Shown here in pieces: positions 1-64,000 of a DNA stretch of 64,000 bases. The DNA comes from Athripsodes cinereus (Eukaryota > Arthropoda > Insecta > Trichoptera > Leptoceridae): assembly GCA_947579605.1 (NCBI GenBank), contig OX388317.1:24323384-24387383 (forward strand). The letters are read 5' to 3'. The translations under genes and the position numbers were made by a program. Within the stretch, counting starts at the first letter, position 1; each line of letters begins with the position of its first letter. The notes beneath the pieces are model-generated. The model was not told the origin of the DNA and did no database searches. It saw only the letters and a list, made by a program, of their open reading frames with translations.

Positions 1-3000
1 GACTGGTCTTGATAGTGTATCCGCTACTACATTGGTTTTCCCGGGCACATACTTGATGTGTAGATCATATGCTTGTATCTGCAATGCCCACCGGGCTAAT
101 CTTCCTGTGGGTGATTTAAGAGTCATCAACCACTTCAGGGATTGATGATCAGTCACAATAGTGACAGGTAATCCTTCTATATAACCACGGAACTTATTTA
201 AAGCCCACACAACTGCAAGGGCCTCTCGTTCCGTTGTAGAATAGTTCTTTTCTGCTGGGGTCAGCAGGCGACTGGCATACTCGACTGGGTGCTCCTCTTC
301 CCTCTCCCCTTGGACCAGAACTGCTCCGAGAGCATAGCCACTTGCATCTGTCTTGACAGTGTATGGTTTACTGTCATCAGCTTGTCGAAGTATTGGGGCA
401 GTGGTGAGTGCATCCTTCAAATGATTGAAAGCTCGTTCTTGCTCGTCGTTCCATATCCAGATGGTATCTTTCTTTACCAATCTCGATAGTGGTTCAGCAA
501 TGCTTGCAAAGTTGCTAATGAATCGACGGTACCAAGAGCATGTTTGTAGAAATGACACGAGTTGCTTGATGTTCCGAGGTGCAGACCGATCTCTAATGGC
601 TGCTGTCTTCTCAGGGTCAACTTGAAGTCCTTGAGGTGTGATGTAGTGACCTAGGTATTTGATGGTAGAACAACAGAACTTACACTTCTCCTTGTTAACA
701 GTAAGATTCTGCTTTCTCAGCTCCTGAAACACTGCGTTGAGGTGAGTGAGATGTTCTTCGAAGGTTGAAGAGAGAATTACCAGGTCATCCAAATATGCTA
801 GCATCTTTATGCCATCCAACCTGATCCGGATGTGATCTACCATTCTCTGGAACGTGGAAGGGGCATTACGAAGGCCAAAGGGCATGCGCTTGAACCGGTA
901 GATGCCAAATGAGGTTATAAACGCCGTCTTTTCCTGATCTTTCTGCCTAACCCTGATTTGCCAGTAACCGGCTTTCAAATCCAAGGTTGTCATGTAAGGC
1001 GTTGGCTTGGCCTCGTGTAGTAAGTCATCAATTCTTGGTATAGGATAGACATCTGGAACAGTAATGGCATTCAGCTTACGGTAGTCTACACAAAAACGTA
1101 ATTCGCCATTCTTCTTAGGTACTAGAACCACTGGAGCGGACCAAGGTGATGAACATGGTTCTATGATGTCATCTTCTATCATCTTTGCTATTTCCCTCTT
1201 GAGCACTTCCTTGCGCGGAGGAGACAGGCGGTATGGTGGTACTGCAATTGGTGCGTGCTCACCTGTGTCGATATAGTGCTCGGGGAGTGAACATGGTAGT
1301 CCATTAGACTTGAAAACCTCAGCGTGTTCTTGTAACACGCGATCCAATGAGTCCTTCTCTTGCGCAGAGAGTACTTTCTCATTGACGTCCAGGCTGCAGA
1401 TGTCCAAGCGCTCTGGTGCGAATAAACTCTCCGACCGTGGTGACAGTGTGGGGTCGGCATTAAATACAGCTATTTGCGCATCTCTGAACATCCTATCTGC
1501 CAGTCTGGGAGAATAGCCATCGAACAAGACTCCTGGTTTGCACGAACACTCCTGGCTAGGCTGTCCTGTAGATTCTATGGGCACTTGACACACAGGATCA
1601 TCAGCTGGAGGGGGAGTCGGAGGTGGCGTCAGCATTGCAGCTGGAAATTCCGTAGTCTGCGGTATCACATGCACTGATTTGGCCGCCAGGATTTCCCGTG
1701 GTGGTGTGATCATCATCGGAGATATGGCAGGAGGGACATCCATCTTCTGCCTAACCATTCGCACTGGGCTCGGCACCAGGTCAGTCCGTGGTGCCACTGG
1801 AGGTGGTGTGGTCTTCACTGGGGACAGCAGTGGCGGCACCTCCATCTCGCGAAGGACGTTTGCGATTGCGCATATTGGTTTATAGTCGCTACCTGAGGCT
1901 GATTGCGGCGAGGGATGGCCCTCATACCCCAGTGCACGGGTTATCTCAGGCGACTCTACGAAGTACCAGGCCCTCTGTGGTAGGTTCAGTACCAGTCCTG
2001 CATCTTCAATAAATCCCACTCCCAATAGAGTCCGGTTGTCTCGGGACTCTGGGAATACAATGAATGTAGTTGGTACAGTGACCTCGTGCAGTGTCACTGG
2101 TACCCTGGTGGTCAGGATGTCCTGGACCTTGGCAGAGCCATCAGCCAGCACGGCGGTGATCCTCTGCCTATGAAATTGTGCCCCACTGTCTTTCAGACAG
2201 TTGTATAAGTAATATGAAGCGACGCTGGATTTGGCACAGCTGTCGATGTAGGCAGTTCCTTCATATCCTCTCACTTGGATGGGGACGGATGGTCGATCTC
2301 GAGCATCAGTGAAGTCCAGAGAGCAGAACGACATCTCATGGCTTCCTCCCTGAGGTTTGCCTCCGCTGCACTTAGGGCACCTGCTGCGCGTCACTCCTGG
2401 GGTACCGCAGCCGTAGCAAGCAAACTTGGGTGCGAGAGTGTTCGTCGAGTGACTCTGTCTTCCACTCTTGAACCTGGGTGGTTGGTTTGCCACCCCTTTC
2501 CTCTTCCTGCACCTGTCATCAGTATGGCCCCATGCTCTACAGATCCCACAGCGTGGCCTAGCCTTCCGTTCTCCAGATTCCTTCAGGAACTGTTCCACCT
2601 CCCGAGCCATTGTCATCAGTGTATTAAAGCTCTTGAACGATGTTCTGGATACCCTGTCACGAATCTGAAGATCCAGTTGACCATATACCATGTCAAGTTG
2701 TTGCTCCTCCGTAAGAGTTGGTCCAGGCAGCTGGGCCAACAGGACTCGCTTCTTGGTCAGGAAGGTATCTATCAGTTCATCGGGTCTCTGCTTAATATTC
2801 ACAATCTCCTGGATCAGGACGTAACCAGGCTTCCTAGGAGCAAATGCATCCCGGATCCGCGCCTCAAAGTCTGTCCATTTCCGAACCTCGTGCTTCACTC
2901 CTTGCCACCATTTGCCAGCCTCGCCCCTCAGCAGGATGGTGACACCAGTAAGTGCATCTTGATCCTCAATGTGTTCAATGGCTTTGAACACCTTCACCGT

Positions 3001-3135
3001 ATCCAAGAACGTCTCAATCATCTCCATGTCACGAGTGCCATCATAGTAAGCAGCGCAGCTTGCAAATGAGCCGGATCTTGGCGCTACCATGGACATCAGG
3101 TGCTGGAACTGTTCCTGGCTTAGGTTGACCGACAT
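1..3135 (-). CDS. Ty3/gypsy gag-pol polyprotein (C-terminus off-window)
   Basis: One open frame of 1045 codons from the ATG at 3135 to the window edge. Residues about 1-190 are Gag-like (KWWQGVK region). A CCHC zinc knuckle with C-x2-C-x4-H-x4-C spacing (CGICRAWGHTDDRC) follows near residues 195-210, then a second cysteine cluster (CYGCGTPG...CPKC). A retropepsin-like motif reads YIDSCAKSS, so the usual D-T/S-G-A is D-S-C-A. After a proline-rich linker comes reverse transcriptase with LRFCVDYRKLN, RMPFGLRNAPSTFQR and the catalytic YLDD near residue 783. RNase H follows with KTDASGYALG and TDHQSLKWL, ending in VVADTLSRPV. The zinc knuckle, YLDD and final codon were checked to be in frame with the start. 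The frame stays open upstream of the chosen ATG, so the true start may be earlier. Gag and Pol are fused without a frameshift, unlike the element at 26930-32862. Confidence 0.9.
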   Translation of the reverse strand, partial: MSVNLSQEQFQHLMSMVAPRSGSFASCAAYYDGTRDMEMIETFLDTVKVFKAIEHIEDQDALTGVTILLRGEAGKWWQGVKHEVRKWTDFEARIRDAFAPRKPGYVLIQEIVNIKQRPDELIDTFLTKKRVLLAQLPGPTLTEEQQLDMVYGQLDLQIRDRVSRTSFKSFNTLMTMAREVEQFLKESGERKARPRCGICRAWGHTDDRCRKRKGVANQPPRFKSGRQSHSTNTLAPKFACYGCGTPGVTRSRCPKCSGGKPQGGSHEMSFCSLDFTDARDRPSVPIQVRGYEGTAYIDSCAKSSVASYYLYNCLKDSGAQFHRQRITAVLADGSAKVQDILTTRVPVTLHEVTVPTTFIVFPESRDNRTLLGVGFIEDAGLVLNLPQRAWYFVESPEITRALGYEGHPSPQSASGSDYKPICAIANVLREMEVPPLLSPVKTTPPPVAPRTDLVPSPVRMVRQKMDVPPAISPMMITPPREILAAKSVHVIPQTTEFPAAMLTPPPTPPPADDPVCQVPIESTGQPSQECSCKPGVLFDGYSPRLADRMFRDAQIAVFNADPTLSPRSESLFAPERLDICSLDVNEKVLSAQEKDSLDRVLQEHAEVFKSNGLPCSLPEHYIDTGEHAPIAVPPYRLSPPRKEVLKREIAKMIEDDIIEPCSSPWSAPVVLVPKKNGELRFCVDYRKLNAITVPDVYPIPRIDDLLHEAKPTPYMTTLDLKAGYWQIRVRQKDQEKTAFITSFGIYRFKRMPFGLRNAPSTFQRMVDHIRIRLDGIKMLAYLDDLVILSSTFEEHLTHLNAVFQELRKQNLTVNKEKCKFCCSTIKYLGHYITPQGLQVDPEKTAAIRDRSAPRNIKQLVSFLQTCSWYRRFISNFASIAEPLSRLVKKDTIWIWNDEQERAFNHLKDALTTAPILRQADDSKPYTVKTDASGYALGAVLVQGEREEEHPVEYASRLLTPAEKNYSTTEREALAVVWALNKFRGYIEGLPVTIVTDHQSLKWLMTLKSPTGRLARWALQIQAYDLHIKYVPGKTNVVADTLSRPV

Positions 3136-3379
3136 GTTGATAGGATCTTCTGAGGATTCAGTCACACTACGGGTGAAGTACTTCGGTTTGGACTCCAGTT
3201 TGAAACACAAACGAAGAAACACTGAGTTTACCAAATTAAAATACACACTGAATTGCTCTGAGAGGAGTCTATTCAATACACAACAAACAAGGTATATAAA
3301 CACTGTATTGTTTTGGAAGGTTCATCAAAAACAATAATAAACAATAATAAAGTACATGTAACACAATATGTTATGAAAG

Positions 3380-3800
3380 AGTAATGATATGCACAGGTTT
3401 GCTTTTAGTATAAGTCCTCCAAGTACACACATATAATAATTAAATATGATTTGCTGTGAAACAGTCCATCAACAATAAACACATATAGGTAATAATATAT
3501 AAAAATGAAATACGAAGAGCTAGCTCACAGTTAATGTTATGCACAGGTTCGCTTTGAATATAAGTCCACCAAATACACACACATAATAATGAAATATAAC
3601 TAGCTGTAAAAGAGTTCATTAGTATTATAAACACATATATTAATGAAATATTATTTGCTGTAAAAAGAGTTCATTAGTATTATAAACACACGTAATGATA
3701 ACACATATATTAATGAAATATGGTTTGCTGTAAAGAGTTCAATAAATTATAAATACATGTAAAGATAATGCACAGGTTTGCTTTCACAAAAGTCCCCCAG
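3380..3800. repeat. Degenerate repeats in the gypsy leader
   Basis: The segment between primer-binding site and gag is unusually long (about 1.4 kb) and AT-rich. It repeats a motif (ATGCACAGGTTTGCTTT followed by AAGTCC and TACACA) near 3388, 3537 and 3768. Fragments such as GAGTTCATTAGTATTATAAA recur between them. No coding frame is seen at 3240-4515. Confidence 0.6.
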
Positions 3801-4517
3801 ATACACAAATATATATAACACATGTATAATATTATTCAATAGCAATAAACATTAGAAATAATTGGAAATAATAAACATTCGAACTATGACACTTCGCCGT
3901 AAATAAACAAAACAGATATCACATGTGTTCATAGATCAAAGATAATAGATTATCGAAACTGTCCACAGAGTCATAGACATTAAATAGTTCATTCAAACGG
4001 TCCGATAGTGAGCCGATCATTTAACACCAGAGAAAATGATTTTCGTCTATGGTCTATTTTCAAAACACAATTTTTCATAACCTCACTTTTAGATACAGTG
4101 CGTTGCAATATTACGATTACGATATGAAATTATGCTAAACACTATTAAAGTACAATAACACTTTTTCAAACGTATTTAAACTTATCTAAACTGATTTGAA
4201 CTACAGTTTATGAGTATTTTTACTTACAAATATTATCGAGGTACAGTACAACTACGATTAACACTAGATTATTATTATTATTAACGAATATTATAATTAA
4301 AGTACCGTACAACTAAGATTATCACTATTTACGAATATAATTATTAAAGTACAGTACAACTATAATTATTTTAACACTTTTCAAAACAAAAACACTTTAT
4401 TGTTCACATTTCACAGGGTCGTCTTCTCGCCACGAGTTGGGCTGCCATTTGTAACACTTAATATTACTTGTATTATTCCCTGAAGGGGAATGTAGAGAGT
4501 CAACACTTAAAACTAAT

Positions 4518-4527
4518 TTGGGCGCCA
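4518..4527 (-). other. Primer-binding site of the gypsy element
   Basis: On the minus strand TGGCGCCCAA lies two bases inside the inferred LTR end (TACA at 4533-4530). This is the usual place and form of a tRNA primer-binding site in Ty3/gypsy elements. The tRNA was not identified. Confidence 0.65.
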
Positions 4528-4529
4528 GG

Positions 4530-5260
4530 TGTACTCCTGAAGGGGTACACCGAGAGAGTTCAAAACACTGTTTAGCAAATTCACAATTTATTACAATCAC
4601 TTGACAACTGGTACAATACTGTATAAAGAAAGTAACACTATTAGTAAAACAATACGAAGACACCTCCAGGCTAGGTTAGATGGATATTGAGGTAGTCGGA
4701 GAGAGACTAGGTAATAAGGGTCGCTACTACTGTATGGCACCAAGAGTAGGCACATCTCGGACAGCCAGGGAGTAGCGGGTAGGTATAAGGAAAGTTACCA
4801 TATAGCAACAAGAGTAGGCACTTCTTGGACAGCTATAGAGGGTAACGGTAGGTAAGGAGAATCACTTCATAGCAACAAGAGTAGGTACTTCTTAGACAGC
4901 TATGGAGTAACGGTAGGTAGGAAACCTTGGCCCTGGAAGAGCCACCGCGATTCTGCCTTTCAGTATGCCGGGCTCCGTCTTTTATACCCTTGAGTCAGTA
5001 CTGAACAGCTGATGGATACCTTGGAAGTGGACGGTGTGATAGTGGGAGAGGTACCTGTTCCTGAACTCCGCCTATCTATTTCCGCTCGGATTGTTCTAGA
5101 AGTTTCTAGAACATTCGGGAACATTCTGGAGGCTTCCATCAATGAGACATCTATTGATGATCCTGTTAAATAATCAGGTACTTCCTGTACCTTGACAGCG
5201 GCTGTCAGTCATCATTGGCAGGTTATGTTGTTGTTATGCTATGTTGAAATTATGTGGTGT
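4530..5260 (-). repeat. 5' LTR of the left gypsy element
   Basis: About 731 bp, TGTAACACC...TACA on the minus strand. It contains a TATA box near 4983 and, downstream of it, three copies of a 67-68-bp tandem repeat with the core CAACAAGAGTAGGCACTTCT (near 4738, 4806, 4873). The outer boundary is inferred from TG/CA ends only. A second, shorter relative of the U5 end (CCCTGAAGGGG...GAGAGAGT) lies just inside, near 4470-4515. Confidence 0.6.
4979..4986 (-). promoter_or_regulatory. LTR TATA box
   Basis: TATAAAAG on the minus strand inside the LTR, followed by a GC-richer stretch where transcription would start. It is the likely promoter of the retrotransposon. Confidence 0.6.
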
Positions 5261-5978
5261 TACATAAATACTTTATTCAATCAATCAATAACAAAAAATG
5301 TTCAAATGTTGAGACAATTTATCACCAATATGGCTACAATTAATTATGGAAACAAAAAAATGTTATGTAGGTACCTACATAGAAAAAAGTGCATATAATT
5401 GATGAAAAATCTTGATGTTTGACACCCCACATACCCATATTTAAGTTAAAAAAAATATTTCAGGTACGTACATGGAAAAAAGTGTTAATAACCTTTGATT
5501 TGGGCCTTAATCAGACCCACAAATAAGGTTGGCTGCGAAGTGTATTGGGCAAAAGGTCATAATACCATTAAGAATAATTATGGAGAGAAATTTCTCTTCC
5601 ATCAGAGGAGAAATTCTCGGAGAAATTTCTCGTTCTCGAGAAATTTCTCTGGAGAATTTTCTCTTCTCACATCACTAAGTATTAGTAGTAGTATTGTACC
5701 AACTACCACTCCAATTTCCTACCCCCTACTTTAAACTCAATCCATGGCACATTGTAATTTTTGTACTATTAAAAATGTTTACAAGTGTGAATGAAAATAT
5801 CATAGTTTTAAAATGCGAGTATATATAGTGGAAATTCCATCACTGTTTTGTTATTCATTATTAAAAATTCTTTTAATTTTTTTAATGGCAACATGTCTGC
5901 TCTATTCAAATTTATTTTACACCGACTGATATATTCTTAATGCTCTCATCGGATTGTACTCAAATGAAAAAAATATTT
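5261..5978. other. Spacer downstream of Gr gene 1
   Basis: No gene seen. GAGAAATTTCTC-type palindromes recur at 5585-5665. From about 5690 to the stop codon the sequence is paralogous to 11555-11823 downstream of Gr gene 2 (shared TCCATGGCACATTGTAA, GTTTACAAGTGTGAATGA and AACATGTCTGCTCTATTCAA), so the tandem duplication included the 3' flank. Confidence 0.6.
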
Positions 5979-8900
5979 TTATTCAAATTGTTTTAATATA
6001 GACATGTACACCGTCATGATACCTAAAAGATAAAACACAAAACTGTAACCAAACTCATAGATATTCAGGGCTGTGATGGAGTGGCTGTTGGTGCTCAAAA
6101 TTCTCTGGAGACGCCTAATTTCTGCTAGGTTTTTGGTTGAAGAAATGTATTCATCATCATAACCTAGAATAAAATAAATGATTTATTAATGAAACACGAT
6201 ATATTGTTACTAGTATTCCACTATTGACTTTATTAATTTTGCGAGCCGGCTTTCAAGAGCTTCCGCTCTCATTGTCAGGCAAAAGCAGTCTTTTTTTATT
6301 TGTTTACTTTTTTTTTTTTACTTTTACCTGACGATGAGAGCGGAAACTCTTAAAAGCTGGCTCGCAAATTAAGTCAATAGTGGAATAACTGTGTATCGTG
6401 TTTCATTAATAAAATATTAAATGAATTTCCACCAAGAACCGTCGGTCGATAAATCAAACTTTATAAAATAAATGAGTTTGGAATATCTTTCAGTCAAATG
6501 TTTTTCTAATTTAATGGAAATTCGAATTGAAAATCTTACATAGTGCATTTGGTTAGGTTTTGAATTCTTAGACACGTTGTATCCACAACACTTCTCTCGC
6601 ACCAGCTTATTCTCGTGTAAAACAAATACAAAAATACACAAGTTTACAAAAATATTGTAAGACATACCTTCAATATAACTTTGCAGCAATATTTTGGAGC
6701 AAATTATTTTGGATTTTCTAATAAGGTGATGAATAGTTTCTGATAAGGTTGGAAGCAAAATTAACCAGAAGAAATTGTACCAAATCCACAAGGTTATTAT
6801 AAAATTTTCTCGATTCTGAAATAATTCAATAAACAACAAAGTAAATAGATGACCAGAACCAATGATGGCTATAATGTCCTAGAATTGATAAGTTGTACAG
6901 TCAGACATCTGGATTGGAGAACCATATAGGTATACACATTGAAATATTGTGCAAAATTCAATTTTTATCCCAACGCTTACGGATTGTCTCCACGCTGGCT
7001 TAAGTTATGCCTTTTCGATGTCTGTGGACAACGACGCCTTTGTCACATTTTCCGATTGGCTTTTGCATAATTTCACAATTACTTACTTAGAAGAACTCCT
7101 TTTTGGATTCGAGACTACCATATTCAATAAGAAGAAAAATCAAGAGAAATATTACAACGTTTGCATATCGCAACGCAAGCTATCATAAAATTGATATAAA
7201 TAACCGTACACTTTACTTTTAACATAAATATTACAAAAACGAATAAACAAATAAAATCGATAATATTACAACAGCGAGTACATCTCAAGGACATTATTGT
7301 TGCATATATTTCATGTTAGTTGCTACATACCTACATACGTACTATTAGTAGATGCTCCGACTTGTTGACTCTGAGCATGAAATGTATGAGATTATTTTTC
7401 TCTTGAATCTTGAAACCAGAGTCTGTATGGGATATTCGGTTGAATTGATCAATAATGAGGACCAAACATCTTAAACATAATATTTTAAAATTATACTTAC
7501 GATGAACTGTAAAGCTGTACAGTCTGTCGTAGTAAACAAAATCATGACAAATGGTCGGGCAAACAGCTAAAAAGAAAATTTATATAAATATTAATTATAA
7601 ATTGAAAAAACACATTGTTTGAGGATTTGTGACCTCAAATCGTGAAAAAACATATCCGAAATATTTTAAAAATTATTCCACAACACCGTTTATTTTTCAC
7701 ACTACACTAATTTAAAAAATGCTAGTGTAGAATAATGGCAATCGGATAAACAGAAGTCTTCTGTCCTCTACACCATTTGGGTGGTCTGTGGGTCACTGAA
7801 TTAGCAAACTTTTTTTAATAACTCTTGTAAAATCTGAAAGGTTTTCAATAACTTATATCTCTAGGGTACCTGAGGCATGTTTTAAAGTCTCCCGACCTCC
7901 TAGACAAACCGCACTTGGCGATCGACTACTGACGAACTTTTCGACCTACATACATTCTATCTACCTACAATGTACCGTGTAATTATGCGTTATTGTTGCG
8001 GTTATTGGCAAAAAAATTGTTTGTAGTCGATCGCCAAGTGCGGTTTGTCTAGGTCTTATGATCTCTAAATATTAGCATATTATATTACTCATTTCTTACT
8101 CAATATATCAACTCTGATCTTATGAAGCATTTAACTAATTTATGAAAATATACATATGAAAGTAGGTATATTAACATATGAAAAACTTTATTTGTGATGA
8201 CAATATAAACCAAAAGCAGAGACAAAGAATGGTAAAATATTATGTACGTATAGTCGGTCTAACTTAACGGTGTAAAGGCGTGGACTCTTGAAATCAATAT
8301 AATAAACCGCCTCGAAGCGTTTGAAATGGGGATCCACCGCAGAATGCTCAGAATATCTTGTACCGATATGATAACAAACAGTGATGTATAACAGTAGAAC
8401 CAATGCAAATAGAGAACTGTTCACCACTGTTGCGCTCCGTGTAATATCATATTTTGGCCATGTAATGAGAGGCAACAAATACACCGTACTTCAGCAAGCC
8501 ATGAATGGAAAGATCGAGAACCGCAGAAGGGTCGGCAGAAGACAGCTCTCCTGGCTTTGAAACAACCGAGAACGGACTGGGGTCGGAACCGTGGGGGAGC
8601 TGTTTTGAGCCACCCAAGACAGGAAAACTTTCTACCAAATGGTCGTCAAGAAGAAAAAGTATACATATATTTCAGAAAAGTCATACTCACCATGAAATTG
8701 AAAATGTCATTAATGTGTTTGATATTCTTCAATATTCTCTCATAGGATTCTATGACACGACTCAATGGAAACACATCACACTGTGAAGTGTTTTCTACTT
8801 CTAACAATAAAGATATCTTGTTAGTTAAGCCATTATTCTTTGGTACAGATAGTTTGAACAATTTACACAACAAATCGTTTAAATAAACTAAGTATGATAT

Positions 8901-9509
8901 TGTAATCAAAGATGTGATAACAAATTTGAAGTGTATAGAGTCACTGGTAAGAACGTTTAAGAAATGGTAAATGGACATATTCACATTTGCTAAGTTTGCT
9001 TTATATTCAATTATTAAGAATAAGAAGATGATGATAAAAAATATTGAAAAATACGTATAAATCTTTTTAAAAATCTGTTTCGAAAAACTTATACTTGGAT
9101 GTAGTTTGTGCATTTGCATAGAATTTTGTACAAATTTCCACATCAATTTTCTCTTTCCAACCATAATCACGAACCATGAGAGGGTCGCTGAAAGAGTTTC
9201 ACTTACATTCAAAAATAACCAAGATATATAGTAAATTAAAGGTATCGATGAGTTTCGGTTTTGATAACTTATTATTTCTGTCATATAATTTTTTAAATAC
9301 CAAGAAGTTATGAAAAAAAACATCACTAGATTCGATTTAACAAAAGCTGGTTTAGAAATATCATTCTTTTTTGTAGGAAATGTTTTAACACCAAGAATAA
9401 GAAAAAATATTTTGACTGGATCAATTAAATTAATTAAAGTAATTTTGCTTTTATCATCGTAATTTGTTAAAGCTTTTGCGTTTCTAACGTATAGTTTAGT
9501 AGTGGACAT
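5979..9509 (-). CDS. Gustatory receptor, cluster gene 1
   Basis: Four coding exons: 9509-8691, 7566-7501, 6815-6668 and 6163-5979, with GT-AG introns of phases 0, 0 and 1, giving 405 residues. Insect gustatory receptors are seven-transmembrane proteins, probably ligand-gated channels of taste neurons. Exon 1 (273 codons) holds several hydrophobic segments and ends with the cluster block (CDVFPLSRVIESYERILKN). Exon 2 is the 22-residue LFARPFVMIL segment. Exon 3 carries WIWYNFFW and the HHLIRKSKIICSKI motif shared by all members. Exon 4 is the last membrane segment, ending MTVYMSILKQFE. The ATG at 9509 aligns with gene 2. Gene 2 at 11824-15361 is its close tandem duplicate, and both lack the NVNVFINLIQ insert of the other members. 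Intron 3 holds a foldback repeat and intron 1 a LINE tail. Lineage number and ligand are unknown. Confidence 0.93.
6182..6413. repeat. Foldback repeat with hammerhead-like motif in both arms, copy 1
   Basis: An inverted repeat inside intron 3 of Gr gene 1. The arms run from ATTAATGAAACACGATAT inwards to GCGAGCCGGC and CCTGACGATGAGAGCGG. Each arm, read towards its outer end, has the order CUGA..., stem-loop, GAAA-like box, GCC palindrome, UC. Both arms carry a core change: CUGACAA in the left arm (minus strand) and AAAA for GAAA in the right arm. The ribozyme-like motifs of this copy are therefore probably dead. Related copies are at 43385-43729 and 58534-58776. Confidence 0.8.
7904..8058. repeat. 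Inverted repeat in Gr gene 1 intron 1
   Basis: Arms of about 40 bp (GACCTCCTAGACAAACCGCA... and its complement ...GCGGTTTGTCTAGGTC) enclose about 75 bp. Probably a small foldback or MITE. No coding content. Confidence 0.7.
8440..8665 (+). pseudogene. Non-LTR retrotransposon reverse transcriptase tail
   Basis: The plus strand translates to the C-terminal signature of a LINE reverse transcriptase (FGHVMRGNKYTVLQQAMNGK, then RRRVGRRQLSWL and REWTGVGTVGELF), with in-frame stops after SWL and ELF. It is a 5'-truncated, decayed copy in intron 1 of Gr gene 1, opposite in orientation. A related tail lies at 55960-56440. Confidence 0.8.
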
Positions 9510-9625
9510 GTTTTTTTAAAAGAAGCGTCCGCCTTCTATAAAATACAATGTAGTTTGACGAAAACCGTAATATATTAATCAATTATTTTTTAACCCTTTT
9601 CTCCATTGTGTGAGAGCTGAATTAG
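9510..9625 (-). promoter_or_regulatory. Conserved upstream region of Gr gene 1
   Basis: The 115 bp before the ATG are nearly the same as 15362-15480 before Gr gene 2 (shared GTTTGACGAAAACCGTAAT, AACCCTTTTCTCCATTGTGT and GAGCTGA). Similarity resumes beyond the Helitron near 10490 (AATGTACCAGACATTGTC). This is duplicated 5' flank and likely holds the promoter. No TATA box was assigned. Confidence 0.4.
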
Positions 9626-9672
9626 GTCTTTCAGTAAGTGCGTGCCAATCACGCGGGAGCAGACAATAGTAA

Positions 9673-10432
9673 TCTATATATATAAAAGAAAGTGGTGTTA
9701 GTTACACCATTAATAACTCAAGAATGGTTGTACCGATTTGAATGATCTATGATTTGTTGGATTTATCTCCGCCCCGAATAGCCGCCAGGCTATTAAAATA
9801 TCTTACAAATTCACGGGAAGAAAAATTACCAAGACAATTATTTACGCCTTATATTTTTAATATCAATAAAAAATGCAATATGGAGAATTATACAAAATCA
9901 ACGATGATGTTTATTTATAGATTGGCCTATTAATAGAATAATCTTTGTATACATTTTCAAATTAGAATCGTTATCCATACAATTTAACATCTTTGGTTCT
10001 GAAATTTCAATTTTGAAAAAATCATGGATAAGAATTTTTATAAATTTAAAATGAATAGATATCTACCTAAAAAATAAAATAGTACCTACATCTACCTATT
10101 ACGTACAGCAGATAATAAACAAATCTGAGTTAAATATAATTGTTCAGCATAAATGAATTTTATTTTTTACACTAAACGATGACACACTTGGACAATTACG
10201 GAAGTTTGTAAAGAGATTGATAATATTAATCGTTGATTATAGATGAAAGGGTAGGTATGTACTTTCACTACCTGCAAAATCTGAGTTAAGTTTAATTGTT
10301 CAACATAAATGAATTTTATATTTTTACACTATACAATGAAACACTTGGACAATTACGGAAGTTTGTAAAGATATTAAAAATATAAATCATTCATTGATTC
10401 TTAGGCGGTACGAAGTTCACTGGGTCAGCTAG
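9673..10432 (+). mobile_element. Non-autonomous Helitron
   Basis: Begins TCTATATATATAAAAG and continues with the GTGTTAGTTACACCAT segment typical of insect Helitrons. It ends GGTCAGCTAG, between a 5' A and a 3' T, as Helitrons do. No Rep/helicase frame is present. Internally, a motif of about 120 bp (CTGAGTTAA...TTGTTCA...TACGGAAGTTTGTAAAG) is tandemly duplicated, near 10125-10235 and 10275-10375. It interrupts the 5' flank of Gr gene 1. A 3'-end relative on the other strand is at 16173. Confidence 0.8.
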
Positions 10433-11005
10433 TCTACAATATTTACATGAGTAGGATTGTGGTTGAATTAAATTGTAACATATTTCCAAGAATGTACCAG
10501 ACATTGTCATAAAAATTTACATTGTTCTGATACTTGTCATTTTAATTTTTTATTTCTTCAAATTTTAATAATTTCTTTTTATGGGATAGCACCTAGCCCA
10601 ACAAATTTATCAATTCATATTGCCGCTATTCGACCGCACTCATAATCTTATAGCAGTGTGCACTGTAACTAAATGTCATTTTTTATTTGTAGATAATAAT
10701 TCAATTAGAATCATTGGATCGTTGAAAGGATTTCAATATATTTGATTTCTGTTTATAAAATGTATTGTTCTATTTGTAAGTGTCTGTTTACTGTACAAAT
10801 ATTTGCGTGGATCAACCGGTAAGGAATTGATCTTCCACTCTTTTTCGTAAATTTTCGAGTGTCCTGTTAAAGGCTCGAAAATTAAAGACATTTAACATCT
10901 TAAATTCAGCGATGAGGCTTGCCATTCATTCTGAAAGTATTATTTTTGCTATAACGGAGGGGGCAGTGTTGAAGCATGTAAATACTACCTTAAGAATAGT
11001 CAATT
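10433..11005. other. Spacer between Helitron and MITE
   Basis: AT-rich, no gene recognised. 10490-10545 is paralogous to 15540-15595 upstream of Gr gene 2. About 10870-10930 resembles 25690-25745 (GCGATGAGGCT context), suggesting a short dispersed repeat. Confidence 0.4.
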
Positions 11006-11384
11006 CGTCCCTCTTCTGACTAACAGTCGTATCTCCTAAAATGTAAATTGTTCAGGAGAGCGTATTTAGTGTTTTGCCGTGCATATTTTCGTCTCTCCAA
11101 ATTATGATACAGTGTAAATATATAACATTATTTAATTTGTATTCTTATATACCCAGTATCATTTTTGTGATGACATTTTGAGGATTTTGTAGATATGACA
11201 ACACATTTTATTTAGAATAATTCGTAAATACGACAACAAATTTGAAGGTTATTCCAGGATAACGGTAACAGTTACAGGTGTGATCTTCAGTGAGAACATG
11301 GAGGATGCATTTAAATACACATTGGTGATCATAACTTGATTTCGCCAAGAATGTCAGATACGACAGTTAGTCAGAAGAGGGACA
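11006..11384. mobile_element. MITE related to the DNA transposon at 51884-54486
   Basis: A 379-bp element with terminal inverted repeats starting CGTCCCTC, TCTGACTAAC and CGTA (one terminal base changed on the right). It is flanked by AATT on both sides, a likely 4-bp target duplication. Its subterminal parts match those of 51884-54486: AATTGTTCAGGAGAGC and TTTCGTCTCTCC on the left, TTCCAGGATAAC and GTGATCTTC on the right. It looks like an internally deleted derivative. Confidence 0.8.
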
Positions 11385-11823
11385 AATTGAATTATCTTTA
11401 TTGGCTATGGTTGCATTTGTGACATTTATATATACTGTTGTACTCTATGCAAATATCATCACTTGTCTTCTGTGAATAAATTTTTAATTTAAACCCGAAT
11501 TAACCTTTCCCAGATCATAGTTGCAGGCCAACAGACACCTTGAGCATGCACCTCTTCAACTTCCTATCCCCTACTTAACCTTAATCCATGGCACATTGTA
11601 ACATTGTAATTTTCATACTCTTGAAAATGTTTACAAGTGTGAATGAACATATCAGAGTTTAAAATATAATAAATAGTGAAAATTCCAACCCTGTTTTGTT
11701 ATTTATAATTAAAAATTCTTTTTCATTTCATATCGCAACATGTCTGCTCTATTCAAATCTATTTTACACCGATCGATACATTCTTAATGCTCTCATAGGA
11801 TTATAATCAAATGAATTTTTTTT

Positions 11824-14800
11824 TTATTCAAATTGTTTTAATATAGACATGTACACCGTCATGATACCTAAAAGATAAAACACAAAACTGTAACCAAACT
11901 CATAGATATTCAGGGCTGTGATGGAGTGGCTGTTGGTGCTCAAAATTCTCTGAAGACGCCTAATTTCTGCTAGGTTCTTGGTTGAAGAAATGTATTCATC
12001 ACCATAGCCTACAACAATATAAATGAGTTTGAAAAAACTTTCAGTCTTCAAATTTAATGAAATTCAAATTGAAAATCTTAATGCATGTGGTTAAGTTTTA
12101 AATTCTCAAACAAAATTTATCTATACAACTTCTCTCGCATCAGCTTATTCTCGTGGAAAACAAATACAAAAATACACAAGTTTACAAAAATATTGTAAGA
12201 CGTACCTTCAATATAACTTTTCAGTAATATTTTGGAGCAAATTATTTTGGATTTTCTTATAAGGTGATGAATAGATTCTGATAAGTTTGGAAGCAAAATT
12301 AACCAGAAGAAATTGTACCAAATCCACATGCTGTTCATTATAAAATTTTCTCGACTCTGAAACAATACAATATACAACAAAGTAAATAGATTACGAGAAC
12401 CAATGATGGATATAATGTCCGAGAATTGATCAATAGCAATCAGTAACAATCAGACATTCAGCAGGGTTAATCTTGAAACAATCTAAATACTATCTTAACT
12501 TGTCTTGATCTTAATTATACGACGCATGGAGGGATTGTTGTCAAAAATGCCGCGCAACCGCTACCGCATGCTTAGTTACGCACGTATTTTAGACTATAGT
12601 CCCTTCGCGCGTCGTATGATTAAGATCAACACTAGATTAAGACCGTATTAAGATTTTGTGAAGAGTAGCCCTGCTGATAGCTATTAATTTAATGTTGAAA
12701 AATTACTGTCATTCATGTTGAAGCAAGTGACAGGATTCATTCACGTAAAATTTTAGATACCTACATCGTCGCGACGAGAAACCCCCTAGAACATTAAACA
12801 TTTATAACTAAATTAGATTTTAATATCAATTCAGAATTTCTAGAACGTATTCTCGTCATTTTTTTCTAATTTTCTTTTTTAGCAAGACACATGAAATCGA
12901 GAGATTTATTTCCAAATTTTATAGTTGAATGTAAGTTTTCAGATTAAATACAGATTTCAATACGAGTTCTCATAAAATTTGCCATTAACATCGTATACAT
13001 TTATCATATTACTAAAACGAATATAGTGAAATGAAAGTCGACAATATTGCATCGGCGAGTACACCTCAAGGACATTATTGTTGCATATATTTCACGTGAG
13101 TTGCTTTTCCACTACATACCTACTTAAGTACCTATAGGTATCTTTATTTCTCTGTCCTTAAGGTTCCGAGTATCTTTTTGGTAAGAACGAGACAGAATTT
13201 AATATAATGGGTATCTACTGTTTCTTACAACACTCGCATGTTGTTTACATAAACAAGTTGAGGCCAGTTTTTTAAATGATTTTAATGAGAAAAGCAAGCA
13301 TTTTGTTGATGTTTCGTTTTCTTATTGTAAAGTACATAAATTATATATTATTATATCCAAGTAAATAACCTCATGTATCAAATATACGCAGCGTTTTTTG
13401 CATCAAATGTTTTTACTATATTTTTTAATTATAGTTAGTTTTTTTTTAATTACCTATACTGTATTTTTTTATTGAAAATTTTGTAATCCTAGGAGAGACG
13501 GGAGCGAACTATATGAGAAATAAGAATAGATTTTTTAATCTTTTTTGTTCTGATACCAGAGTCCTAATGCATTAATCGGTTGAATTGATTAATAATGAGA
13601 ACCAAACATTTTGAATATATTATAAATTATAACATTATACTTACGTTGAACTGTAAAGCTGTACAGTCTGTCGTAATAAACAAAACCAAGACAAATGGTC
13701 GCGTAAACAGCTGAAAAAGCAAATGAATATAAACGTTACCTTACATAACTGAAGTAATACAATTGTTTTAGAATTAGTGAGATAACACATATTTCAAACA
13801 TAAAAAAAATAACAAAAACGTTTGCTTTTCACACATTAATCTAAACCAAAGAACTCGGGATACTTATCATCAAAGTGAAAAATTTGCATTGTTTTTGTTT
13901 AATACTTTTTGAAAATTTGTTGAAATAATACATGGTTTGTGTTGACGTGCGTTTTTAATCATTACGGAGCCAGGAGATCAGCATCCTCCCAACACTTTTT
14001 CGACACTCTATCTAACCCTTGAAAAAGTGATATTATGCTTCACATCTGATTACATTAATTTTCATACAGCACAGCATTTTCATTGAAGGAGTATAGCCAA
14101 TAGATAGCATATGTGGCCGTTTAGGCTCATATCTGTCCTTCAGGCTGATCACTACATAATATGGCACCCTCCGTATGGGCGAATTCTACTCAGAAAAGAG
14201 AATCGGATAAATAGAAGTCCCCAGAATTCCACACTATCCTGGTGGTATATTGGTCACGTAATTAGGATACTTTGTTTTTTTAATAAGTCTTATAACGTTT
14301 AAGCAGTTTTGAATAACCATAACCAACTACCCCACTTATGGGATGTGCCGTGATGGTATAGTAGTAGTAGTAGTAGAATAACCATATCTGTCTTAGGTAT
14401 CTAACGCATTCTCTAATCTACAGATCTCAAATGATAGAAGCTTATTATGATACTCACTGAGTATCCAATTTACCAACTCTAATCATATAAAGCATTTAAC
14501 CAACATTTGAATACAAATGTTTCAAAAAAATGTCATACTCACCATTAAATTGAATATATCATTAATGTGTCTGATGTTCTTTAATAATCTCTCATAGGAC
14601 TCTATGATACGACTCAATGGAAACACATCACACAGTGAAGTGTCTTCTACTTCTAACAATAGAGATATCTTGTTAGTTAAGCCATAATCCTTTGGTATAG
14701 ATAGTTTGAACAATTTACACAACAAGTTGTTTAAATAAACTAAGTATGAAATACTAATTAAAGATGTGATAACAAATTTAAAGTGTATAGAGTCACTGGT

Positions 14801-15361
14801 AAGAACGGTCAATAAATCGTAAATGCATATATTAAAGCCTCTAATTTTTGTTGAATATTCAACAATTATGAATGAGAAAATGACAATTAAAAATATAGAA
14901 AAATACATATAAATATTTTTGAAATTCTGTTTCGAATAACCTATATTTGGATGTAGTTTGTGTATTTGCAAAGAATTTTGTACAAATTTCCACATCAATT
15001 TTCTCTTTGCAACCATAACCACGAACCATGAGAGGGTCGCTGAAAGAGTTTCACTTACATTCAAAAATGACCAAGATATATAGTAGATTAAAGGTATCGA
15101 CGAGTTTCGGTTTTGATAACTTATTATTTCTGTTAAATAATTTTTTAAATACCAAGAAGTTATGAAAAAAAACATCACTAGATTCGATTTAACAAAAGTT
15201 GGTTTAGAAATATCATTATTTTTTCCAGGAAATGTTTTAACACCAAGAATAAGGAATAATATTTTGACTGGATCAATTAAATTATTTAATGTAATTTTGT
15301 TATTATCATTGTAATTTGTAAGAACCTTTGTTCTTTTAAAGTAAAGTTTAATGTTGGACAT
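11824..15361 (-). CDS. Gustatory receptor, cluster gene 2
   Basis: Exons 15361-14543, 13710-13645, 12356-12206 and 12008-11824 encode 406 residues, with intron phases 0, 0 and 1. It is a tandem duplicate of gene 1: exon 1 has the same length (273 codons) and long identical stretches such as TSWYLKNY and IISYQNRNSSIPLIYYISW. Exon 3 is one codon longer (SRENFIMNSMWIWYN). Exon 4 ends MTVYMSILKQFE. The ATG at 15361 aligns with the start of gene 1; the frame upstream opens only with a GTG, so it was not used. Gene 1 lies immediately downstream on the same strand. Probable taste receptor channel, ligand unknown. Confidence 0.93.
12504..12632. repeat. Inverted repeat in Gr gene 2 intron 3
   Basis: Imperfect arms of about 32 bp (TTGATCTTAATTATACGACG and its complement near 12612-12632) around about 60 bp of GC-richer sequence. 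Probably a small foldback element. A partly similar stretch (TCTTGTCTTGATC) precedes the last exon of Gr gene 6 near 51585. Confidence 0.55.
14325..14383. repeat. Short dispersed repeat with TAG tail
   Basis: Inside intron 1 of Gr gene 2, CCCACTTATGGGATGTGCCG is followed by (TAG)n. A reversed relative lies near 25585-25620 in intron 3 of Gr gene 4. The simple-repeat tail suggests the 3' end of a non-LTR element. Confidence 0.4.
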
Positions 15362-15480
15362 GTTTTTTAATGAGGAAGGAACGTCCACCTTTTATAAAAA
15401 TACAATTTTGTTTGACGAAAACCGTAATCAAACACCTAATCAATTATTTTTAACCCTTTTCTCCATTGTGTAAGAGCTGA
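15362..15480 (-). promoter_or_regulatory. Conserved upstream region of Gr gene 2
   Basis: Duplicate of the 5' flank of Gr gene 1 (9510-9625), here without the Helitron. Candidate promoter region by conservation only. Confidence 0.4.
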
Positions 15481-15632
15481 CAACAGTAATTATTTTCAAC
15501 ATTAACATAAGTATTGTGGATGCATTATAATTAAGAACAAGAATGTACCAGACATTGTCGTATAAATTGACATTGTTTTGATATATGTCAGGTTTCAAGA
15601 AATATATTTTCTAATTTCAATAAAACGTATTT

Positions 15633-15864
15633 ATGATATGATTTTTTAGATTATTATGTAATTATTGTTATTTTTTGAGCTTTTTATTTGCTACCGCGGT
15701 TTCGGTGGAGCGTCCACCATTAACGAGCGTTAATCTAAAAAGATTTTAGATTTTTGAAAGAAATAGAAATAGAAAGAAAGAAGACGCTCCACCGAAACCG
15801 CGGTAGCAAATAAAAAGCTCAAAAAATAACAATAATTACATAATAATCTAAAAAATCATATCAT
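15633..15864. repeat. Large perfect palindrome, 82-bp arms
   Basis: The left arm (15633-15714) and right arm (15783-15864) are reverse complements over about 82 bp, with a 68-bp spacer. The inner arm reads, towards the outside, CTCCACC, GAAA, CCGCGG, TAGCAAAT: a GAAA box followed by a 6-bp palindrome and UA, like the foldback family at 6182. On the minus strand GGTGGA-CGC-TCCACC forms a stem-loop directly before GAAA, but a proper CUGANGA box is not seen. Confidence 0.85.
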
Positions 15865-16172
15865 GTCTAGAAATTGTTATATTGTTAATGCCGAAAACAT
15901 AAACAAAACGTAATTATTTGTTGGACATCACCTAGCCTAACAAAGCGATCAATTCATATTGCCGCCATTTGACAGCAACGCCACCATTGTTATTATGTGA
16001 ATCATGTGTTCATTACCCTAAATCACTCGCAAACGAGTGGATGGTCTTAAGAAGAAAAGAATAGAATGTGTTCATTATACTCATGTAACTAAAATCTTAT
16101 CAGAGCGTACTGTAACTAAATGTCATTTTTTATATGTGTTAATTTCATAAATGTGTAAAAAACTATAATAAA
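15865..16172. other. Spacer
   Basis: AT-rich, no gene. Contains CACCTAGCC.AACAAA..ATCAATTCATATTGCCGC, shared with 10590-10625, so the paralogous upstream region of Gr genes 1 and 2 extends this far. Confidence 0.4.
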
Positions 16173-16255
16173 CTAGTTGACCCAGCGAACTTCGTACCGC
16201 CTAACAATCAATGAGTGATTTATATTATTTTTAATCTCTTTAAAAACTCCCGAGG
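16173..16255 (-). mobile_element. Helitron 3'-end fragment
   Basis: On the minus strand it ends GGTACGAAGTTCGCTGGGTC then AACTAG, matching the 3' end of the Helitron at 9673-10432, including the upstream ATCATTCATTGATT-like stretch. Only the terminal part is recognisable. Confidence 0.65.
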
Positions 16256-16379
16256 TTCCTAAACATTTTTTCTCATAGACTACTTTAAAAAATTTGCTGA
16301 AAATAAAAATATTGATGTAATGTACTTTTTTTGCAATTCGTGCCAAATGACTGTATGTTTTGCTTGGTTAATAAATATG

Positions 16380-16620
16380 TTAGATCCGTTAGATCCGGAG
16401 AAGAAAGGGCGACTAAAGATATTCTGCAGGGTATACCTGAGGGCAGGAGTCCGTTAGGCAGACCAAGACAAAGATTGTTAGATAACATCAACCGAGATCT
16501 AGAGGAGCTCAATGCTTAAGACGACTGGCAGTCCATTGCTCAGGATAGAAAGGCTTGGAGATCTATTGTTTCGGAGGCAAAGGTCCTACAAGGGCTGTTC
16601 GGCCATCGGAAGTAAGTAAG
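16380..16620 (+). pseudogene. Non-LTR retrotransposon tail
   Basis: The plus strand encodes EGRSPLGRPRQRLLDNINRD, LEELNA, a stop, DDWQSIAQDRKAW and VLQGLFGHRK, the C-terminus of a LINE reverse transcriptase. It is followed by a (GTAA)n tail at about 16612-16628. Decayed 5'-truncated insertion. Confidence 0.8.
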
Positions 16621-16794
16621 TAAGTAATAAATATGTAAAATAAAATGAAATATTATATTTTTATTATTATCTTCACTCTGTACTGAGATCATAACAGCTT
16701 TTGGCCAAGTGACTCTCAGAATGAAAAAAACATAGCTAAATCCAAAATAAAATAAAAACAAAGGAGAGAAAAAAATACTAAAGAGACATCATCA

Positions 16795-17735
16795 AAAAGA
16801 AACAACAGAACTAAAAGTCGCTATCCTGGAGAGAAATCATTGTATGATAATATGTTAAGAATACTTGTTATTTTTTTATTGTTTAACTGGATTTGTGCAC
16901 AACGTGCAGATGACAAAACCAATCACATATCTTGACTGGAGAACTATGTTTAGAAACAATAGAACCAAAAGATAATCGCTATCCTGGAGATAAATCATTG
17001 TATGATATGTTAAGAATACTTGTTATTTTTTTATTGTTTAACTGGATTTGTGCACAACGTGCAGATGACAAAACCAATCACACATCTTGACTGGAGAACT
17101 ATGTTTAGAAACAATAGAACCAAAATATAATCGCTATCCTGGAGATAAATCATTGTATGATATGTTAAGAATACTTGTTATTTTTTTATTGTTTAACTGG
17201 ATTTGTGCACAACGTGCAGATGACAAAACCAATCACACATCTTGACTGGAGAACTATGTTTAGAAACAATAGAACCAAAAGATAATCGCTATCCTGGAGA
17301 TAAATCATTGTATGATATGTTAAGAATACTTGTTATTTTTTTATTTTTTACTGGATTTGTGCACAACGTGCAGATGACAAAACCAATCAGACATCTTGAC
17401 TCGAGAACTATGTTTAGAAACAATAGAACCAAAAGATAATCGCTATCCTGGAGATAAATCATTGTATGATTTGTTAAGAATACTTGTTATTTTTGTTATT
17501 ATTTAACTGGATTTGTGCACAACGTGCAGATGACAAAACCAATCACACATCTTGACTGGAGAACTATGTTTAGAAACAATAGAACCAAAAGATAATCGCT
17601 ATCCTGGAGATAAATCATTGTATGATTTGTTAAGAATACTTGTTATTTTTGTTATTATTTAACTGGATTTGTGCACGACGTGCAGATAACAAAACCTATC
17701 ACACATCTGGACTGGAGAACCATGTTTACACATGT
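16795..17735. repeat. 155-bp tandem repeat, about six copies
   Basis: Units share AATCGCTATCCTGGAGATAA, GGATTTGTGCACAACGTGCA and CTTGACTGGAGAACTATG. The AATCGCT landmark lies near 16817 (variant), 16974, 17129, 17284, 17438 and 17594, a period of 154-157 bp. The last unit diverges into sequence (AAATCTAATCGGAAG, GGCGTCCC) that also occurs downstream of Gr gene 4 at about 26800. No protein is inferred. Confidence 0.9.
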
Positions 17736-17932
17736 AACATTGCGCTAAATCTAATCGGAAGGAGTGAAAAAAGGCGTCCCGACGCTTACCTGAGCCGAGA
17801 TCATTTTTTTGTTTGCAAGTACGGATAAACAAGAGACCTTAAGTCCTGAAATATCCGGGTGTATGAAAGGTCCATTCAGTTAGATTTCATAAAGAATATA
17901 ATTTATAATTTAATTATAAAAAAACAATTGTT

Positions 17933-20900
17933 TTATTCAAATGTTTTTAATATAGATAGATACATTGTCATAACACCTAGAAGATAGAATATAAAACTAT
18001 AACCAAACTCATAGAGGTTCATTGCTGTAATGGTGTGATTTTTAGTGTAAAATAGACGTTGAAGAGTTCTAATCTGTGTTAGTAATCCTCTCTTGGTTGA
18101 AATATCAACATTTTCAAGTTCTGAAAAAGACAAAAAAATTTAACAAAAAATTATTTTACACTCGGAAGGTAAGGGTCGTAAACTAAATGCTTTGGAAACA
18201 ATGGAAATAAATAAATGTATATTTCTAATAAGGTACACATTGTTAATATCCAAATTCCTACATTCTCCCCACTATTAGATATAAGAACACCCCCTCTTAA
18301 AATTCCTTTTGTTCCATCCAACCCTTAGAGTATATAATGTAGGTTAGTTTGTTCTATTCTTTAGTTTTAAGTAACTCTTGCCCTGAAGATGTCGCAAGGC
18401 GAAAGCGCTCAGCAATTAGCATTAAGTCATTATGAATTGACTAAATAATCATACGTGAAACTTAAAGAGTGTTTCAGTTTAACACTTTAAAACTGATACC
18501 AAAAAAATAGTTTAAACAAATTTTAAAATTTGTTTGTTTCATGCAATATTTAATTATATCCTTTGTTTACCTCACTAAAATAAATGCTATGATAAATAAA
18601 TAAATGATAAGCATGACACAGAGGAATTGGGAATGTTACCTAGGTTTAAAGAGTACTCTTAACCAAGCCTTAAGTAGATTCATTAGCGTCGACACTCGTC
18701 ATGCACTCCTTAAGGAAGTTTACATATTATGTATGTGTATCATAAACAACATACCTACCTAGTTAATACCTATTCAAACAGGTTGACTATCGGTGAGTGT
18801 AATCAATTGGAATAATTAATCTAGAGTTGTTCAAAATGTGATTAAATAAACAAGTCTAGACCTACTTCTTCAAACTTTTTCATGAACTGTGACTGTTGTG
18901 TATATTGCATTATTTTATTTTTATTTCTGACGCGGATACATATTATTATGTATCTGAGATTATGTGTTATAATGTTTTAGTATTTAAATTTAAATTCTTG
19001 ACACAGACAACTTTGTTGAAGATAAAACATTATCATGTACAGCGTCCTCGAGGTGCTATGGCACAAAGATGGCGCTTTAAATACTCTCCGTTATTATTAT
19101 TATTATTATAAGCATATAAACTTCATACCTGTAGTTTCTTTGTGAATTTCAAGTATAACCTTACTGAAGATGATTTTACACCTTTTGATGTGGTGATGAA
19201 GATTTTCTGATACAGAAGGAAGTAATAGAAGGCAGCTCATGTCATGGCAGAACCATATTGAATTCTCAACTGCTATATTTTCTTTCTGAAAGATAATATT
19301 TGAGATGTTAGAAATTTTTATTGTAGAAGAGTTGGCGCGATAGCGAACTTGTTTTTCGTCCTGTCTCCCTTGGTAGAGAGTAGGTTTGGGAGGTATGTCC
19401 CTTTTGGTTGGATTCAATGTTTCACACCATTCGGGCAATAGTGGCTCTCGGGCTCGCGCCCTCTGAATATCAAATAACACGTTTCTGGACACCTCACCTC
19501 GGCCTTCTGTTACTCACCACTTTGTACATATATATCATTTACTTATTCAATATTATTTCTGTTTTAGTAATTTTATTTTTCTTGCCCTGTTTTGTGTCTT
19601 TTTAATAAATTGTTATTATTTTATATTTACTAAATTTTGTCTTGCAATTTTGTGTTGCAGAATAATAAAATAATATTATATTTTGATACCCAACCAGGTG
19701 ACAATAATATAAGAATAAGAATATACTTAAAATAATTTAATACTCAACCAGGTGACAATAATACTTTGCACAATCAAGTATGTATAAACACAACTCCTAC
19801 TTACAAAATTATCTAGCGAGGTTATCATAGTGATTACATAAAGGATCAAATTCCACGACCGAAAAAACACCTGAAAAATAAAAAAAAATCACTTCATACT
19901 ATTATTATTATTATATTGGATGATTTGGAAGAGCGAAGAAAAACTATGTTGGAAGAGCGAAGTCTTCAGCTTGCTCCTGAACGTTGTAATCGGCTGGTTT
20001 TTACGGAGGTCCTCGGAGAGTCGGTTCCAAATGACGTGTCCTGCGACGCCAAAAGCCCTATCATAGAAGCAGGACTTGTTTGCTCTGTTGTTTTCGTCCG
20101 GCATGTTGGTGGATGTCATAGCTGAGCGTAGAGGTCTACTTGCAGGTGTTTAGAGAACACAGAGTTCAGAAAGTGACTGAGGTGCCATTTTGTTCAAAGC
20201 TTTGTAGACTATAAGGCACAGTTTGTATTGGACCCTTTTACCTACTCCATAGGCACCATAATATAATTTAAGAACAAAATAAGTAAATAATTTGAAAAAT
20301 ATTCAAATTTTGAAATCAATTGATAGCTGAAAAGAACATTTTAGCTACAATTATAGCAGTAGTCCATTGAAAACGATGAAACAAAACTCACCATGAAATT
20401 AAATGCAGCATTAATGTGTTTGATATTCTTCAATAGTCTCCCATAGGACTCTATGACACGACTCAATGGAAACACATCACACTGTGAAGTGTCTTCTGGT
20501 TCTAGCAATAGAGATGTCTTGTCTTGTATCAAGTTTATAAAGACATTCGCATTCGGCACAGACAAATTGAATAATTTAAGTAGTAGATTGTTTAAATATA
20601 TTATGTAAGAAGTGTTAATTTGAGAGATGACGAAAAATTTATAAGACAATGTGTCTATAGTAAGAGCAGAGAAAATATCAAAGAGAATTTGTAATTTACT
20701 TTTTGGTCCATGACAGTACTCAAATACTATGAATAGAAACATTGTCGAACAATATAATAGATAACACAATTTTATCCTAATGATATTATTATTTATAACT
20801 TTGATATCTTGCTGATCAATTTTACGTATAATCAGCCAATTTTCTACTATTTTCCAAATCGATTTAATACATTTTAACATAATTTTATACCATGAATACA

Positions 20901-21186
20901 ACACAATCAGACCTTCGACAGTGCTTAAAAAGCTCCAAGAAAGTTTATAAACGAGAGGTCCCTTTGTATTCAAATTCATGTTACCAATAAAAGTCTGAAA
21001 TATTATCACAGTTTGTATGATGAACATTACACAATTAGTTTTTACGAATATTGGTTTTTGAAAACTGATCGATACGTCTGATGGAAATGTTTTAACTCCG
21101 AAGATCAATAACATTTTATGCCAAGGATCTAAAAGATCAATTAAAATACGATCATTCACGTGTTGATATTCTGGTTTTCTAGACAT
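17933..21186 (-). CDS. Gustatory receptor, cluster gene 3
   Basis: Exons 21186-20392, 19870-19805, 19285-19129 and 18120-17933, intron phases 0, 0 and 1, 401 residues. Exon 1 starts MSRKPEYQHVNDRILIDLLD and carries the SVPNANVFINLIQDKTSLLL and DTSQCDVFPLSRVIESYGR block. Exon 2 is VFFRSWNLILYVITMITSLD plus NF. Exon 3 has LHHHIKRCKIIFSKV, and exon 4 ends GVMTMYLSILKTFE. Exon 3 deviates from the W-x-x-Y-D-x-Y-W pattern of its relatives (WFCHDMSCLLLL). It is divergently oriented to Gr gene 4 with 2.4 kb between the start codons. Intron 1 carries a LINE tail and intron 3 a solitary hammerhead-like motif. Probable taste receptor channel. Confidence 0.92.
18378..18415 (+). ncRNA. Hammerhead-like motif, solitary
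   Basis: In order: TTGCC, CTGAAGA, T, GTC-GCAA-GGC stem-loop, GAAA, palindromic GCGC, TC, AGCAA. The flanks TTGC and GCAA can pair as stem I with one mismatch at its base. This matches the short-stem-III hammerhead form described for Penelope-like elements, except for one extra U between the core box and stem II. It lies in intron 3 of Gr gene 3, antisense to the gene. 18190-18360 is similar to 60720-60930. Confidence 0.5.
18781..18850. repeat. Short dispersed repeat
   Basis: GGTTGACTATCGGTGAGTGT and TTAATCTAGAGT recur at 48449-48515, and the core recurs reversed at 61450-61485. All three lie in or near Gr genes. Class unknown. Confidence 0.5.
19930..20240 (-). pseudogene. Non-LTR retrotransposon tail in Gr gene 3 intron 1
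   Basis: The minus strand reads VQYKLCLIVYKALNKMAPQS, a stop, then FYDRAFGVAGHVIWNRLSED and FRSKLKTSLFQHSF, the C-terminal region of a LINE reverse transcriptase. It lies between exons 1 and 2, in the gene's own orientation. Confidence 0.75.
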
Positions 21187-22434
21187 TTTAAAAATTATTG
21201 GTTTAGCTTCAAAAGTTACTTAAATATATATTTATTGAAATGCTTTGAAATGTTTGTCAATAAATGTTATAAAAAAGAAATTGTAATTTTGTTGACCGTG
21301 CACCAGCAATAAGTTGTATGAGGCAAAAATTGTATACCTATTGAGTGAATTATAGATATGTTGGATAACTTTATTGTTGAAATTCTATGTAATTAAAAAA
21401 AATATCACAATTTAATTATTTATGAGCTCTTATGAATTTAGAAATTGTTTTGCGTCAAGTATTTTTTTTGTATGCGATAACAAAATAATTTAATTTGTCG
21501 AATAAAATAAAATATTATAAAACTCGACTGATGCGTGTTAAATTATATGATAAATATTGACTATACAGCAAAAAGTTGTAAACAAATTAATACCGCTATT
21601 ATACCCGATTCCGCTCAGAGAATAATTAATTGACTGATTTGAGATCGACTCAGGGGAAATGTTTTGATTTCTTTTATATTGTAATACTCTTATAGTATTG
21701 TATCGAAATTATCTATTCAAAAGAGTCAAATCAAATCATTTACATAAAAAATAACATAAAAAATCAAAATTGGTTTCGAAATTGGAAAAATCCATCGCAT
21801 GTCACAATCGAAACTGTATAAATGTTAACTGGCCAATAGGAATCAAGGAGCGTAGGATCGCCCATCTTATATTTTAATGTAAGCTTGTGATTGTCAAATG
21901 TGGTATTGTTGCATGTATAAATTTAATATTTATAAATAAATAATGTGGTGAGAATAGCAGCAGATGAACGCATGACAGAAAAAGACGCCCAGAAACGATG
22001 GAAGGATAGCTGGACATCCACCCATCCACCTCCCAGGAGCAGGTTCCGAGAACCACAGGACACATTCCTAACTGAAACAGAAGAAAAAAAAAGAAATAAT
22101 AGAAAGATTACAGACACTAGTATATATTATAATCAAAACTATCTTAAAATTCGTCAATATTATGGATAATTTTATTGGATATTACATATTTTCCAATTAA
22201 ATTAGATAAATAGGTACATGCCTATACTAAAATAATCACTTAGCCTAAAAGCTTTGGTGTTTGACGTAAATAATTAAAATAGTGTTTATTTTATTTAATA
22301 ATAAAATACCCGTATTCACAAAAAAAACACATAATTATAATGATAATAGAGTTAGTTGTCCTTGATCATAGTAAACAATTAATCACAAAACAATTTATTC
22401 TACTGTACACCTATCAAATATTCTATTTATACTC
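21187..22434. other. Divergent spacer between Gr genes 3 and 4, left part
   Basis: No host gene recognised. 21945-22090 translates on plus to a fragment (ERMTEKDAQKRWKDSW) that resembles retrotransposon tails, but too weakly to classify. The rest is AT-rich and presumably includes the Gr gene 3 promoter. Confidence 0.4.
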
Positions 22435-22780
22435 GTACGCCGTGTCCCCAGCTGGGGTAGGCAGAGAGAACGGAACGCCATATAGATCAATCCTTACATA
22501 TTTCTTTCGCTTCATCTACATACATCCAGTTTCTTATTCATGTATGCCTATTTCTCTTACTCAACACGCGGCCGTCATTTAGAATTTGATCCACCTGATT
22601 AACCCACGAACATAGTTCTTGGATTCCGCACTTCCGCACACACCCTCTTTCAGATAAATACATCCTCTTCGTCACCCTTTCATCGTGCATTCGCTCAACA
22701 TGTCCAAACCATCGTAACTTATTTACACGCATTCTATCCACAACACTCCTTTCGCATCCGCTCATTCTCCTGATATCCTC
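22435..22780 (-). pseudogene. Non-LTR retrotransposon 3' end
   Basis: The minus strand encodes RMRVNKLRWFGHVERMHDER and VTKRMYLSE, a LINE C-terminal signature, and ends in a 3' segment (GGTAGGCAGAGAGAACGGAA on plus). That 3' segment recurs at 52384-52510. Confidence 0.75.
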
Positions 22781-23578
22781 GTTTTACCACCATTCTTCTC
22801 AGTGAACTCATCTACACAGCATTTATTCCACTTTCATCCTTCTTCAACCACGTCCACGCATCCCACGCACCCAAGCGTCCACATCTAACCACGTTTATTA
22901 TATAATATAATTTGGACATGGCAGCTTTAACAATCGTTATAAATATAGTTGAAAATATTATAACATACCTACAAGTCAATTAAGTAATAACAATTATATT
23001 GAATTGTGTGTAATAAAATTAACAACTGCGTTTCGAACGAAATCAATAAAAAAAATCTACTATTTGATTTATTTGACGAAAGAGACGTCTTTCGTCTTGT
23101 TACGACATTGTCAATCTTCGTATGATCTGCGTCTCTAACGATTATTCACAGACGAAATACTCTCTCATAATCCGAAATTGTATTTTTAGCAGATTTAGAA
23201 CGGCAGATCAATTTTTCTATTAATATTCGTATCAATTACGTTTTGTTATTATTATACGTGATTAAAAATTAAATGTATATTGTAAAATTGGTGGGTAACA
23301 CCAAAAATAAATATTAAAAGAAAATTCCAGGACTTTATTTCTAGTCGCGAGAAGGTTAATTGGCTAGGGTTTATAAAAATTAGATATATAGATAGGGTTA
23401 AATAATTAAATTAAATAAAAATTAGATATATAGAAAGGGTAAAATAAAATAATTAGATAGGGTTTATAAAAATTACTTAAGCTTAAAGCTCTTTTCTAAT
23501 TCTTATATCGTTTCCAACGGCTGCTGACTCATCAAGTCACAAATAAATATATATTTTACACCAGAAAAATATTCTACA
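22781..23578. other. Spacer upstream of Gr gene 4
   Basis: AT-rich. 23070-23115 contains AGAGACGTCTTTCGTCTT and GACATTGTCAATCT, matching the inner arm of the hairpin at 42264-42443 as a single unpaired arm. 23340-23480 repeats TTTATAAAAATTA and TAGATATATAGA short motifs. Confidence 0.5.
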
Positions 23579-26500
23579 ATGCAAATAACATTTCGCGAAA
23601 ACACTATACAAAAATATACACGCTATTTAGTGAACCTTGTAGATCCCTATGCAACAATTCTTACAATATTCGGTGTTAAAACATTCCCTAGAAAAAATAT
23701 TGATCTAGAAGCACCTTCCTTACAGAAAATAAATGTTTTGACATTTACACTTTTGACATTATTTTATGCCTATCTTCACGTGGAAGAAGTACGTCTTTAC
23801 ATAGATTTTCAAGTTTTCCCTTTAGTTTATTTGATTTCGTGGTTTTTTCTAAGTTCGCTAGAACTTGTCACTATTTTTCTGACATGGAGTTTTGTTATGG
23901 TAACAAAAATGAATTCAATATGGAAAATTCTAAACAATTTTTTAAGTGTTCACAAATTAAATCCATATATTAGATTTTCTAAGCGTGGATTAAAGCTTGT
24001 AAGGATGTGTTATTTGTCAAACTTTTTATTAGTACTCTCCATAGTGGTCATATCATACATCTTAAAATTGAGGGAATTCCGGTCGTCCATTTATGATTTT
24101 GTGTACACAATACTCATAGATTCATTGTCATTTAAATATATCGTGATTTGTCATGCTAATATATCATATATAATTTCTTTAAACAATCTACTGCTCAGAT
24201 TATTCAACTTGTCTGTACCGAATGTGAATGTCTTTATAAACTTGATACAAGACAAGACATCTCTATTGTTGGAAGCAGAAGATACTTCACATTGTGATGT
24301 GTTTCCATTGAGTCGTATCATAGAGTCCTATGAGAGACTTTTGAAGAATATCAAACACATCAATTGCGCATTTAATTTCATGGTATTTTATTTCAAATTA
24401 GAATAGTCATTTTGCATCCATCTAGATTCACATCAAACAATGAATAATTTTCAATTTCCTTTCCAGCTCTTCTTCCGCTCATGGAGTTTGGTGCTCAGCC
24501 TTTTGACACTTATCCAGTGTTTTAATTTCACAGTAAGTTGATAAATCTAACAGATCAATAAGGGTCACGTGGTCTTTTCTATAGAGCTGTCATTTACTTA
24601 AGGGGCAAACAACTTAACACGTGTCCGAATATTGTGACAGTGTTTCCAAAAAGAGTAATTTTGAAATGACAAAAGTGACATATTATGACTCATAGTTTCA
24701 TAGGCCTTGTATATATATTCTAATTCAAATTCGTTTATTTCCTCAAATAAGCATATGCAATCAAATACAGTTCGAATAGCCATAATATGCCAATAAAACT
24801 AGGCTTAAGCCTGTGTCAAGGCTGACAGTACAATCAGTAATATATGTGCAAGAAACAAATTTAGACATCATAATAAACAGATTAGATACAACACACCAAT
24901 AGACTATAGAGATCAGAAATACATATTTGTGTATAGATCAATAGCAATATTATAGTGAGAAATAAAAACTTGTTAGATGATAGATAAAAGATGGGTGCAG
25001 AAAATTAAATCGATGATGAAGAAAATAATCAAGTAGATGTCATCAACAACAAATATCATTAACACGTGGTTGATAAAAAGATTATAACATGGTTGTTTAC
25101 TTCCTTAAACAATCTTATCACGTGATGTGAATCCATATGATTATTTTTTTAATTTCAGACTTCTGAGAGTTGGGGGCTTATTACTGTGTGGTTGCTGTAT
25201 TACATACAATGGATATTTATACTACCTTCTGTCTCTGAAACTCAAAGTTACCATATTAAGAGATCAAAGGTTATCTGCAGCAAAATACTCCTGAACTATA
25301 ATGCTGGTACATTATTGTATTACTTTATTAAAGCACTTACTCACAAAAATGCATATTTAGATCTGGCTAAGAGTTGATGGGAATAGAGTTAGGTAAAATG
25401 AAATAAGTTTTTGTTTCAATTTTGGTTGGTAAATTTACCAACGATTTGTTTGCGAAAAGTTAATATTATATATTCGTACTAATGAATCATTTGTACAATC
25501 TCTGGTCCTAATCTTATAGTACGTACCAATGATTCGTTGTGAAATTTCGTTAGTATTTTTCTCAGTATACCTACTACTTGTAATACTATCCCATCACGTC
25601 ATATCCACAAGTGGAGTAGCCAGCGGACCAGCCGCATTTAAAAAATATGCAAGCGGTCCTCTCCGTACCAAATGAAGACATTCAGGTTGGTTGTGTGGCA
25701 GCCTCATCGCTGAATTTAAGATGTAAAATGTCTAAAAAGGTTTGAAAATGTCCTTAAAGGGCAAGTTTTCTAAAAAATTCACAATGAGACATTTTGTATC
25801 CTTTATTCTTATCCATCATGCGTAGGCTCGAATTTGAGCACTTGCACTCGTCAGTTAAGCATTACAGTAATATTACATTAAAAGAGAATAAAAACAGACA
25901 AATAATAATACAATAACGGGCACCTAACACCCAGAGAAATATCAATGGCAAAATCAGAGTGTAAAGAGCTCTGATTTGCATCTCGTCAGAAACTTTAAGT
26001 AGTCAATTTTAAGCAGACAAGTTGTGAGAATAAAATCGAATGCTGAAAGGAGTGTATAGAGCTCAGATCAGCACTCACGTCCATTGATTATCAACCACTC
26101 ATACTGGCAGTAACACCCGTTATGATCAACCAGAGGAAGCTTACATTCTGTATCATCGTCGCGTCGTTTGAATGTCTTCACATGATCCGCTCATTTGAAG
26201 GTCTTATTTTTTATTGGCACGGAGAGAACGACTTGTGTGATACAATGTTACATGCAATTAATCTTCTGGCAACTCCATTTGCGGACAACGCTGTGATATA
26301 AAATTAAAAGAAAAGTTTATCAATTGGTGTGTCTTTCCTTTGCTATTCACTGTGTCGGTGTTTAGGTAGTAGAATTTATTCCAAAGCGAAATAAATAAAA
26401 CAAATATTTTATTTCACTATTCGATTTATTTACTCACTAGGTTGCTCTGTATCGAGGCGTAAATCGAATAGTCTACTAAAACATTTCTAATAAAACTTTT

Positions 26501-26745
26501 TTTTTTATTTTGTTCTTTCTTTTGCGTTTACCTTGGATATTTTTTATTTTTTTACAGGATTAAGTGGCTACGACAAAGTTAAAGTACAAGAAATCACAAG
26601 ATATCTGTTTCGTCTTCTGCGCACGAACAAATATTCAGTGACAGCCATGTATCTCTATGAGTATGGATATAGTTTCATATTGTATCTTTTGACAGTGTTA
26701 ACTGCGTATGGGTCAATGGTGTTGAGTTTGCATGAAATTTTCTAA
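23579..26745 (+). CDS. Gustatory receptor, cluster gene 4
   Basis: Exons 23579-24382, 24467-24532, 25159-25306 and 26558-26745, intron phases 0, 0 and 1, 401 residues. Exon 1 starts MQITFRENTIQKYTRYLVNL and has SVPNVNVFINLIQDKTSLLL and CDVFPLSRIIESYERLLKN. Exon 2 is LFFRSWSLVLSLLTLIQCFN plus FT, and exon 3 contains YHIKRSKVICSKILL. Exon 4 keeps YLYEYGYSFILYLL, but the usual MTMYxSILKxFE ending is replaced by a longer LTAYGSMVLSLHEIF. First intron only 84 bp. Divergent partner of gene 3. Intact frame, so probably functional, with an unusual C-terminus. Confidence 0.92.
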
Positions 26746-26929
26746 AAAATCAGGAATCTCTATTAGAGAAACATGCTTACACAATGTAACTTGTGCAAAA
26801 TCTAATCGGAAGAAGGGAGAAAGGCGTCCCAACGCTTACGAATTAGCTCTAGACTGACTTGAGTGATCACTTTCGTTGTTCATGCACAACATTCACCAAT
26901 CCTGCCATTTCCACTGTCACGATATAAAG
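26746..26929. other. Gr gene 4 3' flank
   Basis: Contains AAATCTAATCGGAAG and GGCGTCCCAACGCTTAC, shared with 17745-17790 next to the 155-bp array. Ends in the AAAG target duplication of the following retrotransposon. Confidence 0.5.
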
Positions 26930-27494
26930 TTATAGGAGTCACCTTTTATAGGTGTTTGTAGCTCTCTTGGAGATAAAGAAAATCTTTTAGTTCATAATTC
27001 CATTCACATACAGTGAATATGAAATTTGACTATTGCCAAAAGATTTACTACTCCCTATATCTTAATTTATTATATTTTTACTTACAGTGTGTTTTGAATA
27101 AAAGAATTGATTATATTTAACACTTGTTTTAATTTATAAATTGAATTACAGAAAAATAAAATATTGTAACAATGATAATGAAAAGTTAAAGGAGAATATT
27201 AATTTGTTAAACTATTATAATTGCCTGCCGAAAGTGAACTGAATTCATTTCTATCTGCTACTCTAAGGTGGCATTTGTGTGAGACATTAGCGCCCTCTAT
27301 AACAGACATCTACATTTTATTTGGTCAACCTGAAGGTTTGCATCTTGGTAAATCTTGGTGCTTCTTCGCTTCTTTCTGATCTTCAATAGATGGCGGTGTT
27401 ATGTACATATTTTACTGAAACACATTATGAATTTTCATCTACAATAACATATATAATTGAACAATAAATTTTGGCAAGCTTCGCTGGTTGCCAC
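26930..27494 (-). repeat. 3' LTR of the intact gypsy element
   Basis: Copy of 32298-32862. On minus it starts GTGGCAACCAGCGAAGC and ends TCCTATAA. The ends are uncertain by one base because of overlap with the target duplication. Confidence 0.93.
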
Positions 27495-27529
27495 ACAGCC
27501 CCCTTGGCAGTGTAAAAACGCCGGTTTTT

Positions 27530-30500
27530 TCACGAATTAGGTCTGTATACTGGCCTTCCACTTCTAGTTATATATACAGGTTCTCTTGTTGTTGAAACCG
27601 TTTGTTCAGGTTCATTTCTTGCCTCACAAAAATAAGGCTTGCATCTGTCCAATGATATAGTTTTCGGTTCTCCTCCTATTAGCAAAGTTGCAGTCTTGTC
27701 GTCTCTTCTGCAAACTTGGTAAGGGCCTTGATATGCTGGAAAAAGCGGTTTATACACCCTATCATCTCTAACGAACAAATATTTTGCAAGTTTTAAATCA
27801 GGATGTACAAATATATTATTCTTATGATGATGTTCCACAGGACGTGGTTTAATCTGTTTCATGTACCATATCAGTTGTTGAGTGTAGTAATTTGGTTCTG
27901 GAATTTCGTCTGTATCACAAAAAATGTCATTTGGTAATCTTATTGGATTTCCGTATAACATCTCTGAAATAGAATAATCAGTGTTTTCTCTAATTATAGT
28001 TCTTAAACCTAATAATATGGTTGACAACGATTGAGTCCATGGGATAGGATGATGTGCTTTAAAACTGTTTTTTAGTGTACGATGAAATCGTTCTACCATT
28101 CCATTGGTCTCTGGGTGATAAGGAGAAGAAATAGAATGTTTAGTCCCTAATTTAGAACAAAACATTTTAAATTCTGTTGACATAAATTGTCTACCTTGAT
28201 CAGTAATAAATTTCAGTGGTGTTCCATACCTCGTAATCCAGTGGTCCCAAATAGTTCTCACTACTGTCTTAGCTGTTATATCTTTTATAGGTATTGCCTC
28301 ACTCCATCGTGAATACCTATCCACAAAAGTAATTAAATATTTCATACCTTCAGATTCTAAGAGCGGTCCGACTATATCAATGTGTACTGTCTGGAATTTT
28401 GCATCAGGCAGTTTCATATTCATAATCTTCGTTCTAGTGTGTCTTGTTACCTTAGATTTTTGGCATTTAATACATGTTTTACTCCAAAGATTACAGTCAG
28501 CTCTCATGTTCTTCCAAACTCCTCTTTTGGAAATTGTTTTCAAGGTATCCTTGGCACCTGGATGAGTTAAGTTGTGGATACTGTCAAAAAATCTTCTCTG
28601 TAAAGTTTTAGGTATGTACGGTCTTAGATTTCCTTCATGAAGATCAAAGATGAGCTGTAAACCTTGTAAATTGTTTTTGATTAAGTTTAATGAATGATCT
28701 TTATTTTCAAACAATTGTTTCAATTCCAAATCCAGATTTTGTTGTTTGGAAATATCTTCTAACGAGATATCATTATGTAACTCTATCATATCTATTCTAG
28801 AAAAAGCGTCTGCAATTACATTAGAATTACCAGTAACATATCTAATATCGGTACTGTACTGTCCAATTAAATCTAATTGTCTCTGTTGACGAGGACTTTC
28901 TTTTTCAAAATTTTTCTTTTTGAAAGCATATTGAAGTGGCTTGTGGTCTGTGTATATACAGAACTCTCTGCCTTGCAAATGATGTTTGAAATATCTAATG
29001 GCTTCAAATATAGCTAGCAATTCTCTGTCATATGTACTATATGAACACTGAGCTTTATTTAACTTTTTTGAAAAAAAACTAATAGGTTCATAATTACCAT
29101 CTTCTCCTGCCTGTTGTAGTACTCCTCCGATTGCAAAATCTGAAGCATCCGTCCACAATGACAATTGTTTAGTACTATCGGGATACTTAAGTTTAGTACA
29201 AGTTATTAAAGATTGTTTTACCTCCTCGAAGTCATTAGTCGTAATATCGTTCCATTGTACCAGTCTTTTATCATTCTTCTTAGCTCCTTTTAAGTATTCA
29301 TTTAATCTTGCTAGTTTCTGGGCAGCGTTTTTTATGAATCTCCTATAGAAATTTGACATTGCGATGAAACGTCTGAGGTCTTGAATGGTTTTTGGTTTGG
29401 TATATTCAGCAAGAGCTCGTACCTTGTCTGGCGATGGGCCTACTCCTTCTGCTGAAACTTCATATCCTAGAAACAGAATAGAACTTTTACCAAATTCACA
29501 TTTAGATGGGTTTACGATCATACCCCACTCGTCTAATCTCTTAAACAAGGCATTAAGGTGTTTAAGATGTGTTTCTTCATCTGGTGAATGTACAATTATG
29601 TCGTCGATATATACTTTTACTCCTTCTAGACCTTGAGTCATTACATTCATGTGTCGTTGGAAAGTCTGACATGAATTAGATAAGCCAAATGGCATGCGTA
29701 AATATTCCCAGGAGCCTGCAAATGTGCAAATAGCGGTTTTTTTAATGTCCTCTTCATTCATAGGTACTTGGTGATATGCCTTCTTTAGGTCCAGCTTTGA
29801 AAAAATTCTAGAATTGGCAAAATCGTTAGTTATATCTTGAATATGAGGTAGAGAATACCTGTCTGGAACAGTTATTTGATTCAACTTCCTGTAGTCTCCA
29901 CACAATCTGAACGTGCCATCCGCCTTTTTTACTACATGTAAAGGTGATGACCACTCGCTATTAGATGGACGACAAATACCTTGTGAAACCAGATCCTCAA
30001 ACTCGGTTTTCACCTGCTTCAGCAACTCTGGAGACAAGCGACGAGGTTTAGATCTGAATGGGCTTCCTCTAGTATCTATGTGGTGAATTGTTGGATGAGA
30101 TATGTCACTAAAAGGTCTATTTATATCAATTAGTTTTGGAAAATTTGCTAACATTTGATGATACTTATTGTTCTTATCTAAAAAAGAAATAGAAGTTACA
30201 TTAGTACTATCAACATTAGAATTATAAGCTTTTACCTTATCTCCACTGCTTTTGTCGATTAACAGTCTGCTCCTCATGTCAACAATTAAATTAAAATTAG
30301 TTAAAAAATCAGCTCCCAATATAGCTCTAGATACATCTGCTATGACGCAGTTCCATCTGAATTTTTGTTTCAAACCTAGGTTTATGTTTATGGTTGAAGT
30401 ACCATATGTTTTAACGATTGTCCCATTTGCTGCAAAAAGTGTAAGATTAACTTTTTCTTTTTGGCATTTGCGATAAGATCTTGGAATTATGCAAAGTTCC

Positions 30501-30574
30501 GATCCGGTATCAATTAAGTATGATAAACCGTTATCTTGATCCTTAACGAAGAGACGCGTTTGAGGAGTCAACAT
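27530..30574 (-). CDS. Gypsy pol polyprotein
   Basis: 1014 residues from ATG 30574. Retropepsin at the N-terminus (YLIDTGSELCIIPRS). Reverse transcriptase follows with FRLCGDYRKLNQITVPDRYS, RMPFGLSNSCQTFQR and catalytic YIDD. RNase H has LWTDASDFAIGG and TDHKPLQY. Integrase has an HHCC zinc finger (HNLTHPGAKDTL...CIKCQKSK) and DDE-type core landmarks (VHIDIVGPL, ITDQGRQF, PETNGMVERFHRTLKN). The C-terminus ends YITRSGRPVYRPNS. Its frame is -1 relative to gag and stays open upstream to the slippery site at 30604-30610, so it is probably made as a Gag-Pol fusion rather than from this ATG. Confidence 0.95.
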   Translation of the reverse strand: MLTPQTRLFVKDQDNGLSYLIDTGSELCIIPRSYRKCQKEKVNLTLFAANGTIVKTYGTSTININLGLKQKFRWNCVIADVSRAILGADFLTNFNLIVDMRSRLLIDKSSGDKVKAYNSNVDSTNVTSISFLDKNNKYHQMLANFPKLIDINRPFSDISHPTIHHIDTRGSPFRSKPRRLSPELLKQVKTEFEDLVSQGICRPSNSEWSSPLHVVKKADGTFRLCGDYRKLNQITVPDRYSLPHIQDITNDFANSRIFSKLDLKKAYHQVPMNEEDIKKTAICTFAGSWEYLRMPFGLSNSCQTFQRHMNVMTQGLEGVKVYIDDIIVHSPDEETHLKHLNALFKRLDEWGMIVNPSKCEFGKSSILFLGYEVSAEGVGPSPDKVRALAEYTKPKTIQDLRRFIAMSNFYRRFIKNAAQKLARLNEYLKGAKKNDKRLVQWNDITTNDFEEVKQSLITCTKLKYPDSTKQLSLWTDASDFAIGGVLQQAGEDGNYEPISFFSKKLNKAQCSYSTYDRELLAIFEAIRYFKHHLQGREFCIYTDHKPLQYAFKKKNFEKESPRQQRQLDLIGQYSTDIRYVTGNSNVIADAFSRIDMIELHNDISLEDISKQQNLDLELKQLFENKDHSLNLIKNNLQGLQLIFDLHEGNLRPYIPKTLQRRFFDSIHNLTHPGAKDTLKTISKRGVWKNMRADCNLWSKTCIKCQKSKVTRHTRTKIMNMKLPDAKFQTVHIDIVGPLLESEGMKYLITFVDRYSRWSEAIPIKDITAKTVVRTIWDHWITRYGTPLKFITDQGRQFMSTEFKMFCSKLGTKHSISSPYHPETNGMVERFHRTLKNSFKAHHPIPWTQSLSTILLGLRTIIRENTDYSISEMLYGNPIRLPNDIFCDTDEIPEPNYYTQQLIWYMKQIKPRPVEHHHKNNIFVHPDLKLAKYLFVRDDRVYKPLFPAYQGPYQVCRRDDKTATLLIGGEPKTISLDRCKPYFCEARNEPEQTVSTTREPVYITRSGRPVYRPNS

Positions 30575-30582
30575 GTCCGTCT

Positions 30583-31521
30583 CTATAACATGTCGCTTCT
30601 CAAGTTTTTTTGATTCTGCTCAGAATTCTGCTGATTGAACGTGCATGGTGATATGCACTTTCTGGCTTTGTTCCCATATTTACTGTGGTAGGAGCATATA
30701 TTATTATGATAATGTTGGGAAACATTGTTTTTTGTATGTCTGTATGTTTGTGTATTATTGTGAAATTTGTTGCTACTATATTGTCTATGTGTGTTGTAGT
30801 TGGGAAAATTTCTTCTGCTGGAATGAAAATTATTAGTATTTTGTTTATGTAATGAGTCGTTGAGTTGCTTTCCCAAACGTTCTAACTTTTCAGTTAAAGT
30901 ATTTACGGATTTATTTAAAATTTCAATTTGATTATCTTTGTCACTATTGCTTTTTGTATGACACACAGCGATTTCTTGTGCCTGATAGACATTTGTTATT
31001 TTATCTGCTATTAATGCTATTTCGTCCAAGCTACCCTTGCTTGTGGTAATATGTGCTTGTACGTGTTTAGGTATGTGCTGTATCCAAAGATATTTCAATG
31101 TTGTATCATCAATATTTAAACCAATAGCTAATGATTTCATTTCTCTAAGCAATTGAGATGGTGTTTTATCTCCAAGTTGTAAATTTGAAAAGAGTTTCTC
31201 TCTGCGAGAATCTGGGGATATTCCCATTCTATTTAATATTGTATCTTTTAGTCTAGAATACATTGTTTGACATTTATCAAGATTTATAATATCGGATACC
31301 TGTGAAATTGTGTTTTGATCCAGTTGAGCAACAAGATGTGCATACCTTGTATCTTCGGATGTGATTCCTGCTAGTTCAAATTGTATGTCAATCTGCTTGA
31401 ACCAAAGTTGTAAATTGTTACTCCAAATCGGTGGTATTTTAATTGATACTCTATCTGTAAATGAAACATTCTTAGTTATATTTGATTCATCCTTGCTAGG
31501 TTTATTTGCTTGCTCAAACAT
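30583..31521 (-). CDS. Gypsy gag
   Basis: 312 residues from the ATG at 31521 (MFEQANKPSKDESN); the open frame upstream begins only with TTG. It contains PPIWSNNLQLWFKQIDIQFE, a retroviral-like Gag signature, and a C-terminal cysteine/histidine motif CSYHSKYGNKARKCISPC instead of a classic zinc knuckle. It would package element RNA. It stops 8 bases before the pol ATG. Confidence 0.93.
   Translation of the reverse strand: MFEQANKPSKDESNITKNVSFTDRVSIKIPPIWSNNLQLWFKQIDIQFELAGITSEDTRYAHLVAQLDQNTISQVSDIINLDKCQTMYSRLKDTILNRMGISPDSRREKLFSNLQLGDKTPSQLLREMKSLAIGLNIDDTTLKYLWIQHIPKHVQAHITTSKGSLDEIALIADKITNVYQAQEIAVCHTKSNSDKDNQIEILNKSVNTLTEKLERLGKQLNDSLHKQNTNNFHSSRRNFPNYNTHRQYSSNKFHNNTQTYRHTKNNVSQHYHNNICSYHSKYGNKARKCISPCTFNQQNSEQNQKNLRSDML
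30604..30610 (-). promoter_or_regulatory. -1 ribosomal frameshift site A AAA AAC
   Basis: On the minus strand the gag codons CAA AAA AAC present the heptamer A-AAA-AAC in the zero frame, 18 bases before the gag stop codon. A -1 shift there enters the pol frame, which is open from this point to the pol ATG and beyond. A downstream RNA structure was not modelled. Confidence 0.75.
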
Positions 31522-32287
31522 CTTGAGATAAATTAAATTTTTCAATTGTATTTATATAAATAATTTGCTGACAATGAAGAACAGCCTGCAATCGAAAAAG
31601 ATTTAACAAGAAAACAATTGAGTAATTAAGATTTGAAACCAGCAAACAATTCCAATGTATCCAGCACTTGTGAAAATTTTCTTAGTTTGTGACAATATTA
31701 TATAAAAAAATTTGGTATTTGTTTTCCATCCAACAGCGAATAGATCCCTGCAGCTAAACTAGCTAAAATTTAAAAACAAATTGATTAAAAAATGTAACAC
31801 ACATAAATTTGTTGTTTTAAAATTTAAAAATGTAAGATACACAAAGACAATACAAAAATTTTTAAAATATCACTTGATTGTGACAAAAATGTATAAAATT
31901 ATAAAAATTATCTTTTTTAGGTGCGCAAATTCGTGTCTGATTCGTTGTTCTGATTTTCAATAAATTAGGCTAGAATCTATTCTATATTAGATTCTGCCTT
32001 AGACTTTAGCACCTCTTGAATCACGACACGGGCTCACTCTCGGCAACGGCGGCAAAAATTTGTAAATTTGTATAAAAACTATATCGATCTGTTACACACA
32101 CTTATATTTAGGATTAAAAGATTTGAAATACAATACAATACAGCTGTTTATCTTGAATGCAAGAAAAAGTTTTAATGAAAAATTATATTTCAACAGCTGA
32201 TTGTGACAATTCGAAAATTTTCAAGGTGTTAAATTTTGTTAGGTTATGTATAATATATCAATTCAAATAATTATGTTCTTTTGTCGT

Positions 32288-32296
32288 GGGTCACCA
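32288..32296 (-). other. Primer-binding site
   Basis: TGGTGACCC on the minus strand, one base after the 5' LTR end. Standard position for the tRNA primer of reverse transcription. Confidence 0.75.
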
Positions 32297-32297
32297 T

Positions 32298-32862
32298 TTA
32301 TAGGAGTCACCTTTTATAGGTGTTTGTAGCTCTCTTGGAGATAAAGAAAATCTTTTAGTTCATAATTCCATTCACATACAGTGAATATGAAATTTGACTA
32401 TTGCCAAAAGATTTACTACTCCCTATATCTTAATTTATTATATTTTTACTTACAGTGTGTTTTGAATAAAAGAATTGATTATATTTAACACTTGTTTTAA
32501 TTTATAAATTGAATTACAGAAAAATAAAATATTGTAACAATGATAATGAAAAGTTAAAGGAGAATATTAATTTGTTAAACTATTATAATTGCCTGCCGAA
32601 AGTGAACTGAATTCATTTCTATCTGCTACTCTAAGGTGGCATTTGTGTGAGACATTAGCGCCCTCTATAACAGACATCTACATTTTATTTGGTCAACCTG
32701 AAGGTTTGCATCTTGGTAAATCTTGGTGCTTCTTCGCTTCTTTCTGATCTTCAATAGATGGCGGTGTTATGTACATATTTTACTGAAACACATTATGAAT
32801 TTTCATCTACAATAACATATATAATTGAACAATAAATTTTGGCAAGCTTCGCTGGTTGCCAC
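32298..32862 (-). repeat. 5' LTR of the intact gypsy element
   Basis: Same sequence as 26930-27494. It is followed on the right by AAAG and then a LINE remnant, which was therefore part of the target region. Confidence 0.93.
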
Positions 32863-32879
32863 AAAGTCTACCAATAGAG

Positions 32880-33107
32880 AAACATTTAACAATCAAACAA
32901 CTTCTTCTTCTCCTTGGGCAATTATTAGTCCCACATGGTGGTGGGGTCTGTTTTTCTTGTTTGGTTACGCCAATTGGTTCTGTCAAACGCATCCTCATGG
33001 AAAACATCACAGCTCTGCATGTCTTGTCTCACTACTTCACGCCATCTGCGCTTAAAAAAATTAAATAACATTTTTTTTTTAATGTTAACAATTTCCATTA
33101 GAAGCAC
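32880..33107 (-). pseudogene. Non-LTR retrotransposon tail
   Basis: The minus strand reads RRWREVVRQDMQSCDVFHED, AFDRTNWRNQTRKTDPTTMW, D, stop, then a short 3' tail ending in AGAAGAAGAAG. LINE reverse transcriptase C-terminus. The same family supplies the start of Gr gene 5 at 35235-35357. Confidence 0.8.
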
Positions 33108-35234
33108 ATACTTAATTATTTGTTTTGAGTTTTCAGTAGGCCGTCAAACTGCTTTGACGTGACATATCTTGGAATATTAGAGTTTCAAGTTACCCAATGG
33201 CTTATGGATCGATATGATGGCCCGGGTGGTCTTATTTTGATTTTTGACCTTTTTGTCACAAATTTGGCAAATAATTGGCGACAATATACCGTTCCTATGA
33301 AAACGACATAAGTATGTAATATATATCTATTTATAAGAAAAATTACAAGAATATACGTGAACAAACTATGGTGGTTGGGTACGTGGACAGAACGAATGAG
33401 GATAGAATGACAAAAAATATATATACCTATGACTGAAAGAAATGATGTTCAGAAACGGGCTGTCCGAGGATTAAATGGGAAGACCATGTTAACGTGTTGA
33501 GCACATTAAATAGGAGAATATGCATGAGGAATTTCTGTCTATCCCGATTTAAAAAAAAATGTATCAGATTTAAAAAAAATGTACTTACCTATATAAAAAA
33601 TAAACAAACAAAAGATTTTTCTAATTGGATATGTTGAAATAGGATAGTATGAAAAAATTATAAAGATGGACAAGGTTAGTTGGAAGATATTGCAATCCAG
33701 CGATAAACCGCCCTCTATTTTTTAATTGTATAATTTGTAATTTTATGATACTTTTTAATGATTGATGTCATGAATATTATAATAATAATAAAATATTTAC
33801 TTTACACAAGTTGGTAGGTACATCGATTTTATAAATTATTTGTTCTTTTAAGTAATTGGTCTGTGATAAGTCATAGAAAAACTACACTAAGTCAATTTAT
33901 GGCAAAATTGATACATTATAAACATAATGATTGTTTAGTACTTGGGATAACTTTGTGAAAATACATTTTAATAGAATTAAAATAGATTTAAAATAAAACA
34001 CTGTATTACTTTCACTATGAACAATATTTGAATCAGAGGTCTTTCGGGTCATCAGTGAGTTTTTATTAGAAACTGTTTTTATTATAAATTGTTTGTAATG
34101 ACATAGAATAAAAACTGAATTTAAAAATGCTGTTATCCTCATTAACCTCCTTCTGATGGCATATTCAACTATGTTGGAATCGCATCATATTTTGTTATAC
34201 CTATCCAAAGATAAAAAAAAATATAAATTTTTGTTCAAAAAAAAACAATGTCAATTCGATAAATATGCCTTCGACAATAGCCAAAAAAATGACCTATAAT
34301 TATCTTTGACAGAAATCTAAATGTTGATAAAGAAAAATACATTTATGGACATAGCGTATTTTCCCTCCGATTTACAGAGTTTATTAGTATGATTTTTGTA
34401 CCAACAGACTTTCCTATTCACGTGAAAGCATTACCAAAGTGAAAACTGTTTTTCTCAGGACCATTTGCACAATTTATATCTAAAATTATAATAAAAAATA
34501 GAATTAATACCTACATAAACCTCGAACAACGATATCCATTTCAGTAAATATTAATAATAAATCTTTATTTAATGTAGATTTAATAAAAATATTTAGTGTT
34601 TGATCAAAAAGCAGGCGTGTTGCTAAAAGTTTCTTCCAACTAAGAAAATGACTGTTTTTTTAAAAAAACATGTTAAACAAATTATGAAAAATTAAGATGT
34701 GGGATTAGACTGTAAAAATAATTTTCATTGTGCTTTGAATTTAAAGACTATCCAGAGACTAGGAGATATTATCTCCTGGTGCAAAAAAAATATGCTTCTT
34801 TAGAAATTTAAAAAAATATGTTATTGTTCTAATCGTCGGTCCTAACGGCTTCGAGAGATGAATGAGTCTCATCCACAAATAAATGCAGTGCTTATATAAT
34901 ATTAGGTATATTAAGTATGGCAATTCGCTCTCCGCAAATCAAAACTTACATTTTTGTATTAAATGTTAAATAATATGTATAAAAACATATTAATAAATAA
35001 AATAATGTATTGGTAAAAGGTAAATTCGGTTTATTGTCCAACGTAAATATATAAAAAAATAGATTAAGTAACAATTAAAATAAATAAATATTTAATTGGA
35101 TATATAAATAAATAAAATAAAAAAAAAACAAACAAATAAATTAATAACATTCATAATAAAAATAATAAAACACTGAATACTTGAATGACGGCTGAATACT
35201 TAAAAATAATTATCAAGAAAAATGATAATACAAT
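33108..35234. other. Spacer upstream of Gr gene 5
   Basis: No gene recognised. Very AT-rich, with short palindromes such as GGAGATATTATCTCC near 34758. 33360-33540 weakly resembles retrotransposon tails, with many stops. Confidence 0.4.
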
Positions 35235-35357
35235 GGAAACTGACATGAAATGTTTCCCATGAGGATGCACTCGACAGAACCATGTGACGAAACAAAACAA
35301 GAAAGGCAGACCACACCATCATGTGGGACTAATGATTGCCCAAGGAGAAGAAGAAGA
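35235..35357 (+). mobile_element. LINE 3' tail abutting Gr gene 5
   Basis: Clear relative of the LINE end at 32880-33020, on the opposite strand: shared CATGAGGATGC, CATGTGGGACTAAT, GATTGCCCAAGGAGAAGAAG. The (GAA)n end runs directly into the Gr coding sequence at about 35355. The ATG at 35250 used by the Gr frame lies inside it, in a frame other than that of the reverse transcriptase. Confidence 0.8.
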
Positions 35358-37685
35358 GTGGAACATGACAATTATATTTCACATTTTCTTGTAAACCTTA
35401 TTGATCCATATCCAATAATTTTCGTATGTTTTGGGGCAAAAACATTTCCTAGACATGCAATCATAAATAATATAAAACCCAAATTCCTCAAAATCAATGC
35501 AATAACTTTTGTCGTCGTAATAGCACTCTTTATTTTTATTCATATTGATTATTATATGCACGATTTTAAAAACTATGGAGAATTCCCACAAGTTTATTTG
35601 ATATCTTGGTTGTTTTTAAATTGCGTCGATACTATGTCGACATGCCTTTCGTGGAGCATGATTATGATAAAAAATATAAAATCAATATGGAAAATATTAA
35701 AAAACTTTTTGCACATTCATAAAATTATTCCGCGCGTGAATTTTTCAAATAAAGGCTTAAGAAAACTCAAAATGTGGTATCTATCAAATTTAATAATTAT
35801 GTTATCTTTCACAACCTCTGCATATTTCACAGGAACAAGAGAATTACATTCGTGTTTTTACGACTTTATGTCCGCAATTACAATTGACACGTTATTTTAC
35901 AAATTCGTTGCAGTTTGTCAAAATACCGCATCACATTTGACTTATTTAAACAATTTGTTGCCCAGACTATTCAATTTGTCTGTACCGAATGTGAATGTCT
36001 TTATAAATTTGATACAAGACAAGACATCTCTCTTGTTAGAAGTAGAAGACACTTCACAGTGTGATGCGTTTCCATTGAGTCTAGTCATGGAGTCCTATGA
36101 GAGAATATTGAAGAATATCAAACACATCAATACTGCATTCAATCTATTGGTAAAGCAATAAACAAATTTTTGTTTTCTACAATTTTATTCACTAAACACA
36201 GTATTAAGAATTTGTCTTCTGTTTTCAGCTATTTTTTCATACCTGGAATATGATTCTTTATTTGACCACTTCTGGAACGACATTAGGAATTTCAGTAAGT
36301 TTCCTGATTTCAAAAGACATGTGTATTATATTGCATCTCCAGAAAATAATCAATTCTTGCTCAACAACAACAAATCGACAATATTAGTATTAGTACTATC
36401 TTATTCCTGTGGTATGGAGGGAAAAAAAAATTCCAGACGTTTCACCAACAGCTGTGGTAAGCATCTTCAAGGGGATGGTGTGATTGAGAAGATGACGCAC
36501 AGGGCAGAGTCCTCCTATCAATTATTGACTCACGGGAGGCTGTTTCATCTCCGGTTGCAGCTCGAATTAGCTAGACATTCACACTAACCCACGCACTTGA
36601 TGATGTTGGTATCAAAGCTGAGAATTTCTGTCCTCCAGACCGCGGCCACATAGTCCGGAACAAATTAATACTTATGACGAAAGCCTTAGATTTTACAATC
36701 CGAAATAATTCCATAAATGTTAAATACAACTTATTTTAAAGTACCTATATACAATTATACATGTTTTTATTTTTAAGAATTTTTCGCGAACAGCAGTCAA
36801 TTTGGCGTGGTTCATGTATGATTTCTATTGGACTATATTGCTGCCTTCTTTCACAGAGAATCTTCATCATTACGTTAAAAGGTCCAAAGTTATTTGCAGT
36901 AAAATAATATTGAATGGTCTCACCAATGATTCGGGTAAGAATTAGATCTGATTTATGTGTAATCACACCTCCAAAAATACTGATGAAACTTTGTACTAAT
37001 CTTACTAGCGAATCAATTATATTGATGAGACTCTAAATAGATCTTTTATCAATCATACTGATGTGATTTATTACTTTCGCATTATTATTACAATCGCATC
37101 AATTATATTGATGGAACTCTTAACTATTTTTACCATCTCATCAATGATATTGATGAAACCATCTTACTATCGCATAAATTATATTGATGAGACTTTGTAT
37201 TAGACTCACGACCGCACCAATTATATTCTTGTGACTCTTTGTTGATCTTGCTCTCTTATCAATGATACTGGTGAAACTTTGTAGTATTTTTATTATCATA
37301 ATTATCACAATACTGTTAAAACTTAGTGCTAATACCGTTGTACCGTTTGTACTTACCGTTACGTTTATGATATTGGTGACACTTTGATTATGGGAAAATC
37401 TAGATTGAAATAAAAATGACATTTTCTACCGATACAAACACAGCATTCCAGTAGTAACGTTTGTCCTACATAAGAATATCAATTTATATATTTTTGTTTT
37501 CAGAAAATGATGACTTTGATTCCTCAATCAACAGCCTGACACAAATAAGACGACTCTATAAACTTCTCCGCGCCAACAGTTACTCTATCACAGCCCTAAA
37601 CCAATTTGAGTTTGGTTACAGTTTTGTATTCTATCTATTAGGAATCATGACAATATACATGTCTATATTAAAACAATTTGAATAA
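35250..37685 (+). CDS. Gustatory receptor, cluster gene 5, with LINE-derived start
   Basis: Exons 35250-36149, 36229-36294, 36778-36934 and 37504-37685, intron phases 0, 0 and 1, 434 residues. Only the part from about residue 41 (ISHFLVNLIDPYPIIF) is receptor-like. The first 37 residues (MFPMRMHSTEPCDETKQERQ...) are translated from a LINE tail, out of the LINE's frame. No other in-frame ATG precedes the receptor part. The rest is intact: SVPNVNVFINLIQDKTSLLL, CDAFPLSLVMESYERILKN (two changes from the usual block), LHHYVKRSKVICSKI and a MTIYMSILKQFE end. It either uses the acquired ATG, is spliced from an unseen upstream exon, or is a recent pseudogene that has lost its start. Confidence 0.85.
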
Positions 37686-38167
37686 TACATTTTAATTATT
37701 TGTTTACTTATTTTTAATTTATCTCCACTCGCATACAAGAGACAGGTACTCAAAACTCTTACTACAAACATAATTTCAAACCAGTAGGCATGTCTTGTTC
37801 CCCTTTCCCCATATCCCTTACCCTTTTCCCCACACCCTCCACCCCCAAGTGATCTCATATGTTTATTTTTCTATCTTTTAGTAATAGTTTTCTTTTTCTA
37901 ACAATACAAATTTTTGTACGTTTTTTCTTCTTCTTTTCTGCTTTTTATATTTCAAACTGTATTTTGGTATGTTAGCGATGGCTGCTTGTGTGATATGCTA
38001 GTGAGAACAGATGAATGAGCGGAATATGTGATACTTAAATAATTTACTTATCTGTGGTACATGTTTGTGGATGACAGCTGAGTTATGAACGTCTTTTTTC
38101 TATTTTGTAAACCATATTTATAGTTGTTATCTGTTATGTACTTTTACTAATAAATAAAATAAAATAA
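37686..38167. other. Spacer before the satellite
   Basis: No gene. Ends in (AATAA)n sequence that leads into the satellite. Confidence 0.4.
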
Positions 38168-39760
38168 AATATTCACAAAATCATCATTTCATGGAAGACC
38201 TGTCAAAAATATTAATTTAAGTGTTATCGTCAAAATATTTCAAAACACTTATAAAATCGTCGGAACATGATTGAACTGTTAAAATATGCATCAAATCATC
38301 ACGTGCTTGAAGACCTGTCAAAAATATTCATATTAACATTTTGTTCGGAATTGGCCAAAATCCTACATAATCGTCATATCATAATTGAACTGTCAAATAT
38401 ATTCACAAAAACATCATGTCATGGTAGACCTGATAAAATATTTATACAAACGTTATGACTTAATTCTATCAACATACCCATATAATCGTCGGATCATGAT
38501 TGAGCTGTCAAATATATTCATAAAATTATCACATTTTGGTTATTCATATAAACGCTTCGAATAAAATCTATCAAAATACACATAAAATCATGATGAACTG
38601 TCAAACATATTCATTAAATCATCATTTCATGGTAGACCTGTCAAAAAAATCATTAAAAGGTTAAGTCAAAATCATTTGAAATACCCTTATAATCATGACA
38701 GTTGTCAAAATATGCATAAATCCATCACATCATGGTTGACCTGTCAAAATAATCATAAACGCTATGACCAAAATCTTTCAAAATACCCAAATAATCGTCG
38801 GATCATGATTGAGCTGTCAAATATTTCATAAAATTATCACATTTTGGTTGACCTGTCAAAATATTTATTAATTTAAACGCTATTTACGAAATCTATCAAA
38901 ATACCCATAAAATCATGATGAATTGTCAAACATATTCACACAATCATTATTTCATGATAGACCTGTCAAAAATATTTATAAAGAATTTGGTCAAATTCAT
39001 TCAAAATACCCACATAATGATGAATGAACTGTCAAACCATGCATAAAATTATCACATCATGGTTGGCCTGTCAAAATATTCATATAAACGCTATTTCCAA
39101 AATCTATCAAAATAGCCATAAAATCATGATGAACTTTCAAACATATTCACACAATCATCATTTCATGATGGACCTGTCAAAAATATTTATAAATAATTTG
39201 GTCAAATTCATTCAAAATACCCACATAATGATGAATGAACTGTCAAACCATGCATAAAATTATCACATCATGGTTGACCTGTCAAAATATTCATATAAAC
39301 GCTTCGAATAAAATCTATCAAAATACACATAAAATCATGATGAACTGTCAAACATATTCATAAAATCATCATTTCATGGTAGACCTGTCAAAAAAATCAT
39401 TAAAAGGTTAAGTCAAAATCATTTGAAATACCCTTATAATCATGACTAACTGTCAAAATATGCATAAAGCCATACATAAAGCCATAAAACCAAAATCATG
39501 GTTGACCTGTCAAAATAATCATAAAAACGCTATGACCAAAATCTTTGAAAATACCCAAATAATCTTCGAATCATGATGGAACTGTTAAAATATGTATAAA
39601 ATCATCAAACGCTGGAAGACCTGTCAAAAATACTCGTATTGTCATTTTTTTCAAAATCGGCCAAAAATATTGATAATCGTCATATCATGCTTGAAAAATC
39701 AAATAGATTCACAAAATCATCATGTCATGGTAGACCTGTCAAAATATTTATATAAACGCT

Positions 39761-41343
39761 GGAGCAGAACTATTGGTGTAAACGGGCATCGTTCAATTAA
39801 TTGATCTTTTGAGGATATTCGTTAAGATAGGTTGCAACACAATTCATATAAACGGAAATAGGATTTAAGTAACATGCGTTTATTATGGGGAAATAATAAT
39901 AAAATCAAGAACTAGTATAGAAAATGTAGGTAATCTAGAAATCACGTGACGTGATGTGGTCCAATGTTGTCAAAAAGCAAAGAATAATTTCGCCATATTT
40001 TTAATAAATCTGATATAAGTGTGCACAATTTTGTGAGGATATATCTATAATGAGGTATTATTCGGGTTAATTTAGATTTAAACAGGTTATTAAATGAGTT
40101 TTATATCAAGGGTTTGAAGACCGGGAGCCAAATAAATATTAATTGAATGTAATAGAATCAAATCGTTCGGGCAATAACTTGGCAACTTTGACATGGACAC
40201 ATGACAGGAAACAGTTGGATTACGGGGAGAGGATTATAAAGTGGTAGGCACATGTGAACTCCTCCTCACTCGCCTATTAAAAGTTGGATACCACAGTACA
40301 ACACGCATTAGTGTTATTGGATTTTTTTATAATCCGTGTCTTGATAATTGTATTGTTATGTAATTATACATACATTGTGTTAGTGATAAATTGAACGAGT
40401 CGGTGAACAACAGTAATATTATATGTGTACCGCATACAAAAGAAGGTATGTAAAATTGAATAGTTTTTGTGTGGGTAGATCATGTAATATGCTTTGTCAG
40501 AGATGAAATTATCTCAATTACAAATTAGCATCACTAATTAGGATTATTTGTTATTTAGATGCGGTTTCAGTTGTAGCCGAAGTTAGAAGATTTCGGTTGT
40601 ATCCGAAAGTGATATAGCAATGGGATGCTAGAAGAATATTTCAATTGCACCCGAAAGTAATTTATCAAGGGCATCCGAGATAAATATACCAATTACACCC
40701 GGGAGTATTATATGTAACAAATTAGAGGGAAATCAATGAATCAACTATAAGCTGAATATACATAGCAGGCTGCGGCGTAAATGTTATAAATCATCAATAA
40801 TCGAAAGTTCACCAAGCAAGTGTGGTACAGAGGTATGGGATGTTCATGAATAGGGATTGTCAGTTGATACAGCATATTGGGTTTACATCGGCGGATAACG
40901 AGGTCATCAGCATCTGAGGATGGGTGAAGTAAATCAGGTCAGATCCACCAATAATCTATACTTTTCTTTGTGAGTTGTAATTAGATAAATGCATGGTTTT
41001 CCATGATAGAATAATATTGTAGGTTATACACCCAAAGGGGTAATTATTTGTTTGTAACTTTATTGTAAATTATAGTTTTGTTTTTGGATACACATACCTG
41101 GGCCAGTGTGTCTGGGTATGGTATGTAATAAAGAGAAAGTATTCAAGAATCACATAAATTTTATTAAACACACCTACCACAATGGAGGGCATTCAAATAG
41201 AACATTTATACTGGTATTTTGCATTATTATTACGTTGAGAAAAACTTAGAATCAACCCAGGACCTGAGATGTGTTCTGTTTGGAGTCTCTCCAACGAGTC
41301 TCTTTCTTCATTCTTCCGACTGAGCAAGGCATAAAGATGCCCC
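39761..41343. mobile_element. 1.58-kb LTR-like insert in the satellite
   Basis: The satellite is interrupted between two copies of AACGCT (39755-39760 and 41344-41349), so the 1583 bp between them is an insertion. Taking ACGC as target duplication, the insert reads TGGAGCAG...GCCCCA, with TG/CA ends like an LTR. A TATA-like TTATAAAG near 40234 and AATAAAG near 41126 would suit a solo LTR on plus. No coding frame was found. Confidence 0.5.
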
Positions 41344-41533
41344 AACGCTATGACCAAAATCTGTGAAAAAACCCATAAAAATATGATTAACATATTATAT
41401 TCATTAAATCATCATTTCATGGTTGTCCTGTTAAACATATTCAGTAAAGGGTTTGGTCAAAATCATTCAAAATACCCATATAGGGTCAGAGGTCATGTTA
41501 TGAGTAAACGGCGCTTTACAAAAATATATATAT

Positions 41534-41668
41534 ATATTCGAAAAATCTTTTATCGGATTACTCCGTGTACATGGATTATTACCCAAAGGGGCATATTACC
41601 TGGAAATATGCCCCTTTGGGTAACAATCCATGTACACGGAGTAATCCGATAAAAGATTTTTCGAATAT
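41534..41668. repeat. Perfect hairpin in the satellite
   Basis: Arms of about 63 bp (TATTCGAAAAATCTTTTATC... and complement) with a very short loop (ACCTGGA region) and AT dinucleotide runs on both sides. No hammerhead-like motif seen. Confidence 0.85.
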
Positions 41669-42263
41669 AGATCTCCGTGATAACATTTTCCACCACATAT
41701 ATATATATATATATATATAATCATGACTGAACTGTCAAAATATGCATAAAACCATCATATCATGGTGGACCTGTCATAATAATCATATAAACGCTATGAC
41801 CAAAGACTTTCAAAATACCCGTATAATCATGGTTACCTGGCAAATATATTCATAAAATCATCATTTCATGGTAGATCAATCAAAAACATTCATGAAAATG
41901 TTTTGGTCAGAATCTTTGAAAATACCATAAAATCGTCGGATCATGATTGAACTGTCAAATTTATTCATTAAATCATCACATCATTGTTAACCTGTCAAAA
42001 TATCCATAAAAACCTTTTTTCCAAAATCCATTAAAATACCCTTAAAATCATGATGAACTGTCAAACATATTCATAAAATCATCATTTCATGGTAGACCTG
42101 TCAAAAATATTCATTAAAAAGTTTGATCAAATCTTTGAAAATACCCATATAATCGTCTGGTCATGATTGAACTGATAAAATATGCATAAAATCATTAAAC
42201 GCTGGAAGACCTGTCAAAAATATTCATATTTGCATTTTGTTCAATTACGGTAAAAATTTTTGC

Positions 42264-42443
42264 ATATCGAAAAAATAAAACAGGTGTTTTATTCTACTAA
42301 AGATTTTATTTTGTGAGAGAGACGTCTTTCGTCTTATGAGGACATTGACAATCTGATTGACAAGTCCTCATAAGACGAAAGACGTCTCTCTCACAAAATA
42401 AAATCTTTAGTAGAATAAAACACCTGTTTTATTTTTTCGATAT
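42264..42443. repeat. Hairpin with short-stem hammerhead-like half motif
   Basis: Arms of about 80 bp (TCGAAAAAATAAAACAGGTG...). The plus-strand right arm contains TTGACAA, a GTC/GAC stem, GAAA, the palindrome GACGTC, TC. The CUGANGA box is altered (UUGACAA), so it is likely inactive. The full insert extends to about 42477 (GAATTCTACTACCTAAACAC segment) and is flanked by AAATTTTTGCATA on both sides, a long target duplication typical of retrotransposition. Its 3' segment recurs reversed at 26345-26378. Confidence 0.75.
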
Positions 42444-43384
42444 GGAATTCTACTACCTAAACACCGACACAGTGAATAAATTTTTGCATAATCGTCATAT
42501 CATGCTTAAAAAATCAAATAGATTCACAAAATCATCATGTCATGTTTGACCTGTCAAAATATTCATATAAACGCTATGACCAAAATCTATAAAAAAAAAC
42601 ATAAAATCAATAAATATATTATATTAATTAAATCATCATTTCATGGTAGTCCTGTCAAACATATTCAGTAAACGGTTTGGTCAAAATCATTCAAAATACC
42701 AATTAAATCATGACTAAACTGTCAAAATATGCATTAAACCATCACATCATGGATGACCTGTCAAAATAATCATATAAACGCCATGACCAAAATCATTCAA
42801 AATACCCATAAAATCATGAGTGAACTGTCAAAATATGCATAAATCTATCACATTATGTTTGATCTGTCAAAATAATCACATAAAACCTATGACAATTCTT
42901 TCAAAATACCCATATAATCATGATTACCTGTCAAATATATTCATAAAATCATCATTTCATGATAGACCTGTCAAAATATTCATATAAACGAAATGACCAA
43001 AATTTATCAAAGTAGGTACCCAAAAAAACATGACGAAATGTCAAACGTATTCATAAAATCATCATCATGGTAGGCCTGTCAAAGTGACTGTATACACAGT
43101 ATATACATATACATGCAGGCATGTTGAGATGACCGGAATGTTAGGTATTTTTTTTAATTAATTGTGGAGCATGGTATTGGATAAAAGCTGTCCACTGAAA
43201 GATTTACCTTTTTTTAACTTTATGTAATTATTGCCTGTTTTGTCCATTTAACATTTATAAAATAAAATAAAAATGTTCATTAAAGGGTTTGGTCAAAATC
43301 ATTCAAAATACCCATATAATCGTCGGATCATGATTGAACTGTTAAAATATGCATAAAATCATCAAACGCTGAAAGACCTAATAA

Positions 43385-43729
43385 TTTTTAAAATGAAACA
43401 CGATATTTAGTTATTCCACTATTGACTTTATTTATTTTTGCGAGCCGGCTTCTGCTTCCGCTCTCATCGTCAGGCAAAAGTAAAGTGAAGCTTCATTACA
43501 AGTTAAGTATGTGACAAACAGAAAACAATGGGTAAAAATTTAAATTAAAAAGATAAAAACACATCTTTTCAATTTTAATTTTTACCCATTGTTTTCTGTT
43601 TGTCACATACTTAACTTAAAATGAAGCTTCACTTTACTTTTGCCTGACGATGAGAGCGGAAGCTCTTGAAAGCCGGCTCGCAAAAATAAATAAAGTGGAA
43701 TAACTAAATATCGTGTTTCATTTTAAAAA
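43385..43729. repeat. Foldback repeat with hammerhead-like motif, copy 2
   Basis: Long inverted repeat (about 170-bp arms) sharing its outer part (ATGAAACACGATAT...) and inner core (GCGAGCCGGC) with copy 1. The right arm keeps a complete motif at 43638-43685. The left arm has a short deletion that removes the GAAA box and part of stem II. Confidence 0.85.
43638..43685 (+). ncRNA. Hammerhead-like ribozyme motif, right arm of copy 2
   Basis: In order: TTTTGC (stem I), CTGACGA core, T, GAGAGC-GGAA-GCTCTT (stem II with GNRA loop), GAAA, palindromic GCCGGC (stem III, could dimerise), TC, then GCAAAA completing a 6-bp stem I. Predicted cleavage follows TC at 43679. One unpaired U between the core and stem II departs from consensus. 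Short-stem-III hammerheads of this kind are reported from Penelope-like retroelements. Activity is not shown. Confidence 0.6.
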
Positions 43730-43822
43730 TTTGAACTATCAAATATATTCACAAAATCATCATGTCATGGTATACCTGATAAAATATTCGTACATACCTA
43801 CATACATCTTCTTCCCCTTGTC

Positions 43823-44640
43823 CTAGTTGGGTCGGGGGCCCATTGCGCCTAGGTACCTCCTCCAGAGATCCCTGTCCACCGCTGCTTCCAGGACCTCTGG
43901 CCACTCCAAACCAAGCCTTTCAACACCTAAGTTTGACACTTGCCCTTGCCAGCTTCTTCTAGGGCGGCACACCGGTCTTCTGCCCTCTCCCTGGAGGTTG
44001 TCCTCCAAAGATGTAAGTGGTAGTCTGTCTTCTGGCATGCGGAGAACGTGACCCAGCCATCGTAACTGCGACCCCTCTATATGCAGGAGTACTGGTTCCA
44101 CCTTGCGAGCCTCACGAACATACGTATTTCTTATACGGTCTCTCAATGACACACCAACCACTCCCCTGAGGAACCGCATTTCCACTGCCTGTAACCTTGA
44201 TCTCACGCTCACCGTGAGCATCCAAATCTGGTGTCCATATGTGAGGATAGGGCGGTATATTGTCTTAAATATGGCCATTTTCGTCCGTTGGGTCAGTTCG
44301 GATTTATGTACTATCGGGTTTTTAAGCACTCTTAAAAACCCGAGAACTCCACTCCCAGGTATTTGAATGTCGAGATCTGTTTGAGTTGGGCCCCTTTCAC
44401 ATGTACCGCACACTGCACTTCTTCTCGGCTTATGACCATTACTTCCGCTTATTACTTATTACTACTTATTATTACTCATGCCAGCTCTATTTGCCACCGA
44501 CTCGAAACTATTCAACCATTCTTGCATACCACTCTGAGATGAAGATAGTCTTACTATATCGTCAGCAAACAACAGTGTTTTCAGATTCACATTACCCACT
44601 TATCTGATCGGGAGTTTCGCTCTTTCTGTTCATCCAATCC
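43823..44640 (-). pseudogene. Non-LTR retrotransposon reverse transcriptase fragment
   Basis: On minus: LLFADDIVRLSSSQSGMQEW with the catalytic FADD, then HVKGAQLKQISTFKYLGVEF, a frameshift near 44330, FKTIYRPILTYGHQIW, RWLGHVLRMPEDRLPL and a C-terminal YLGAMGPRPN. 5'-truncated and frameshifted LINE inside the satellite. Same family as 46238-46790. Confidence 0.85.
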
Positions 44641-45284
44641 ATATAATGTATCGTGAAAAAAATCGGAAAATATTCATATAAACGCTATTTCCAAAATCTA
44701 TCAAAATACCCAAAAAAACATAATGAACTGTCAAACATATTCAAAAAATCATCATTTCATGGTAGACCTATCAAAAACATTCATGCAAATGTTTTGTTCA
44801 GAATCTTTGTAAATACCCATATAATCGTCAGATCATGATTGAACTGGATCGGATCTGTCAAATATATTCATAAAATCATCACATCATGGTTGAACTGTCA
44901 AAATATTCATATAATCCCAATTTCCAAAATTTAAGAAATACCCATAAAATCATGATGAACTGTCAAACATATTCATAAAATCATCACCTGTCAAAGAATT
45001 CATTTAAGTGTTTTGAAAGAATTGTCATAGCGTCCGTCCGTAATTCTTTCAAAATACACAAATAATCATGATAACCTGTCAAATATATTCAAAATATCAT
45101 CATTTCATGGTAGAACTGACAAAAATATTAATTTAAGTGTTTGATCAAAAACATTCAAAATACCCATCGGATCATAATTGACCTGTCAAAATATGCATAA
45201 ATCCTCACATGCTGAAAAACCTGTCAAAAATATTCATATTATCATTTTGTTCAAAACCGCCCAAAATTATTGCAAATCGCCATA

Positions 45285-45361
45285 TGTGTCCTGAGTTTCG
45301 AAATCCGCTATAACACATTCAAATGTATGTGTTATAGCGGATTTCGAAACTCAGCGACACA
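45285..45361. repeat. Short hairpin in the satellite
   Basis: Arms of 34-35 bp (GTCCTGAGTTTCGAAATCCG... and complement with one extra base) and an 8-bp loop, inserted in the satellite. Contains GAAA but no recognisable ribozyme order. Confidence 0.8.
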
Positions 45362-45830
45362 ATTATCATGATTGAGAACTATCAAAATTATTCACAAAAA
45401 TCATCATTTCATGGTAGACCTATCAAAAACATTCATGCAAATGTTTTGGTCAGAATCTTTGAAAATATAATCGTCGGATCAAAATTCAAAAATATTCGTA
45501 TGAACATTTTGTTCGAAGTTGGCCGAAAATCTTACATTATCATGATTGAACTGTCATATATATTCACAAAATCAACACATCATGGTTGACTTGTCAAAAT
45601 ATTCATTTTAACGCTATTTCCAAAATCTATCAAAATACCTATAAAATCATGATGATCTGTCAAACATATTCAAAAAATCATCACTTCATCATGTCATGGT
45701 ATATAATCATAATTTCACGGTAGAACTGTCTAAAATATTTATTTCAGGGTTTGGTTCAACATTCAAAATACACATAATATAATCAAGACTGAACTGTCAA
45801 AATATGCATTAACCCAGACAGTCCTGAAAA

Positions 45831-46237
45831 AAATTTTTTTTTCGGATGGTCGTGATTTTTTAATATGTGGTAGTTGTATATGTAAAAATGTAGTAAAAAA
45901 TAATAAAAAAAAAAATTCTTCAATTTTTAAAGTTTTATTGAAAAATATTTAGTGTTCGTTTAAACGTACAATAGGAACATACACCACCTAAATACGAGTA
46001 TATGAAAAATGACAAAATCTTTGAAAATGTTGATTTATTTGTATTATTTTATTTCTAATGATTTGCCAACAGGCAAAGTGTACATACAGAGTGTCCCCAG
46101 AAGAAAGGTCAGGCGGAAGTCTTGAGATAGAGCACCCTTGAGGCTATCAGAATACTCCAATATATGTACCTACCGCGATGTTTTTGAGTTTTCGAGCAAA
46201 TTTTATTCGTATTTTTTGTAAAACTTACAAGACATAA
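45831..46237. other. Spacer inside the satellite block
   Basis: AT-rich single-copy-looking sequence without satellite units or genes. Confidence 0.35.
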
Positions 46238-46790
46238 GTGGTCATCACACATCGCATCACATCTTCTTCCCCTTGTCCTAGTTGGGTCGGGGGCCCATTG
46301 CGCCAAGGTTCCTCCTCCAGAGATCCCTGTCCACCGTTGTTTCCAGGACATCTGGCCACTCCAAACCAAGTCACACGTGTTCGACACCTGCCTTTGCCAA
46401 CTTCTTCTAGAGCGGCCCGCTGATCTTCTGCCCTCTCCTACAGCTTCCAAAGATCTAAGTGGTAATATGTCTTCCGGCATGCGGAGCACGTGACCCAGCA
46501 TATCGCAACTGCGACCTCTTTATATGCAGGAATACTGGTTCCACCTTGAGAGCCTCACGAACATACGTATACCTTATACGGTCTCTCAATGACATCTCAG
46601 CCACTCCCCTGAGGAACCGCATTTCTGCTGCCTATAACCTTGATCTCACGCTCTCCATGAGCATCCAAATCTGGTGTCCATATATGAGGATAGGCCGGTA
46701 TATTTTCTTAAATATGGTCATTTTTGTCCGAGAATTCTACTCCTAGGTATTTTATTGTCGAGATCTATTCCAGTTGGGCCGAAACATATC
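46238..46790 (-). pseudogene. Second copy of the same LINE fragment
   Basis: On minus it carries LGHVLRMPEDILPLRSLEA and CRPRRSW-like sequence with stops and indels. Nucleotide similarity to 43815-44400 is clear (GGGTCGGGGGCCCATTGCGC, CCTCACGAACATACGTAT). More decayed than the other copy. Confidence 0.8.
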
Positions 46791-47529
46791 CTTCATAATT
46801 GGGTACTCCGTAGAATACGACTACAGCTGGAGCTCCTAACCGAGATCTAGGTAAATTATGCAGAGACATTTCATCTTCATCTGTATTGTAATCGCATGCA
46901 TTGTCGGGTGGAAGCATAAAAATGTACATCACATCGTTCATTTGCTGGATCAGTCAATATTTCATTAACAGTCAATGTAGACGTAAAAAAATATCAAATT
47001 GAGAATCAAAAATGATAATGAAATATGATTGCGACTGTACACATATACTTGGAAATCAGTATTGACAAAATAGACTATGATATATCCATATTATAATATT
47101 ATGACAATTAGTACTACAGACGTCACGGGTATGTTCCGGTTGTACGATTAAACGTACACCAATTTTTGGATGGTGATAAGTATTGCAAATTAAAAGTTAT
47201 TTGATATTTAAATTCGCACTATCAATAATTGCATATTTTAATATAAGGAAATCATAATAATAATAAAAATATTTAAAAATAAATAAGCTTTCTCGACCTG
47301 AAGATGGCAGCGACATTGTTATAAAATTAATTGCTGAGTACAAATCTCTAAAACACGCCCACTTATTCCAACTGACAGTTATAAACTAATAGATGTTATA
47401 AAATATGTCTCTCTTATGCAGATAAACTAGCAAAATCATGCCTATTATTTTGCACTAAAGCAGAAACATCACGTGAACAAGTGATCGACAAGTGTTCGAT
47501 AAAACGTACAGCCGGCTTATCTGGGTTAA
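46791..47529. other. Spacer inside the satellite block
   Basis: No gene. 47297-47320 contains CCTGAAGATGGCAGCGACA, a degenerate relative of the hammerhead-like motif lacking GAAA. Confidence 0.4.
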
Positions 47530-47615
47530 ACCTTCACATGCTGGAAGACCTGTCAAAAATAATCATTTTAACATTATGTTCGAAGTTGGCCAAAAATCCT
47601 ATGACAATGTCATAT

Positions 47616-47818
47616 CGTCGCTGCATGGATAATTTGACTTACGTGAGCGCGATGTTAAACTACAACGCTACAAGTGCCGCACGAGTAAGAACGCATTTTA
47701 TAACTTCATAATAATATCCACAAGTGATAAAATGCGTTCGTACTCGTGGGGCATTTGCAGCGTTGTAGTTTTGCATCGCGCGCTCACATATGTAAGTCAA
47801 ATTATGCATGCAGCGACG
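47616..47818. mobile_element. 203-bp foldback element with ATAT target duplication
   Basis: Arms of about 90 bp (CGTCGCTGCATG..., TAATTTGACTTAC, ACTACAACGCT) around a short centre. Flanked by ATAT at 47612-47615 and 47819-47822, within a satellite stretch that normally reads GTCATATCATGATTGAAC. Non-autonomous DNA element. Confidence 0.75.
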
Positions 47819-48400
47819 ATATCATGATTGAACTGTCAAATTTATTCACAAAATCATCATGTCATGGTATACATGATAAATTATTCATATAAACGCTTTT
47901 TCCAAAATCTATCAAAATACCTATAAAATCATGATGAACTGTCAAACATAATTATTCAAAAAATCATCACTTCATGGTAGACCTGTCAAAGAATTCATTT
48001 AAGTGTTTTGGTCAGAATCTTTCAAAATACCCATATAATCTTCGGATCATGATTGAACTATCAAGTTTATTCCCAAAATCATCATGTCATGGTATACCTG
48101 ATAAAATATTCATATAAACGCTATTTACAAAATCTATCAAATAACCCATGTTATCATGATGAACTGTCAAACATATTCAAAAAATCATCATTTCACGGTA
48201 GACCTGTCAAAAATATCAATTTAAGAGTTTGGTCAAAATCTATCAAAATACCCATGTATTATGTAATCATGATGAAATGTCAAATATATTCATTAAATCA
48301 TGATTTCATGATAAACCTGTCAAAAATACTCATATTAACATTTTGATCAAACTTTGTCGAAAACCCTCACTATCGTCATATCATGGTTGAACTGTTGACA

Positions 48401-48937
48401 GTTGGATTTGAATATAATATATAAAATTCAGATTGGGTATTTAAATAGGTTGACTATCGGTGAGTGTGATCAATCCAGAATGATTAATCTAGAGTGGTTC
48501 AAAATATGATTAACATCTACACTTAGTCCTGGTTCCCGACATCCAATTGTGTCGAAAAATTCATAACATATTCCCTTGAATATGTATTTTTAATAAAAAC
48601 TTATTCTAAATATTACTGGTGTAGGTAGTCCTATAGAACAATTCATTAAATAATTGAAAGATAATGAAAATATCTCTTTGTTAATTAAAATAATATTAAA
48701 AAAATGTTATTTCACATTTAATCATCTAATTGCTTAGGAATAATATTATGTGAACACATTATTATAGTTATGGAAAGTATCATAACAACTCTTATTCTTT
48801 AACTTATTTCATTTCTTGGCAGACCACCAGTGATTTTCGAATTATTTTCATTTGTACAAAAAAATATATATGTTTTTAAGTAAAAACCGGTATCGAAAAT
48901 ATGAATAAAAATTTGAAGAATATTTTTAGAAACAGTG
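48401..48937. other. Upstream region of Gr gene 6
   Basis: Holds the short dispersed repeat GGTTGACTATCGGTGAGTGT at 48449-48515. Otherwise AT-rich, presumably including the promoter. Confidence 0.4.
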
Positions 48938-51842
48938 ATGAAAATTCAGAGGAATACGAGTATGACACAATTTTTTTGTCATCTTCTGGATCCTTATCCA
49001 ATATTGTTTATCATAGTTGGCACAAAAACGTTTTCAAAGAGTGTAAAAATTGAAACACAAAAGCCTTCAATTTATAAATTGAATATAGTTATTATATTAT
49101 TTTTAATTGTATATTATTTAAGTGTACGTTTGAAAGATTTGATTGAATTTATGAGCGGTGACACATATCCATTTGTGTATTTGGTTTCGTGGATATTTTT
49201 AAACTATGTCGAAACTGCTTCAACATTTCTTTCGTGGTTTATAATTATGGTGAAAAATGTAAAATATGTCTGGAATACTGTGCAAAACTTTATGTTCATC
49301 CATAAAATGAATCCAGGCATTAAAGTATCTAAAAATGGTTTAAAAGTGATAAAAAATGGCTATTTATCATATTTTATAGTATTGCTTAGTTTTGTGACAA
49401 TCTGTTATTTAACAGGTTTAACAAATTTACACTCGAGTGTTTACGATTTTTTGTCTGCGCTTTTAATAGATTCTTTATCATATAAATTTATAGCAATTTC
49501 TCAAGGTGCAACATCATATTTAACTTATTTAAACAATCTTCTTATGAAACTCTTCAATTTGTCTGTACCGAATGTGAATGTCTTTATAAACTTGATACAA
49601 GAAAAGACATCTCTATTGTTAGAAGCAGAAGACACTTTACAGTGTGATGTGTTTCCATTGAGTCGTGTCATAGAGTCCTATGAGAGAATATTGAAGAATA
49701 TCAAATACATTAATTCTACATTTAATTTTTTGGTAAGTTATTGCTTCTCGCAAAGTTTGCTCGAAGTATTGACGAAAAGATGTTAATTTTTTATAATTAA
49801 ATTAATATTCTTTATATTTGCAGCTATTTTTTCGTTCCTGGATTTTAGTTCTCTATATAACGACTACGGCGACATCTTGTGTATATGTAGTAAGTTAACC
49901 GATTATAAATTGAAACATTTAGAGGGTGAAATCACTTGTTCGTGGTTGGACTGAATGTCCCCCAACGTTTCGCCTACAGCTATGGTAGACATCTTCAAGG
50001 ATGGGGTATGGATATCATATAACGCCGGCCATGAGAGCCTAAGGTCTTACACTAAAAGGGTGGTCGATAGCTTTATTTTGTTTTGTTTCTAGTGTTGTGA
50101 ATTTAATGTTGTTCAATTTAATTAATTGTAATTTTAAATAATTTGCGATAGTTTGGATCTGAAAGAGAGGGTGTAAAGAAAGCGCGAATGTCCGAGAATT
50201 TCGTGACTCGAAATCATTCTTAAACTTATGAACTTGATTTTTAAGTTTTATAATCATAAAGCATTTACATAGATACTCCTGAAAATACAGATACCGTACG
50301 CCTTCGAAAGCTTTTGTGTCTTTTTTATAAGTGAAGATGTATTAATTATCATAAGATAATTTTGTGATTTTGTATAAGCGTAATCACAAAATTGACAATC
50401 ATGTATATTTTTACTTTTTAGGATTTTCAGACATTGTTAACCAACTGTTTTTGGCTTCTGTATGATATCTATTGGCTTGTTATTTTATCTTCTACTTCAG
50501 AATTTATTCATCATCATATGAAGAGATCAAGAGTCATCTGTAATAAAATACAGATCAAAAATCACGTTGAAGGTAAATATAAGCTAGCCCATTAGAACAA
50601 GCAAACGAATGTTTGTATTTAGGTTATTTGTTCCAGAGAGACTGAAAGTGTAAAAATGATATCATAACATAACAGACATAGACAATTTACACAGATCGAG
50701 CTAGTCCCAAATGAATCTTGTTTTATGGGTACTAACGCGACGATACACACATATACAGTGCACTACATGTAAAATATATACATGTAACACCCAGGCCCAG
50801 GACAATTTGAATAAGGTAATTCTTCACTTTGCTCTGGCCGGGAATCGAACCCGGGACCTCGTGACTCAAAGGCAAGAGCGTTACCTCCACGCCACACCGG
50901 CCGTCACATCGAAAGGAGAAAGTTGCGGGCAACAAAATAAATTATACAATCCGACCAATAATTGCAAATATACATAATTCCGGGTTAGTTGGAAGACATC
51001 GCATCTTAGCAATAAATTCGCCTACTGTACATTGAATTGTATAACTGATATTTATATGACACTGTTTTATTTTGTAATATTGTAACCAATGTACAGTGAA
51101 GAATAAAATAAATAAATAAATAAATTCTATCACAGGTAAAAGGTTGTTGCTCTCGGCAATCTCATCGCTAATATAGATTTATACAATCAACTTGGATATG
51201 ATTGCAGAATGTAAGGTGGAATGAAAGAGAAATATATTTAGTAGATTTGAGACCGTTGAGAGGGATATGTGTTTAAAGTCTAGGAGATGTGCTATATGAG
51301 AAGAATGTGAAATGAAAGTCAGTTTAATGGTGCTTTTGACATGTGGAAAGAATAAATAGGACAGTAACAAAAAAGAAAGGTCCATGGACATCGTTGAGAA
51401 ATAGTACTCAAGGAGGATTATATGGTTAGCAGTTTACCTGCGCCGATCGGCGTTCCTGTGTGCCTACTATGTGCGTGTTCATTGAAATGCATGTAACCGG
51501 TGGCGCCGGTAGACGCAGGCATCGAAAAGCAGGTAATCTGCTTTCTTTGTGTTTACACCATTAACTCTTGACATAATCTAAATACAATCTTTATCTTGTC
51601 TTGATCGTACGAATCGATAAAAGGAACGATATTTTTATTACTTCTTGTTACCTTTTTCAGGATATGAAGAATCTGAATCAACAGCCGAGAACCTGGTACA
51701 ATTAAGAATTCTCCAGCAACTCTTAAATAGCAATAAACATTGTATAACAGCTCTGAATCTTTATGAGTTTGGCTATAGTTTTATACTGTATTTATTGGGT
51801 GTTATGACAATGTATCTTTCCATATTAAAAGGATTTGAATAA
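48938..51842 (+). CDS. Gustatory receptor, cluster gene 6
   Basis: Exons 48938-49732, 49824-49889, 50422-50572 and 51661-51842, intron phases 0, 0 and 1, 397 residues. The start is ATG 48938 (MKIQRNTSMTQFFCHLLDPY); a GTG just before it was ignored. It carries SVPNVNVFINLIQEKTSLLL, CDVFPLSRVIESYERILKN, exon 2 LFFRSWILVLYITTTATSCV plus YV, exon 3 WLLYDIYWLVIL and HHHMKRSRVICNKI, and exon 4 ending GVMTMYLSILKGFE. For exon 3 the TTTTAG acceptor was chosen over a second AG nine bases later, because it aligns with gene 7. Intron 3 contains a tRNA-derived SINE. Probable taste receptor channel. Confidence 0.93.
50720..50905 (-). mobile_element. tRNA-derived SINE
   Basis: On minus the head has A-box-like TGGCGTGGAGGTAACGC and B-box GGTTCGATTCC within a good T-arm (CCGGG...CCCGG), the RNA polymerase III promoter of tRNA-derived SINEs. 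A 3' region follows (GTCCTGGGCCTGGGTGTTAC). The 5' GCCGGTG does not pair with the 3' segment after the T-arm, so it is not a functional tRNA. Confidence 0.75.
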
Positions 51843-52383
51843 AAACAAATAAATTTATAAAAAATAAACATTGTAGGTAATATCGTCCCTCATCTGACTA
51901 ACTGTCGTAACTGGTGAAATGTAAATTGTTCAGGAGAGCATTTTTAGTGTTTTGGCGTGCATAGTTTCGTCTCTCCCAGCTATACGAAAGACTCTAAATG
52001 TATTTTATTATTTTATTTGTATTTTTATGTATCTTTGAATCGTTTTTATGATAAATTAATTTCCATAAGTATATTGGATTTTTTTTTATGCGCCGTCAAA
52101 GTAGATAGGACCCTTTGTGAGATTTTTTTTTCATGGCCATATTTAGTTGTGCTCAGATAGGACTTAACTATTTTAAGAGTCAAAGGTTAAAACAAAACGA
52201 TTTTATAATATGAGAAAGTATATTAATTAACAAGAGTGTTTACAATGTAATAACAGCAGTTTTATGGAAAATAAAATGATAGTAAATCACTAAAAAATAA
52301 ATTAGTATACAGATTATGGTGTTCGAGAGTTCTCATCCTCATCATCAGATGTTAATAAATTAAATTAAATTCTATCTTTTCCC

Positions 52384-52510
52384 TCACGCCGTATCCCAAT
52401 TGGGGTAGGCAGAGAGAACGGAACGCCAATTAGATCTGTCCTTACATACTTCTTTCGCTTCCTCCACAGTCATACAATTTCTCATGCACGCACGTCGGTT
52501 TCTTTTACTC
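52384..52510 (-). repeat. Nested LINE 3' end
   Basis: Matches 22440-22560 (GGGGTAGGCAGAGAGAACGG, ACTTCTTTCGCTTC). It is a short 3' piece of the same LINE family, inserted in the DNA transposon. Confidence 0.65.
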
Positions 52511-52569
52511 TAAAATTAAATTTCGTGATTATTTTCAAAATAACGAATTTAGTGATGGAAGGACTTATA

Positions 52570-54070
52570 AAACTCAGCCTCCTTGAGTAATCTTATCATC
52601 GATGTATCGCCAGTAGTCAAAGACATCAAGTCAGCATATTTTGCCTGGGAAATTTTAGATGGAGTGGATTTGAGTCGAGAAATCTCGTTATGCAATATTA
52701 TTTTAGATACTTGTCGGTTCAAGGATATTGAACGATAATTCGTTTCACCATCACTAGTTTTAAAAGAAAACTTAGTAAGACTGTGTTTTTCTACTGAAAA
52801 TTACGTCATCTCTGTCCAGTTTACATTTAGCCCTGTGTCGTCAATTCGAAGGGAGAGAAGACGTAGCTCAATTGATAATTTCTTAAAATCCAAAAAATCT
52901 GAATAGTTGTGGGGTGTAACGGTAAAAGGTTTGTTTCTACCTGCTAATTTGAAAATAGGAACTAATTGACTAGGGACAAAGATGTTACCACTTTTCTTAA
53001 GCGAATAGTTAATGGCACTGTGTACCGAATCACCTTCACTTTGTCCGTGACATGGAACAGATAAACGTAATTTTATTTCATTATTATTTCTTGAATTATT
53101 TATAAAGTAAATTAGGGTAGAAGCGATTATTGAATTTTTGTTTTGACCGCTACAGTCGTCGGCAAATAAAAATATTTTTTTGTAACATTTTTCATCATAC
53201 ATATTCAGAAAAGAAAAACGTAGTTTAAATTTCAGAGGAACCCCTCTTGCTTGCACCTTCATGCCACGTGAAACGATAGCACTCATCAGAAGACATATCG
53301 TATATTGTAAAGTTATATACTAATAAACGTCTTTTATTGAAAACTGCATTTTCATTGCTGATTGGTAAGTTGATAACTTGCTGCATATCAAACGTAGCAC
53401 ACTGTGTTGCAGAATCTTGCTGAGCCTTTGTTTTGCCAACCATTCTAACAGGACTAACAAGTATTTTTTTCATTTTCATGCTTAAGTTATTGATTTTTCA
53501 ATTTAGTTTTAACATCTTCTGAGCCTTCGCAATATGTCGTACACTAGCTACACTGATCCTTTTTCGGTAGATGGAAAGACAGATTTTTTTATATTAAAAC
53601 TCTTCTGTATGATACAAAACTTAGTTTTTCAGGATTGTTTTTCAAAGTATCCAGAAACAAAGCGTGCATTTTCTCAATGTCAAGTCACTATGCAAGTATT
53701 TTCATGTCGTCCTTTCACGACAATAGTGAGACTCAACTTTTGGAAATCTCTCAATTTGTTCCTCAATATTGCGTCTCATTCTCAGATCACTTTCAATGTA
53801 AAATGTTTTGCGCCCGCCACGATTTTCTTTTCCTAAAATCCTCGTCGGAGTTATTTTATCGATTGCTGGTTTAACCGTTTTTTTCCAACACTCAGTGTAT
53901 TTAAAAAAAATGTTCGGCATATCTGCTGTCCGTCTAGCAGAAGATGCTAATAAATTGTAAAATTTCTTCTAGAATTCAAACCAGCAGTTTTTTTCGTCCC
54001 AATTTTTTTGTTTAACGATGTACTCGCGTTGTAATTGTACGTTGTGCCGCACTTCGTAAATATTTGACAT
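52570..54070 (-). pseudogene. Broken transposase-like protein (DUF7869-like)
   Basis: The minus strand begins MSNIYEVRHNVQLQREYIVK and soon meets a stop after CWFEF. In other frames it continues RMRRNIEEQIERFPKVESHY and CRERTT, then VSPVRMVGKTKAQQD, DECYRFTWHEGASKRGSSEI, FLFADDCSGQNKNSIIASTL, LSVPCHGQSEGDSVHS and YSDFLDF. The DDCSGQNKN and HEG...RGSxEI motifs are those of a protein family often annotated DUF7869 in insects and corals. The family name is from memory. At least two frameshifts and a stop break it. Its place between inverted repeats supports a transposase role. Confidence 0.7.
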
Positions 54071-54883
54071 ATTAATTCTTTCAGTACTTTATGCTATACT
54101 AAATTATGATCGGGATATTGAGAATCTCTACTAAAATGATTCCAACAAAGAAAAATGCTATCCTATGTGAGAATAAATGAAAAGTTATTCCCAGTTAATG
54201 ACTATACTAAGTGTCGTATTTCAAGGTAGGGCCTACATCGGATATGTTTTTCATTTATAAAAAAATCACACTAACTGTAGTATCTGCACTTACGTCCGTT
54301 AGTGAGGTATTATTTTGATTAATTCGTAGATACGACAACAAATCAGAAAGCTGTTCCAGGATAACAGCAGTAGCTACAGCTGTGATCTTCGGTGAGAACA
54401 TGCGTATCAAATCAAAATACATGGTGGCGGTCATAACTCAGTTTTGTCAAAAAAGTCAGTTACGACAGTTAGTCAGACGAGGGACGATATGAGAAACAAT
54501 TTAATGTCTTTTTGTAAAAACTAATATAATGATAATTGCATTTCTTCAAATTAAAGCTGTTTAGAAATTAAAAGTGCTGAGTTTAATAAAAACAACATTT
54601 ACATATTGACAATTACAACATTACAAGTAGGTACCTACTAAAGGAATTAGTTGATTGATTAGCTATCGTAAACTTTTATAAAGCTCCAATATATTTTAAT
54701 CATTACCTACTAACACATTTGATTAAACGGTCGAAAATATTTGATATCCAAAATAAATAAATAAATAATATATATATGAAGGTGAAGGTTTTACTCCAAT
54801 TCACTGCGTACAGTCGGGCAGAGACTTGGCTCATGCCTTTGCATACGGAACGAGGCTCGGCCCGTCACCGGAATATGCAGTTT

Positions 54884-54972
54884 GGATTTGTCGAAGAGAT
54901 GTTATGTTTCGACATTGGCGCATGTGTCTCATCAGGACCATCTTACATAATGGCCGACACAACATCAAATCC
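54884..54972 (-). ncRNA. Type III hammerhead ribozyme, array 1 unit A
   Basis: Minus strand, 5' to 3': GGATTT, GATGTTGTG (stem III), TC, then GGCCAT / loop TATGTAAG / ATGGTC (stem I, 6 bp with one G-U), CTGATGA, GACA...TGTC (stem II with the consensus G-C closing pair), GAAA, CATAACATC (stem III, 9 bp with one wobble) and an outer AAATCC pairing with GGATTT. Cleavage is expected after GUC, between 54956 and 54955. All conserved core nucleotides of the hammerhead consensus are present. Self-cleavage itself is inferred. Confidence 0.93.
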
Positions 54973-55196
54973 AGTATGCGAGGAGCATCGCATATTATGA
55001 AGACTGTATGATCTAATTTTCATCCGAAATGCATGTACAACATGCACCTCATGAATGAAAGATCATTTGATTTTACGCAGGAGACAGTATGAAGGTGAAG
55101 GTTTTACTCCAATTCACTGCGTACAGTCGGGCAGAGACTTGGCTCATGCCTTTGCATACGGAACGAGGCTCGGCCCGTCACCGGAATATGCAGTTT

Positions 55197-55285
55197 GGAT
55201 TTGTCGAAGAGATGTTATGTTTCGACATTGGCGCATGTGTCTCATCAGGACCATCTTACATAATGGCCGACACAACATCAAATCC
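55197..55285 (-). ncRNA. Type III hammerhead ribozyme, array 1 unit B
   Basis: Same sequence and fold as unit A, 313 bp away. Expected cleavage between 55269 and 55268. Cleavage at both sites would release a 313-nt monomer. Confidence 0.93.
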
Positions 55286-55318
55286 AGTATGCGAGGAGCA
55301 TCGCATATTATGAAGATC

Positions 55319-55959
55319 ATACGGACGGCGTTATGCAGAAAGCATCCAACCCACAATTTGTCGAAAATGAGTTAGATATGTCATCAAATAGCCAAACATG
55401 AAATCTTTATTTGCTGAAAACATCCAACCCCCATCTAACCTCAATAAGCTGTCATTTCTATTTTTTCTAACCCACACCTATTATATGAGATAAAATAACG
55501 TAAAAGGCATCCATGTGGTTTGAATGTATTTTGCTTTTTATTGGTGTGCAAATATTGCCATACAAAATTTAAGTGAGAAAGCGTCCATGTGGTATAAACG
55601 TTATCAACGGAATAAAAATAAACCTGTTAAACCATTTACGAAATACGTCCATGTGGGTTGGACGTTTCTTACATACTCCACGACTGTTATTCGTCTATGC
55701 ACGCATTTAATCTAGAAACATCTATCCCACATAGATGTTTTCTATGAATTGTTTATAGTGCCATTTGCATTGTCAGTTTCGATATCGCTTGGCGTTTTAC
55801 TTGTTTTTATTTTAAATTAAAGTGAATATTTATATATTTCTTTATTTATTTTGTTATATGAATGATGATGTGCAAGAAGAATAAAATAAATAAATAAAAA
55901 AATTTAACGTATGACTAGTTTTTTTTTATAAAAATCAACCGTTTGATACCATGAACTTC
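55319..55959. other. Array 1 flank with repeated CATCCAACC-type motifs
   Basis: No gene. Short motifs CATCCAACCC and GCATCCATGTGG recur near 55344, 55420, 55507 and 55580, as they do at 57380-57510 and 57690 near array 2. This suggests both flanks belong to one repeat family. Confidence 0.5.
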
Positions 55960-56440
55960 TTCTTCTTCTCGTGCCGTATCAGGTCCCCCCGACGTTGGCA
56001 ATCACTCTGGCGAAGGCTTCTCTATCTTGCACGACCCGGAACAGCTCCCCCACATGTCTCATCCCGGTCCAGTCTCTTATGTTGCGCAGCCAAGACGTTT
56101 GTCTTCTACCAGGACCACGCTGCCGCTCAATTGTCCCCATCAGTATCAGCTGGAGCAAACTATACTTATCGCCCCGCAGAACGTGACCCAGATATTGGTT
56201 GGAGGCATTCGAGATGTGGTTGCACAGGAGAATGCTTCGCATACCATGGACAGATTTGGTCAGCAGCTCGGAGGTTTTGAGAAGAGCCAATTGCAGTAGA
56301 CAGCTGCTGAAGAACGCTAACGCTGGTCCGTAAGATTTCATACCATGAACAGAGGAAAATATATTTGCAGTTTGGCAAAGAAACTCCAGAACACCAAAAA
56401 ATCTTTTAAGGTGGAGCTGTTGTAGAATGGAGTGATACAG
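55960..56440 (-). pseudogene. Non-LTR retrotransposon tail
   Basis: On minus: YLGHVLRGDKYSLLQLILMG, RRQTSWLRNIRDWTG and FRVVQDREAFARVIANVGGT, a LINE reverse transcriptase C-terminus. It lies between the two ribozyme arrays. Confidence 0.8.
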
Positions 56441-57205
56441 CAAAATATCTATGTGTCACACTAAACAAAAAGCTGCTGTGGAATAGACACGTCGACAAAG
56501 TAGTCGAAAATGGTTTGGACATGCGTCCTCAAAATTAACGAGTTAGGCAAGAAGAATTTAGTCATCCCCTTTTGAGTACCCGGACACATCGGGCTTGAGG
56601 GAAATGAACGAGTTGATAAGCTGGCAAGAAAGGGTGTGGCAACGCAACTCTATGGACCAGAACCATTCTGTGGTTCGGGACATACGTTTTTCCAAGAGGG
56701 AATCAATAAGAAAGGGAGACTGGAATGAAATGAAGTATGGAAAGGCTTAGGCAAGCCAAGAAACTACTCGGAGGATATAACTTCAGAAGATCCAAGGCTT
56801 GCACTAACCTAAGTAAGACAAGTGACGGGCTTCCTAACGGGTCACTGCAGACTCAGGGAACACTTACGCAAACTGGGACTTGAAGAAGACAGCACCTGTA
56901 GATTCTGTGAAGAAGAGGCCGAGACTCCTCGACATCTCTTGGCGGACTTGCAATGCCGTAAGATGTCTAGGACTTGAGGATTCGCTTTGACTGGCAACAC
57001 CAGGAAAGCTTAGTAGGGGGAGTACAATAGATCTTATAGGTCGCAGTGTATACTATACCCCACTCTCCACACCTTGGATCCCCTCAAGATCCTGGACTTC
57101 ATAAGATGTCTACGACTTGAGGATTTGCTTTGACTGGCAACACCAGGAAAGCTTAGTAGGGGAAGTACAATAGATCTTATAGGTCGCAGTGCATACTATA
57201 CCCCA
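56438..57205 (+). pseudogene. Non-LTR retrotransposon RNase H/C-terminal fragment
   Basis: On plus: VPGHIGLEGNERVDKLARKG (RNase H end), QVTGFLTGHCRLREHLRKLG and CRFCEEEAETPRHLL (zinc-like motif), with several stops. Its last part is tandemly duplicated: 56962-57062 and 57107-57205 share TTTGACTGGCAACACCAGGA and ATCTTATAGGTCGCAGTG. Confidence 0.8.
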
Positions 57206-57721
57206 AGATATAAAAAATAGATACCTAGTGTATGTTACATAAGGTATATAGATAACTGTTTATTTTATTGAGTTTTTCTAGGCAGGTAAGTATTTCTTAA
57301 ACATACAATTCCTTTGAAAGATTTTGCAAAATAGGTATCCAATGATGAAAAAATTGCACTTTTTTAGTACAATCAATCCACTTCTATAAAAAAATACAAT
57401 AGATTATCGGGGTTGCATTTATTTGCAGAATGCATCCAACCCACTTATATAAAAATATCAAAAGAATATTGAGGTTGCACCTAATTTGTAGAATCCATCC
57501 AACCTAATAAATACTATTTAAATACCTAAAAATTGACATTACACGTTTTTTGACAATTACAGAATAATTAGGAACTTGTAACAGCTGATACTACGTGAGA
57601 AAAATATACTCATATGCATTTGTATAGTCGTGAGATGTTTTTGTAAAGTTGATTTTTGAAACGCCATTTTCTCAGAATGGTGTTTTGTGGGTTGGATGTT
57701 TTCTGCATAACGCCGTCCATA
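57206..57721. other. Array 2 upstream flank
   Basis: No gene. Contains GAATGCATCCAACCCACTTA and GAATCCATCCAACC units. On plus just before the array, GTGGGTTGGATG and GCATAACGCCGTCCAT match the 5' flank of array 1. Confidence 0.5.
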
Positions 57722-57923
57722 CAGTCTCAAGAGCCAAGTCTCTGGCAGAGACTTGGCTCTTGCCTTTGCAAGACTGTACGCAGTGAAATAGAGTAAAACA
57801 TTCATCTTATATTATCTGCGTAAAATTACATGATCTTTCATTGATGGAATGCATGTTGTACATGCATTTCGAATGAAAATTAGATCATACAGTCTTTCAT
57901 AAATGCGATACTCCTCGCATACT

Positions 57924-58013
57924 GGATTAAATGTTGTGTCGGCCATTCTGCGAGATGGTCCTGATGATACACATGATCACAATGTTGAAACACAACACCT
58001 TTTCGACGAATCC
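57924..58013 (+). ncRNA. Type III hammerhead ribozyme, array 2 unit C
   Basis: GGATT, TGTTGTG (stem III, 7 bp), TC, GGCCAT / TCTGCGAG / ATGGTC (stem I), CTGATGA, TACA...TGTT (stem II, closing pair U-U instead of G-C), GAAA, CACAACA, outer AATCC. Expected cleavage after 57940. The weaker stem II closing pair may reduce activity relative to array 1. Confidence 0.85.
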
Positions 58014-58236
58014 AATCTGCATGTTTTGGTGACAAGCCGTGCCTCGTCCCGTATGCAAAGGCAAGAGCCAAGTCTCTGCCAGACTGTACGCAGTGAAATG
58101 GAGTAAAACATTCATCTTATATTATCTCCTGCGTAAAATTACATGATCTTTCATTGATGGAATGCATGTTGTACATGCATTTCGAATGAAAATTAGATCA
58201 TACAGTCTTTCATAAATGCGATACTCCTCGCATACT

Positions 58237-58326
58237 GGATTAAATGTTGTGTCGGCCATTCTGCGAGATGGTCCTGATGATACACATGATCACAATGTTG
58301 AAACACAACACCTTTTCGACGAATCC
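58237..58326 (+). ncRNA. Type III hammerhead ribozyme, array 2 unit D
   Basis: Same as unit C, 313 bp downstream. Expected cleavage after 58253. Confidence 0.85.
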
Positions 58327-58533
58327 AATCTGCATGTTTTGGTGACAAGCCGTGCCTCGTCCCGTATGCAAAGGCAAGAGCCAAGTCTCTGCCAGACTGT
58401 ACGCAGTGAAATGGAGTAAAACATTCATCTTATTAGAATTTTAGACTTAACTCATTAATAGAATTATAAACATAAATTAAACATAATAAAGTTGATATTT
58501 TCAACCGACGGTACTTGGTGGAAATTCATGTTG

Positions 58534-58776
58534 AATTAATTAAAATAAAACACTTATTTGTAGTATATCCACGGTGACTTTTTATTGGACGCGAGCCGGC
58601 TTTCAAGAGCTTCCGCTCTCATCATCAGGCTGGCGAAAAGTTTTTTCGCCAGAAAAGCCTCTGAAAAGGCTTTTCGCCAGCCTGATGATGAGAGCGGAAG
58701 CTCTTGAAAGCCGGCTCGCGTCCAATAAAAATTCACCGTGGATATACTACAAATAAGTGTTTTATTTTAATTAATT
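58534..58776. repeat. Foldback repeat with hammerhead-like motif, copy 3
   Basis: Near-perfect inverted repeat with arms over 100 bp. The core (GCGAGCCGGCTTTCAAGAGC, TTCCGCTCTCATCATCAGGC) is shared with copies 1 and 2, while the outer arms differ from theirs yet still pair with each other. Both arms keep CTGATGA, the GAGAGC-GGAA-GCTCTT stem, GAAA, GCCGGC and TC (right arm 58682-58717). Stem I is poor here (about 2 bp). Confidence 0.85.
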
Positions 58777-59026
58777 AAACATAATAGTTTATAGTTATAG
58801 TTTACCAATTGTCCCTAGGCCTCTGTTATGCAGGCACTTGGACTCGTCATACATACATTCACAAAATTCATTACAATTTCAAACACAATCAATGAAAGAA
58901 CAATCAAAGTAAAACAAAACATCAAATTATATTATTTTTGTAGTCACGGATGTAAAGAGTCCGGATCCACAACGTCAAATGTTAAAATAAATAATTCAAA
59001 TTATATAAATGAAAACTTATGAAATA
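58777..59026. other. Spacer
   Basis: AT-rich, no gene recognised. Confidence 0.35.
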
Positions 59027-59404
59027 CTATTCATTCATCATTTCGTCAATGGAATAAAACGATTTATCAACCAGATACGATTTCACCCTTCTCCGGAAGA
59101 CCAATACATCATCGCACTTGATTGTATCTGGAAGCTTGTTGTAAAGTCTTACACTTAGACACAAAAAGCTACGATCCAACTTAGAGAGTCTGTGTTCTAT
59201 TGGTCTGATTTTACGTTTTAATCGCGTATTATAGTTATGAAAGTTTTCATTAAGTGGTGTGTTATCTAAATTTTTCTTTGCATAACATATACATTCATAA
59301 ATGAAAAGTGATGGCACTGTTAGGATTTCTTGCTCTCTGAATACACTTCTGCAAGATTCCCTATATTTCATGCAGAGAAGAGTTCTAATTGCTCTCTTTT
59401 GCAA
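59027..59404 (-). pseudogene. Non-LTR retrotransposon C-terminal fragment upstream of Gr gene 7
   Basis: An open frame of 125 codons on minus (QKRAIRTLLCMKYRESCRSV, TVPSLFIYECICYAKKNL, FHNYNTRLKRK, RLYNKLPDTIK) matches the C-terminus of LINE reverse transcriptases. It ends 52 bp from the Gr gene 7 start codon, so the promoter region has been invaded. Confidence 0.8.
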
Positions 59405-59456
59405 AACAAATTAATAAATTTAATATTCTAATTTTGAAAACATATAAAACGAAAAG

Positions 59457-62418
59457 ATGGAATATTTCAAGAGACTTTTGAACAAATCTAAGAAATTTAA
59501 TAGTGATATTTATTCAATGACAAATACTTTTATTGCAATAATTGATCCATATCCAATGATTTTCATTATACTGGGTGTTAAAACATTTAAAAAAAGAGTG
59601 AATTTTCAAAACAGAAATTCTATCCCCAAACTCAATATTCTAACGTTTCTACATTTGATTATATTACATATTTGCATTCATGCAATAAGTATACGCGAAT
59701 ACAGAAATAATCACATGTTTCCTATGGTTTACTTAATTTCTTGGATATTTTTAAAATTGGTAGAAATAACTACAACATGTCTCTCATGGTTTACAATAAT
59801 GATAAAGAATATGAAAGCGATCTGCAAAACTGTAAATAATTTACTGTACATTCACCACATAAATCCACATATCATATTATCAAGTAAAGGCATTAAAAAT
59901 ATCAAGCTTTGGTATGTTTCTCATTATACAATCATGTTATTTTTCGTAACAGTTTCGTACGTGACAAACATGAGAAATTTTGTCTCATCCATCTACGATT
60001 TCATGTCTGCTCTCGCGATCGACTCATTGGCATATAAATATATTGCAATCAGTCAATTAAATTCATCATATTTGATTTATTTAAACAATCTACTGCCCAG
60101 ATTATTCAATTTGTCTGTACCGAGTGTGAATATCTTTATAAACTTAATACAAGAGAAGACATCTCTATTGTATGAAGCAGAAGACACTTCACAGTGTGAT
60201 GTGTTTCCATTGAGTCGTGTCATAGAGTCCTATGAGAGAATATTGAAGAATGTCAAATACATTAATTCGGCATTTAATTTCATGGTAAGCAAATATCTGA
60301 TTTGCTACAATTTAACTTAATTTTGAGTCCGGCTTGGCTAAGGGCTTTAATAATGGTGAAGCGGTGGGAATTTGTATGTTTACAATGTTGAAGAAGTTAA
60401 TTCCTTATTATGTATAACAAAATTAATTATACAGTTAATAATTCCTTATTATATAGAATTCTGCTTTTCATACAAATTGTAATTTAAGTAAATATATTTT
60501 TAACTTAGGATAAACGTAATAAGATGGATGGCAGCGGTGTTTATAGCATTGAGAGTAATATAGACTTGGTCTATATCGAAGAACATTCCAGAACGTTTTG
60601 GGGGTTGTCTGGATACTCGGAGATGGCAGATCATTACATTGAGCATGATCATTCTTTTGATATGCGCCATGGCGCCATGCGCCTTACATGTAAGGGTCTT
60701 ACATTTAGAAAACCGGTATAGCAAATTATTGGCTCTGGAAACAATAGAGATTTTAAAAAATAAAGCTAATGGCAACATTGTAAATATACAAATTCCCACC
60801 CCTTAATAATGATTAAAACTTAAGAGATTTTGGCTAAGGCCACACCCACTCCTTCCACTACTATCACACCCTTTCCTATTCTTCCTTCTTAACTTATATA
60901 ACTTAACATAATTTATATTTTTTCCAATCAGTCCTCTTGAAAATGTCAAACTGAGCTTTTGACGAAAGCGCTCGAGTTCTTTAAAAAGTTTAGTGACAAA
61001 ATTAACTTTGTTTAGAGAAATTAATATTTGTAATCATGAATTTTCACTCTGTGAATGTACAAACATTGCAATGATTTTTGTAGGTATTTTATCTATGTAC
61101 TTATCTTTGTTATATTTATATTTTTATTATTTTCAGCTATTTTTTCGATCCTGGAATTTGACACTATATCTCATTACCTCTCTGACATCTTTTGAATTCG
61201 CAGTAAGTATCATGATTCTATTTTAGAGCTATCATAAAGCTATATAATAAACCATTAAATATTAACTAAAGATCTAGTACAACTCTAGTTTAACTTAATT
61301 TTTTCTATAAATTTCGTGAAAATTACGTAATTTTATTATCACAATTGCAAACGATGTTCCATTTTCAAAGATAGGGCAAAGTTATGATAATCGAAGAGGC
61401 AACATCATCTAACAAATATTAAAATATTTCGATATTAAACCATTCCGGTCAATTCAACTCACCGATAGTCAACCTATGAATAGATATTAACTATGTAGGT
61501 ATGTTTATTTTTTCTGCTGAGATTGCCTTGGCCAAAAGCTGTTATGGTCCTAGTGCAGGGCCCTTTTTAGAATAATAGTAGATAATAATAATTTCTATAG
61601 GAATATCTTAATTTATTGAAAATTTATGAAGCTTTTTATACAAACCAATATTTATTTTCAGAGCTTCGGCCAATTATTGTTTAACGCAAGTTGGATTATG
61701 TACGACATCTATTGGATTGTACTGTTACCATTTATATCAGAGAACCTTCACCATCATAGCTATAGATCCAAAGTTATATGCAGTAAGATATTTATGATGG
61801 GATATGATAAAGGTAACCATTTTAAGGTTGTTTAAAAATAAAACCATGTTATAAATATTAGTATCTACCGTCATTTTATATCCTTATTTTGATTAAATTT
61901 TCAGTAAATTTTAAATAAATCCTCATATTTTTTATGTTACTTTTTTTATTCACTCCACAATAATATTTTGGTGTATATAGAGCAAAAACAAAATCTTTTT
62001 TTTTTTCAGAACAATCCTATTCCAGAAAATTCATTTTTCCGTGAAATTCTTAATTCTTGTTGCCATAAAATATATTTTGTAATAATATGTACCTACGATT
62101 GTTGTTTAAGAAAAATCATCCCGTTAACCGGCAATTTTATTTCTGGGATAGTGTTCTATAAACCAACATTGAAAACTCGACGAATACTCTTTTACGACTA
62201 TATCATATATTTTGTGATTGAATTTTTCTGTTTTAGGTAATGATGACTTAACTGCATTATCCAGAAGTTCGGTACATTTAAGACGTCTCCAGAGAATCCT
62301 GCATACAAACAGTTACTCCATCACAGCCCTGAACCTCTATAAGTTTGGCTACAGTTTTATATTCTATCTGCTGAGTGTCATGACAATGTACATGTCTATA
62401 TTAAAACAATTTGAATAA
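59457..62418 (+). CDS. Gustatory receptor, cluster gene 7
   Basis: Exons 59457-60284, 61137-61202, 61662-61812 and 62237-62418, intron phases 0, 0 and 1, 408 residues. It starts MEYFKRLLNKSKKFNSDIYS. It contains SVPSVNIFINLIQEKTSLLY, CDVFPLSRVIESYERILKN, LFFRSWNLTLYLITSLTSFE, WIMYDIYWIVLLP, YRSKVICSKIFMM and the ending SVMTMYMSILKQFE. In exon 4 LYKFGYSF replaces the family LYEFGYSF. Closest to genes 5 and 6 in the exon 1 end block. Intron 1 has a remnant with a hammerhead-like motif. Probable taste receptor channel. Confidence 0.93.
60935..60985 (+). ncRNA. Degenerate hammerhead-like motif
   Basis: In Gr gene 7 intron 1: CTTGAAAATGTCAAA, a long stem closed by TTTTGAC, GAAA, palindromic GCGC, TCGAG. 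The CUGANGA box is altered, so activity is unlikely. The preceding 200 bp resemble 18190-18360. Confidence 0.35.
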
Positions 62419-62977
62419 AATTTATTAAATTATTCTTTATGTATTTTTGATCAATCGACTATCATGTCTGGGCCCTACCCACACATCTATGTACATATGT
62501 CCTGTTCTTGGCGTCTAGTCCAGCATCATCCTCGTCGATCTATCATCCGGCATATGTACGTGCCACGTGACCTATCCATTTCAAAATTTGATTTGCAATT
62601 CTTTCAGCAATATCTGTGTCTTTTTCCCAAAAGTTTGTCCTTTGAGTAAGATTTTTTTTTAAAAGATATATCCGGGTTTTTGTGATAAACCCAAATACAA
62701 CCTTATACACTTTTCACAGTAAGCTAAAAGCATGTGGGTCTTTTTATTAAGGTCTTTTTATTAAGGCAGATGTATGAATCAAAAGATAGGTGTGCACCGG
62801 GAGTACACACATATCGAATGTTTCTTCTTTCAGATGGACGGGAATATTTGGTGGTAATGGGATATTAACAATTTACCAAATGAAGCACATCTCTTCGACT
62901 TTTTTATTACTTATTACTATTTCACTGAAATTATTATTCAATGTCATGTCCATTTATTTATCGCTGTATTTAATTAA
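62419..62977. other. Spacer between Gr genes 7 and 8
   Basis: No gene. AT-rich with a short C/T-rich stretch near 62470-62560. Confidence 0.35.
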
Positions 62978-63535
62978 TATGGTACTACTTCTACTTTTTT
63001 TAATCTAATTGAGTTATGCATTTTTTTTTATATCATTGTATAAATTATAAATGGATGTAATATGTTATTTTAACAAGTGAAAGGCTTATGACATTAATTG
63101 CTGAGTAATTGAATGAATGATTATACTCTTATTATATTTATCCAAGTGTAATTTAATTACATCAATGTACAGAAAAGAATGAATAAAGAAATCAATAATA
63201 TTTTTCAGACAAAATCTAGAAATATGTATGAATAATGTGACATAGTGCTGAATAGTTGTACTGCTTCTACTTTTTATAATCCAATTGAGTTATGCATTTT
63301 TTTAAATATCGTTGTAAAAATTAAATGGATGTAATATGTTATTTTAACAAGTAAAAAGCTTATGCCGTGAATTGCTGAGTAATTGAATGAATGATTATAC
63401 TCTTTTTATAATAATTCATGTGTCATTTATTTTAATTATATAAATGTGCAGTAAATAATGAATTTATAAATTAATAATATTTTTCAGACAAAATCTAGAA
63501 ATATGTATGAATAGTATGTCATGGTGCTGAATAGT
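62978..63535. repeat. Direct duplication overlapping the Gr gene 8 end
   Basis: About 270 bp occurs twice (62978-63256 and 63257-63535): shared ATTGAGTTATGCATTTTTTT, GCTGAGTAATTGAATGAATG and CAGACAAAATCTAGAAATAT. The right copy contains the last codons of the Gr gene 8 exon. The left copy keeps a variant of the same C-terminus (FSTMSHYSYIFLDFV, stop) as non-coding remnant. Confidence 0.8.
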
Positions 63536-63641
63536 TGTAACAGGAATACATAGTTGAACTTGACACCTTTTATGCTGTATATTGAAATGTTCTGCGCTTT
63601 GATTAAGTTGTTCAATAACATCAGGTCCTTTTTCAGACGCC
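63484..63641 (-). CDS. Last exon of a divergent gustatory-receptor-like gene
   Basis: 158 bp after a strong acceptor (CTCTCTTTCAG) on minus, starting with two bases of a split codon, the same phase as the last introns of genes 1-7. It encodes RLKKDLMLLNNLIKAQNISI, then VKFNYVFLLQLFSTMTYYSY and a terminal IFLDFV. The hydrophobic segment ending in TYYSYIFLDF resembles the TYhhhhhQF end of insect Gr proteins but is far from the other seven. Upstream exons lie beyond the right edge. A different chemoreceptor class is possible. Confidence 0.6.
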
Positions 63642-64000
63642 CTGAAAGAGAGACAAAATAATCTAAATGGATTTTTTTAGCTATTTGCATTCGTCTTCGT
63701 CTAACGTGTTATATACAATGGAAAATAAATCGTATACGATGTCATTATCAAAGACCTTGACAATGACCTATTGACGATGTCTTGTATAAGTGATGGATGA
63801 ATATTACTCAACAAACACCTCATTTGCGCAAACAACAGATTAAACAAACTCTTTTTCGTAGAAAACAGGAAAGGTGTTCTAATGTTTACGAAACGGCTTA
63901 GGCTGGTTTATGTGCACTTCTCATCCATGCCACGTTTATAGATTATACCAATTCCCATTTAGAACCATTATGTTCGACATCTATTGAGCATACCTATGTG
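63642..64000. other. Intron of the partial gene 8
   Basis: No further exon recognised before the window end. Confidence 0.35.

What the first reader, a model, noticed from the sequence alone, without database searches (positions are those of the whole stretch)
54774..58435. 313-bp satellite repeats encoding complete type III hammerhead ribozymes
Four monomers carry every part of a hammerhead: GUC cleavage site, stem I hairpin GGCCAT/ATGGTC, CTGATGA, a stem II, GAAA and a 7-9-bp stem III with an outer helper helix. Stem positions were paired by hand. Spacing is 313 bp in both arrays, so transcripts would be cut into 313-nt monomers able to circularise. This is the organisation of hammerhead satellites in newts, schistosomes and cave crickets and of retrozymes. 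I know of no description of this sequence in Lepidoptera, which is absence of recall, not a search.
Basis: partly seen in the sequence, partly recalled or inferred. Interest (0 to 1): 0.92.

Follow-up and report, generated by a model that had tools for sequence, protein, structure and literature searches.

The report
Mobile element with self-cutting RNA
The two repeat arrays belong to a small DNA repeat with more than a thousand copies scattered through this genome; it carries the parts of a self-cutting RNA (complete in one of the two arrays) and likely spreads as little RNA circles that are predicted to be copied round and round back into DNA at TA-rich sites.

Summary
Array 1 (minus strand) has a complete type III hammerhead, but it scores 32.9 bits with Rfam RF00008, below the gathering score of 48.5. 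Array 2 has lost the stem II closing pair and gets no hammerhead match.

This is not a classical satellite. The genome holds at least 1149 exact copies of the hammerhead's 5' half, scattered mostly in short arrays. In 18 of 23 arrays read letter by letter the 3' end is CTTCATA (unit 86-92 or 307-313), usually against a TA microsatellite; none ends at the cleavage site. 5' ends are scattered, inverted pairs are mostly head-to-head, and units of one array share variants. This fits reverse transcription that laps a circular RNA from both strands of a TA target: a non-LTR retrozyme, with Penelope-like elements (GIY-YIG frames up to 832-887 aa here) the likely helper.

Two things are unusual for an animal-type retrozyme: the hammerhead is type III with plant-like helices, and a hairpin that would block it is kept by compensatory changes in three subfamilies. 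Self-cleavage, circles and expression are untested. Only 41% of 974 copies have the G-C closing pair, so the ribozyme may be dispensable in many lineages.

The parts
54775..55316 (-). Array 1, subfamily A: one full 313-nt unit (55087 down to 54775) preceded by a 5'-truncated unit (55316 down to 55088, unit positions 85-313); 3' end of the array at 54775
54901..54963 (-). Type III hammerhead, copy 1 (cleavage predicted between 54956 and 54955)
   Evidence: same letters as the copy scored; descriptor
55214..55276 (-). Type III hammerhead, copy 2 (cleavage predicted between 55269 and 55268); RF00008 32.9 bits, below gathering 48.5
54889..54914 (-). Competing hairpin UGUCGAA/UUCGACA that takes up the GAAA strand of the hammerhead (copy 1; copy 2 at 55202-55227)
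54768..54774 (.). TA run directly against the 3' end of array 1 (CTTCATA then TATATAT, read on the minus strand)
55317..57722 (.). Piece between the arrays: 37-nt inverted ends (55320-55356 / 57685-57721, 95% complementary) with TA beside them, likely a later MITE-like insert
   Evidence: TA duplication read by eye
57741..58433 (+). Array 2, subfamily B: rearranged start, then units 57816-58128 and 58129-58433; 3' end at the place homologous to that of array 1
57932..57997 (+). Hammerhead-like region of array 2, copy 1: stems I and III and core present, stem II closing pair U.U; no Rfam hammerhead match
58245..58310 (+). Hammerhead-like region of array 2, copy 2, same letters as copy 1

Best explanation
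Both arrays are copies of a dispersed, apparently mobile repeat of about 313 nt per unit that carries a type III hammerhead (complete in array 1), and it likely spreads as a non-LTR retrozyme: its multimeric transcripts would be cut at the hammerhead and closed into circles, and a reverse transcriptase, likely of a Penelope-like element, is predicted to copy such a circle round and round from a nicked TA-rich target. SHOWN by calls: dispersal and copy number; complete hammerhead parts in array 1; 3' ends at two unit positions, mostly against TA runs; scattered 5' ends; mostly head-to-head inverted pairs; units within an array sharing variants. INFERRED: transcription, self-cleavage, circularisation, the circle as template, priming from both target strands (which would give the head-to-head pairs, and so the inverted arms of this window), and the Penelope-like helper. 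PREDICTED only: a hairpin that shares the GAAA strand with the hammerhead switches it off, for example in the finished circle.
For: Copies: 564+585 = 1149 exact matches of the stem I/CTGANGA pattern, reversed-pattern control 0; the unit search (40 of 1800 first-look candidates scored) gave 40 loci on 17 contigs. 3' ends: in 18 of 23 arrays printed with flanks the end is exactly CTTCATA, 9 at unit 307-313 and 9 at 86-92; two more stop 3-4 nt short of it, one is the homologous place in B, two lie elsewhere. Over all listed rows 54 of 63 runs end at unit 88-97 or 308-313, none within 5 nt of the cleavage site. Of 24 ends found by the motif, 22 are followed at once by a TA run of at least 4, against 6.0% of 10015 control sites. 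In subfamily B, 21 listed rows end at the homologous place, query 305-307, the window's own among them (counted by hand). 5' ends are spread over the unit; 2 of 63 lie within 5 nt of the cleavage site, 2.2 expected. Inverted junctions: 15 head-to-head, 2 tail-to-tail. Template: 77 within-array pairs of units share a variant, permutation mean 15, none of 5000 as high; 28 against 5.7 without the largest array. Rare variants recur in partial end units and in an inverted piece (L035, L036, L027). Helper: 86 GIY-YIG matches (150 of 1102 candidates scored), 8 in open frames of 827-887 aa, 8 of 8 inverted neighbours head-to-head. A Penelope-like reverse transcriptase starts internally at two sites, on top and bottom strands alike, at AT-rich cuts (PMC11167929, abstract and passages). 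The unit folds far better than shuffles, z -5.3.
Against: No hammerhead match reaches Rfam's gathering score. Only 397 of 974 copies have the G-C closing pair of stem II (other pairs not counted), and subfamilies B and C, with U.U and A.A there, have also multiplied. Minimum-energy folds prefer the blocking hairpin over the hammerhead by 3-6 kcal/mol in A and about 13 in B, and stem II is rarely formed in the circular fold of A (about 0.06). Of 73 variant-by-array rows 55 are in one unit only and one in some units, 17 in all covering units. Some arrays are mixed: one unit of L031 and one of L041 differ from the rest, and same-strand neighbours of different subfamilies join on C25 and C4. Long arrays exist (25 units in two blocks on C4; about 34 units on C1) and could have grown by ordinary duplication. 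One run starts exactly at 133, the first base after the cleavage site. In the one Penelope-like element tested in vitro the start site was not homologous to the cut DNA, whereas here CATA meets TATA, and cleavage by its hammerhead was not needed for insertion (PMC11167929, passages). No RNA data. No reverse transcriptase domain was tested in the GIY-YIG frames.
Confidence: 0.62

Rival explanations
1. A non-autonomous retroelement that moves as a linear multimeric transcript, without any use of its ribozyme: a Penelope-like reverse transcriptase starts at CUUCAUA inside an uncut transcript, and the hammerhead is a relic.
For: 577 of 974 copies lack the G-C closing pair, yet such subfamilies have spread; PLE insertion in vitro mainly used uncut RNA (PMC11167929, passages); uniform source arrays would also give arrays that share variants.
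Against: Core and stem I/III sites differ at 1 of 38 between A and B and between A and C, against 36 of 311 over the whole A-B unit (p 0.056); the hammerhead region varies less among A copies (10 of 3419 against 105 of 13423 site-copies, p 0.001; by distinct variants p 0.08); variants differ from array to array, which needs a uniform source array for each.
Confidence: 0.25
2. Ordinary satellite DNA: tandem arrays grown and spread by unequal crossing-over, with a chance hammerhead.
For: Tandem units of nearly constant length; long arrays of 25 and about 34 units; within-array similarity.
Against: Scattered, mostly short arrays with fixed 3' ends at TA runs and free 5' ends, and 15 to 2 head-to-head junctions; the hammerhead descriptor is absent from 500 shuffles.
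Confidence: 0.08
3. A foldback-type DNA transposon whose long inverted arms are made of 313-nt repeats (the window read as one 3.66-kb element).
For: Inverted arms, each ending at the same unit position.
Against: 25 of the 40 A loci show no inverted junction; the arms here belong to two subfamilies about 12% apart; the 37-nt inverted ends bound the middle piece alone, of which the 20 fetched loci hold only short fragments without those ends (5 loci).
Confidence: 0.03

Closest known systems
Metazoan non-LTR retrozymes (Cervera and de la Pena 2020, PMC7229834; passages and sections 13 and 17 read)
   Same: Tandem units of a few hundred bp, dimers to long multimers, GC below 50%, a hammerhead per unit, strong self-pairing, PLE suspected as helper, circle proposed as template
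   Different: Theirs carry type I hammerheads, mostly free to fold in the circle; here type III, with a conserved hairpin predicted to block it. Their circles were shown on blots; none shown here
Plant LTR retrozymes (PMC4918200, passages; described also in PMC7229834)
   Same: Type III hammerhead; a blocked hammerhead in the predicted monomer fold
   Different: Theirs give circles of 600-800 nt and are dimeric, with LTRs, PBS and PPT, likely moved by Gypsy elements; here 313 nt, one to tens of units, at TA-rich sites
Type III hammerheads of termite and toad HDV-like RNAs and of dipteran genomes (PMC7936874; passages)
   Same: Type III hammerheads in insects and other animals
   Different: Those have long helices I and II with loop-loop pairing; here a 6-bp helix I with 8-nt loop and a 4-bp helix II, as that paper gives for plant ones (but a 10-nt loop II where those have 4)
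Penelope-like elements (PMC11167929; abstract and passages)
   Same: Tandem copies, internal start of reverse transcription at two sites, AT-rich targets, a hammerhead; head-to-head pairs of GIY-YIG frames in this genome
   Different: They encode the enzyme; no long frame here. Their start site was not homologous to the cut DNA; here CATA meets TATA
pDo500 satellite of Dolichopoda cave crickets (PMC2837043; passages)
   Same: Insect repeat with a hammerhead per unit
   Different: About 500-bp units, abundant satellite, counted as type I in PMC7761336 (passages)

Membership tests
Type III hammerhead ribozyme (array 1) | Open stem III, closed stems I and II, CUGANGA and GAAA core, NUH cleavage triplet | tested here: met
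Type III hammerhead ribozyme (array 1) | Score at or above Rfam's gathering cut-off for RF00008 | tested here: not met
   32.9 against 48.5 bits; 0 gathering matches
Type III hammerhead ribozyme (array 2) | Paired stem II next to the core | tested here: not met
   U.U at 10.1-11.1; no match
Type III hammerhead ribozyme | Self-cleavage of the RNA | not testable with these tools
   needs a bench assay
Metazoan non-LTR retrozyme | Dispersed tandem units of 150-450 bp with a hammerhead each | tested here: met
   hammerhead intact in part of the copies only
Metazoan non-LTR retrozyme | GC content below 50% | tested here: met
   0.444 (A) and 0.409 (B)
Metazoan non-LTR retrozyme | Type I hammerhead | tested here: not met
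   the open helix is III
Metazoan non-LTR retrozyme | Target site duplications longer than 4 bp when present | tested here: inconclusive
   17 loci compared; the shared stretches found are TA- or CATA-type repeats
Metazoan non-LTR retrozyme | Expressed as circular RNA | not testable with these tools
   no RNA data
Plant LTR retrozyme | About 700 bp between hammerheads, in LTRs | tested here: not met
   spacing 312-320 nt in the listed arrays
Plant LTR retrozyme | PBS and PPT | not tested
   not looked for
Penelope-like element | Reverse transcriptase and GIY-YIG frame in the element | tested here: not met
   longest stop-to-stop frame in three joined units of A: 89 codons
Satellite DNA | Large blocks of tandem units in one or few places | tested here: not met
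   40 loci on 17 contigs in the scored set, runs of 64-2083 nt; a few long arrays exist in other subfamilies

The most novel reading that the evidence does not exclude
An animal-type retrozyme with a plant-style type III hammerhead and a built-in off switch: one strand of the ribozyme is shared with a hairpin kept by compensatory change in three subfamilies, and one base (11.2) covaries with both partners, so that the catalytic and the blocked fold are both held by selection. Its genomic copies record, lap by lap, rolling-circle target-primed reverse transcription by a Penelope-like enzyme that starts on both strands of TA microsatellites. That would be genomic evidence for the circle-as-template step, which the retrozyme papers propose but did not show in the passages read.
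Probability: 0.4. Interest if true: 0.8.

Novelty: new variant of a known kind. Interest (0 to 1): 0.66.

Why it matters
Retrozymes are thought to move as ribozyme-made RNA circles, but the step from circle to genomic array has been a model. Here recent arrays keep the marks that this step should leave: fixed 3' ends unrelated to the cleavage site, free 5' ends, shared variants in successive units, and head-to-head pairs. A type III hammerhead in a dispersed, animal-type retrozyme narrows the gap between plant and animal retrozymes, and the competing hairpin gives a testable answer to how a self-cutting RNA can stay a circle. Dozens of nearly identical copies and long GIY-YIG frames in the same genome mean that element and suspected helper can be tested in one species.

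Tried and rejected
Foldback reading of the whole 54774-58435 stretch: rejected, because 25 of 40 loci have no inverted junction and the inner inverted ends bound the middle piece. Rfam over the whole window and over 4 kb gave no hammerhead; a 106-base stretch let the weak match through. RF00008 over the genome found nothing, but no control genome rang either, so that is not evidence. A type-I-like motif near 43644 got no Rfam hammerhead match. The pattern in prokaryote genomes gave 10 matches in 257 billion bases, about chance for 18 fixed letters by my arithmetic; none in viral contigs. A protein search with a window ORF to place the host found nothing; of five ORFs against Pfam only a reverse transcriptase/integrase polyprotein matched. 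Counts of A.A and U.U closing pairs and of the hairpin over the genome could not be obtained (tool busy).

Limits. Array statistics come from the best-scoring copies, hence the youngest: 40 of 1800 candidates scored, 150 of 152 matches listed and used. The query was cut at the end of array 1 (unit 313), so a run that goes on for some tens of letters past 313 also reads as ending at 313; of ten such ends read letter by letter nine are real and one (L049) goes on. Ends at 96 overrun 92 because the TA run resembles the unit. The windows of the test (p 3e-60) were chosen after seeing the ends. Sixteen of the 63 runs start at unit position 10 or below, partly for the same reason of the query cut. 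In one search the ends were found by the motif CTTCATA, so that call tests only the TA run. Unit comparisons used 79 units from 24 sources at 94% identity or more and 60 nt or longer; an earlier run had 86 units from 25 sources, two of them overlapping. Head-to-head junctions were counted for gaps up to 150 nt and include pieces of 86-96% identity. Covariation rests on three subfamilies. Searches list only part of their matches; totals are theirs.
Full report
Array 1 (54775-55316, minus strand) and array 2 (57741-58433, plus strand) are each made of 313-nt direct repeats and are inverted to each other. In array 1 the parts of a type III hammerhead are present twice: stem III of 10 bp, GUC, stem I of 6 bp with an 8-nt loop, CUGAUGA, stem II of 4 bp with a 10-nt loop, GAAA. 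A strict descriptor finds these two places only and none in 500 dinucleotide shuffles; with stem II left free it finds all four monomers, and 3 places in the shuffles. Infernal scores one copy at 32.9 bits with RF00008, E 5.8e-6 for 106 bases, below the gathering score of 48.5; no gathering match exists in the window, and a 4-kb search missed it. Array 2 has U.U in place of the stem II closing pair and gets no hammerhead match. So two of four monomers are complete.

The window's genome (716 Mb, 160 contigs) was then searched. The unit of array 1 gave 152 matches from 40 scored candidates out of 1800; the 150 listed rows form 40 loci on 17 contigs. The pattern for stem I plus CTGANGA occurs 564+585 times, its reversed control never. 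The unit of array 2 finds further subfamilies with units of 313, 314 and 315 nt, nearly always one length per listed array, with 25 units in two blocks on C4; C1 carries about 34 units of 315 nt followed by an inverted array. Spacings of 316 and 320 nt also occur. This is a dispersed repeat family, not one satellite block.

The ends of the arrays carry the main evidence. In the 23 arrays printed with their flanks, 18 end exactly at CTTCATA: nine at unit 307-313 and nine at 86-92. Two stop 3-4 nt short of it (L034, L036), the B array of the window ends at the homologous place, and two lie elsewhere (L045, and L049, which goes on past 313) (positions). Over all 63 listed runs, 27 end at unit 88-97, 27 at 308-313 and nine elsewhere, none near the cleavage site at 132/133. 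Ends found by the motif run straight into TA repeats: 22 of 24 at four letters or more, 18 of 24 at eight or more, against 6.0% and 1.6% of 10015 control sites. Subfamily B ends at the homologous place in 21 listed rows (counted by hand). The 5' ends are scattered with no excess at the cleavage site, though one lies exactly at 133. Target duplications could not be told from the repeats at the target (17 loci).

Fifteen of the 40 loci carry an inverted junction; of 17 such junctions fifteen are head-to-head, so that both 3' ends face outward, and two are tail-to-tail (p 0.001). The two arms of this window have the same head-to-head layout, although they belong to subfamilies A and B; the piece between them (55317-57722) has its own 37-nt inverted ends beside TA and looks like a later insert. 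Priming on both strands of one target would give such pairs.

Within an array, units share variants. Seventy-seven within-array pairs share a variant, against 15 expected; 28 against 5.7 without the largest array; none of 5000 permutations reached either value. Of 73 variant-by-array rows, 17 are carried by every covering unit, 55 by one only and one by some. Variant 80C recurs in all three covering units of L035, 74G in both of L036 including the partial end unit, 62T in all three of L045, and 24A in both pieces of L027, which face opposite ways. A reverse transcriptase that laps one circular RNA would leave this; later tandem duplication would too. Mixed arrays exist: a unit of L031 and one of L041 do not fit their neighbours, and on C25 and C4 same-strand neighbours belong to different subfamilies.

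Helper. GIY-YIG domains give 86 matches on 23 contigs (150 of 1102 candidates scored), eight in open frames of 827-887 aa and five of exactly 832; that is the size of Penelope-like proteins as I recall them, and the reverse transcriptase part was not tested. Neighbouring frames are tandem (2657 bp apart on C2) or inverted, and all eight inverted pairs under 6 kb are head-to-head. A Penelope-like enzyme starts reverse transcription inside its template at two sites, with no difference between top and bottom strand, at AT-rich cuts; its start site was not homologous to the cut DNA, unlike the CATA/TATA junction here (PMC11167929, abstract and passages). The retrozyme authors proposed circles as template and Penelope-like elements as helper (PMC7229834, section 17).

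The off switch. The unit folds well, z -5.3, but the favoured fold pairs UGUCGAA with UUCGACA downstream, which takes the GAAA strand away from the hammerhead. In a circular fold of unit A, stem III and this hairpin are about equally likely (0.48 and 0.51), while stem II is rarely formed (about 0.06); in unit B the hairpin wins. In three subfamilies all seven hairpin pairs are kept, with two compensatory changes; stem I and the inner eight pairs of stem III are kept, the inner stem II with one compensatory change, and the closing pair is G-C, U.U and A.A. Base 11.2 changes together with its partner in both folds. Blocked hammerheads are described for plant retrozymes, whereas most animal retrozyme circles leave theirs free (PMC4918200, passages; PMC7229834, section 17).

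Against an essential ribozyme: 397 of 974 copies that fit the stem II pattern have the G-C closing pair, and subfamilies without it have spread. For it: 1 of 38 core and stem I/III sites differ between A and B, against 36 of 311 overall (p 0.056), and there are fewer variants among A copies in the hammerhead (p 0.001 by copies, 0.08 by distinct variants). The case for selection on catalysis is suggestive, not settled.

Comparison with print. Nine searches of the open library listed no paper whose title or shown abstract describes a hammerhead repeat in Lepidoptera or a type III animal retrozyme; one search listed 30 of 32 papers and only 12 of 708, papers were read in passages or named sections, subscription papers are not held, and a 2010 survey was not held. 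Type III hammerheads are already reported for a termite HDV-like RNA, termite genomes and flies, with long helices (PMC7936874, passages), and PMC7761336 speaks of insects with elements that carry type III hammerheads, citing its reference 62 and work in preparation (passages). The right label is a new variant of a known kind: it works like an animal non-LTR retrozyme but fails their type I criterion.

Noticed in passing
window 43630-43690 (+); relic at 6328 (+); 58601-58709 on both strands: Another repeat has a type-I-like hammerhead layout (by eye): CTGACGA, hairpin TGAGAGCGGAAGCTCTT, GAAA, palindromic GCCGGC, then CTC followed by GCAAAA, which pairs with TTTTGC upstream. Rfam does not match it.
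   Followed up: partly
window 58555-58750: Long palindrome, seen by eye, with two inverted copies of the motif above, right after array 2.
   Followed up: no
window 16818-17728: Tandem array of 155-bp units, 5.9 copies, 97% matches.
   Followed up: no
window 38255-39468, 41720-42228, 42514-43083, 47820-48351: Four arrays of similar-looking units of about 105-115 bp, 70-81% matches.
   Followed up: no
window 8646-9509, 14522-15388, 20341-21186, 23579-24406, 35250-36161, 48935-49786, 59457-60320: A family of related ORFs of 275-303 aa sharing a motif like DVFPLSR.IESY; the four tested have no Pfam match and the one searched has no homologue at E 0.001. They look like insect chemoreceptor exons, by recall only.
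   Followed up: partly
window 27530-31545 (-): Long open polyprotein with RVT_1, RNase H and integrase, Gypsy-like by its domain order, with a gag-like ORF next to it by eye.
   Followed up: partly
G000:C1:37482878-37494239: About 34 units of 315 nt facing an inverted array; these places are absent from the C1 rows listed, so their hammerhead 3' half does not fit that pattern.
   Followed up: partly
L033, L037, L038 flanks: Three copies sit in the TA run of what looks like the same flanking repeat, a possible source of empty-site comparisons.
   Followed up: no
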